Shown in pieces: positions 1-35,007 of a DNA stretch of 35,007 bases. The stretch is from Bacteroidota bacterium (GTDB lineage: Bacteria; Bacteroidota; Bacteroidia; Chitinophagales; Chitinophagaceae), in assembly GCA_018970395.1 (NCBI GenBank), contig JAGWWM010000024.1, positions 1 through 35,007 of the forward strand. Reading direction: 5' to 3'. The translations under genes and the position numbers were made by a program. Each line of letters begins with the position of its first letter. Position 1 is the first letter of the stretch. Under the pieces are notes generated by a model. The model ran no database searches. It saw only the letters and a list, made by a program, of their open reading frames with translations, and was not told the origin of the DNA.

Positions 1-125
1 TCGTTAAAGTGTGTTTTAAAATAGATTATTTGTCTGACCTTATCCACGTTGTAAAGTTAACTAATAATGGAACAACAAAGAAATGATTTTAAGGATTTAA
101 GCAAGGTGTCAATTAATTCAATGGT

Positions 126-270
126 ACATAACGGTTCGCGGCTTTACGCCGGGCGGGTTTATCGTAAATATATTTATTCTTTTTGGCAGTGCAAGGGCGT
201 ATCATGGCGAAGCTCAGCCCGGCACTGCCAACCGTTCAGCCCGACTGGCGTAAAGGCGATGTTATAAGCA
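126..270 (-). repeat. attC-like imperfect palindrome (site 1)
   Basis: On the minus strand the parts run R'' GCTTATAAC (269-261), a 5-base spacer, L'' CTTTACGCC (255-247), L' GGCGTAAAG (150-142), a 9-base spacer ending CGAACC, then R' GTTATGTAC (132-124). The L arms pair perfectly over 9 bp. A nested perfect 10-bp stem lies inside, TTGGCAGTGC (183-192) with GCACTGCCAA (222-231). Unequal spacers flank the paired L boxes, as in attC sites. The whole stretch 1-290 holds this site and no convincing gene. Confidence 0.65.
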
Positions 271-1074
271 TAGCCGATTAACATACTTTACTATTGGCTT
301 AGTTCCCATTTTGATCCATCCTTAAAAACAACTTCATATGGATATGCTATTAAAATCTTTTTCCCGTCTCTGCTTAGAACACTCCATTCACCATATTCTG
401 ATGTGCCAGGTTTTAATGCATCATCAGTAAAGCCTCCGCCCCAACCATCTATAAGGCCTCCCATATCCGCTGGTTCATTAAATGCATTTTCGCCATACCA
501 CTTAAACCGTATTGCGGTTATGACTTTTTCACTTATGTTTTTATATCTCAATGAAACATCTTTATAGTTAGAATACTCTTTGGTCACAAACTTTGCACTC
601 AAAACTTTTACTGGCGCTAAATACAAGCCGCCAGTATCATATTTTGCACCAACACCATTCTTTTCTTCTCTAATTTTTGTTATTGATTCTTCTATATTAT
701 TAGGCATGCCACTTATACTTTGTTTTAAATTGTTTTCTAAACTGTCTTTTTTGGCGAAATATATTTTATAAGTAATGTCTTCGTGTTTTTCATTCAGAAG
801 TTCAAAGTTGATTGGAGCCGATAAATATGTATTACCATAAGCTTTTTTCATATCATCATGAACTTTCTTTGATATTTGAAATTTTTTAAAGGCCTCCAAA
901 TATGCAGCACTATCGGAATATGCTTCAATAATTTCCTCTTTGCTTCCTTCTCGATAGTAGTATTTCTTTTTCATTTGACAACTTGTATAAATTATTCCTA
1001 TGAAAAGAATAAAAAACAATGTGTTAATTTTAGTCATATCCTTCGCTTTAGTTTTTTTTAAGGCTTGCTTATAA
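132..1074 (-). mobile_element. Integron-like gene cassette carrying a lipoprotein gene
   Basis: Read on the minus strand, the unit begins at the G^TT cut point of GTTATAAGCA (1075 down to 1066) and ends in a palindromic site whose R'' box is the exact complement, TGCTTATAAC (270 down to 261). This 10-base complementarity between a cassette's first bases and its own R'' box is what integron excision and insertion produce. The only gene inside (291-1037) starts 34 bp from the boundary, leaving little room for a promoter, as is usual for cassettes. The cassette assignment is inference from this architecture; no intact integrase is present in the window. Confidence 0.65.
291..1037 (-). CDS. Cassette-borne lipoprotein of unknown function
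   Basis: About 248 residues. I place the start at the internal ATG at 1037 because it opens a type II signal peptide, MTKINTLFFILFIGIIYTSC, with the lipobox cysteine at residue 20. The longer frame up to 1427 runs through the attC-like site and is not credible. After the signal comes a charged, helical-looking region (about 21-150). The C-terminal part (about 165-248) looks like a small beta-sandwich, with motifs such as SLRYKNISEK and AIRFKWYGENAF, reminiscent of FxLYD or DUF4352-type extracellular domains. AAGGA precedes the ATG by one base, too close to be a normal ribosome site. Being a lipoprotein it should sit in the periplasm or on a membrane. It is the only gene of its cassette. Function not recognised. 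Confidence 0.7.
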   Translation of the reverse strand: MTKINTLFFILFIGIIYTSCQMKKKYYYREGSKEEIIEAYSDSAAYLEAFKKFQISKKVHDDMKKAYGNTYLSAPINFELLNEKHEDITYKIYFAKKDSLENNLKQSISGMPNNIEESITKIREEKNGVGAKYDTGGLYLAPVKVLSAKFVTKEYSNYKDVSLRYKNISEKVITAIRFKWYGENAFNEPADMGGLIDGWGGGFTDDALKPGTSEYGEWSVLSRDGKKILIAYPYEVVFKDGSKWELSQ

Positions 1075-1203
1075 CGGTTCGGGGCTTGCCGAAGGCGGGG
1101 CGTTTCAGCACTGCCGTTCATTTGAAAAACTAAAGTTCGGTTAAGCACAAAACTGTCATAGAAGCTCGTCACCCCCGCTTTTGGCAAGCCCTTGTTATGG
1201 GCA
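1066..1203 (-). repeat. attC-like imperfect palindrome (site 2)
   Basis: On the minus strand the parts run R'' GCCCATAAC (1202-1194), spacer AA, L'' GGGCTTGCC (1191-1183), L' GGCAAGCCC (1090-1082), spacer CGAACC (1081-1076), and R' GTTATAAGC (1075-1067). An inner GCGGGG/CCCCGC pair extends the stem. The CGAACC-GTTAT junction is shared with site 1, so the two belong to one attC family. Its R'' box is complementary over 10 bases to the far end of the defence cassette at 7216-7225. The gap 1038-1413 otherwise holds only the hairpin repeat described below. Confidence 0.7.
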
Positions 1204-1280
1204 TGTGCTTCTTTTTCAGTCGTCAAGTTGTCGTGTCCGTTTGTGTCTGCTGTCTGCATTGTCTGCTTGTGTGTCGGGGG

Positions 1281-1413
1281 GTTTAATTTTTTAAAAAGCA
1301 AGGAAAAAAATATTTTGAAATTTTTCTTGGGTAGGGCAGGCACACTCTTTTGCAAGCTTTGGACAGTGTTTGGGTTTGTGCGGCTTGCAAATGTGTGTGA
1401 CTGCTGCGTTGGC
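1281..1413 (+). repeat. Hairpin repeat, copy A (left end of defence island)
   Basis: An AT-rich run (1288-1326) is followed by a stem of TTTGCAAGC (1349-1357) with GCTTGCAAA (1383-1391); flanking bases add imperfect pairing. It begins immediately after the stop codon of the last TIR gene. A diverged copy in inverted orientation lies at 6941-7065 at the other end of the operon, sharing CTCTTTTGCAAGCTT, GTGCGGCTTGCAAATGTG and an AATATTTTGAAATT stretch. It could double as a transcription terminator, though there is no clean U-tract. Confidence 0.6.
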
Positions 1414-1794
1414 TCATAATGATTCAATAAATTCTTTCACATTATCCCAAGTCCATTCTTTACAAGCAACACCATACATGTTGTCTGGCTTGTCCGAGTA
1501 TGTCGCTTCTTTGATATAAATTCCCATTAGTGGAATTTTTTCCTCCTTTGCACAATCAATTTCCCAAAGTTCACCTTCCGCTTTTTTGGAGTTTTTAGAA
1601 ATCAAAGCAATTACGCCATCGCAACCTTTGATTCTACTTCTACAATTTGTTTTCCATTTCTCGTCAAAAGGTTCTTTGACGGACATGTCAACAAACTCAT
1701 AGGGAACTTTTGCATTTTTTGCTTGTCCTGTGAAAAGGATTTTTGTTGTTTCATCTTCAATAGCGAATGCAACGAATACTCTTTTGTTAGCCAT
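1414..1794 (-). CDS. TIR-like (DUF1863-type) protein, second copy
   Basis: 126 residues from the ATG at 1794, which leaves a 20-bp gap after the protease gene. The longer frame from 1845 would overlap that gene and adds 17 residues before the domain. The whole protein is one TIR-like domain: strand VFVAFAIED (6-14), FVDMSVKEPF (34-43), CDGVIALISKN (58-68), LWEIDCAKEE (76-85) and a final WTWDN (114-118). The glutamate of the WEI motif (E78) sits where TIR NADases carry their catalytic glutamate. Family knowledge: ThsB proteins of Thoeris use this fold to turn NAD into a cyclic ADP-ribose signal after phage infection. It is soluble, unlike its paralogue at 2785-3276. With the caspase-like gene just upstream, a signalling role is likely; the product is not shown by sequence. 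Confidence 0.8.
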   Translation of the reverse strand: MANKRVFVAFAIEDETTKILFTGQAKNAKVPYEFVDMSVKEPFDEKWKTNCRSRIKGCDGVIALISKNSKKAEGELWEIDCAKEEKIPLMGIYIKEATYSDKPDNMYGVACKEWTWDNVKEFIESL

Positions 1795-1814
1795 GTTATT
1801 TGTTTTTAAGTTTT

Positions 1815-2783
1815 TTAAATGCGTTTCTCTTTTACTAATCTCCAATAGTGATAACCCAATGCCGTCAGTTTACAGGATTTTGAATTCATTGCAGCGAAAT
1901 ACATAAACGGTTCGCCAACTGGAACAACTAAACCAACTCCTTGAAATTTTTGAAGGTGTTTGAATATTGCAACATTCTCTGGCTTTGCATGTGGCTCAAC
2001 AACTTTGTGTTCAACAACTGGTGCATTTGTATCTTCAAATGAAGGGTCTAAATAAAATTCGTCTTGCGGTGTCGGGAAATAGTCAACTAACTTTCTCAAG
2101 ATGTCAATTGGAACTTGTGGAGTAACTGTCCGCAAAGAAGTAAACCTTGTAATGTTTGTTTTGAAAACTGGTCTTTGATCCCAAGGTCCAAGTGCTTGGT
2201 CTATGTATGCGTAAACACTCCCAGGTGTAATGTGTCCACGAAGGTCTGCTGCACCTCCTTGTAAAGCATCCAACAAAAGATTTGTAAATACTCCGTGTCC
2301 GTTTATTTCAATCGCACTTTCAATATCACGGCTTGCAGTAAGAATTGAAACACCTTCACCGATGTGTGCTGATTTGCCACCTAAATTTTTTGGAGAACCT
2401 AATGCTCCGGAATGGCAACAGTCAAGAATGATTACTCTGTTCTGTGCTTTTGAATCATTTGCAATCGTGAGAATTTCATCCATTGAAACCCCTTCGTCAT
2501 TTGGTTTATAGTCGGGAGTTACAATGTAGCCACCAATATCATCTAACAAACCGTGTCCTGAAAAATAAAGCAATGCTGTTTCACAATCGCCACTAAACAA
2601 TTCAATGATTAGTCCTTTCAACTCCGATTTGGTCGGAACATCTGTTACAAGTCGCACATCAAAATTTGGAGAGCCGTCTCCGTTAGCTTCAATAATTCCG
2701 CTGAACGCAGAAGCATCATTAACGCATCCACGAAGTGGAGCTTTTGGATAGTTGTTTATTCCAACGATTAGTGCTTTTCTCAT
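1815..2783 (-). CDS. Caspase-like protease (peptidase C14), putative Thoeris IV effector
   Basis: 322 residues. The N-terminal two thirds (1-215) is a caspase/metacaspase domain: MRKALIVGINNY start, catalytic histidine in YFSGHG (H77) and catalytic cysteine in DCCHSG (C123). The remainder (about 225-322) is not a recognised protease part; its end, from about 270, looks like a small winged-helix-like fold with LTALGYHYWRLVKEKRI and may bind the activating signal. It starts one base after the stop of the upstream TIR gene (TAA-A-ATG), so the two should be co-translated. In type IV Thoeris a TIR-made cyclic ADP-ribose isomer (N7-cADPR) switches on such a protease, which then degrades cell proteins and stops phage growth. 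The role here is inferred from domain pairing and position. A stand-alone metacaspase is possible but less likely. Confidence 0.85.
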   Translation of the reverse strand: MRKALIVGINNYPKAPLRGCVNDASAFSGIIEANGDGSPNFDVRLVTDVPTKSELKGLIIELFSGDCETALLYFSGHGLLDDIGGYIVTPDYKPNDEGVSMDEILTIANDSKAQNRVIILDCCHSGALGSPKNLGGKSAHIGEGVSILTASRDIESAIEINGHGVFTNLLLDALQGGAADLRGHITPGSVYAYIDQALGPWDQRPVFKTNITRFTSLRTVTPQVPIDILRKLVDYFPTPQDEFYLDPSFEDTNAPVVEHKVVEPHAKPENVAIFKHLQKFQGVGLVVPVGEPFMYFAAMNSKSCKLTALGYHYWRLVKEKRI

Positions 2784-2784
2784 T

Positions 2785-3276
2785 TTAGAATTTGCTTATT
2801 GATTCATCAAGATTATCCCAAGTCCAATCAATTACTTTTTTGCCGTATAATTCAGGTGGCTTTGCTCCTCTGTCATTTTTCTTTATGTGCATTCCTACAA
2901 CTGGAACATTTTCTTCTTTCGCACATGTGATTTCCCACCTTGAACCACCCGAATGCCAAGTGTTCTTACTAAGCAATACAATCATTCCATCACACTTCTG
3001 AATTTTCTCTCTGCACTTTTCTTTCCAAACCTTTTGTGTCCAAGGTTCTTTCACTGACATGTCAACGAATGAGAAAGGAGTTCTTTCATTCTTTGCTTGT
3101 GAAACAAGAAAGTCACGATACTTTTTATCTTCAATAGCGAAGCTGATGAAGATTTTCTTTTTTGATGTTCTATCGTTTGTGCTGCGTTTCCTTTTCTTCG
3201 GTTTTTCTTCTTCTTCGTCAGAAAATGCACTTAAAAGCAATGCACCTATTCCTAATCCGATTAATACTGGTAGCAT
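2785..3276 (-). CDS. Membrane-anchored TIR-like (DUF1863-type) protein, first copy
   Basis: 163 residues. An N-terminal hydrophobic segment (LPVLIGLGIGALLLSAF, about 2-18) is followed by an acidic then strongly basic linker (DEEEEKPKKRKRS), so the protein is probably held at the inner membrane. The TIR-like domain spans 41-163: KIFISFAIED, FVDMSVKEPW (70-79), CDGMIVLLSKN (95-105), RWEITCAKEE (113-122; candidate catalytic E115), WTWDN (151-155). The FVDMSVKEP and CAKEE blocks are identical in the second TIR copy, so they are paralogues. The gene lies 12 bp after the nuclease gene and 1 bp before the protease gene. It likely makes the NAD-derived signal; the anchor suggests it senses an event at the membrane, which is inference. 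Confidence 0.82.
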   Translation of the reverse strand: MLPVLIGLGIGALLLSAFSDEEEEKPKKRKRSTNDRTSKKKIFISFAIEDKKYRDFLVSQAKNERTPFSFVDMSVKEPWTQKVWKEKCREKIQKCDGMIVLLSKNTWHSGGSRWEITCAKEENVPVVGMHIKKNDRGAKPPELYGKKVIDWTWDNLDESISKF

Positions 3277-3288
3277 TTCAAATTTTGT

Positions 3289-4584
3289 TTAGCTGATACA
3301 TTCAATAAATGATTCAACCCATTCGGTTGTTGGTTCGTCAATTGGTGCAATTTCTCTTCGCATTTGGCAAATAGATTCTGCAATCGCAATCATCCACTTT
3401 TCTCCAACTTTGTCAGGGCTTAATCCATACTTTTTTATTTGGAAGTTTATCCATTCGCTGAATTCCATTATGTGAATTTCAGTTTCGTGAATCAATTCCA
3501 GTTCTTCCATTCTCTTTTTGATTTCAGGTTTCAAGTTCGGTTCGTGGTCTGTTACAAAACCTGCTATTGCTGTTTGAGGATGAGATTTCAATTTGTCATT
3601 CAGTTCTTCTAACTCATCTCTCAAATATGCTTTGCCATATTTCGCATCCCAAGATTCAATGATGTCCATATTGCCCTGTGTCATTGTGATTTCAATATCA
3701 CCAATGTTTCCATGCTTCTTGTTTGCTGAACGCATTTGTGAAAGCGGTTTGAGAAAACCACTCAAACATTTTTCTTCTTCCAACACTTGAAAGAATGAGT
3801 GCATTGCAACTTCAAACATTCTTGCTGAATAAGTTGAACTCTCAATGAAACTAGTAATCGTTTTGAAGCAAACTTTGAAACTCGGTTCCTTTTTTAAAAA
3901 TGCTTTGAGTGCTTTTCCTGTCTTTGCAGTTAGTTCAAGAAACGCTTCTGATTTGTTGTTGAGAAAAATCAAAAGCTGTTTTAAAGCATTTACGCTGTCC
4001 ATTTCTTCCCTTTCAACAGCATCGGTTATTTCCAACCACTCTTTTCTTGCTCCACGAATTGCTGCCTTATAAAGTTTTGAGTAAGGATAGTTCTCGGCTA
4101 AACTTCTTGTCATCATAAATCCGTCTGCGTTCAATCGCAAGAGATTATGCTTTCTCAAAACTGGTGTGATGTAATTTTTATCAAGAACTCTCATTGGAAT
4201 TCCTTCTTTCCAAGAGAAGTCGGCACCTGTGCTTCCTTTGTGCAAACGAATTGATTGTGTAGGAAGAATTGATTTCACTGTGAGTTGAAGAATTGTAAGC
4301 CCTACGATTGCTCTGCCAACTTCACTTGTAACTGAATTAACAAGCGATTCAATCACCTCAACTTGTTGCTTTGAAAGTTTATCAATCTTCACTTCGGGAT
4401 TCCGACATTCTTCAATTATCTTTTCAAGAAAACCTTTTTCCAAAGCATCTTTGATTGTCGCTAATCTTTTCTTCGCTTCATCGGAAGTTTGCCCTTCATC
4501 ATAGCGATATTCAACTCCGTCCTCATTCACTAAAATGCTTCGGTCTGAATAGATGTATAAAACTGGTTCGTATTTTTTAGCCAT
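3289..4584 (-). CDS. Putative type II restriction endonuclease, PD-(D/E)XK fold
   Basis: 431 residues from the ATG at 4584, which overlaps the methyltransferase stop in ATGGCTAA (8 bases). The upstream ATG at 4614 would overlap by 38 bases and is less likely. A PD-(D/E)XK active site can be drawn: helix glutamate in MFEVAMHSFF (E258), aspartate in NIGDIEIT (D296) and D-A-K in IIESWDAKYGK (D313, K315). The long helical N-terminal part (about 1-230) resembles the recognition portions of some type II enzymes but I cannot name the site. Position directly behind a C5 methyltransferase and a small HTH controller is the standard layout of a type II system. It would cut DNA not methylated by its partner. 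The same transcript continues into the TIR-caspase genes. Confidence 0.75.
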   Translation of the reverse strand: MAKKYEPVLYIYSDRSILVNEDGVEYRYDEGQTSDEAKKRLATIKDALEKGFLEKIIEECRNPEVKIDKLSKQQVEVIESLVNSVTSEVGRAIVGLTILQLTVKSILPTQSIRLHKGSTGADFSWKEGIPMRVLDKNYITPVLRKHNLLRLNADGFMMTRSLAENYPYSKLYKAAIRGARKEWLEITDAVEREEMDSVNALKQLLIFLNNKSEAFLELTAKTGKALKAFLKKEPSFKVCFKTITSFIESSTYSARMFEVAMHSFFQVLEEEKCLSGFLKPLSQMRSANKKHGNIGDIEITMTQGNMDIIESWDAKYGKAYLRDELEELNDKLKSHPQTAIAGFVTDHEPNLKPEIKKRMEELELIHETEIHIMEFSEWINFQIKKYGLSPDKVGEKWMIAIAESICQMRREIAPIDEPTTEWVESFIECIS

Positions 4585-6526
4585 GTGCTTGTAATGATTT
4601 TTTAAGTTGAACACTCAACGGAGTAAGTGTCGGAAATCTATATGGAATTAAATATTCGTTTTCTGAAATTTCGGGGTTCGTGTTGTTGTTTCTTATTTCA
4701 AAGCCAATCTTCCGTAATTCATAAAAACATTCAAGAATTTCATCTTGCCTCAATTCATAACCCGAAGCAAAATGATTGATGTCTTTAATTTGCCCGATTG
4801 TCGGGTCAATCAAAATCAGTTCAACAACTTTCCAAAAGTTGCTTTCAAGTTTCTTGCTTGACTTCACAAACGAAAATGAAATGTCGTTGGTGTATTGGTA
4901 GTATCCATTAAGTTGAACCAAGTCAGCTTTGATATGATTCTCTGCTAATGCTTGCTCAAAAACTTTCCAAAGAATTGTGTAGTCAGTTTGAATGTTGCTG
5001 CTTGAAATTAAATGCACTTCGTTCACCGAATGAAACAGGGGAGTGCCTCTTGTTCTTTTCAATTCAATTCTGAAAAGTTCTTTGTCATTTTCATTTCTGC
5101 TCAATTCAAAAGTCCATTTCTTGTTTGTTGGTTTGAAGCGAACTTCAATTTCAGATTTCGGATTGCTCTTGATTTTGAAATTCTCTGTCAACTCAACTTT
5201 GTATTTTTTAGAAGCAATTTCTTTTTTCGGTTTCGCTTTGTGATTGTCAAGAGCTGTTGATGCTTTCTGTAAATACTGGTCGGTCTTTTCACTTTTCAAT
5301 CTTCTGAACGAAAGTTTTTCAACTTCTTCAAGGTAGTTGAATTCAAAAGGTAACTCAACATTGAAAAACTGATTCAACACACTTAACGCTAAGAGCCGAG
5401 CAAACTGTGGGGGAACGGAGTTCCCGATTTGTTTGCTTGCAACGGCTCTGTTGCCAAGTATTTTGTAATCATCAGGGAAAGTTTGAAGTCGTTTCAATTC
5501 TTCAATGGTGAAATGTCGGTTCTCCCAATGAAAGGGACCCGTGTATTGTCCGCCTGATGCTTTCAAAGTTCTAATTGGTTTTAATGGGTCTGCTTTGTAG
5601 AGAAAGTCAGAGAACTTTGAACGCCAAGCAAAGATTGGATTCGGGTGTCCCATTTTGTCTGTGAAGAAACTGTAATTCAGTCCTGGCGGAACTTCATTTA
5701 GTAGATGTCCGAACCTTCCATTGATAGAAGGAAGTTTGTCGTTCTCGGGTTTGCCAACATTTAAAATTGCTTGCTGTGCAGAGTAGTGAGGAAATCCTTC
5801 AAACGAATCGGGACCATGTGTTGGCTTTGGAAACTTGAAAGGTTTGTCAATAGAACCAACTAAAATAATTCTTTCACGATGCTGTGGAACTCCATAATCG
5901 GCTGCATCCAAAATGCGATAAGAAACATTGTAACCAATTTCTTTAAATGCTTTCAGAATCTTCTTTATTGATTCTCCTTTTTCTGCTCCCAACAAACCGT
6001 AAACATTTTCAAAAAGAAAACCTTTTGGTTTGAGTTTCTGCAACACTCTCACATATTCTTCAAACAAACTTCCTCTGTCGTCCTTTGTTCCCGCTACTCC
6101 TGCTGCTCTGCGTCCTGCTGCTGAAAAAGATTGACAAGGCGGACCACCAATTACAAAATCAATTTTGGTTGCAATGTTTGGTTCGTATTGTCTGATGTCT
6201 TTGCACTTGATGTTTGCTTGCGAAAAATATTTTCCTGTTGCTTGATTGTGCAGCATCGTCTGCACAAACTTGTCTTCAAGTTCAACTGATTCAATAAGAG
6301 TAAAACCCGTGTCGCAAAATCCAATGTCCAGTCCACCTGCACCTGAAAACAAAGCAACAATGTTAATTGGCTCTTTCAGATTCCTTTTTGTCCAGTTTCT
6401 GATTGCTTTTCCAAACTCGTCAGGCGATAAATTATCACTGTCAGAAATTTGAGAACAAATTTCTTTGTAGCTGTTTTTACTTACGGCTGTTTCAAAAAAA
6501 CTAAGTTGATTTATTTCTGCTCTCAT
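4577..6526 (-). CDS. DNA (cytosine-5-)-methyltransferase of the type II R-M system
   Basis: 649 residues, long for a type II C5 enzyme. Motifs in order: I, ALFSGAGGLDIGF (58-70); IV, GGPPCQSFSAAGRR (127-140) with catalytic Cys131; VI, ENV (173-175); VIII, QHRERI (215-220); X, GNSVPPQFARLLA (368-380). The target recognition region lies between about 225 and 360. A further 265 residues after motif X show no known domain and may help DNA recognition or partner contact. It methylates cytosine in the host copy of the recognition site and so protects against the nuclease encoded next. The start overlaps the controller stop as ATGA, and its own stop overlaps the nuclease start, so translation of all three is probably coupled. 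Recognition site unknown. Confidence 0.93.
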   Translation of the reverse strand: MRAEINQLSFFETAVSKNSYKEICSQISDSDNLSPDEFGKAIRNWTKRNLKEPINIVALFSGAGGLDIGFCDTGFTLIESVELEDKFVQTMLHNQATGKYFSQANIKCKDIRQYEPNIATKIDFVIGGPPCQSFSAAGRRAAGVAGTKDDRGSLFEEYVRVLQKLKPKGFLFENVYGLLGAEKGESIKKILKAFKEIGYNVSYRILDAADYGVPQHRERIILVGSIDKPFKFPKPTHGPDSFEGFPHYSAQQAILNVGKPENDKLPSINGRFGHLLNEVPPGLNYSFFTDKMGHPNPIFAWRSKFSDFLYKADPLKPIRTLKASGGQYTGPFHWENRHFTIEELKRLQTFPDDYKILGNRAVASKQIGNSVPPQFARLLALSVLNQFFNVELPFEFNYLEEVEKLSFRRLKSEKTDQYLQKASTALDNHKAKPKKEIASKKYKVELTENFKIKSNPKSEIEVRFKPTNKKWTFELSRNENDKELFRIELKRTRGTPLFHSVNEVHLISSSNIQTDYTILWKVFEQALAENHIKADLVQLNGYYQYTNDISFSFVKSSKKLESNFWKVVELILIDPTIGQIKDINHFASGYELRQDEILECFYELRKIGFEIRNNNTNPEISENEYLIPYRFPTLTPLSVQLKKSLQAHG

Positions 6527-6849
6527 TTTTTTGATTTGGTTTTGTAGTAAGCAACTTTTGCTTCTGCTACTTTAAATGTATCAAGGTCTGCTTCTTCTTC
6601 TATCATTCTGTAAGCGAACTGGTCGCTTAGAAATTCTTTCAGTAATTGTTTTTCGTTCACTTTGAAGAACAACGCAATTTGCTTTATCTGTTCTTTTGTT
6701 GCTTGTCTTTCGTTGCGTTCAATTTTTGCCAAGAGTGAAGTATCAATTCCAATTTCATTGGCTACTTCCCTCAATGAAAGTTCAGCTTGCTCACGAAGAG
6801 TTCTAAGCTGTTCTCCAAAGCTTGTCACACTATTTTTTGTCGTTGCCAT
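6523..6849 (-). CDS. XRE-family HTH controller (C protein-like) of the R-M / defence operon
   Basis: 108 residues. A helix-turn-helix of the XRE/Cro type covers about 11-68: FGEQLRTLREQAELSLREVA, then IGIDTSLLAKIERNERQ, with the recognition helix around SLLAKIER. The C-terminal 40 residues are charged and helical. It is the first gene of the six-gene unit and overlaps the methyltransferase start (ATGA). Two matching inverted repeats (GGAC-N7-GTCC) lie just before its start codon and overlap the promoter, so the protein most likely binds there and sets the level of the whole operon, as C proteins do in type II systems. Whether it activates or represses cannot be read from sequence; operator position over the -7 element favours repression at high level. 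Confidence 0.85.
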   Translation of the reverse strand: MATTKNSVTSFGEQLRTLREQAELSLREVANEIGIDTSLLAKIERNERQATKEQIKQIALFFKVNEKQLLKEFLSDQFAYRMIEEEADLDTFKVAEAKVAYYKTKSKK

Positions 6850-6850
6850 C

Positions 6851-6869
6851 TTGGACTAAATTTGTCCAA
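6851..6869. promoter_or_regulatory. Operator 1 (C-box-like inverted repeat)
   Basis: TTGGACTAAATTTGTCCAA has perfect 6-base arms around a 7-base centre. It lies 1 base upstream of the controller ATG (6849) and covers part of the -7 promoter element. Same GGAC-N7-GTCC layout as operator 2; centres are 40 bp apart, about four helical turns. Confidence 0.7.
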
Positions 6870-6899
6870 AGGTAATGAACTTATTTTATGATGGACAAA
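6867..6899 (-). promoter_or_regulatory. Bacteroidota-type promoter of the defence operon
   Basis: On the minus strand TTTG (6899-6896) is followed after 21 bases by TACCTTTG (6874-6867), fitting the Bacteroidota TTTG / TAnnTTTG consensus. The -33 element lies inside operator 2 and the -7 element overlaps operator 1, so a bound controller would directly affect RNA polymerase. The predicted transcript would start very near the controller ATG. Confidence 0.55.
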
Positions 6900-6908
6900 T
6901 AATGTCCA
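6892..6908. promoter_or_regulatory. Operator 2 (C-box-like inverted repeat)
   Basis: TGGACAAATAATGTCCA, with 5-base arms and the same 7-base spacing as operator 1. It covers the -33 TTTG of the predicted promoter. Confidence 0.65.
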
Positions 6909-6918
6909 CGAAAGTTTT

Positions 6919-7204
6919 CAACAGTGCTAACCCTATAAAGCGTTGGCAAAAAACGGCTCTTTTGCAAGCTTGGGTTGTGGGGCGGCTTGTGCGGCTTGCA
7001 AATGTGCCGTTTGCGGGCTGCCAAAGAATTTCAAAATATTTTGTGCAGGGACAAAAAAATTAAAACACGAAGCGTTGGGCTGTCGTGTCGGCAAGTCAGT
7101 CAGCCGAAACTGTCCGAATTGGTCGTATTTATATGTCTGTCAACCGTTCAAAATAGTTGTTATCTGTTTGGTTTAAGTCCGTCTTTGTCATGTTAGCACT
7201 GTTG
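6919..7204. repeat. Upstream region bounded by a perfect 13-bp inverted repeat, with hairpin copy B
   Basis: CAACAGTGCTAAC (6919-6931) and GTTAGCACTGTTG (7192-7204) are perfect inverted copies 260 bp apart. Inside, TTTGCAAGC (6961-6969) pairs with GCTTGCAAA (6994-7002), and TTGGCA (6943-6948) with TGCCAA (7019-7024), giving a long imperfect hairpin. With the AT-rich run to about 7065 this is an inverted, diverged relative of copy A at 1281-1413. No gene is credible between 6910 and 7216; it is the non-coding leader of the defence cassette. Confidence 0.6.
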
Positions 7205-7216
7205 TCAAATAGCATT

Positions 7217-7300
7217 GCCCATAACTCCCTTATCCACGAAACTTTCCTTGTTTTTGTTTCGCTATAAAAACCGAGGGGGTTGGATAGGCGAAGTTGTGAA
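7217..7300 (-). repeat. Recombination-site-like palindrome, attI candidate
   Basis: Arms: ATAAC (7221-7225) and TATCCA (7231-7236) match TGGATA (7281-7286) and GTTGT (7293-7297) in inverse; an inner CGAAAC (7237-7242)/GTTTCG (7256-7261) stem adds pairing. On the minus strand it ends in GTTATGGGC, the first bases of the defence cassette. It lacks the CGAACC-GTTAT junction of sites 1 and 2, and no matching cassette start is visible to its right, so it is a better candidate for the array's attI than for another attC. It lies 24 bp from the 3' end of the recombinase pseudogene. Confidence 0.45.
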
Positions 7301-7324
7301 TCTGTTTCTGTTTCGTTTTATTTT

Positions 7325-8307
7325 TCATTTATCAAGTTTCAAACGGTCAAATGGACTCTCAATTCTCCCCAATGCCTCCCGACTTACATGGGTGTATATC
7401 TGCGTGGTCTTCGGACTCTTATGCCCCAACAACTCCTGAATATACCTTAGATCAGTTCCGTTCTCTAATAAATGCGTAGCATAACTGTGGCGAAGCATGT
7501 GTGTGTTTTTGGTCTATAACGAAGATAATAATTTCTCAACATTTCCAAAATATTTACAGATAAAGGAACCTGCCGGTCTTTCATTCCTTTTCCACCCCTT
7601 ATCATGATCATCATCCGCTTGCTGTCTATGTCTGTCAAAACCAGATTCAATAACTCTCCCCGCCGCAACCCTCCGCTATAAATCAAACTCAACATGCTCT
7701 TATGCTTCAGATTTTCAGTTGCATTGATGATGGCTGCTACTTCAGAAATATCCAATACTTTGGGCAAACTAAATGGCTTCTGCGGTCGTACTAATTTGTC
7801 AACCACTAATTTTTTATCCGCCAAAATCCCATAAAATAACTTCAACGCATTGATAAACTGCGACTGATACGACGCAGATAATTTTCTTTTCAATATATAC
7901 TCGCTATTAAAGTATAATACATCCTCATTCACGATACTCTCCACGCTTCTCCCTTTGTAAAATGAAAAGAAAACTGAAAGCGTTCCCATATAACTGGAAA
8001 TAGTTTGCGCACTATACCTTCGAGAACGCATCCAGCTGCTCAAATGTTCTAATTGATTTACCAACTCCTGATTCACTGCCGTTTCCGGCTGAATCGTTTC
8101 AACAAGCCGATCCTCCAAAGCAATACCGCACAACTTGCGATGCGCTTCGCAATCCGCTATATGCCAGGCCCTTAGCGCCGGACTCCACCTGGCGCCTGGA
8201 ATTTTCTTTATTTCCTGTATCCATGCTGCCCGCTTCTCAAATTTTATGGCAATTCTTTTCTCTCTATGATAGGTTATAATGTCTGTTTTCCATTCTTTTG
8301 GTAGCAT
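7325..8307 (-). pseudogene. Tyrosine recombinase (XerC/D- or IntI-like), frameshifted with internal deletion
   Basis: The first frame runs from 8307 to a stop at 7465 (280 codons). It has an N-terminal region found in Bacteroidota integrases (about 1-65), a SAM-like core-binding domain (about 80-165) and the start of the catalytic domain with the first arginine in SGGLRRGELLNL and the beta-strand lysine in IRGGKGMKDRQVPL. After YRPKT the frame breaks. The next frame continues with [35 protein letters not shown] and a stop at 7325-7327, supplying the HxxR, the second H and the catalytic Y. Normally some 35-40 residues separate YRPKT from HxLRH, so bases are missing as well as the frame. The break sits in an ACACACA run. 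The lost stretch is where an IntI-specific insert would lie, so the subclass cannot be decided. It is unlikely to be active. Confidence 0.8.
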
Positions 8308-8364
8308 AGGTTTTAATTTAGGTGTATTGCTGTCCGGGCAAGTTACAAAAATCGTCGATTAAAT

Positions 8365-8399
8365 GCGAGATCCTCCAGATAAATCGGGATCAATCTCGC
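8365..8399. repeat. Inverted repeat between sixA and the recombinase pseudogene
   Basis: GCGAGAT (8365-8371) pairs with ATCTCGC (8393-8399), and inner ATCC/GGAT adds pairing. It lies downstream of the sixA stop on the minus strand. No U-tract follows, so a terminator role is uncertain. Confidence 0.35.
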
Positions 8400-8417
8400 T
8401 ATCAATCAGGATGACCT

Positions 8418-8912
8418 TTAGTTTCCTCTCTTAGGATAATCAAAAAAATCAAAGACCAGATTTTCAATCAATACCTGTTTCCACTCTTTTATCTCTGTAT
8501 TCAACGCCAGCACGCCGCAGGTGGGTACATTATCAATGCTTAATCCCTGAATCATATTGGCAAATTCGGTAATGCCGGGATTGTGACAAACGACTGCAAT
8601 AGTATGGTAATTCTCTTCACATTGCTGAATAGAGGAAAGAATTACAGAGGGTGGTGCATGGTATAACTCAGGCGTTTCAATCAATGGAATTTCTTCCATC
8701 TTCATTTCTTGCATCATCAACTTTGCTGTAGACAGTGCGCGATGGGCTGTGCTGCTGATAAACAAATCAATCTTTATATTGCTTTGCTTTAATCGATGGG
8801 CCATCGCCGGAGCATCCCGTATTCCTCTTTCATTGAGCGGACGATCAAAATCGCGCTGCCCTATTTCAGCCCAACTGCTTTTGGCATGGCGTATAATCAG
8901 TACTTGCTTCAT
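8418..8912 (-). CDS. sixA: SixA-like phosphohistidine phosphatase
   Basis: 164 residues, usual for this histidine phosphatase subfamily. The RHA motif with the phosphate-accepting histidine is in LIIRHAKSSW (His9), and the second conserved histidine is in VVCHNPGI. The start MKQVLIIRHAK fits the family exactly. Members remove phosphate from phosphohistidine proteins, in E. coli from histidine-containing phosphotransfer proteins; the partner here is unknown. Cytoplasmic. It stands alone, divergent from the gene at 9036. A -7 element TATCTTTG lies at 8943-8936, 23 bases before the ATG. Confidence 0.88.
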   Translation of the reverse strand: MKQVLIIRHAKSSWAEIGQRDFDRPLNERGIRDAPAMAHRLKQSNIKIDLFISSTAHRALSTAKLMMQEMKMEEIPLIETPELYHAPPSVILSSIQQCEENYHTIAVVCHNPGITEFANMIQGLSIDNVPTCGVLALNTEIKEWKQVLIENLVFDFFDYPKRGN

Positions 8913-8935
8913 TTTGTAAAAAGATTCGTGTCAAA

Positions 8936-8943
8936 CAAAGATA
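8936..8943 (-). promoter_or_regulatory. -7 element of sixA
   Basis: TATCTTTG on the minus strand, 23 bases before the sixA ATG. No well-spaced -33 TTTG. Confidence 0.35.
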
Positions 8944-9035
8944 CTCATCACTCGAGGATGCATAAATATTCTTAAGACAGCAAAACTTATTACTTTTAAG
9001 TTTTAACTTTTTACTTTTACATTGAAATTTATCTT

Positions 9036-9572
9036 ATGGATCAAACAACATTAGGTATTGGCACCCGACTGCAACATACACAACATGGCCCGGGCGTAAT
9101 TGTAGGCATAAAATATGCGACCTACCTCATTTCCTTTATTCACAGCGGTATAATGGAAATTGACAAGACTGATACTCAACTCGATGAGATTATCCCGGAA
9201 AATGTAACAGAAGAAATAGAAACACATAGCGAAATAGAAAAAAGTCTGCTGAAAATTCTTCGCCTATGGGGTGGTGTGACTGAAATCGTGCCGCTGGGTG
9301 ATCGGTGGGAAAAAGGCACCATGATATTACAGCCTGCAGATAAAACATTAAAACCCAAAGAGCTTCCCATTGAAGATTTCTTTCACAAGATCGTGATGCT
9401 GCGCGACAGATTGAGAGTATTGGAGCAAAATATCAACAGCTCTAAAAATTTATCCGATGAAGAAAAGGTAAACATTCAGCAATACATTACACGCTGCTAC
9501 GGTTCGCTGACTACTTTCAATGTCTTATTTAAAAATAAAGAGCAGTGGTTTGTGGGAGAGAAGAGCAGCTAA
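9036..9572 (+). CDS. Conserved hypothetical protein with KOW/tudor-like N-terminus
   Basis: 178 residues with no signal peptide or membrane segment. The first 40 residues (GTRLQHTQHGPGVIVGI, then YLISFIHSGIMEI) look like a small beta-barrel of the type seen in KOW or UvrD-tail domains, where an HxxxGxGxV turn is typical. The middle (about 58-75) is helical and acidic, and the last part (about 110-178) is mostly helical. Function not recognised; a nucleic acid or RNA polymerase contact would fit the N-terminal fold but is inference. It has no operon partner: sixA is divergent and the next gene is convergent. The start is preceded by AT-rich repeats of ACTTTT. Confidence 0.7.
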   Translation: MDQTTLGIGTRLQHTQHGPGVIVGIKYATYLISFIHSGIMEIDKTDTQLDEIIPENVTEEIETHSEIEKSLLKILRLWGGVTEIVPLGDRWEKGTMILQPADKTLKPKELPIEDFFHKIVMLRDRLRVLEQNINSSKNLSDEEKVNIQQYITRCYGSLTTFNVLFKNKEQWFVGEKSS

Positions 9573-9616
9573 CGTTTATGGGTTGACAGTTATCTGTTAG
9601 CAGTGACCCGCTACCA

Positions 9617-10387
9617 TTAACCGATGAGCGATGCTATCATACGTCGCGCCTCCTCCGTCAACACCAATTGTCCGCTAATTGCTGCTCTTTCATAGAGTAA
9701 AGTTGACCAATGATCCGTTCCGGTCCAAAGCATTTGCTTAATACCCTTCATTGCTTTGAGGGAAGTGCCGGTAAGCTCATTTACTTTTTTATAGACCGCT
9801 TCCTTGAAGGATTCACTAGTAGAGTGAACTTCAGCAAACAATCCTTTTTGTAACGCCCAGTCTGCACTGTACCAGTTGCCGGCATCTAACGCTAACTGAC
9901 TAAACGCAGCAGTTCCGATTTTTCTTTCTACAGCCGGACCAATCACAAAGGGACCGATACCCACTTTCAATTCGCTCAGTTTAACCGCGGCTTTATCTGT
10001 TGCAATGGCATAATCGCAGGCCGCTGCGATGCCCACTCCTCCACCCACACATTTCGATTGGATCGATCCTACAATCAGTTGCGGAGCCGTACGCATGGCA
10101 TTGATGACATTGGCAAAACCGCTGAAAAATATTTTCCCTTCTTCTTCATTCTTCACTGCGGCAAGCTCATCAAAAGAAGCACCGGCACAGAATGCCTTCT
10201 CTCCAAGCGACTGGATTAATATCACTTTGGTTTGAATATTATTGGAGGAAGCAGTAATAGCTTGCGTTAAGTCGGTCAATAAATGAGCCGGGAGGGCATT
10301 GCCTTTAGGATGATAAAATTCAATAGTGGCAATGCCGTTTTCAATTGCTGACTTTACATAACTGCCGTCCGGTTGCAATGTTGACAT
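9617..10387 (-). CDS. Enoyl-CoA hydratase/isomerase family protein
   Basis: 256 residues when started at the ATG at 10387 (MSTLQPDGSY), the normal length for the family; the ATG at 10465 adds a basic, low-complexity stretch with no family match. The crotonase fold is clear: ATIEFYHPKGNALP near the N-terminus, oxyanion-hole segments FCAGASFDEL and CVGGGVGIAAACDYAIA, and the later LSELKVGIGPFVIGPAVERKIG. The glutamates that act as acid/base in hydratases are not where I would expect them: the second site reads KVGIGP. Exact reaction is therefore open; hydratase, isomerase or a thioesterase-like member are all possible. Cytoplasmic, acyl-CoA metabolism. Confidence 0.82.
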   Translation of the reverse strand: MSTLQPDGSYVKSAIENGIATIEFYHPKGNALPAHLLTDLTQAITASSNNIQTKVILIQSLGEKAFCAGASFDELAAVKNEEEGKIFFSGFANVINAMRTAPQLIVGSIQSKCVGGGVGIAAACDYAIATDKAAVKLSELKVGIGPFVIGPAVERKIGTAAFSQLALDAGNWYSADWALQKGLFAEVHSTSESFKEAVYKKVNELTGTSLKAMKGIKQMLWTGTDHWSTLLYERAAISGQLVLTEEARRMIASLIG

Positions 10388-10790
10388 ATCCGTTAATTTG
10401 AGTCGAAGATACGACCTGTATCGTTGTTGGTTGTTCGATTTTCGTTGTTGGATTTTATTTATCATGAATACGTTAAAAGTGAATAGCCATTGCTGTCCGG
10501 GGAAATTTTAAATGTGAGGATTTTTAAACCAAGAATTAATTCTTTTGATGATTGATTATTTCACGCAAAGCTGCAAAGAGGCAAAGCTCGCAAAGGACAA
10601 GACGTCATGTTGAGCAATAGCGAAACATCTCTTAATGGCTTAACATAGTAGAAAAATGAGATCCTTCGCTTACGCTCAGGATGACGGCTTGGTTACTTTC
10701 TTTTAATCAAGTAAAAGAAATGCTTTGCATTCAATGTGGTCAAAAAACTTTGTGTTTTTACTTACACATCATTTCCAGCTGCTTCATTTT
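10388..10790. other. Intergenic stretch with repeat remnants, no gene seen
   Basis: About 400 bp between the hydratase start and the umuC end. It holds ATTGCTGTCCGGG (10489-10501), also found at 8326-8338, a hairpin repeat (10603-10686), and an AT-rich inverted repeat TTTCTTTTA/TAAAAGAAA (10697-10705 with 10712-10720) downstream of umuC. The open frames crossing it look unlike protein. Confidence 0.6.
10603..10686. repeat. Interspersed palindromic repeat (GTCATnnTGAGC type)
   Basis: Left arm 10603-10631 begins CGTCATGTTGAGC and ends GAAACATCTC; right arm 10658-10686 begins GAGATCCTTCGCT and ends CTCAGGATGACG. The arms pair imperfectly over about 29 bases. A degenerate half copy (GTCATATTGAGC, then CGAAATGTGTAGCG) lies at 27985-28025. 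Such elements are scattered in many Bacteroidota genomes. Confidence 0.6.
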
Positions 10791-12077
10791 TCACCCGACT
10801 TCAAAGAGTTCCTTCCATTCGGTAGTGTATTTTTTACTGCGGTGTTCCTGGCGCATCTTCCAGGAGCGGCCGATGCCGGCAGCGCCAAAAGATACCATGT
10901 CTTCGCGCATGCTGAAGTTGAGGTTGTCTATAGCGCGTAAAAGTTTTTTGTCTGTAGAAGACTCAGCAGTATGAAAAAGATTGCCCTGTATGGCGTTGTC
11001 GGAAACAATCTCATAAAGCATTACCCCTGCTTTGATATAGGTTTTCCCTTCTTCAAAAATCGTATTGACTAAGGGAAGCGCATAGGCAATCAGTCGGCGC
11101 GTATCGGCGGTAGGAAAGGGTAAGGTAACAGCGGCATGGGTGGCGCGCGGATGATACCCATTCGAAGGATAATCTTTTTCGCGCGCCACCACAAAAACGT
11201 CCAGGGCTGTTGCGGCGCCATGCTGGCGCCGCAACTTCTCCGCCGCCCTCGACACATAACTGGCCACCGCTTCCTTAAGTTCCGCCAATGTAGTCACCTG
11301 TCTTCCAAACATCCGCGTCGTCGCTATCATCTTCTTCTTTTCCAGCGGATCCTTCAATTCTATACAAGCTTCTCCCCTCAACTCCCGAATCAATCTTCTC
11401 CCTACCACCCCGCCAAGATTTTTTTGCGCCCAGCCCTCCTGCATGCCACTCAATGCCTTCGCTGTATGAATACCATACATCTCCTGCAGCAAATAAGCAT
11501 ATCGCCGACCTACACCCCATATATCCCCCACCGGCGTTTGCTCCAACGCATCGTCTATCCCTTCCCGACTAGATAGTACCCGAATGCAACCCGTCGCTTT
11601 TTTATTTTTCTTTGCCAGCCGATTCGCCACTTTACTCAATACTTTAGTGGGCGCAATGCCAATGGAAACCGGAATGCCGGTCCACTGCTCCGTTGTATTG
11701 CGCAAGCGCTCTGCAAAAGCATGCAGCTCCGACTCCGACAAATCGGGCAAGGTGATAAAAGCTTCATCTACCGAATAAACCTCCACCTGCTGCGCACCCA
11801 CCATCATCCGAAGCGTATCCATTACCCTTCTACTCATATCTCCATACAAAGTATAATTACTGGAAAACACGGCGACCTGATGCTGCCGGATTTTTTCCTT
11901 ATTCATAAAATACGGCTCTCCCATCACAATCCCTGCCGCCTTAGCCTCATCTGTCCGCGAAATAATACAGCCGTCATTATTACTCAATACCACCACCGGT
12001 CGGTTCTTCAGCGAAGGCAGAAAGAGTTGCTCACAGGAACAATAAAAACTGTTGCAATCCACAATCCCGATCATCAT
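10791..12077 (-). CDS. umuC: DNA polymerase V catalytic subunit UmuC (Y-family)
   Basis: 428 residues, full length. Y-family signatures: MIGIVDCNSFYCSCEQLF with the first catalytic aspartate, VVVLSNNDGCIISR in the finger region, and YSVDEAFITL with the catalytic D-E pair. A helix-hairpin-helix (about 185-215, PVGDIWGVGRRY) and little-finger domain follow, and the C-terminus KYTTEWKELFEV is the usual UmuC ending. It copies past DNA lesions at low fidelity during the SOS response. It starts 13 bp after the umuD stop, one operon with it. There are two adjacent ATG codons; either may serve. Confidence 0.93.
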   Translation of the reverse strand: MMIGIVDCNSFYCSCEQLFLPSLKNRPVVVLSNNDGCIISRTDEAKAAGIVMGEPYFMNKEKIRQHQVAVFSSNYTLYGDMSRRVMDTLRMMVGAQQVEVYSVDEAFITLPDLSESELHAFAERLRNTTEQWTGIPVSIGIAPTKVLSKVANRLAKKNKKATGCIRVLSSREGIDDALEQTPVGDIWGVGRRYAYLLQEMYGIHTAKALSGMQEGWAQKNLGGVVGRRLIRELRGEACIELKDPLEKKKMIATTRMFGRQVTTLAELKEAVASYVSRAAEKLRRQHGAATALDVFVVAREKDYPSNGYHPRATHAAVTLPFPTADTRRLIAYALPLVNTIFEEGKTYIKAGVMLYEIVSDNAIQGNLFHTAESSTDKKLLRAIDNLNFSMREDMVSFGAAGIGRSWKMRQEHRSKKYTTEWKELFEVG

Positions 12078-12090
12078 TGTATGCGATTAA

Positions 12091-12522
12091 TTATCCCACG
12101 GCATGAATAGAATACACCACTACCCCCCATAACTTGAAATCGCTGAACTCGGAAAGATTGATGGGCTTGTAGCGGGAATTTTCCGGCACCAGAAACGATG
12201 ACGTGAAGTTGCGGTGAAATCGTCGCACCAGCAATTCTCCATTGAGAATGGCCACAATGATCTTGCCATTATTCAGCGGCAAAGAGCGATCCACAATCAG
12301 CACATCTCCTTCAAAAAGACCGGCATCCTGCATAGCGTCTCCTTTCATTTTAAAAAAGAAGGTTGCCGGCTTATTGCGAATCAACTGCTCGTTTAAATCA
12401 ATACCCCTCCCGGCATAGTCGTCGGTAGGCGCCCCGAATCCGGTGGCATTCGCCACCGGCACCTGCTGCTGCGTAAATTGTTTGCTGCCCTTATAGGCAG
12501 CGCCAAAAAATAACTCATCCAT
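12091..12522 (-). CDS. umuD: UmuD-like protein (S24/LexA family) lacking the catalytic dyad
   Basis: 143 residues. It aligns along E. coli UmuD: ATGFGAPTDDY at the self-cleavage region, GIDLNEQLIRNKPATFFFKM, GLFEGDVLIVDRSL, GKIIVAILNGELLVRRF and the end LWGVVVYSIHAVG. The serine of the GDSM motif is alanine here (KGDAMQDAG, codon GCT at about 12337-12339), and the lysine of the VKK motif is arginine (LVRRF). Both members of the Ser-Lys dyad are missing, so self-cleavage to UmuD' should not occur. The rest of the fold is well kept and the gene leads into umuC, so it may serve as a permanently full-length regulator of the polymerase, or be matured by another protease. The start is clear and no frameshift is seen. 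Confidence 0.88.
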   Translation of the reverse strand: MDELFFGAAYKGSKQFTQQQVPVANATGFGAPTDDYAGRGIDLNEQLIRNKPATFFFKMKGDAMQDAGLFEGDVLIVDRSLPLNNGKIIVAILNGELLVRRFHRNFTSSFLVPENSRYKPINLSEFSDFKLWGVVVYSIHAVG

Positions 12523-12600
12523 AATCCAAATGTTTCCGTAAAACTAAATAATTTAGCAAACATTATGATAAAAATTTTAGCAAAAAGATAAAAGTTTTTT
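12523..12600 (-). promoter_or_regulatory. Candidate control region of umuDC
   Basis: The direct repeat TTTGCTAAA occurs twice on the minus strand with a 24-base period, and AATGTTT (12529-12535) faces AAACATT (12558-12564). These may be SOS or other operator sites and promoter elements, but no known LexA box is recognisable. Confidence 0.35.
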
Positions 12601-12605
12601 GGAGC

Positions 12606-12637
12606 AAAAAAAAAGGGGCATCATTGACGATGCCCCT
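12606..12637 (-). terminator. Rho-independent terminator of the SLOG-like gene
   Basis: Stem AGGGGCATC (12614-12622) with GATGCCCCT (12629-12637), a 6-base loop, and on the minus strand a run of T from 12613 to 12606. It lies 12 bp after the stop of the gene ending at 12649. Confidence 0.85.
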
Positions 12638-12648
12638 GCGTGATTTTC

Positions 12649-13002
12649 TCAGGCCCGGACGTACCGGATGGGTTTCTGGTATTTTTCGCAGGCTTCTTCC
12701 AGCAACTTGATATTCGTTTTGATGCCGGTTTGAAACAGAAGGCAATAATGTCCTTCCCTAGCAAGCGCATCACTCTGAATAGCAGCAGCGAATTGCCCGA
12801 AAGAAGAATGCGCCCCGATAATTTTTACCGCCACCTGCTTGTCTATGGCGTAGCGTAGCGCCATTTGCCGGGTCTTTACACAGTTTTCCGGAATCAATAA
12901 AGTGACTTCCTCAGCAACTTCCGAAATCACTGAGTCTAATGTTTGGGCGAAAACTTCGCCGTTCGTGAATGCACGAGAGGTTGAAACGATGATCTTGTAC
13001 AT
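12649..13002 (-). CDS. SLOG/YspA-like (DUF2493-related) small protein
   Basis: 117 residues from the ATG at 13002 (MYKIIVSTSRAFTNGEVF); the earlier ATG at 13059 adds an unrelated tail. The pattern follows Rossmann-like YspA/DUF2493 proteins: first strand plus SRxFT turn, a helix, the block RQMALRYAIDKQVAVKIIGAH, then HYCLLFQTGIKTNIKLLEEACEKYQKPIRYV at the end. The usual glycine-rich GxAxGxD motif is not kept: the matching place reads PENCVKTRQMA. SLOG proteins bind nucleotides or nucleotide-derived ligands, some in defence or stress signalling. With the ligand motif altered, binding is uncertain. Monocistronic, with a strong terminator. Confidence 0.55.
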   Translation of the reverse strand: MYKIIVSTSRAFTNGEVFAQTLDSVISEVAEEVTLLIPENCVKTRQMALRYAIDKQVAVKIIGAHSSFGQFAAAIQSDALAREGHYCLLFQTGIKTNIKLLEEACEKYQKPIRYVRA

Positions 13003-13240
13003 GGTATACAGTTTTAAGTGAATAATAATTGCCACACTGCCGGGAAGGCAATAAGACAATCTTATTAATTTTAAAACCGTTTATGTGCCAGCGTACAAGT
13101 TCATAAAAGCAAATTCTAATTTAAAAGAATAGAATCAATTAACTCCTGCAAACATAGACTGGCAGATTGCAACCTATTTGCAAAGCAAAAAAGAAATAAA
13201 TCTATCCGCCCGTTTTTTTAATTTTACCCGAAAGAATGCT

Positions 13241-14266
13241 ATGCCGGCAAATAAAAATGCACTCATTCGATACAGAATCATAGACCGCTGTCTTACCAAC
13301 AAACTCAGAAAATACCCTACCAAACAATATATTCTTGAAAAAATCTGTCAGGATCTGTATGGCACGGTAGAAGAAGCCATCTCTGTTTCAAGTCTTGAAA
13401 AAGATTTTGATGCCATGAGAAACGATGCATCCCTGGGCTACAACGCCCCCATCAAATATTGCAAACGAAACAAGGGATACTATTACACAGACCCGGAATA
13501 CAGCATCGACGGACTGGCACTGAACGATCAGGAAACCGAAGCACTCCAGGAATCCGTTTCCCTCCTGAAATCCTTCGGAGAAATCCCTGTATTAAAAAAC
13601 CTGTCTGATGCTATCCAGAAAATCAACACCCGCTTCTCTCTCTCAGAATGGTCGGAAGAAGCCATTACTCCCTATCTGGAATTCGAAACCTCCGACCTCG
13701 TTCCGGGCAGAGAATGGATCAAACAAATCTATGATGCCATTAAAAACCGAAACCCGATTCGCTTCATATACAACAATACCTATAAAAATGAAATCAGGGA
13801 ACATTCGCTGGAGCCGCATTACCTGAAAGAAGTAAAAAACGCCTGGTATTTGTTGGGCTGGAATACCAAAAGAAAACTATTTCTGGTCTATCATCTCGAT
13901 AAATTTCAAGAGGTATTCATAGACGAATCACAGATTTTTATCCGGAAAGAATTCAATCCTGTCGAACATTTTCAAAATGCCATCGGCATTATGGGAGGTG
14001 AAAACGCCCAAGTAGAACGTATTGTAATGGAAGCAACGGGCCCGCTTGCAAGAGCACTTCCGCTGCAACTCATCCACCCCTCCCAAAAAACCCTTGAATC
14101 AAGCGAAGACCGCTTATTGTTTGAGTTGCGCGTTATCAATAATGATGAGCTGTTCAGAAAAATCATCTCCATGACCGGCAGCATCAAAGTCATTGAACCC
14201 CTCTCGCTCCAAAAAAGAGTGTTGGATGAACTTCAAAAAGCATTGAAGGCTTACGATGGAAAGTGA
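13241..14266 (+). CDS. WYL-domain transcriptional regulator
   Basis: 341 residues from the ATG at 13241 (MPANKNALIRYRIIDRCL), where similarity to the family begins; the frame is open 63 bases further upstream. An N-terminal winged helix-like region (about 1-85) contains RYRIIDRCL and VSSLEKDFDAMR. The WYL domain spans about 165-245 with PIRFIYNNTY, EPHYLKEVKNAWYLLGWN and YHLDKFQEV. A C-terminal WCX-like part follows. Such proteins sense ligands, often nucleic acid or small molecules, and control nearby genes. It is followed after 16 bp by a HAD phosphatase, likely in one transcript. Target genes unknown; nothing links it directly to the defence cassette. Confidence 0.85.
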   Translation: MPANKNALIRYRIIDRCLTNKLRKYPTKQYILEKICQDLYGTVEEAISVSSLEKDFDAMRNDASLGYNAPIKYCKRNKGYYYTDPEYSIDGLALNDQETEALQESVSLLKSFGEIPVLKNLSDAIQKINTRFSLSEWSEEAITPYLEFETSDLVPGREWIKQIYDAIKNRNPIRFIYNNTYKNEIREHSLEPHYLKEVKNAWYLLGWNTKRKLFLVYHLDKFQEVFIDESQIFIRKEFNPVEHFQNAIGIMGGENAQVERIVMEATGPLARALPLQLIHPSQKTLESSEDRLLFELRVINNDELFRKIISMTGSIKVIEPLSLQKRVLDELQKALKAYDGK

Positions 14267-14282
14267 TAAATTGCAAGGCAGC

Positions 14283-14990
14283 ATGAACCCTTCCCGCAAA
14301 TACCAACATATTTTCTTCGATCTCGACCATACGTTATGGGACTTCGACACCAATGCTATGGAAACATTGCAGGATGTTTACAATCAACTCCTGCTTTCTG
14401 AAAAAGGCATTCCCGATTTCAACGCCTTCACCTCCCATTACCTGCATCACAATGCCCTGTTATGGGATCGCTATCACAAAGGCTTCATCAGCGCGGAAGA
14501 CCTCAAATGGAAAAGAATGTCGCGAACACTCCTTGAATTTAAAATAGGCGATGAAGCACTTGCCAAAAACATGAGTGATCTTTTTCTCGATATACTTCCC
14601 GGCAAAAAAAATCTATTCCCCCATACGCACGAAATCCTTTCACATCTTAAAACCAAAAACTACACCCTTCATTTAATCACCAACGGCTTTGAAAAAACAC
14701 AACATAAAAAACTGGAGCATGCGTCCCTTTCTCACTATTTTACGCATGTCATTACCAGTGAAGCCAGCAACAGCGTAAAGCCCAAAAAGGAAATTTTCGA
14801 TTTCGCTCTGCAAAAAACAGGGGCCTCCTTACAGGAAAGCATCATGATTGGTGACAATCCGGATGCAGATATACTCGGCGGCATCAATGCCGGCATGGAC
14901 ACCGTATTTGTGAATCACCTGCGACAAACCATCGAGCTCACGCCCACTTATACCATCTATCACCTGAGTGAGCTGGAAAACATCCTCTGA
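14283..14990 (+). CDS. HAD-family hydrolase, YjjG-like nucleotidase
   Basis: 235 residues from the ATG at 14283, preceded by AAGG; an ATG at 14256 would overlap the WYL gene by 11 bases. HAD motifs: I, FFDLDHTLWDF with nucleophile and acid aspartates (D13, D15); II, LITNGF; III, the lysine in SVKPKKEIF; IV, IGDNPDADILGG. The alpha-helical cap between motif I and II (about 20-95) and the HTLWDF spelling match the YjjG pyrimidine nucleotidase group. It probably dephosphorylates nucleoside monophosphates, including damaged or unusual pyrimidines. Cytoplasmic. Confidence 0.85.
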   Translation: MNPSRKYQHIFFDLDHTLWDFDTNAMETLQDVYNQLLLSEKGIPDFNAFTSHYLHHNALLWDRYHKGFISAEDLKWKRMSRTLLEFKIGDEALAKNMSDLFLDILPGKKNLFPHTHEILSHLKTKNYTLHLITNGFEKTQHKKLEHASLSHYFTHVITSEASNSVKPKKEIFDFALQKTGASLQESIMIGDNPDADILGGINAGMDTVFVNHLRQTIELTPTYTIYHLSELENIL

Positions 14991-15044
14991 AGAAGCAACG
15001 AAAAGCCTTGGAATCATTGCTTGACTTCTCCTATTTTTACATAA

Positions 15045-15743
15045 ATGAAATTGGTGAATCACAGCTTTATATCCGGAGAACTCTTGCACCCGGGAGAACA
15101 AGTATCTGGCAGCGATATCAGAGAAGCTGTGTTTGATTTTATTAAAAAAGATTTTCCTGCATTTAGTCAACATGATTTCATTTCCATATCAGAATTGAAT
15201 AAATACAGAAGACGCTATTTAACACATCTGATACAAGAAGAAAAAGGAGAATTGGCGCTGCTCGATAAAGATGTAATGGAGGCAATTAAAAACAACGCCA
15301 TTCTTTCAGAAAACATTCAGGATGAAATAGAAAAGGATTTAACATTCGGACAAAAAGTAGCGGACAGCGTTGCCGCATTTGGAGGAAGCTGGATTTTTAT
15401 CATCAGTTTTTTTCTTTTTATCCTCATCTGGATTGCCATCAATATTTGGGCATTCGCCAATAAACCATTTGATCCCTATCCGTTTATTCTGCTCAATCTT
15501 ATCCTTTCTTGTCTGGCTGCCATTCAGGCGCCTATTATCATGATGAGCCAAAACAGGCAGGAAGAAAAAGACAGACGCAGGGCGGAGCATGATTACAAAA
15601 TCAACCTCAAAGCAGAACTGGAAATCAAATTATTGAGTGAGAAAATAGATCACCTGCTGGTGCATCAAAATAAAAAACTACTGGAAATACAGGAAGTGCA
15701 AACAGACTATCTGGACGATTTAATGAGAGTAGTGAAGAAATAA
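15045..15743 (+). CDS. DUF1003 membrane protein
   Basis: 232 residues. Two membrane segments (about 113-133 and 144-166) lie in the DUF1003 core: FGGSWIFIISFFLFILIWIA, then FDPYPFILLNLILSCLAAIQ, followed by APIIMMSQNRQEEKDR. The C-terminal 50 residues are a charged helix (LKAELEIKLLSEKIDHLL), probably a coiled coil. The N-terminal 90 residues are cytoplasmic and may carry a small zinc-free remnant of the cyclic-nucleotide-like region seen in relatives. The biochemical role of DUF1003 proteins is not known to me. It stands alone between the HAD gene and nadD. Confidence 0.85.
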   Translation: MKLVNHSFISGELLHPGEQVSGSDIREAVFDFIKKDFPAFSQHDFISISELNKYRRRYLTHLIQEEKGELALLDKDVMEAIKNNAILSENIQDEIEKDLTFGQKVADSVAAFGGSWIFIISFFLFILIWIAINIWAFANKPFDPYPFILLNLILSCLAAIQAPIIMMSQNRQEEKDRRRAEHDYKINLKAELEIKLLSEKIDHLLVHQNKKLLEIQEVQTDYLDDLMRVVKK

Positions 15744-15801
15744 TAGGCAGAGCCCTGTTTTTGATACCGTCGTCTTCTGTAAAATTCACGAACTTTACCC
15801 C

Positions 15802-16392
15802 ATGAAAATCGGTTTGTTTTTTGGTTCTTTCAACCCTATTCATCACGGGCATCTTATTATTGCACAACACCTGTTGAATGAAACGGATCTGTCTCAAATA
15901 TGGATGGTTGTTTCTCCCCAAAACCCTTTTAAAGAATCTGCACAACTGCTGAACGAATATCATCGCCTGCATTTGGTGCGTCTCGCTACTGAAAAAACGC
16001 CCAATATCAAACCGGTAGATATTGAGTTTCGTTTGCCCAAACCTTCCTACACCATTAACACGTTAACCTATTTGAAAGAAAAATATCCGGATCACGATTT
16101 TTCCATTATTATGGGCAGCGATAGTATTCAAAACATTACCAAATGGAAAAATGCAGCAATCATCATGAATGAATATCCGATTTATGTTTACCGTCGTCCC
16201 GGATTTGATGCAGCCAATCCATTGGTAAAAAATCTGGTCGCTATAGACGCGCCACTTTTATCCATCTCTTCTTCCCATATCAGAGGATTAATACAGCGGC
16301 AGAAATCCATTCAATTTCTTTTGCCGGAAGAAGTGCGCGCCGAACTGGAACGGAATAATTATTACCGATTAAAACCACCAGCCGAGGAATAA
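15802..16392 (+). CDS. nadD: Nicotinate-nucleotide adenylyltransferase NadD
   Basis: 196 residues, full length. The nucleotidyltransferase signature GSFNPIHHGH (8-17) holds the HxGH pair, and ISSSHIRGLI near the end matches the ISSTxIR motif. It joins nicotinate mononucleotide and ATP to give deamido-NAD, a core step of NAD synthesis in the cytoplasm. Its 3' end overlaps the convergent transporter gene by 24 bases. Incidentally it supplies the substrate pool that TIR enzymes consume. Confidence 0.93.
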   Translation: MKIGLFFGSFNPIHHGHLIIAQHLLNETDLSQIWMVVSPQNPFKESAQLLNEYHRLHLVRLATEKTPNIKPVDIEFRLPKPSYTINTLTYLKEKYPDHDFSIIMGSDSIQNITKWKNAAIIMNEYPIYVYRRPGFDAANPLVKNLVAIDAPLLSISSSHIRGLIQRQKSIQFLLPEEVRAELERNNYYRLKPPAEE

Positions 16393-17496
16393 ACAGAACA
16401 AAGCAATAAAGGGCGGAGGAATTTTGGTTAAGCTCAACAAGTAAATAGTTGTTACTACCACCATAAAATGAACACGGTCAATGGCTGGTGTATTTTGAAG
16501 AAAGAGATCTTTCGATAAACACAATACTGCCGCCCACATCAACCCCACTACCGCAGCTAATATGCCTTCCAGCGACCGATAGATGATGACATATTTTTTC
16601 AGGTTTTCCCACAACGGCCAAAAAAACAAAACCAATAGCAAGCCCGGTAAAAAAATGGCAACAGCACCGATGATACAACCCAGCACTTGTTGTCCGATTC
16701 CCTCTTCGCGCATTACCATTCCTCCGGCATAAGCTGCCACGGAAAATACCGGACCGGGAACTGCCTGCACCATCCCTGCGCCGGTCATCAGCTCCTCCGG
16801 TTGCATATACTGCATTTTTTCACGTGCTACAAACTGCTCATACATCATAGGAATCAGCACTTGTCCTCCCCCAAAAACCAAACTTCCAAAGCGATAAAAG
16901 TTTTCAAAAAGATTGAACGATTTTCTGTTTTCCCAGTTTTCCTTACGCGCTGTTTCACTCAAATATCCCGCCACCACAAATACAATTAAGAACAACCAGA
17001 TATTCGTCCATCGTAAATGATTCGACGGTTTTTCTTTTGCAGGAATTCTTTTTTTACTGAAGTTGGTGGCTAGGCCTCCTAAAATAATCAATACAGGAAA
17101 CACCCAGGGGGTATGAAAAAAAAGATACCCTCCTGCTAAGGCTGCCAGTCCGATAACACGCGTAATGGTATTCTTGATATGATGCACAAAAGCCTGATAA
17201 GTGGCATAGATCAAAAAACCGATTGCCATAGAGTGAAGAAACTGAAACATTGTTGGCTTGATGGCATGGTGATGAAGATTGGCATATAAAAAAGAAAATC
17301 CTCCCATCAAAATGCAGGCAGGTAGTATCCATAAAATAAAGGTAAGCACCGCAAGTGCAACTCCTCCCTTCTTATACCCGATGATACAAAGGGTTTGAGT
17401 AGAGGACGCGCCGGGCAGCAATTGACAAAGCGAATGGATTTCCATCAGTTCCTCTGAGCTCAGGTCTTTCCTCTTATTCACAAAGGTTTTCATCAT
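16369..17496 (-). CDS. chrA: Chromate transporter family protein (ChrA-like), start uncertain
   Basis: 375 residues from the first ATG at 17496. The double CHR-domain layout with about ten membrane helices is clear: SLCQLLPGASSTQTLCIIGY in the first half and FYRFGSLVFGGGQVLIPMM plus GAGMVQAVPGPVFSVAAYAG in the second. The family's conserved N-terminal SFGGPQAHIGMM motif is also present here as TAFGGPQAHIGLMM, but upstream of that ATG: the frame stays open to a stop at 17604-17606 with no ATG, GTG or TTG before it. Either a rare start (ATT at 17595 or 17568) is used or the start codon was lost. Family members export chromate with proton or sulphate exchange; many Bacteroidota homologues have unproven substrates. 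Confidence 0.82.
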   Translation of the reverse strand: MMKTFVNKRKDLSSEELMEIHSLCQLLPGASSTQTLCIIGYKKGGVALAVLTFILWILPACILMGGFSFLYANLHHHAIKPTMFQFLHSMAIGFLIYATYQAFVHHIKNTITRVIGLAALAGGYLFFHTPWVFPVLIILGGLATNFSKKRIPAKEKPSNHLRWTNIWLFLIVFVVAGYLSETARKENWENRKSFNLFENFYRFGSLVFGGGQVLIPMMYEQFVAREKMQYMQPEELMTGAGMVQAVPGPVFSVAAYAGGMVMREEGIGQQVLGCIIGAVAIFLPGLLLVLFFWPLWENLKKYVIIYRSLEGILAAVVGLMWAAVLCLSKDLFLQNTPAIDRVHFMVVVTTIYLLSLTKIPPPFIALFCLFLGWWF

Positions 17497-17645
17497 CAGT
17501 CCGATATGCGCTTGGGGTCCTCCAAAAGCAGTAAGCGCATAGAGAAAAACAGATTTTAAAAAAGAAATATGCGTGCGTAAGTAATTCGTAAGAATGAATT
17601 TAAATTATAAAGCTGTCCTGTTCCCGGTTAATTTTACAATTCTAA

Positions 17646-18755
17646 TTGAAGAGAATGCAAGCCCTTAACCGATTTACAAAATTTAGAAATGTTTTGCGTA
17701 TTACAAAAACCGGATTGCTGATCATTGTCATCGCTTTTATTTCCTCCTGTATGGCAAGCTACAAGCAAGCGCTGCCCGACTATCAAAAAAAATACAATGA
17801 TGCAGTTGACAGCGTTCCCGATTACACTCGCTTGAAATACTGGGCTGCACATCCTGCTCTTCGGGATCCTTCGGACAGTATTCCTGCCGGACTTTCGGAG
17901 GTGTCGGGAGAACAAGAAGCAGATGTGTTTTTTTTACATCCTACTACATTCACTGAAAAGAGAAAGCAATTCAACTTAACCAACGCCTCCATTGAGGACG
18001 CTTCCATTAATGCCAAAACAGATTTAACAAGCATCTTGTATCAGGCGAGTGTATTTAATGCGGATTGTCGCGTTTTTGCGCCGCGTTACAGACAAGCACA
18101 TATCGGCATGTTTTATACAGCAGATACTTCAACTGCCAAAGAGGCTTTCAAGCTGGCATATCTGGATATTAAAACAGCATTTGAATATTATCTGGAAAGA
18201 GAAAACAATGGCAGACCCATCATTATCGCCGCTCATAGTCAGGGGACATTACATGCAGGCAGGTTGCTGAAAGAATTTTTTGAATCAAAATTATTGACCT
18301 CCCAGCTTGTAGTTGCTTATCTCTGGGGAATGCCGCTACCTCCACATTATTTTTCTGCCATAAAATATTGCAGTGATTCTTTAGCAACGGGATGCTTTAC
18401 CGGGTGGAGATTGTTTAAAAAAGGATATTATCCGGATTGGGTTAAAAAAGAAAAAGAAATTTCTTTGGTAAGCAATCCGATTACATGGCAACAGGATACG
18501 AATTGGATCGCACCTGTTCATCATGTTGGCTCCGTTTTATATGACTTTCAAAAACTACGCGCCAACACTCAGGAAGCGCAGATACATCATGGGATCGTAT
18601 GGACGAACAAACCCAAAGTGCCTTTTGGATTTTTATACAATCCCAAAAACTATCATGCCGGAGATATCAATATGTTTTATGGAGACATCCGTAAAAATAT
18701 ACGGGCGAGAATAAAAGCTTTCAATCGCAATAAAGGCATAAAAAAACCGCAGTGA
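17646..18755 (+). CDS. DUF3089 alpha/beta-hydrolase lipoprotein
   Basis: 369 residues. The N-terminus has a basic stretch, a hydrophobic segment and a lipobox (IVIAFISSC, cysteine at 35), so it is probably a lipoprotein; a later ATG at 17655 (MQALNRF) would shorten the basic part. The DUF3089 fold shows ADVFFLHPTT, the RVFAPRYRQA segment and the nucleophile elbow AAHSQGTLHAGRLL (serine of AHSQG), with a late catalytic histidine likely in IHHGIVWTN. Likely an esterase or lipase-like enzyme acting outside the cytoplasm; substrate unknown. The stop codon lies in the loop of the terminator that follows. Confidence 0.82.
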   Translation: MKRMQALNRFTKFRNVLRITKTGLLIIVIAFISSCMASYKQALPDYQKKYNDAVDSVPDYTRLKYWAAHPALRDPSDSIPAGLSEVSGEQEADVFFLHPTTFTEKRKQFNLTNASIEDASINAKTDLTSILYQASVFNADCRVFAPRYRQAHIGMFYTADTSTAKEAFKLAYLDIKTAFEYYLERENNGRPIIIAAHSQGTLHAGRLLKEFFESKLLTSQLVVAYLWGMPLPPHYFSAIKYCSDSLATGCFTGWRLFKKGYYPDWVKKEKEISLVSNPITWQQDTNWIAPVHHVGSVLYDFQKLRANTQEAQIHHGIVWTNKPKVPFGFLYNPKNYHAGDINMFYGDIRKNIRARIKAFNRNKGIKKPQ

Positions 18756-18767
18756 AAACTGCGGTTT
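18744..18767. terminator. Bidirectional terminator between DUF3089 and SWIB genes
   Basis: AAACCGCAG (18744-18752) pairs perfectly with CTGCGGTTT (18759-18767); the loop TGAAAA holds the TGA stop of the DUF3089 gene. On the minus strand the stem is followed by a T run, so it is strongest for the SWIB gene. Confidence 0.85.
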
Positions 18768-18788
18768 AAAATAGTAATAAACACCTTC

Positions 18789-19211
18789 TTAGCTTAAATG
18801 CTTAGAAAGATATTTAGCAAGATCAAACATAGATGCTGATGATTTTCCACCTAATACAGGTTTCAATTTAGCATCTGCATTAATCTGACGTTTGTTGGAG
18901 CTGTCTTGTAATTTGTTTGCTTTGATGTAATCCCAGATTTTTTTAACAGCTTCAGTACGAGGTACCGGTTTGCTGCCGATTACTGCAGCGAGTTCAGCAC
19001 TTGGAGTAAGCGCTTTCATGAATGCAGCATTGGGTTTACGAGTTGATTTCTTTTTAGGAGCAGCTTTTTTAGGAGCAGCTTTCTTTGCAGCTTTTTTAGG
19101 AGCGGCTTTTTTCACTGCTTTTTTAGGAGCAGCTTTCTTTGCAGCTTTTTTAGGAGCAGCTTTTTTCGCAGCTTTTTTAGGAGCGGCTTTCTTTGCTTTT
19201 TTTGTTGCCAT
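18789..19211 (-). CDS. SWIB/MDM2-domain protein with histone H1-like tail
   Basis: 140 residues. Residues 1-55 are almost only Lys, Ala and Pro, with five units of KKAAPKKAA (7-51), like the tail of histone H1 and bacterial H1-like proteins. Residues 57-140 form a SWIB/MDM2 domain: AFMKALTPSAELAAVIGSKP, RTEAVKKIWDYIKANKLQD, KRQINADAKLKPVLG, and MFDLAKYLSKHL. The tail should bind DNA without sequence preference; the SWIB domain probably binds a protein partner. This suggests a nucleoid-associated protein. Similar fusions are known in Bacteroidota and Chlamydiae. Monocistronic with a strong terminator. Confidence 0.9.
   Translation of the reverse strand: MATKKAKKAAPKKAAKKAAPKKAAKKAAPKKAVKKAAPKKAAKKAAPKKAAPKKKSTRKPNAAFMKALTPSAELAAVIGSKPVPRTEAVKKIWDYIKANKLQDSSNKRQINADAKLKPVLGGKSSASMFDLAKYLSKHLS
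19059..19193 (-). repeat. Five 27-bp tandem repeats inside the SWIB gene
   Basis: Five consecutive in-frame units each code for KKAAPKKAA (one ends in V). Length may vary between strains by slippage or recombination. Confidence 0.8.
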
Positions 19212-19425
19212 TGTTTAAAAGTTTTGAATGTTAATGGGTTAAGATGTCTTAACGGTTACCAAAGATAAAATTTTTATAATACCAACATATTTTTAAGGAA
19301 AATTTTTTTTCGCTTTTTTCATTGGGGAAAATGCCGTTTTTTTTACTTCATCCGAACAGCATTGCACTCTTCATCAGGACGAACACGTGAATTCATCCCT
19401 CGATTTCCGCTGATTTAAAAACGAT

Positions 19426-19450
19426 AAAACCCTTACTGAATAAGGGTTTT
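19426..19450 (-). terminator. Terminator of pckG
   Basis: AAAACCCTTA (19426-19435) pairs perfectly with TAAGGGTTTT (19441-19450) around a 5-base loop, 22 bp after the pckG stop. The stem ends in T residues on either strand. Confidence 0.8.
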
Positions 19451-19471
19451 AGGAAATAGTTTTGGAGTTTT

Positions 19472-21301
19472 CTAATCTTGCCTTTCCGGAGCCAACGTAT
19501 AGTTTTCCGGACTCCTCCACAATGCAGACAATAACAGCTCGCGCATAAAGAAGAATTCCTTGGGAAGGCGGTCATATGCTTTCTCAAACAATTCTTCATG
19601 CCCCAACAGTTCCTGTTTCCACAGTTCACGCTCCACGTTCATAATGGCATTGAATTGTTCGCGCGTGTATTGCTCCATACCATCCCAGCAAATATCTCTG
19701 TAGCGGGGTCTCCAGCCAATCGGACACTCTACCGCACTTGCTTTTCCTTTGGTACGCTGTACTATCCATTTAAGCACACGCATATTTTGTCCGAATCCGG
19801 GCCATGCGAAATTGCCATCGGCATCTTTTCTGAACCAGTTCACGCCAAAGATGCGCGGCGCATTGGGAAGGTCGCGACCAAACTGCAACCAGTGATTGAA
19901 ATAATCTCCCAAATGATAACCAAGGAAAGGCAGCATAGCAAACGGATCCCTTCTCACCTTGCCTAATTCTCCAAAAGCAGCAGCGGTCATTTCACTGCCC
20001 ATCGTTGCTGCCAGATAAACGCCATAACTCCAGTTGAAGGATTGATACACCAATGGAATGGCACTTCCTCTTCTTCCTCCAAAAATAAAAGCGGAAACAG
20101 GTACCCCACTTTTGTCATCCCATTGCGGATCAATCACCGGGTTCAAATAGGCAGGAGCAGTAAAGCGCGCATTTGGATGCGCCGCAGGCTTGCCGCTCGC
20201 AGGATTGTAGGGCTGGCCATGCCAGTCGGTCAATCCTTCCGGTATTTCTTTCGTCATGCCTTCCCACCATACATCACCGTCTGCTGTAATAGCAACATTG
20301 GTGAAAATGGTATCCTTGCGGATAGACTGCATCGCATTGGGATTCGTTTTTTCATTGGTACCCGGAGCCACTCCAAAATATCCTGCTTCCGGATTGATGG
20401 CATACACTTTTCCGTCCTCTCCTTTGTGCAACCAGGCAATATCATCGCCTACGGTCGTAATTTTCCAGCCTTCCATTCCTTCCGGCGGAATCATCATCGC
20501 GAAATTTGTTTTGCCACACGCACTGGGAAATGCAGCGGCCACATAGCTTTTTTCTTTCTCAGGAGATTCTACTCCCAAAATCAGCATGTGCTCGGCCAGC
20601 CAGTTTTCTTCTCTTCCCATCACGCTCGCAATGCGAAGGGCAAAACATTTTTTCCCCAACAACGCATTCCCTCCATAACCGCTTCCATAAGAAACAATCA
20701 GCCGGTCTTCAGGAAAATGAGTGATATATTTTACCGTGGGATTACAGGGCCACTTCACATCTTTTTGTCCCTGCTCAAGCGGCGCTCCCAACGTATGCAC
20801 ACATTTTACAAAATCACTTCCCACGTACGGCATGATTTCTTTTCCCATACGCGTCATGATGCGCATATTGATGACCACATATTCGCTGTCGGTCAGTTGC
20901 ACCCCATATCGCGCATAGGGAGAACCGACAGGTCCCATACAAAACGGAATCACATATAAGGTGCGCCCTTTCATGGAGCCGCCGGTTAAGGATTCCAGCA
21001 ACTCTTTCATTTGGTTGGGCTCCATCCAATTGTTGGTGGGGCCGGCATCGTCTTTCCTGCGACTGCAGATAAAGGTTCGATCCTCCACGCGTGCCACATC
21101 GCTCGGATCGCTGAAACAGGCATAGCTGTTAGGCCTTTTTTGCGGATTGAGTTTAATAAATGTACCTTTTTCAACCAACTGGTTGCAAAGGCGGTCATAT
21201 TCTTCCTGTGTGCCATCGCACCAGTGAATATTGACAGGACACAAATGGGCAGCCATTTTATCTACCCACTCGCGTAATTCGGTTTTGGCAGAAGCAATCA
21301 T
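19472..21301 (-). CDS. pckG: Phosphoenolpyruvate carboxykinase (GTP)
   Basis: 609 residues, full length. The GTP-type P-loop FPSACGKTN (about 270-278) with its reactive cysteine is present, preceded by [19 protein letters not shown] and the substrate-binding block [20 protein letters not shown]. Metal and nucleotide motifs follow: [24 protein letters not shown] and the [18 protein letters not shown] stretch. It converts oxaloacetate and GTP to PEP and CO2 (gluconeogenesis), reversible in anaplerosis. It is divergent from trmB across about 105 bp. The long open frames on the opposite strand are shadows. Confidence 0.96.
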
Positions 21302-21391
21302 CGTTAAATTTTAAATCTTTGGGGCTTCAAACATAATGTCTGAAAACTTAATGAACAAATTTAATCTGATAAAAGGGGTTATTCCCTTTAA

Positions 21392-21399
21392 TACCTTTG
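21392..21399 (+). promoter_or_regulatory. -7 element of trmB
   Basis: TACCTTTG fits TAnnTTTG and ends 7 bases before the trmB ATG, implying a very short leader. No clear TTTG at -33. Confidence 0.4.
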
Positions 21400-21406
21400 C
21401 AACGCT

Positions 21407-22111
21407 ATGGGTCAAAAAAAACTAATAAGATTCGCAGAGCTGGAAACCTTTCCTCATGTACTGCAATATCCGGAGGACATGAAAGGAAAATGGAAAGCAT
21501 GGTTTGGCAATAATCATTTGATTACGCTTGAGCTCGCTTGCGGAAAAGGAGAGTACGCAGTAGGAATGGGAAGATTGCATCCCGACAGAAATTTTATCGG
21601 GGTGGATCAAAAAGGAAATCGTTTGTGGGTCGGTGCTAAAACGGTTATATCGGAAAATTTAAAAAATGTAGGCTTTCTGCGTACACAGATAGATCGCATT
21701 ACGGAATATTTCGATCCGGGGGAAGTGGAAGAGATTTGGATCACTTTTCCCGATCCGCAGTTGCGTGATTCCAAACATAAAAAAAGACTCACACACCCAA
21801 AATATTTGCGGCTGTATAATCGCTTTCTGCCTCCTCATGCAAAAATTCATTTAAAGACTGACTCCCCCAACCTCTATCGCTTTACATTAAAAGTGATTGA
21901 GCTGTATGGATTGTTTTTGCATGAAAAAACCGACCAGCTCTATGCGCAAACGAATCTTAGTCCTGAGTTGCAAATCAAGACACATTATGAGCAACTGGAT
22001 ATTGCAGGAAGCAACAGAATTCACTACTGCTGCTTTTCTCTCACCGAAGGATTGAACAATGAGGAAAAAGATGCGCTGCTTAAGGAATGGGTATTCAATG
22101 AGCAGACCTAA
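21407..22111 (+). CDS. trmB: tRNA (guanine-N7-)-methyltransferase TrmB
   Basis: 234 residues. The SAM-binding motif LELACGKGEYAVGMGRLHPD (about 42-61) and the family signature EIWITFPDPQLRDSKHKKRLTHPKYL (about 109-134) are both clear, as is HLKTDSPNLYRF. It methylates G46 in the variable loop of tRNAs. Its end overlaps the convergent aminotransferase by 17 bases. Cytoplasmic. Confidence 0.94.
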   Translation: MGQKKLIRFAELETFPHVLQYPEDMKGKWKAWFGNNHLITLELACGKGEYAVGMGRLHPDRNFIGVDQKGNRLWVGAKTVISENLKNVGFLRTQIDRITEYFDPGEVEEIWITFPDPQLRDSKHKKRLTHPKYLRLYNRFLPPHAKIHLKTDSPNLYRFTLKVIELYGLFLHEKTDQLYAQTNLSPELQIKTHYEQLDIAGSNRIHYCCFSLTEGLNNEEKDALLKEWVFNEQT

Positions 22112-23264
22112 GGCCGGCTTCATAAGAAAGAAGCCGATTCGCCGCTTCTTTAAGGGTGTTATTTTCTTTCGCAAAACAAAAGCGAACGAAATGATTGTGT
22201 AACGGCGGATTGCGATAGAAAGAAGACAAAGGAATCAACGTAACGCCTGCTTCTTTAGTGAGTCGCTCCGTAAATTCAAGATCGTTCTCCATGCTGATAG
22301 CACTGTAGTCGGCACAGATAAAAAAACTTCCATAAGAAGGCAGGAAACGAAATCGGGAACCTTTCATACATTCAATCAAATAATCTCTTTTTTCCTGCAT
22401 CAGCTTGCTCTGTTGAAGGTAATGTGCAGGAACAGTCAGAAAATCAGCCAGGGCAACCTGAGAAGGAGTATGACAGGTGAAAGCATTGTATTGATGAATT
22501 TTTCTGAATTCATTCATCAATGGTTCGGGAGCAACGCAATAACCCAGTTTCCATCCGGTACAGTTATACGTTTTGCCAAAGGAAAAACAGACAAAACTGC
22601 GCTCCATCAGATCGGGATATTGAAGAAAGCTCAAATGATTTAAACCATCGAACACAAGATGTTCGTACACTTCATCGCTCACTAAAAAAAGGGCGTGGTT
22701 GGCTACTATTTTTTGCAAGGCAACAATATCTTCTTCCTGCAACACTTTTCCGGTTGGATTATGAGGAGAATTCAATATAATAGCTTTGGTTTTCGGGGTA
22801 ATGGCATCCTCTACCAAAGACCAGTCAATACTAAAATCTTTATCCTGCAGCGGAACAGTAACCGCTTTAGCGCCATTGACCTCTATATTCGGAATATAAC
22901 TGTCATAGCAGGGCTCAAACACAATTACCTCATCTAAGGGAGATAAAATAGCAGTAAGCGCAGTATAAATCGCGTAGGTAGCACCGGGCGTAATGGTGAT
23001 TTCCGTAGCAGGGTCAGGATGATATTGGTAAAGACTTTCAATTTTTGCAGCGATTTGGGCACGAAGTCCTGCATGTCCTGGCATAGGAGCATATTGATTT
23101 TCTCCGTCACGCATCGCTTTGGCGACCCTTTCTATCAACTCGCCGTTCATAGGAAAATCAGGAAAACCCTGCCCTAGATTAATAGCATTGTATTCGCGCG
23201 CAAGCGCGCTCATCACGGAAAAAATATTGATGCCCGTATGGGGCAGTTTAGAATGAATACGCAT
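22095..23264 (-). CDS. Class I/II aminotransferase, methionine aminotransferase-like
   Basis: 389 residues, PLP fold type I. Visible landmarks: INLGQGFPDFP at the N-terminus, ITPGATYAIYTALTAI, LNSPHNPTGKVL, LVSDEVYEHLVFD and the PLP lysine in SFGKTYNCTGWKLGYC. The spelling matches the YbdL / kynurenine aminotransferase-like group, which prefers methionine and aromatic or glutamine-type donors. It may close the methionine salvage route. A -7 element TATATTTG (23276-23269) stands only 4 bases before the ATG. Confidence 0.9.
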   Translation of the reverse strand: MRIHSKLPHTGINIFSVMSALAREYNAINLGQGFPDFPMNGELIERVAKAMRDGENQYAPMPGHAGLRAQIAAKIESLYQYHPDPATEITITPGATYAIYTALTAILSPLDEVIVFEPCYDSYIPNIEVNGAKAVTVPLQDKDFSIDWSLVEDAITPKTKAIILNSPHNPTGKVLQEEDIVALQKIVANHALFLVSDEVYEHLVFDGLNHLSFLQYPDLMERSFVCFSFGKTYNCTGWKLGYCVAPEPLMNEFRKIHQYNAFTCHTPSQVALADFLTVPAHYLQQSKLMQEKRDYLIECMKGSRFRFLPSYGSFFICADYSAISMENDLEFTERLTKEAGVTLIPLSSFYRNPPLHNHFVRFCFAKENNTLKEAANRLLSYEAGLRSAH

Positions 23265-23268
23265 AGGG

Positions 23269-23276
23269 CAAATATA
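23269..23276 (-). promoter_or_regulatory. -7 element of the aminotransferase gene
   Basis: TATATTTG on the minus strand, 4 bases from the start codon; suggests a nearly leaderless transcript. No well-spaced -33 TTTG was found. Confidence 0.4.
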
Positions 23277-23316
23277 GTTTGGTTGGGAATAATCAAGTTA
23301 GCAAACTAAATCTTAA

Positions 23317-23354
23317 TTTGCGGAGCAAACCGGATATTTTATATCTTCCGCAAA
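23317..23354. repeat. Inverted repeat upstream of dnaN
   Basis: TTTGCGGA (23317-23324) and TCCGCAAA (23347-23354) are perfect inverted copies, 12 bp before the dnaN start. It may be an operator or leader hairpin; role not known. Confidence 0.4.
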
Positions 23355-23366
23355 ATCTATTCAATT

Positions 23367-24479
23367 ATGAAGTTTATTGTTTCATCCTCCCTTTTACTCA
23401 AACAACTCCAGCAGATTAACGGGGTTATCAATGCCAATACTGTATTGCCTATACTGGAAGATTTTTTATTTGAAATCAGCGAAGGAAAGCTGACCGTCGT
23501 AGCCACCGATCTCGAAACCGTAATGAAAATCCATCTTACGATCGAGAGTAAAGAAAAAGGTCGCATTTGTATCCCTGCGCGCATTCTCATGGATACGCTT
23601 AAAAATTTACCCGATCAGCCGCTTACTTTTTCCATTGAAGAAAATTATGCGGTAGAAATTACCAGCAATAACGGGAAATATAAAATTATGGGAGAGAGCC
23701 CCGAATCTTTTCCCAAAGAACCGGTTGCAGACGATACCAGCTCATTTGAATGCAGTTCCACCGCATTGGTGACGGCGATCAACAAAACGATTTTTGCAGT
23801 GAGCTCCGACGATCTTCGTCCCGCCATGACCGGCGTATTTTTTGAACTTGATAAAAAGGGATTAACCTGTGTGGCAACGGATGCGCATCGACTGGTACGT
23901 TATACCCGTACCGATGTATCCTGTCCAAAAAAGGAATCTTTTATCGTCCCGAAAAAACCTTTGAATTTATTAAAGTCGGCTTTACCCGATAATGAGGATA
24001 CATTAACGCTTTCTTACAATAAGAATCACTTTTTTGTAACCCATGGCACCACCGAAATGGTGTGCCGGCTCATTGATGCGCGTTTCCCGGATTACAGAGT
24101 AGTGATCCCTGCCGACAACCCTTATTCGCTGTTTGTCAACCGATCCGATTTTCAATCCGCCCTTCGCAGGGTAGTCGTGTTTAGTAATAAAAGTACAAAT
24201 CAAGTAGTACTGAATATCCAGGGCAGTGAATTACATCTGGCAGCACAGGATAATGATTTCAACTTTGAAGGAAACGAGCGCATGAGTTGTCGTTTCGATG
24301 GAGAAGATATGCAGATTGCTTTCAATGCACGTTTTCTCATTGAAATGTTAGCTGCTTTAGAAACGGATGAAGCCAAACTGGAATTGAGCATGCCTAGCAA
24401 AGCCGGATTGCTAAAACCTGCAGAAGAAAAAGAAGGGGAGGAAGTATTGATGCTGGTAATGCCATTGATGATTAATTGA
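23367..24479 (+). CDS. dnaN: DNA polymerase III beta subunit (sliding clamp)
   Basis: 370 residues, full length, three clamp domains of about 120 residues. N-terminal MKFIVSSSLLLKQLQQINGV, the TVLPILEDFLFEI block, DLRPAMTGVFFEL, ATDAHRLVRYTR and the end EVLMLVMPLMIN are typical. Forms the ring that holds polymerases, including UmuC of this window, on DNA. It is followed 39 bp later by psd, possibly in the same transcript. It is not beside dnaA here, as is common in Bacteroidota. Confidence 0.96.
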   Translation: MKFIVSSSLLLKQLQQINGVINANTVLPILEDFLFEISEGKLTVVATDLETVMKIHLTIESKEKGRICIPARILMDTLKNLPDQPLTFSIEENYAVEITSNNGKYKIMGESPESFPKEPVADDTSSFECSSTALVTAINKTIFAVSSDDLRPAMTGVFFELDKKGLTCVATDAHRLVRYTRTDVSCPKKESFIVPKKPLNLLKSALPDNEDTLTLSYNKNHFFVTHGTTEMVCRLIDARFPDYRVVIPADNPYSLFVNRSDFQSALRRVVVFSNKSTNQVVLNIQGSELHLAAQDNDFNFEGNERMSCRFDGEDMQIAFNARFLIEMLAALETDEAKLELSMPSKAGLLKPAEEKEGEEVLMLVMPLMIN

Positions 24480-24518
24480 TTGGCTGATTAATTTGTACAT
24501 TCGCGGCTCAATCAGTTT

Positions 24519-25175
24519 ATGACTATACATAGAGAGGGATATCCTACCATTGCTATTACAGCTGTTTTTCTTTCACTGTTGAATTATTTATTGTATAAGT
24601 GGATTGGCGCTGATTATACTGCCATTTACTATGCGGTATCCCTACTGATGCTGCTGTTCTGGTTATTCATCGTTTCCTTTTTTCGCGTTCCTTCCCGCCA
24701 ACCTGTTCGGGGGGACAATATCATTACTAGTCCCTGTGACGGAAAAGTCGTTGCCATTGAAACCATCAACGATACAGAATATTTTAAAGATGCGCGCATC
24801 CAGTTGAGTGTATTCATGAGTCCGGCCAATGTGCATTTGAATACACATCCGATATCCGGAGAAGTGATTTACTCCAAGTATCATCCCGGCAAATATCTGG
24901 TGGCCTGGCATCCGAAATCCTCTACTGACAACGAACGGCACAGCGTGGTCATCCAAAACGAACGAATTTCCATTTTAGTGAAACAGATTGCCGGCGCGCT
25001 GGCAAGAAGAATTGTGAACTATATGCAACCCGGCATGAAAGCTGAGCAGGGCGGAGAGCTCGGTTTTATCAAATTCGGGTCAAGAGTAGATCTGCTGCTT
25101 CCTCCCGGAACTGAAATTACAGTAAAGCTCAATGAAAAAGTAAAAGCCGGTCTTACTGTTCTAGCGAAATATTAG
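24519..25175 (+). CDS. psd: Phosphatidylserine decarboxylase proenzyme
   Basis: 218 residues, the short form common in Bacteroidota. One or two N-terminal membrane helices (about 10-55), then SPCDGKVVAIE, FMSPANVHLNTHPISGEV and the self-cleavage site in GFIKFGSRVDLLLP, where the serine after glycine becomes the pyruvoyl group. It makes phosphatidylethanolamine at the inner membrane. The histidine of VHLNTHP and the aspartate of CDGK fit the catalytic triad of the family. Confidence 0.92.
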   Translation: MTIHREGYPTIAITAVFLSLLNYLLYKWIGADYTAIYYAVSLLMLLFWLFIVSFFRVPSRQPVRGDNIITSPCDGKVVAIETINDTEYFKDARIQLSVFMSPANVHLNTHPISGEVIYSKYHPGKYLVAWHPKSSTDNERHSVVIQNERISILVKQIAGALARRIVNYMQPGMKAEQGGELGFIKFGSRVDLLLPPGTEITVKLNEKVKAGLTVLAKY

Positions 25176-25193
25176 AGGCTCAGAAAAAAACAA

Positions 25194-25201
25194 TAATTTT
25201 G
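25194..25201 (+). promoter_or_regulatory. -7 element of manC
   Basis: TAATTTTG fits TAnnTTTG and lies 16 bases before the manC ATG. Confidence 0.35.
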
Positions 25202-25217
25202 CCGCTTATTCATTAAA

Positions 25218-26300
25218 ATGAACCCTCATCACTACGTAGCTATTATGGCCGGAGGAATCGGAAGCCGTTTCTGGCCCATGAGTCGTACCGCCTTTCCCAA
25301 ACAATTTCTGGATATTCTCCACACCGGACGCACCCTCATTCAAGGAACATATGACCGATTCCGGCATTTCATACCGGCAGAAAACATCTTTGTGGTTACC
25401 GCATCCGAATATGCTTCAATTGTAGCCGAACAGTTGCCTGAATTACCCGCTGCCAATATCGTAAGCGAACCCTCTAGAAAAAATACTGCGCCCTGTATTG
25501 CGTATATCGCGCACAAGCTGGAAAAAATAGATCCCGAAGCGTTACTCATTTGTGCTCCTGCCGACCATATTATTCTCGACGGTCCTGCATTTGAACAAGT
25601 ATGTAGCCATGCTTTTCAATTTGTAAGTGAGATTAACGCATTGGTTACCCTCGGCATCAAACCTACTTATCCCAATACGGGCTATGGTTATATACAACAC
25701 GAAACGATGCCGGTAGCGGATCAGATTTATAAAGTAAAAACCTTTACGGAAAAGCCCAATCTGGAACTGGCTAAAACATTTCTGGCAAGCGGAGATTTCT
25801 TATGGAACGCAGGTATTTTCGTTTGGAAACTGAGTAGTTTACTGGAAGCTTTCGAGAAACATCTACCGGAAATGAATGAATTATTTGTCAATGAAAAAGA
25901 TAAATTAAATTCAGATAATGAGCCGGCCGCCATTGAGCGGATTTACCCTCAATGCACCAATATTTCCATTGATTACGGCATATTGGAAAAAGCAACCAAC
26001 GTTTATGTAGTTCCCTCCTCGTTTGGGTGGAGCGATCTTGGCACCTGGAACAGCGCCTATGAAAACATGGAAAAAGATTATTTCGGGAATGCGGTCGCAG
26101 GCAAAAATGTAATGGTCATAGATGCGGTAAAAAATATGGTGCATGCTCCTAACCACAAACTGGTGCTCCTCCAGGGATTAGAGGATTATATTATTGTTGA
26201 CACAGACGATGTACTTTTAATTTGTAAAAAAGATAAAGAGCAGGAAATCAAAGAATATGTAGGGGAAGTAAAACGCAAGAAGGGGGATAAGTATCTGTAG
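25218..26300 (+). CDS. manC: Mannose-1-phosphate guanylyltransferase
   Basis: 360 residues. The nucleotidyltransferase signature IMAGGIGSRFWPMSR (9-23) with FPKQFLDIL opens the protein; later PADHII, TFTEKPNLELA, FLWNAGIFVWK and SSFGWSDLGTW fit the family. It makes GDP-mannose from mannose-1-phosphate and GTP for surface polysaccharides. It lacks the C-terminal isomerase domain of bifunctional enzymes. It is followed directly by a strong terminator. Confidence 0.93.
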   Translation: MNPHHYVAIMAGGIGSRFWPMSRTAFPKQFLDILHTGRTLIQGTYDRFRHFIPAENIFVVTASEYASIVAEQLPELPAANIVSEPSRKNTAPCIAYIAHKLEKIDPEALLICAPADHIILDGPAFEQVCSHAFQFVSEINALVTLGIKPTYPNTGYGYIQHETMPVADQIYKVKTFTEKPNLELAKTFLASGDFLWNAGIFVWKLSSLLEAFEKHLPEMNELFVNEKDKLNSDNEPAAIERIYPQCTNISIDYGILEKATNVYVVPSSFGWSDLGTWNSAYENMEKDYFGNAVAGKNVMVIDAVKNMVHAPNHKLVLLQGLEDYIIVDTDDVLLICKKDKEQEIKEYVGEVKRKKGDKYL

Positions 26301-26324
26301 AGACGCACTAATGTGCGTCTTTTA
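26301..26324 (+). terminator. Terminator of manC
   Basis: AGACGCAC (26301-26308) pairs perfectly with GTGCGTCT (26313-26320), loop TAAT, followed by T residues; it begins right after the stop codon. Confidence 0.88.
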
Positions 26325-26366
26325 TCATATTTTAATTATTAGAGTAGAGTAAAAGAACCGTTTATT

Positions 26367-26615
26367 TTAGTTATTATACACCACAAAATAAAACGGCAAT
26401 TTATCTCTGCGCGTAAGCGCTTTCTTCACCCTGCCTCCTCCATTATACACCCGATAACCGTGAAGATCTATGAGGGTGGCGCTTCGACAAATATTTTCAA
26501 GATCGAATACCCGATCAAAAAGTTTCACCAATCGCAACTCCTCAGACAAACGAAGATCGCTTTCGTAATGATTGCGGGCATGAACCAATTGATATTTTTT
26601 ATTCAGATACCCCAT
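26367..26615 (-). CDS. Small hypothetical protein downstream of a lipoprotein gene
   Basis: 82 residues if it starts at the ATG at 26615 (MGYLNKKYQLVHARNHYESD), which lies 5 bases after the stop of the small lipoprotein; the frame is open to 26654 but that start overlaps the neighbour. Rich in charged residues with no signal or membrane segment. The middle (RLVKLFDRVFDLENICRSA) looks helical and the end (LPFYFVVYNN) looks like a strand. No family recognised. The tight spacing supports translation coupling with the lipoprotein. Confidence 0.5.
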   Translation of the reverse strand: MGYLNKKYQLVHARNHYESDLRLSEELRLVKLFDRVFDLENICRSATLIDLHGYRVYNGGGRVKKALTRRDKLPFYFVVYNN

Positions 26616-26620
26616 AATTA

Positions 26621-26755
26621 TTAATACCCTACCATTCCTTTTTTGTTCGGACACTTACAGCTATTTTTCTTTGAGGAGGAACAGCCCTGCTGTACAAACA
26701 AAGAAACAGCTAAACAAATTACCAAAACACTACAAACCAGTTTTCTCAAATACAT
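26621..26755 (-). CDS. Small lipoprotein, 44 residues
   Basis: The ATG at 26755 opens MYLRKLVCSVLVICLAVSLF, a clear type II signal peptide, with lipobox VQQGC and the acylated cysteine at residue 25. The mature part is only about 20 residues: CSSSKKNSCKCPNKKGMVGY, with two further cysteines. Short Cys/Lys-rich lipoproteins of this kind occur in Bacteroidota, often next to gliding or envelope genes; the role is unknown. The next gene starts 5 bases after its stop. Confidence 0.6.
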   Translation of the reverse strand: MYLRKLVCSVLVICLAVSLFVQQGCSSSKKNSCKCPNKKGMVGY

Positions 26756-26847
26756 TATAAAATGTTTTAGAATGAAACGATAACGATTCACATAAAATTA
26801 CTTCATCCGCAGAATTTATTCGTATTTTCCAAACAGATTTTTCATTT

Positions 26848-27981
26848 ATGCCAAAAGTGATTGTTGCACCACTCGACTGGGGTTTGGGTCATGCTACTCG
26901 TTGCATTCCGCTGATTAAGGCCTTTCTCTCCCAGGGGTGGGAAGTTACGCTGGCGGGAGAAGGGATGGTTGCGCAATTGCTGAAGGCCTCCTTTCCCGAA
27001 ATTCCCTTACTGACTCTGCCCGGATATCAAATTCGTTATGCCAAACGAAACCTAAAGTGGAAAATCATTCAACAAACCCCTCAAATCCTTCGTTCTATCA
27101 GAAATGAAAAACAATGGCTTCTGCAACAATATCCTCAGTATCGATGGGATTTGATTATTAGTGATAACCGGCCGGGATTTTATCACGCCGAAGCTTACAA
27201 TATTTACCTTACCCATCAGCTGCATCCACAATCGGGCTATGGAAAACCTGGCGACAATCTGCTCTCCTTTATCCATCGCCATTTTATGAAGCCATTTAAT
27301 GAAATCTGGGTGCCCGATATAGGAGATATGATAAATCTTTCGGGAAAATTATCGCATCCCGTCAAAACAAAAAATGTTCGTTACATCGGATTGCTCAGTC
27401 GCCTGCAGCCAACCACTAGCACTCAATATGTCTACGATTTACTGATTCTCCTCTCGGGCCCTGAACCGCAAAGAAGTCTGTTAGAAAAAATCATTCTTCA
27501 ACAAATTGGTGAAGAGGGAAAAAAAATCTTATTGATCAGAGGAACAACGCTTCCTATGCCAAAAGACCCTGTTCCTAAAAGAGTAACTATCATCAACCTG
27601 GCAGACCATACGACTATACAACAAGCATTCTCGCAAGCTGAAAAAGTTATTTGTCGGAGCGGATACACTACGTTGATGGATTTAATCCGCTGCAACAAGA
27701 AAGCCTTACTGATTCCCACTCCAGGTCAAACCGAGCAGGAGTATCTGGCAGAGAGAATGTCAGCGCAAAATTGGTTTCCGGTTCTGCGGCAGGAATGTTT
27801 TCAATTGGAGGAGGCTTTAAGAATGCTCACAGAAACTCAAAGCAGATTTCCTCATGAGGAGTTCAATTTTAATTTGTATAATAGCTTCATCCATAGCTTA
27901 AAAGCCGCCGAGAAATATCAACTCCGAGCCTCCGAGTCTCCGAGCCTCTATGATAAAAATAAAAAGCTAATAGAAAAATGA
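26848..27981 (+). CDS. Glycosyltransferase of MurG-like (GT28/GT-B) type
   Basis: 377 residues. GT-B fold with an N-terminal glycine-histidine motif DWGLGHATRCIPLI (9-22) and a C-terminal donor-binding part, ICRSGYTTLMDLI then LIPTPGQTEQEYLAERM. This matches UDP-sugar transferases related to MurG. Sugar donor and acceptor are unknown. The last 18 residues are coded partly by an 8-bp tandem repeat (CTCCGAG units at 27922, 27930, 27938) and may not be conserved. Likely cytoplasmic or peripheral to the membrane. Confidence 0.8.
   Translation: MPKVIVAPLDWGLGHATRCIPLIKAFLSQGWEVTLAGEGMVAQLLKASFPEIPLLTLPGYQIRYAKRNLKWKIIQQTPQILRSIRNEKQWLLQQYPQYRWDLIISDNRPGFYHAEAYNIYLTHQLHPQSGYGKPGDNLLSFIHRHFMKPFNEIWVPDIGDMINLSGKLSHPVKTKNVRYIGLLSRLQPTTSTQYVYDLLILLSGPEPQRSLLEKIILQQIGEEGKKILLIRGTTLPMPKDPVPKRVTIINLADHTTIQQAFSQAEKVICRSGYTTLMDLIRCNKKALLIPTPGQTEQEYLAERMSAQNWFPVLRQECFQLEEALRMLTETQSRFPHEEFNFNLYNSFIHSLKAAEKYQLRASESPSLYDKNKKLIEK
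27922..27946 (+). repeat. Short 8-bp tandem repeat at the end of the glycosyltransferase gene
   Basis: Three CTCCGAG units with an 8-base period. Slippage here would alter only the last residues of the protein. Confidence 0.6.
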
Positions 27982-28059
27982 ATTTGTCATATTGAGCAGG
28001 ATGACGATATCGAAATGTGTAGCGTTCGTATCATAGATTATCTTTGCACTTTATCATTC

Positions 28060-28983
28060 ATGTTCAAAAACAAACAAACCCAAGCGCACCTGGCGCTGAT
28101 AGCTGCGAATATAATTTTCGGTGTCAATTTCAGTTTCGTTAAACTCATCTCTCCTTCCCTCATTTTACCTTTCGGACTGAATCTGATGCGTGTAGTAACC
28201 GCCACCGCATTATTCTGGCTTTTGTTTCTATTTAAACCTGTGAATGGAGGAATCAATAAAAAACATATTCCCCGTTTTTTACTATGCGCCCTCACGGGAG
28301 TAGCCCTTAATCAATTAATGTTTATCAAAGGGCTTACCATGACTACACCGATCCATGCCGCCCTGCTCATTCTCACTACACCGGTGATTCTGCTGATCTT
28401 GGCACTCTTCACCCGAACAGAACAATTGACCTTGGGTAAAATTGCGGGACTGGCTTGTGCATTCGGAGGAGGAACATTGCTGGTAATGTCAAGAGAAAAT
28501 TCGGCACTTGGATCCGACATGCTGACCGGAGATATTTTCATTGTCATCAATGCTGTCTCCTATGCGGTTTATATGATTTTAGTGAAACCGCTTATACAAC
28601 ACTATACACCCATACAAGTGACAAGATGGATATTTACGATCGGACTCTTCTATGTATTGCCTTTCTGCTGGAATGATTTTCAACAAACCCGCTGGGATGC
28701 TTTCACCAACGATTCATGGCTTGCGCTCGCACTGATAACCATCGGAGCAACTTTTTTTGCCTACTTATTCATCGCTTACGGCATTCATTATCTTTCCCCT
28801 ACTATCACCGGTGCTTACATTTATACCCAACCTGTTTTCTCCGCTGTTATTGCCATTGTTTTCATGAATGAAAAACCAGCGCTCTATAAACTGGTAGCAG
28901 CTGTATTGATTTTTGGTGGCGTGTATCTGATTAATAAGAAAGGGAAAGAAACAACTAAAGACTTTCCCAAACAAAACGCGTAA
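28060..28983 (+). CDS. EamA/DMT-family permease
   Basis: 307 residues from the ATG at 28060 (MFKNKQTQAHLALIAANIIF); the ATG at 28015 adds a short tail derived from a repeat remnant. Ten membrane helices in two EamA halves: AANIIFGVNFSFVKLI in the first and DIFIVINAVSYAVYMILVKP in the second, with the late YTQPVFSAVIAIVFMNE motif usual in the family. It probably exports or imports a small metabolite; substrate unknown. Its 3' end overlaps the convergent Mur ligase gene by 29 bases. Confidence 0.87.
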   Translation: MFKNKQTQAHLALIAANIIFGVNFSFVKLISPSLILPFGLNLMRVVTATALFWLLFLFKPVNGGINKKHIPRFLLCALTGVALNQLMFIKGLTMTTPIHAALLILTTPVILLILALFTRTEQLTLGKIAGLACAFGGGTLLVMSRENSALGSDMLTGDIFIVINAVSYAVYMILVKPLIQHYTPIQVTRWIFTIGLFYVLPFCWNDFQQTRWDAFTNDSWLALALITIGATFFAYLFIAYGIHYLSPTITGAYIYTQPVFSAVIAIVFMNEKPALYKLVAAVLIFGGVYLINKKGKETTKDFPKQNA

Positions 28984-30334
28984 ACGCTTCGAGTCCGGGA
29001 TCACGTGCACCCATCAAAAGCAGTACCGTTCCTTCTGTTAAATGTCCATGAATGGCTTCCGGCAAATCTTTTTTGTTTTCGACAAAATAAGCCCGACCAC
29101 CTTTAGCCGCAATGGCGTCGGTAAGATCTTTGGCAGAAATATCTTTTACTGCTGTACCACCTGCATAATAAATTTCACTCATCCATATTTCATCCTGCAA
29201 ACGCAAGACTTTAGTGAATTCATCAATGAAATCCTGTTTGAGAAATTTAGTAGGGCCATACCCATGTGGCTGAAACCAAGCCACTACTTTCGAAGCAACC
29301 GGTTGACAGGCGGCAATGGCAGCCGCACATTTAGCGGGGTTATGCGCATAATCATCCACCACCCAAACGCCGTTCTTCTGTCCCAACACCTGATGCCTTC
29401 TGTAAATACCTTCATATTCGCTCAAAGCTTTGGCAGATTGTTCAAGCGGAATGCCAATCAAGGTAGCTACCGTTGCAGCAGCAGCAGCATTTTCCATATT
29501 GTGTTTGCCCGGACTCGTTAAAGCAAAAGGAATATTATTTATTAAAAAAGTGGATGCAAATCCATTTTGACTGTAATCCGTTGCATGATAAGCCGCATCA
29601 TCCGTTGCATCCGAGGAAAAATTCCATTCGGGTTGGGAGGTAAGTTGCTGCGCTATTTTATGAGATTGATTGACGACAAAAAAACTTCGGGTATTCTTTT
29701 TGAAAATTTGAAACAGGTTGATCAACTGATCCAGCTCCTGATGGTCTTTGTCTATATTCAGCAGTACTCCAATTTCAGGATGATATTGAACAATAGATCC
29801 ATCGCTTTCATCTGCTTCAATCACCAGCCATTCACCATTGCCTACAGCCGCATTGCCAATCTTTCCTTCTTTAATCAACCGAGTTAATCCCGCACCGCTG
29901 ATGATTCCGGGAGCATAGTTGGCATGACAAAGGATTTCATAAATCATCGCCACCGTAGTGGATTTTCCCGAAGTGCCGCCAACCGCAATTGTTTTTTTCC
30001 CGGCTGCAATTAACGCAAGCAATTCCGATCTTTTAATAATGGGAATGTTCATGGCTTTCGCTTTCACTACTTCGGCAACCGTATCTTCAATGGCAGTGGA
30101 TACTACAATCAAATCGGTAGCATTTGTAATGCCCGAGCCGTCCTGCGGAAAACATTGAATGCCTTCTGCCTGCAGTTTAGTTTGCGTATCATTAGGCACG
30201 CCTGTTTGAAAATTTCGGTCACTCCCGCTCACCTGCATGCCGGTTCCCTGAAGATATTGCGCAAGAGCGCTCATGCCCGTTCCGGCAATGCCAATAAAAA
30301 AAGGAGATTGAAAATCAGTGAGAGAAGAAATCAT
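28955..30334 (-). CDS. MurC-like Mur ligase paralogue with altered motifs
   Basis: 459 residues. Three Mur ligase domains: N-terminal FFIGIAGTGMSALAQYL and VSGSD; central ATP-binding GGTSGKSTTVAMIYEIL, EADESDGSI and NIDKDH; C-terminal GIYRRHQVLG and VVDDYAHNP. It resembles MurC more than Mpl in its ends, but the P-loop reads GTSGKSTT where MurC has GTHGKTTT, and QPHGYGPT replaces QPHRYSRT. It may therefore ligate another amino acid or recycle peptide fragments rather than add L-alanine to UDP-MurNAc. Cytoplasmic. A -7 element TACTTTTG (30346-30339) stands 4 bases before the ATG. Confidence 0.82.
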   Translation of the reverse strand: MISSLTDFQSPFFIGIAGTGMSALAQYLQGTGMQVSGSDRNFQTGVPNDTQTKLQAEGIQCFPQDGSGITNATDLIVVSTAIEDTVAEVVKAKAMNIPIIKRSELLALIAAGKKTIAVGGTSGKSTTVAMIYEILCHANYAPGIISGAGLTRLIKEGKIGNAAVGNGEWLVIEADESDGSIVQYHPEIGVLLNIDKDHQELDQLINLFQIFKKNTRSFFVVNQSHKIAQQLTSQPEWNFSSDATDDAAYHATDYSQNGFASTFLINNIPFALTSPGKHNMENAAAAATVATLIGIPLEQSAKALSEYEGIYRRHQVLGQKNGVWVVDDYAHNPAKCAAAIAACQPVASKVVAWFQPHGYGPTKFLKQDFIDEFTKVLRLQDEIWMSEIYYAGGTAVKDISAKDLTDAIAAKGGRAYFVENKKDLPEAIHGHLTEGTVLLLMGARDPGLEAFTRFVWESL

Positions 30335-30338
30335 AGTA

Positions 30339-30346
30339 CAAAAGTA
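30339..30346 (-). promoter_or_regulatory. -7 element of the MurC-like gene
   Basis: TACTTTTG on the minus strand, 4 bases before the start codon, suggesting a very short leader. No well-spaced -33 element was found. Confidence 0.4.
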
Positions 30347-30399
30347 ATTGAATACAAATAGAATAATTCTAACAAATCCAGCGAAGCAGACAACCTGAC

Positions 30400-30424
30400 A
30401 ACGTTCCGCAAAGCGGAACCGACA
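30400..30424. repeat. Small hairpin in the intergenic region before the FAH gene
   Basis: TTCCGC and GCGGAA pair around a 3-base loop (about 30404-30418) within a stretch containing CCTGACAAC and ACCGACAACC. Looks like an interspersed repeat remnant. Confidence 0.4.
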
Positions 30425-30467
30425 ACCAGATAATTATTTTCTTTTATAATTAAATTTTTATAAACAA

Positions 30468-30475
30468 TATCTTTG
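30468..30475 (+). promoter_or_regulatory. -7 element of the FAH-family gene
   Basis: TATCTTTG fits TAnnTTTG, 39 bases before the GTG start; a weak TTTT lies at the -33 distance (about 30442-30445). Confidence 0.4.
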
Positions 30476-30514
30476 TTCGACTATCAATTTTTTCTCACTT
30501 AATCCTTCATCAAC

Positions 30515-31525
30515 GTGAAACTGGTTTCTTATTTACACGACGAACAAGAGCAACTCGGCATCTGGGAAAATGGCAGCATTTATGGCATGGAACAACTGCA
30601 TCCTGAATTGCCCAACAGCATGACGATCCTGCTTAATTATTGGGAAGAATATTTGCCGGTCATTCAAGCCGGCTTGCAAAATATCCGCAACGGAAAACTA
30701 TTGCCCGGACGGGTACTTAACGGAAGCGAGGTTGATTTACTGGCTCCTGTTCCGCATCCCACTTCCTGCAGAGACGGGTATGCTTTTCGTCAGCACGTAG
30801 CCGCTGCAAGAAGAAATCGCAAAGTAGAAATGATTCCGGAATTCGATCAGTATCCGATTTTTTATTTCACCAACCATCAAAGCATTTCGGGTCCGGGTGC
30901 CGTAAGTTGTATGCCCGATCATTTTGAGAAACTTGATTTCGAACTGGAAGTGGCAATTGTCATTGCAAAGCAGGGAAGAAATATCAGAGCGGAGGAGGCC
31001 GATCAATACATAGGCGGATTAATGATTATGAATGATCTGAGTGCAAGAAGATTGCAGATGGAAGAAATGCTGCTGAATCTTGGCCCTGCAAAAGGAAAAG
31101 ATTTCGCCACCACTATCGGTCCGTGGCTGGTGACTTTAGATGAATTAGAACAGTATGAAATTCCGGCAAAAGAAAATCATGTAGGTAAAAGCTGGAACTT
31201 AACCATGCGTTGTCGGGTGAATGGGGTGGAAGTGAGCAAGGGTAATGTAGGAGAAATGGATTGGACGTTCGCAGAAATCATTGAACGTGCCTCCTATGGA
31301 GTAACCCTGTATCCGGGTGATGTGATTGGAAGCGGCACCGTTGGCACCGGTTGTTTTCTGGAATTGAACGGTACAGGGAAACTGAATGACCCCAACTATC
31401 CTGAACAATGGCTGAAAGAAGGGGATGTGGTAGAACTTGAAGTGGATGGATTGGGTATATTAAGCAATACCATCCTCAAAGAGGAGGACGATTTCTCCAT
31501 TTTGAAAAGAAAGAAGGGAGTGTAA
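30515..31525 (+). CDS. Fumarylacetoacetate hydrolase family protein
   Basis: 336 residues with a GTG start (VKLVSYLHDEQEQLGIW), the only sensible start. The C-terminal FAH domain is clear: FELEVAIVIAKQGRNI with the metal-binding glutamates, GLMIMNDLSARRLQ, GPAKGKDFATTIGPWLV, and GDVIGSGTVGTGCFLELNG with EGDVVELEVDGLG. Members hydrolyse C-C bonds of diketo acids; relatives act in aromatic amino acid breakdown (FahA) or other catabolic routes. The length and N-terminal region are compatible with fumarylacetoacetase-like enzymes, but exact substrate is not certain. Confidence 0.85.
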   Translation: MKLVSYLHDEQEQLGIWENGSIYGMEQLHPELPNSMTILLNYWEEYLPVIQAGLQNIRNGKLLPGRVLNGSEVDLLAPVPHPTSCRDGYAFRQHVAAARRNRKVEMIPEFDQYPIFYFTNHQSISGPGAVSCMPDHFEKLDFELEVAIVIAKQGRNIRAEEADQYIGGLMIMNDLSARRLQMEEMLLNLGPAKGKDFATTIGPWLVTLDELEQYEIPAKENHVGKSWNLTMRCRVNGVEVSKGNVGEMDWTFAEIIERASYGVTLYPGDVIGSGTVGTGCFLELNGTGKLNDPNYPEQWLKEGDVVELEVDGLGILSNTILKEEDDFSILKRKKGV

Positions 31526-31545
31526 GCGACACGTCATCCCTCCTC

Positions 31546-34500
31546 TTACATATTCCTTCGATACTGTCCGCCTACTTCGTACAATGCGTGCGTGATTTGT
31601 CCGAGCGAACAATACTTCACCGTCTCCATCAACTGAGCAAAGATATTGCCGTTGCTCACCGCCACTTCCTTGAGTTTTTTCAACTCATCCGCTGAACGAT
31701 GTTCATTGCGTTTCCAGAAAGCTTTCAGATTATTGATCTGCTGCTCTTTCTCTTCTGTGGTACTTCGAATGACTTCACCAGGTATCGTAGTCGGACTTCC
31801 GTTTTTATTCAGGAAAGTGTTCACGCCCACAATGGGTAATTCTCCTGTATGTTTCTGATGTTCGTAGTATAAACTTTCTTCCTGAATTTTATTGCGCTGA
31901 TACATTCTCTCCATCGAACCCAATACGCCGCCGCGTTCGGTAATGCGATTGAATTCATTCATCACGGCTTCTTCCACTAAATCGGTCAACTCTTCGATGA
32001 GGAAAGAACCCTGATTGGGATTTTCATTCTTTGCCGTACCCAACTCACGATTAATAATCAACTGAATCGCCATGGCACGACGCACACTTTCTTCCGTGGG
32101 GGTAGTGATGGCTTCATCGTAAGCATTGGTGTGTAAAGAATTACAGTTGTCATAAATCGCATACAGCGCTTGAAGGGTAGTTCGGATATCATTGAAGTCA
32201 ATCTCCTGCGCATGCAAACTTCTGCCGGATGTCTGAATATGATATTTCAACATCTGACTGCGTTTGTTTGCCTTGTATTTATACTTCATAGCTTTTGCCC
32301 AGACCTTTCTCGCAACACGACCAATCACACTGTATTCCGGATCCATGCCATTGCTGAAGAAGAAAGAAAGATTCGGAGCGAAATCATCAATGTTCATGCC
32401 GCGACTGAGATAATACTCAACATAAGTGAAACCATTCGCAAGCGTGAACGCTAATTGCGTGATCGGATTCGCACCTGCTTCGGCAATATGATAGCCGCTG
32501 ATACTTACGCTATAAAAGTTGCGCACGTTCTGCTCAATGAAATACTGCTGCACATCCCCCATTAATTTCAAAGCAAATTCTGTTGAGAAGATACAGGTAT
32601 TTTGTGCCTGATCTTCTTTCAAAATATCTGCCTGCACCGTTCCTCTTACCTGTTGCAGCGCTCTGGTTCTGCATTCCTGATACGCATCTGCGGGCAATAC
32701 TTCATCTCCGCTTAATCCCAGCAATTTCAAACCCAAACCGTTATTCCCTTCGGGCAAACTATTGGGGAAAGAAGTATTGTTATAAATCGGTCTGCTTTCG
32801 CTTCCGTATTTCTTTTGGAAGGCTTCTTCTGCGAGTGACCATTTCCCTTCTTTCTCCAGCCATTTTTCACATTGCTGATCAATGGCGGCATTCATGAAAA
32901 AAGCGAGCAGCATCGGAGCCGGACCGTTGATGGTCATGCTCACCGATGTTTTAGGATCACAGAGATCAAAACCACTGTATAATTTTTTCGCATCATCCAC
33001 ATTCGCAATGCTCACGCCACTGTTTCCTACTTTACCATATATGTCAGGACGATGCGCAGGATCTTCTCCATAAAGTGTTACGCTGTCGAAAGCAGTTGAC
33101 AAGCGATGAGCGGGTTGACCCAATGACACATAGTGAAAACGTTTATTCGTACGTTCCGGTCCGCCTTCTCCGGCAAACATTCTCGTTGGATCTTCTCCTT
33201 CGCGTTTAAGTGGGAATACGCCCGCCGTAAAAGGAAAACTACCCGGCACATTTTCCTGCGCCTGCCATTTTAGCAAGTCGCCCCAGTCTTGATATTTGGG
33301 CAATACTACTTTGGGAATGCGGGTGCCGCTCAGACTCGTAGTGAACATCGGTTGTTTGATCACTTTTTCCCTAACCTTGTATTCATAAAAATCCTGCTGA
33401 TAGGCTTTTACTTTATCCGGCCAGTGGTTCACCAGTTTTTTTGCAACCGGCGTTTGTTGTTCTGTAAGCGAAGCGATTTGTTGATCTATTACAATCAATA
33501 AATCTGCCGGAGCATTGGTTTGGGATAAGGTTTCTTTTGCCCCCTGCAACTGATAAATTTTGGAAGCAATACGCGCCTGCTCTTCCACCAGTTGATTATA
33601 GTCTTTGATCGTATCTGCAATTTCACTCAGATAACGCACTCTTGCCGGCGGGATGATAAGCGATTTGCTGACCGTGTCTTTATGACGAATGGCTTCACTA
33701 CCGCCAAAGCTTACCGAGGTTTTATCGGCTACTTTTTGAATGATATGTTGAAAGAGTTCATTGATACCCGCATCGTTGAACTGCGAGGCGATGGTGCCGA
33801 TGATCGGCAATTCATTATCTGCTGCTGTAAAGACTTTATGATTGCGCTTGTATTGTTTTCTAACATCAGCCAGTGCATCGAGTGCGCCGGCTTTATCAAA
33901 TTTATTGATGGCGATTACGTCTGCGTAATCCAGCATGTTGATTTTTTCCAGCTGTGAAGCAGCGCCGTATTCGGGTGTCATCACGTACAGACTCACATCA
34001 CAATAATCGAGGATCGAAGCATCGCTTTGTCCAACCCCCGCACTTTCCAGAATGATGAAATCGAACGCAGCAGCTTTACATACATCTACCGCTTCCTGCA
34101 CATGAGCACTCAGGGCTTTGTCGCTTTCGCGGGTAGCCAGACTGCGCATGTAAGCACGCGGATGAGAAATGGAATTCATGCGGATACGATCGCCTAACAA
34201 TGCACCGCCTGTTTTCTTTTTGGAAGGATCCACGGAGATGACGGCAATTGTTTTATTCGTGTAAGTATGCAGAAATCTTCTCACTATTTCATCGGTAACG
34301 GAAGATTTACCCGCACCACCCGTACCGGTAATGCCAAGTACCGGCGTTTTAGTTTGCGCCTCTTGTTTTTGAATTTCTTCCAGTAGTGTTTTGTATTGAA
34401 TGCCTTGTTCCGCGCAACTGATGGCACGGGCAATTCTTCTTACATCTTTTTGTTCACCCAGCGGAAGTTTGCCATTCCATTGGGCAGGTTTTTCGACTAA

Positions 34501-34941
34501 AGTCTTGGCGTTCTCCCGACATTTTTCAATCACATCTTCGATCATTCCTTCCAGTCCCATTTGACGTCCGTCATCAGGAGAGTAGATGCGGGTGATGCCG
34601 TACGCATGCAGTTCTTCTATTTCTGTGGGAAGAATCGTTCCGCCGCCGCCGCCGAAAATTTTGATATGACCGCAACCGTTTTCGGCAAGGAGATCTTTCA
34701 TGTATTTGAAAAATTCAACGTGTCCACCCTGATAGGAAGTAATGGCAATGCCGTGCGCATCTTCTTCGATTGCCGCTTCCACAATTTCATGTACGCTGCG
34801 GTTATGACCGAGATGAATGATTTCAGCTCCTTTGCTTTGCATGATCCGGCGCATGATGTTGATCGCGGCATCATGTCCGTCGAAAAGAGAGGCAGCGGTT
34901 ACAATCCGCACTGTATCAGTTGCAATAGTACTCATATCCAT
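31546..34941 (-). CDS. icmF: Fused isobutyryl-CoA mutase IcmF
   Basis: About 1131 residues from the ATG at 34941; a second ATG at 34935 is equally possible. Domains in order: B12-binding (about 8-140) with the DGHDAA motif (21-26) holding the cobalt-ligand histidine; a MeaB-like G domain with P-loop GTGGAGKSS (about 206-213) and later INKFD; a linker; and the mutase TIM-barrel part (about 540-1130). The fusion of chaperone GTPase and mutase in one chain defines IcmF. It interconverts isobutyryl-CoA and n-butyryl-CoA with adenosylcobalamin; some members also act on pivalyl- or isovaleryl-CoA. It is convergent with the FAH-family gene. The gene is complete in the window. Confidence 0.94.
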
Positions 34942-34965
34942 AATTGGTTGGCTAACAATTGTTGG

Positions 34966-34999
34966 CAAAAATAGACAATATGAATGGGAATAAGTCAAA
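34966..34999 (-). promoter_or_regulatory. Candidate promoter of icmF
   Basis: TTTG (34999-34996) followed after 22 bases by TATTTTTG (34973-34966), 24 bases before the ATG; fits the Bacteroidota consensus with a slightly long spacer. Confidence 0.45.
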
Positions 35000-35007
35000 G
35001 GCCAAAG

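Follow-up and report, generated by a model that had tools for sequence, protein, structure and literature searches.

The six genes of an operon of ≈ 5.5 kb in the window (the whole 35,007-nucleotide stretch of Bacteroidota DNA that was analysed, from a Chitinophagaceae genome placed by kinship in the genus Lacibacter) are best read as two modules, each complete, which appear to have been joined into one unit behind a promoter predicted to be controlled by a C protein: a restriction-modification (R-M) module, C-M-R, and a defence module, TIR1-caspase-TIR2, in which two TIR proteins flank a caspase-like protease (Table 1). Both kinds of module are known separately; new, as judged from sequence and among the loci compared, would be the union of this particular pair in a single operon.

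Gene content and promoter of the operon

All six genes lie on the minus strand in the 5' to 3' order C, M, R, TIR1, caspase, TIR2, with overlaps of 4 bp (C/M) and 8 bp (M/R) and gaps of 12 bp (R/TIR1), 1 bp (TIR1/caspase) and 20 bp (caspase/TIR2), so that the tight same-strand packing claimed in the preliminary description is borne out. The identities given there for controller, C5 methyltransferase, TIRs and caspase agree with Pfam matches, and that of the nuclease stands as a prediction from its motif.

Table 1. Features of the operon and its surroundings, in window coordinates
Feature	Position	Strand	Details
Type-1 attC-like hairpin repeat	124..268	-	89-93% identity to five copies in contig C39 array
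Cassette-like gene: small protein, lipoprotein-like start (inner ATG, by eye)	291..1037	-	no family above cut-off
Type-1 attC-like hairpin repeat	1065..1200	-	behind operon; covariation
Type-2 palindromic repeat	1331..1410	-	3 bp behind TIR2; seed copy of model
TIR2: ThsB-like TIR, 126 aa, E78, no hydrophobic start	1414..1794	-	ThsB_TIR PF08937 1.9e-5
Caspase-like protease, 322 aa, H77/C123, C-terminal extension	1815..2783	-	Peptidase_C14 PF00656 2.3e-17; PADLOC caspase 1e-21
TIR1: ThsB-like TIR, 163 aa, E115, hydrophobic N-terminus	2785..3276	-	ThsB_TIR PF08937 5.7e-12
R: predicted PD-(D/E)XK restriction nuclease, 431 aa from ATG	3289..4584	-	motif, methylase neighbourhood
M: C5 cytosine methyltransferase, 649 aa	4577..6526	-	DNA_methylase PF00145 4.4e-63 (Pfam)
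C: Cro/C1-type HTH controller, 108 aa	6523..6849	-	HTH_19 2.2e-11 (Pfam)
Predicted promoter with operators	6853..6907	-	TTTG at -33 (6899), spacer 21 nt, -7 box TACCTTTG
Operator palindromes GGAC-N7-GTCC	6853-6867 and 6893-6907	before C	cover Bacteroidota-type promoter
Type-2 palindromic repeat	6940..7019	-	precedes C promoter; seed copy of model
Broken XerC/integron-integrase-like tyrosine recombinase	7325..8307	-	two pieces, 7465-8307 and 7325-7498; before operon

The start of R was taken at the ATG, the mechanical open reading frame beginning with a GTG at 4614. In the three libraries scanned R reached no Pfam cut-off and gave no PADLOC or NCBIfam match; its motif DI(E/D)...(D/E)xK, within whose second part K315 falls, is conserved in five of six relatives, and relatives adjoin a C5 methylase at all six loci looked at, weakly in L124. 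Folding from the single sequence gave no usable structure (pLDDT 39.7), a search of solved structures with the relatives of R reached a best E of 0.013, to OR280, and a viral scan with R alone returned nothing useful.

In the second module the catalytic residues are kept: H77 and C123 are invariant across 11 aligned caspases, and E115 of TIR1 and E78 of TIR2 share one invariant column of 18 aligned TIRs; these residues, like K315, had been named correctly at the outset. According to passages of PMC12847820, type IV Thoeris comprises a TIR and a caspase in one operon, the TIR producing N7-cADPR, which activates the protease. With TIR and caspase-like genes adjacent in one operon, the type IV Thoeris reading proposed earlier is supported, here as a two-TIR version likened to the published type IV proteins by description. 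The hydrophobic N-terminus of TIR1, possibly a membrane anchor, has counterparts in loci L044 and L046. The two TIRs share 48% identity; among the matches listed, TIR1 is 75-76% identical to one TIR of L044 and L046, and TIR2 80% identical to one TIR of L048, values on which a recent duplication was rejected. A match was present in 99 plasmid records; in the six regions read, the relative is annotated as a caspase family protein, with a TIR domain protein as the neighbour in four and a hypothetical protein in two.

The operator palindrome occurs twice in 35 kb, both times before C (0.15 expected; two reached in 2 of 100 shuffles). A consensus scan for TTTG-N17..23-TAnnTTTG found its sole coding-strand match within 1414-6950 at 6899, before C; when the operon strand was shuffled by mononucleotide, 14 of 300 sequences contained at least one match. 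The picture is less clean in other scans. A sigma-70-type scan of 1000-7300 gave 19 matches against 12.5 expected, several of them inside the operon on its own strand, for a consensus that is not that of Bacteroidota. Terminator-like matches on the operon strand are limited to two 5-pair stems, both weak, of which one falls within the end of R. One regulated consensus promoter is predicted to precede all six genes, as had been proposed; a single promoter is supported by the consensus argument, and a presumed shared expression of R-M and TIR-caspase is likewise supported by sequence. The G+C content of the six genes is alike throughout (35.7-39.7%; 43% in the region 8501-35007), so composition cannot tell apart the origins of the two modules.

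The two modules apart and together

In G126, a genome of another genus, C-M-R has a counterpart that aligns over 3640 bp with 79.7% DNA identity (window 3314-6923). The alignment extends from a point 25 bp ahead of the stop codon of R to one lying 16 bp past the outer operator; the distal palindrome is conserved, as are the two promoter boxes. C is 86% identical across 99 aa and M 82% identical to its counterpart there. None of the genes TIR1, caspase and TIR2 gave a match in the 17 kb examined around this C-M-R, and two distant caspase-like matches lie elsewhere in the genome. Conversely, TIR1-caspase-TIR2 occurs in L044 and L046 without the R-M genes of the operon, and no relative of R lies in the flanks (≤10 kb) of the best 80 caspase loci among the matches listed. 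The exact pairing was found nowhere else in the loci compared. The genes and the link between R-M and TIR-caspase claimed in the preliminary description hold, with the difference that the separate occurrence of both parts points to a fusion of two modules rather than one inherited system; a single ancient six-gene system was rejected because C-M-R stands without TIR-caspase in G126. A phage-borne unit was rejected as well, relatives of R being absent from 50,697 phage records and those of the caspase present in two.

Linkage of the two kinds of genes elsewhere had been set beforehand as a check, and far from never being linked they recur together with other R-M systems. Among the best 80 caspase loci of the matches listed, which are not all caspase loci, seven have an R-M gene in the contiguous run upstream (gaps ≤80 bp), compared with 4 of 873 control genes (6e-6 by Fisher's test; 6/79 and 4e-5 with the twins L082/L083 counted once), most R-M seed genes having come from positive loci. 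L166 was left out since the gene caller missed its caspase, and L164, L167 and L168, whose contigs have identical lengths to those of L054, L079 and L081, repeat these three. At least 3 kb of upstream sequence is available in just 61 of the 80, and some R-M links may therefore be hidden. The contiguous run upstream yielded no R-M gene in the other 73, which makes the link dispensable for function.

Several unrelated types are represented among the R-M partners, which in every contiguous case but L111 lie on the upstream side alone. Two loci from Faecalibacterium and Flavonifractor (L066 and L073) have the order HTH-M-R-caspase-TIR-TIR with HTH and M of other families; R is of the BsuBI/PstI type in L073 and presumed from position in L066, whose D12-methylase pair occurs without a caspase in G948 and G817. 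Linkage is also seen in L090 and on the viral contigs L187 and L194, the viral scan having had 19 of 33 loci examined further. In L046 TIR1-caspase-TIR2 starts 22 bp behind the end of hsdS, and in L111 TIRs and caspase lie between hsdM and hsdR, with R-M on both sides; the HsdR-like gene directly downstream of this caspase was missed by the seeds, so that downstream R-M counts at least 1/80, not 0/80. Some loci fit the pattern less well: R-M genes lie nearby in other positions in L060, L092 and L116, other defence genes stand between methylase and TIR-caspase in L096, and opposite-strand genes intervene behind hsdM/hsdS upstream in L183. Chance neighbours were rejected on the grounds of packing, the single consensus promoter and recurrence.

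Caspases with more than one TIR are not uncommon: by profile, at least two occur in 21 of the same best 80 among the matches listed, and 14 have no TIR in the run. The statement that no system of this exact composition has been described agrees with the literature searched, but going by passages of PMC13373217, R-M genes with an abortive-infection operon behind them have already been published.

An integron-like setting

The operon is set among repeats and remnants of a recombinase, a setting absent from the preliminary description. The type-2 repeat also stands 11-13 bp behind TIR2 in L044, L045 and L046 (the L045 copy being another seed of the model), and the copy preceding the C promoter is 82% identical over 51 bp to that at 1345-1395. 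In the type-1 hairpin repeat 11 of 15 pairs covary and copies lie at gene ends, so far as sequence goes an attC-like element. A known RNA element was rejected in the absence of any Rfam match at the gathering threshold in positions 1-12000.

Both recombinase pieces fall below every cut-off, including that for an integron integrase. An intact relative, found in L075, scores 223.5 with NF040815 'tyrosine recombinase/integron integrase', above the cut-off of 220, and 213.6 with TIGR02249, short of the 265 needed there. Since the window recombinase stays below the integrase cut-offs, only the label 'integron-like' is used. Algoriphagus has a TIR-caspase pair situated behind an intact relative of this recombinase. 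Contig C39 of the genome to which the window belongs carries four two-gene units and one single-gene unit, all small, and five repeats on one strand; the two-gene units are toxin-antitoxin-like by eye, and the repeats are of the kind that surrounds the operon. One-orientation cassette arrays are seen in C39 and L075; in the window the repeats enclose just the operon and a single other gene. No hairpin of either model was found between R and TIR1, so simple cassette-by-cassette insertion fails to explain this junction.

A proposed layered defence, alternatives and known systems

We consider it fairly probable that the locus is a composite R-M and type IV Thoeris operon, cargo of an integron-like array, with restriction acting early and TIR-caspase shutdown late; that the latter acts if restriction fails is what we infer for the layering. 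Restriction would cut unmodified phage DNA at entry. Should restriction fail, a product of a later stage of infection would be sensed by one TIR or by both, of which one may sit at the membrane and the other in the cytosol, late sensing being suggested by the staphylococcal type I Thoeris TIRs, which sense capsid protein according to passages of PMC12578639. A cyclic-ADPR signal produced by the TIRs, which in type IV Thoeris is N7-cADPR, would then activate the caspase, and the caspase would stop the cell before phage release. Autoregulation by C would cap and delay both layers on entry into a new host.

A promoterless TIR-caspase cassette might instead have come to lie behind an R-M cassette with its own promoter, sharing transcription without cooperation. 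Arrays put cassettes in a row, which fits the integron-like setting, the modules also occur apart, and R-M was not found in the contiguous upstream run of 73 of the best 80 loci among the matches listed; however, L066, L073, L090, L187 and L194 show R-M linkage without model hairpins, although models built on Bacteroidota could miss others, and the unrelated partners lie upstream in every contiguous case apart from L111, with R-M on both sides, so that we hold this account to be rather unlikely. It is quite improbable that the direct trigger of the TIRs is restriction itself, its failure or damage that R does to DNA, the caspase being the suicide arm of R-M: the tight operon and the place of the L111 genes between hsdM and hsdR would fit, as would the damage-responsive capKS pair, which according to passages of PMC13373217 directly adjoins the downstream side of a predicted R-M system in 88 of 443 cases, with type IV Thoeris coming next in 12; yet unrelated R-M partners make a common protein contact unlikely, TIR-caspase occurs elsewhere without R-M, and no capK/capS-like pair was recognised by annotation among the genes adjoining the operon. 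Least probable of all, and very doubtful, is that the R-M unit guards the array against loss in the manner of toxin-antitoxin-like cassettes, with TIR-caspase merely profiting; the C39 array, with its two-gene units (toxin-antitoxin-like by eye) and the same repeats, favours it, but it leaves unexplained the same gene order at loci where no such array was found.

Beyond this operon, the layered reading extends tentatively to a recurrent two-stage immunity, which we regard as possible: R-M systems of unrelated kinds, type I as well as several of type II, would repeatedly have been joined 5' of TIR-caspase, often with two TIRs and sometimes with the R-M controller over all genes, cutting coming first and signal-activated proteolysis as a backup, and a Bacteroidota integron-like platform swapping the parts. 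There are hints that bacteria repeatedly stack early and late virus defence; if true, layered defence would be a property of a single regulated operon, beyond a statement about whole genomes. The locus further points to integron-like arrays as carriers of type IV Thoeris in Bacteroidota, and it suggests that a single caspase can take its input from two TIR sensors, of which one may be membrane-bound. The window, L066, L073, L082, L090, L187 and L194 offer natural R-M/TIR-caspase pairs for testing order, synergy and shared control.

In C-protein-controlled type II R-M systems, an HTH controller gene overlaps M, M overlaps R, and palindromic operators lie over the promoter. The operon has the same overlaps, a C5 methylase and an HTH controller with putative palindromic operators at its own promoter, but its R falls below family cut-offs in three libraries, its operators are GGAC-N7-GTCC, and three extra defence genes follow R. 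Sedentary and mobile integrons reportedly serve as defence libraries (Darracq 2025, Getz 2025 and Kieffer 2025, as cited in PMC12444791). Here too, defence genes would be carried by an array, with a tyrosine recombinase and hairpin repeats beside them; the host, however, is a member of the Bacteroidota, the unit has six genes, 5.5 kb and its own promoter, the recombinase is broken and below the integron-integrase cut-off, and the repeats are candidate attC sites.

As described in papers citing Rousset et al. (2025, Science), type IV Thoeris shares the operon of TIR(s) and caspase-like protease with conserved His/Cys and Glu. The present case differs in having a TIR on either side of the caspase, in the hydrophobic N-terminus of TIR1 and in the R-M operon upstream. 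Two TIR proteins with one effector also occur in staphylococcal type I Thoeris ThsA-B1-B2, whose effector, in the corresponding passages of PMC12578639, is the NAD-degrading ThsA and not a caspase. The closest arrangement of R-M upstream of a cell-killing module, for which passages of PMC13373217 suggest coordination, includes capKS; here no such pair was recognised among the annotated neighbours, and the killing module is packed directly behind R, under the predicted control of the R-M controller itself.

Operon and control region

The window, the complete 35-kb contig C20 (genome of 2.4 Mb in 74 contigs), carries six consecutive genes on the minus strand, encoding a controller (C), a methyltransferase (M), a predicted nuclease (R) and two TIR proteins (TIR1, TIR2) on either side of a caspase-like protease, compiled in the table with the other located features. 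At the level of sequence the operon is characterized by co-directional packing, one controlled consensus promoter and catalytic residues in place. C is preceded by a Bacteroidota-type consensus promoter, TTTG-21 nt-TACCTTTG, and by two copies of GGAC-N7-GTCC that overlap both promoter boxes; the palindrome occurs nowhere else in the window (two copies vs 0.15 expected), and a promoter of this type is found only here on the operon coding strand. G126, a genome from another genus of the same family, retains both boxes and the distal palindrome at a nearly equal distance to C. This arrangement looks like that expected of an autoregulated C promoter. A sigma-70-type scan gave same-strand matches inside the operon, and the end of R contains one weak terminator-like stem on the operon strand; both are of little weight.

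R, taken as the cognate endonuclease of predicted PD-(D/E)XK type, has rare relatives. Across the phylum 2 of 395 genomes carry one, and within the family 5 of 294 do (own genome counted in both; three of the five only 26-27% identical); relatives also occur in 1 of 72,556 plasmid records and in one viral contig, but in none of the 50,697 phage records searched. A C5 methylase adjoins the R relative in all six loci inspected (L033, L030, L122, L123, L124, L218), the match in L124 being weak (7e-4) because only the gene's end is present on the contig. In L123 the R relative is interrupted by a stop, and in Halorubrum (L030) one methylase is surrounded by three R-like genes. The motif DI(E/D)...(D/E)xK, including K315 of R (ATG numbering), is kept in five of six aligned relatives and absent from one Halorubrum copy.

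Located features and gene families of the window and of related loci
Feature	Location	Strand	Description
Operon	6849 down to 1414	minus	C, M, R, TIR1, caspase-like protease, TIR2
C		minus	HTH controller; Pfam HTH_19
M		minus	C5 cytosine methyltransferase; Pfam DNA_methylase
R		minus	no family above cut-off in three libraries scanned
TIR1 and TIR2		minus	TIR proteins; Pfam ThsB_TIR, each
Caspase-like protease		minus	Pfam Peptidase_C14
Type-1 repeat	1065-1200 and 124-268		~140 nt
Type-2 repeat	3-13 bp behind TIR2 in window, L044, L045, L046		~80 nt
UmuC/UmuD-like pair, window	10791-12522	minus	by eye
L226 (G000:C39:1-12000), own genome	2040-5970	one strand throughout	five toxin-antitoxin-like units (VapBC-, HigBA-, ParDE-like by eye), 142-nt repeat after each
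L038 (G000:C12:1-6000), own genome			another HTH protein (69 residues aligned with C, 48% identity), heading an apparent further type I R-M operon, by eye
L075 (Algoriphagus)	4423-9796		intact recombinase relative, TIR-caspase, hairpin, two genes, hairpin, gene, hairpin
L082			type I hsdM-hsdS-hsdR; DUF4062 protein between hsdS and hsdR
L083, twin of L082			type I hsdM-hsdS-hsdR with DUF4062 protein, by phmmer
L090			type I hsdM-hsdS-hsdR with YgjP peptidase
L067			HaeIII-type methylase-nuclease fusion
L066 (Faecalibacterium)			D12 methylase and protein without Pfam match, presumed its nuclease
L073 (Flavonifractor)			Eco57I-type methylase and BsuBI/PstI endonuclease
L096			Eco57I-type methylase; other defence genes intervene before TIR-caspase
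L111	3458-14394		several TIR-profile matches and caspase between hsdM and hsdR, type I R-M
L187, viral contig			D12 methylase, presumed nuclease, caspase, TIR
L194, viral contig			hsdM-hsdS-ATPase-like gene-hsdR, 40 bp, TIR, caspase
L082 (and twin L083), hsdS/hsdR insert	4919-6469		DUF4062 and HATPase_c_4 protein, in run before TIR-caspase
L043	8853-9950		before caspase, 365-aa protein resembling DUF4062 proteins by eye, replacing TIR; no Pfam match at 1e-3
L100	10979-12405		caspase, then one protein with TIR_2 and FGE-sulfatase domains, then small gene, probably DUF1508 (YegP)
L076	5721-8045		AAA ATPase and smaller partner (PARIS-like?) upstream of caspase-TIR, by eye
L078	347-2235		as L076, by eye

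Two modules and the recurrence of their junction

The C, M and R proteins of G126 are 86, 82 and 82% identical to those of the window, and the DNA aligns over 3640 bp at 79.7%, from 16 bp outside the outer operator to 25 bp short of the stop codon of R; downstream of that stop no relation between the two is apparent, and the 17 kb fetched from G126 gave no match to TIR1, caspase or TIR2. Conversely, L044 (Marinilabiliales) and L046 (Bacteroidia) hold TIR1-caspase-TIR2 in the same order, including the hydrophobic start of TIR1, without the window's restriction-modification (R-M) genes (identities of 75-76% for TIR1, 75% for the caspase and 53-54% for TIR2). The caspase loci compared were the best 80 among the genome-contig matches listed, a contiguous run being defined by the same strand and gaps of at most 80 bp; the run holds one TIR in 45 loci, two or more in 21 and none by our own TIR profile in 14, and TIRs flank the caspase on both sides in 11. 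R relatives were found in 0 of 80 fetched flanks (up to 10 kb). As the modules are found apart and R relatives are missing from these flanks, the window is one where two modules, both of known kinds, have been joined. An R-M half without caspase is also met elsewhere, namely the D12 pair of L066 in stretches fetched from genomes G948 and G817.

With differing R-M types, the junction recurs. Seven of the best 80 loci (L066, L067, L073, L082, L083, L090, L096) have a gene of an R-M family in the contiguous run on the upstream side; a gap limit of 200 bp adds L111, and one of 500 bp L047. The remaining genes of these loci, 873 in number, served as control, and R-M genes lie upstream of 4 and downstream of 3 of them (Fisher 6e-6 for caspase vs control upstream; 4e-5 with the twins L082/L083 as one), a contrast biased towards the positive loci, from which most of the 11 R-M seed genes came. 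A seed-free Pfam tally points the same way: 51 upstream-run proteins (101 loci, repeats included) gave N6_Mtase 6 times and HSDR_N 4 times, and 91 downstream-run proteins gave no methylase family among the families listed (25 of 57) and one HsdR-like protein, in L111. L066 and L073 open with a regulator of the HTH_26 family and close with caspase-TIR-TIR; their predicted composition is that of the window with different R-M proteins, the nuclease of L066 being presumed. Outside the 80, the upstream run of L036 holds a gene with a helicase domain together with an Eco57I-type methylase. In L046, TIR1-caspase-TIR2 starts 22 bp after the end of an apparent hsdS gene, a 128-aa fragment matching NCBIfam PRK09737 at 1.7e-7, far under the whole-protein cut-off. 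Two of 19 viral contigs examined show the R-M-then-caspase order (L187, L194).

Among the further caspase loci in the table, the arrangement of L100 has similar counterparts in L101, L102, L106 and L171-L173, judged from family tallies and gene sizes, the TIR_2/FGE-sulfatase protein having been scanned in L100 only.

Integron-like setting

Directly before the operon lies a tyrosine recombinase, broken into two pieces, which resemble integron integrases and XerC/D with all scores below cut-offs; a recombinase remnant also lies ~290 bp before C in G126. The operon is followed by imperfect palindromes of two kinds, termed type-1 and type-2 repeats. Contig C39 of the window's own genome carries copies 89-93% identical to the 124-268 type-1 copy, one after each of five small units, and the array (L226) is integron-like in appearance. 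Type-1 relatives were found in L122 (behind a distant C-M-R), L040, L045, L035, L225 (own contig C12) and, three times, L075. In 14 aligned copies (3 of 17 matches omitted, one each for an insert, partial length and duplication), both partners are altered in 11 of the 15 stem pairs, with 42 covarying cells vs a shuffle mean of 16 and no more than 10 in slid controls. The type-2 repeat also occurs behind the L122 R-M unit and before the window's C promoter. The L075 recombinase scores above the cut-off of NF040815 ('tyrosine recombinase/integron integrase') and below that of TIGR02249, and L035 has one of similar kind upstream of TIR-caspase on the same strand, with other genes intervening. The setting is called integron-like rather than integron, since the recombinase falls short of the integron-integrase model and the repeats are candidate attC sites.

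Proposed working and known systems

C would limit and delay expression in a new host, M would protect, and R would cut unmodified DNA as it enters. Cutting early and TIR-caspase shutdown late, both under one controller, is the natural reading; its main rival is promoter piggyback inside a cassette array. No hairpin was found in the 12 bp between R and TIR1, and the modules therefore now form one fused cargo unit. The reading of early cutting and late shutdown draws on staphylococcal type I Thoeris, whose TIRs sense the phage major capsid protein, i.e. late in infection (PMC12578639), and on the type IV caspase, which breaks down cellular proteins and has N7-cADPR as its activator (PMC12847820).

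Among the open-literature titles and abstract openings listed, none mentions a fusion of R-M with type IV Thoeris or integron-like arrays that carry type IV Thoeris; gene neighbourhoods in the original type IV study may already contain part of this. R-M upstream of capKS-controlled operons has been described (PMC13373217), Bacteroidota integrons have been reported (PMC8618304), and Vibrio integrons are regarded as defence libraries (as cited in PMC12444791). Each of the two TIRs may sense independently, a model put forward for Thoeris of Bacillus (PMC11204291), or they may act as a pair, as in staphylococci.
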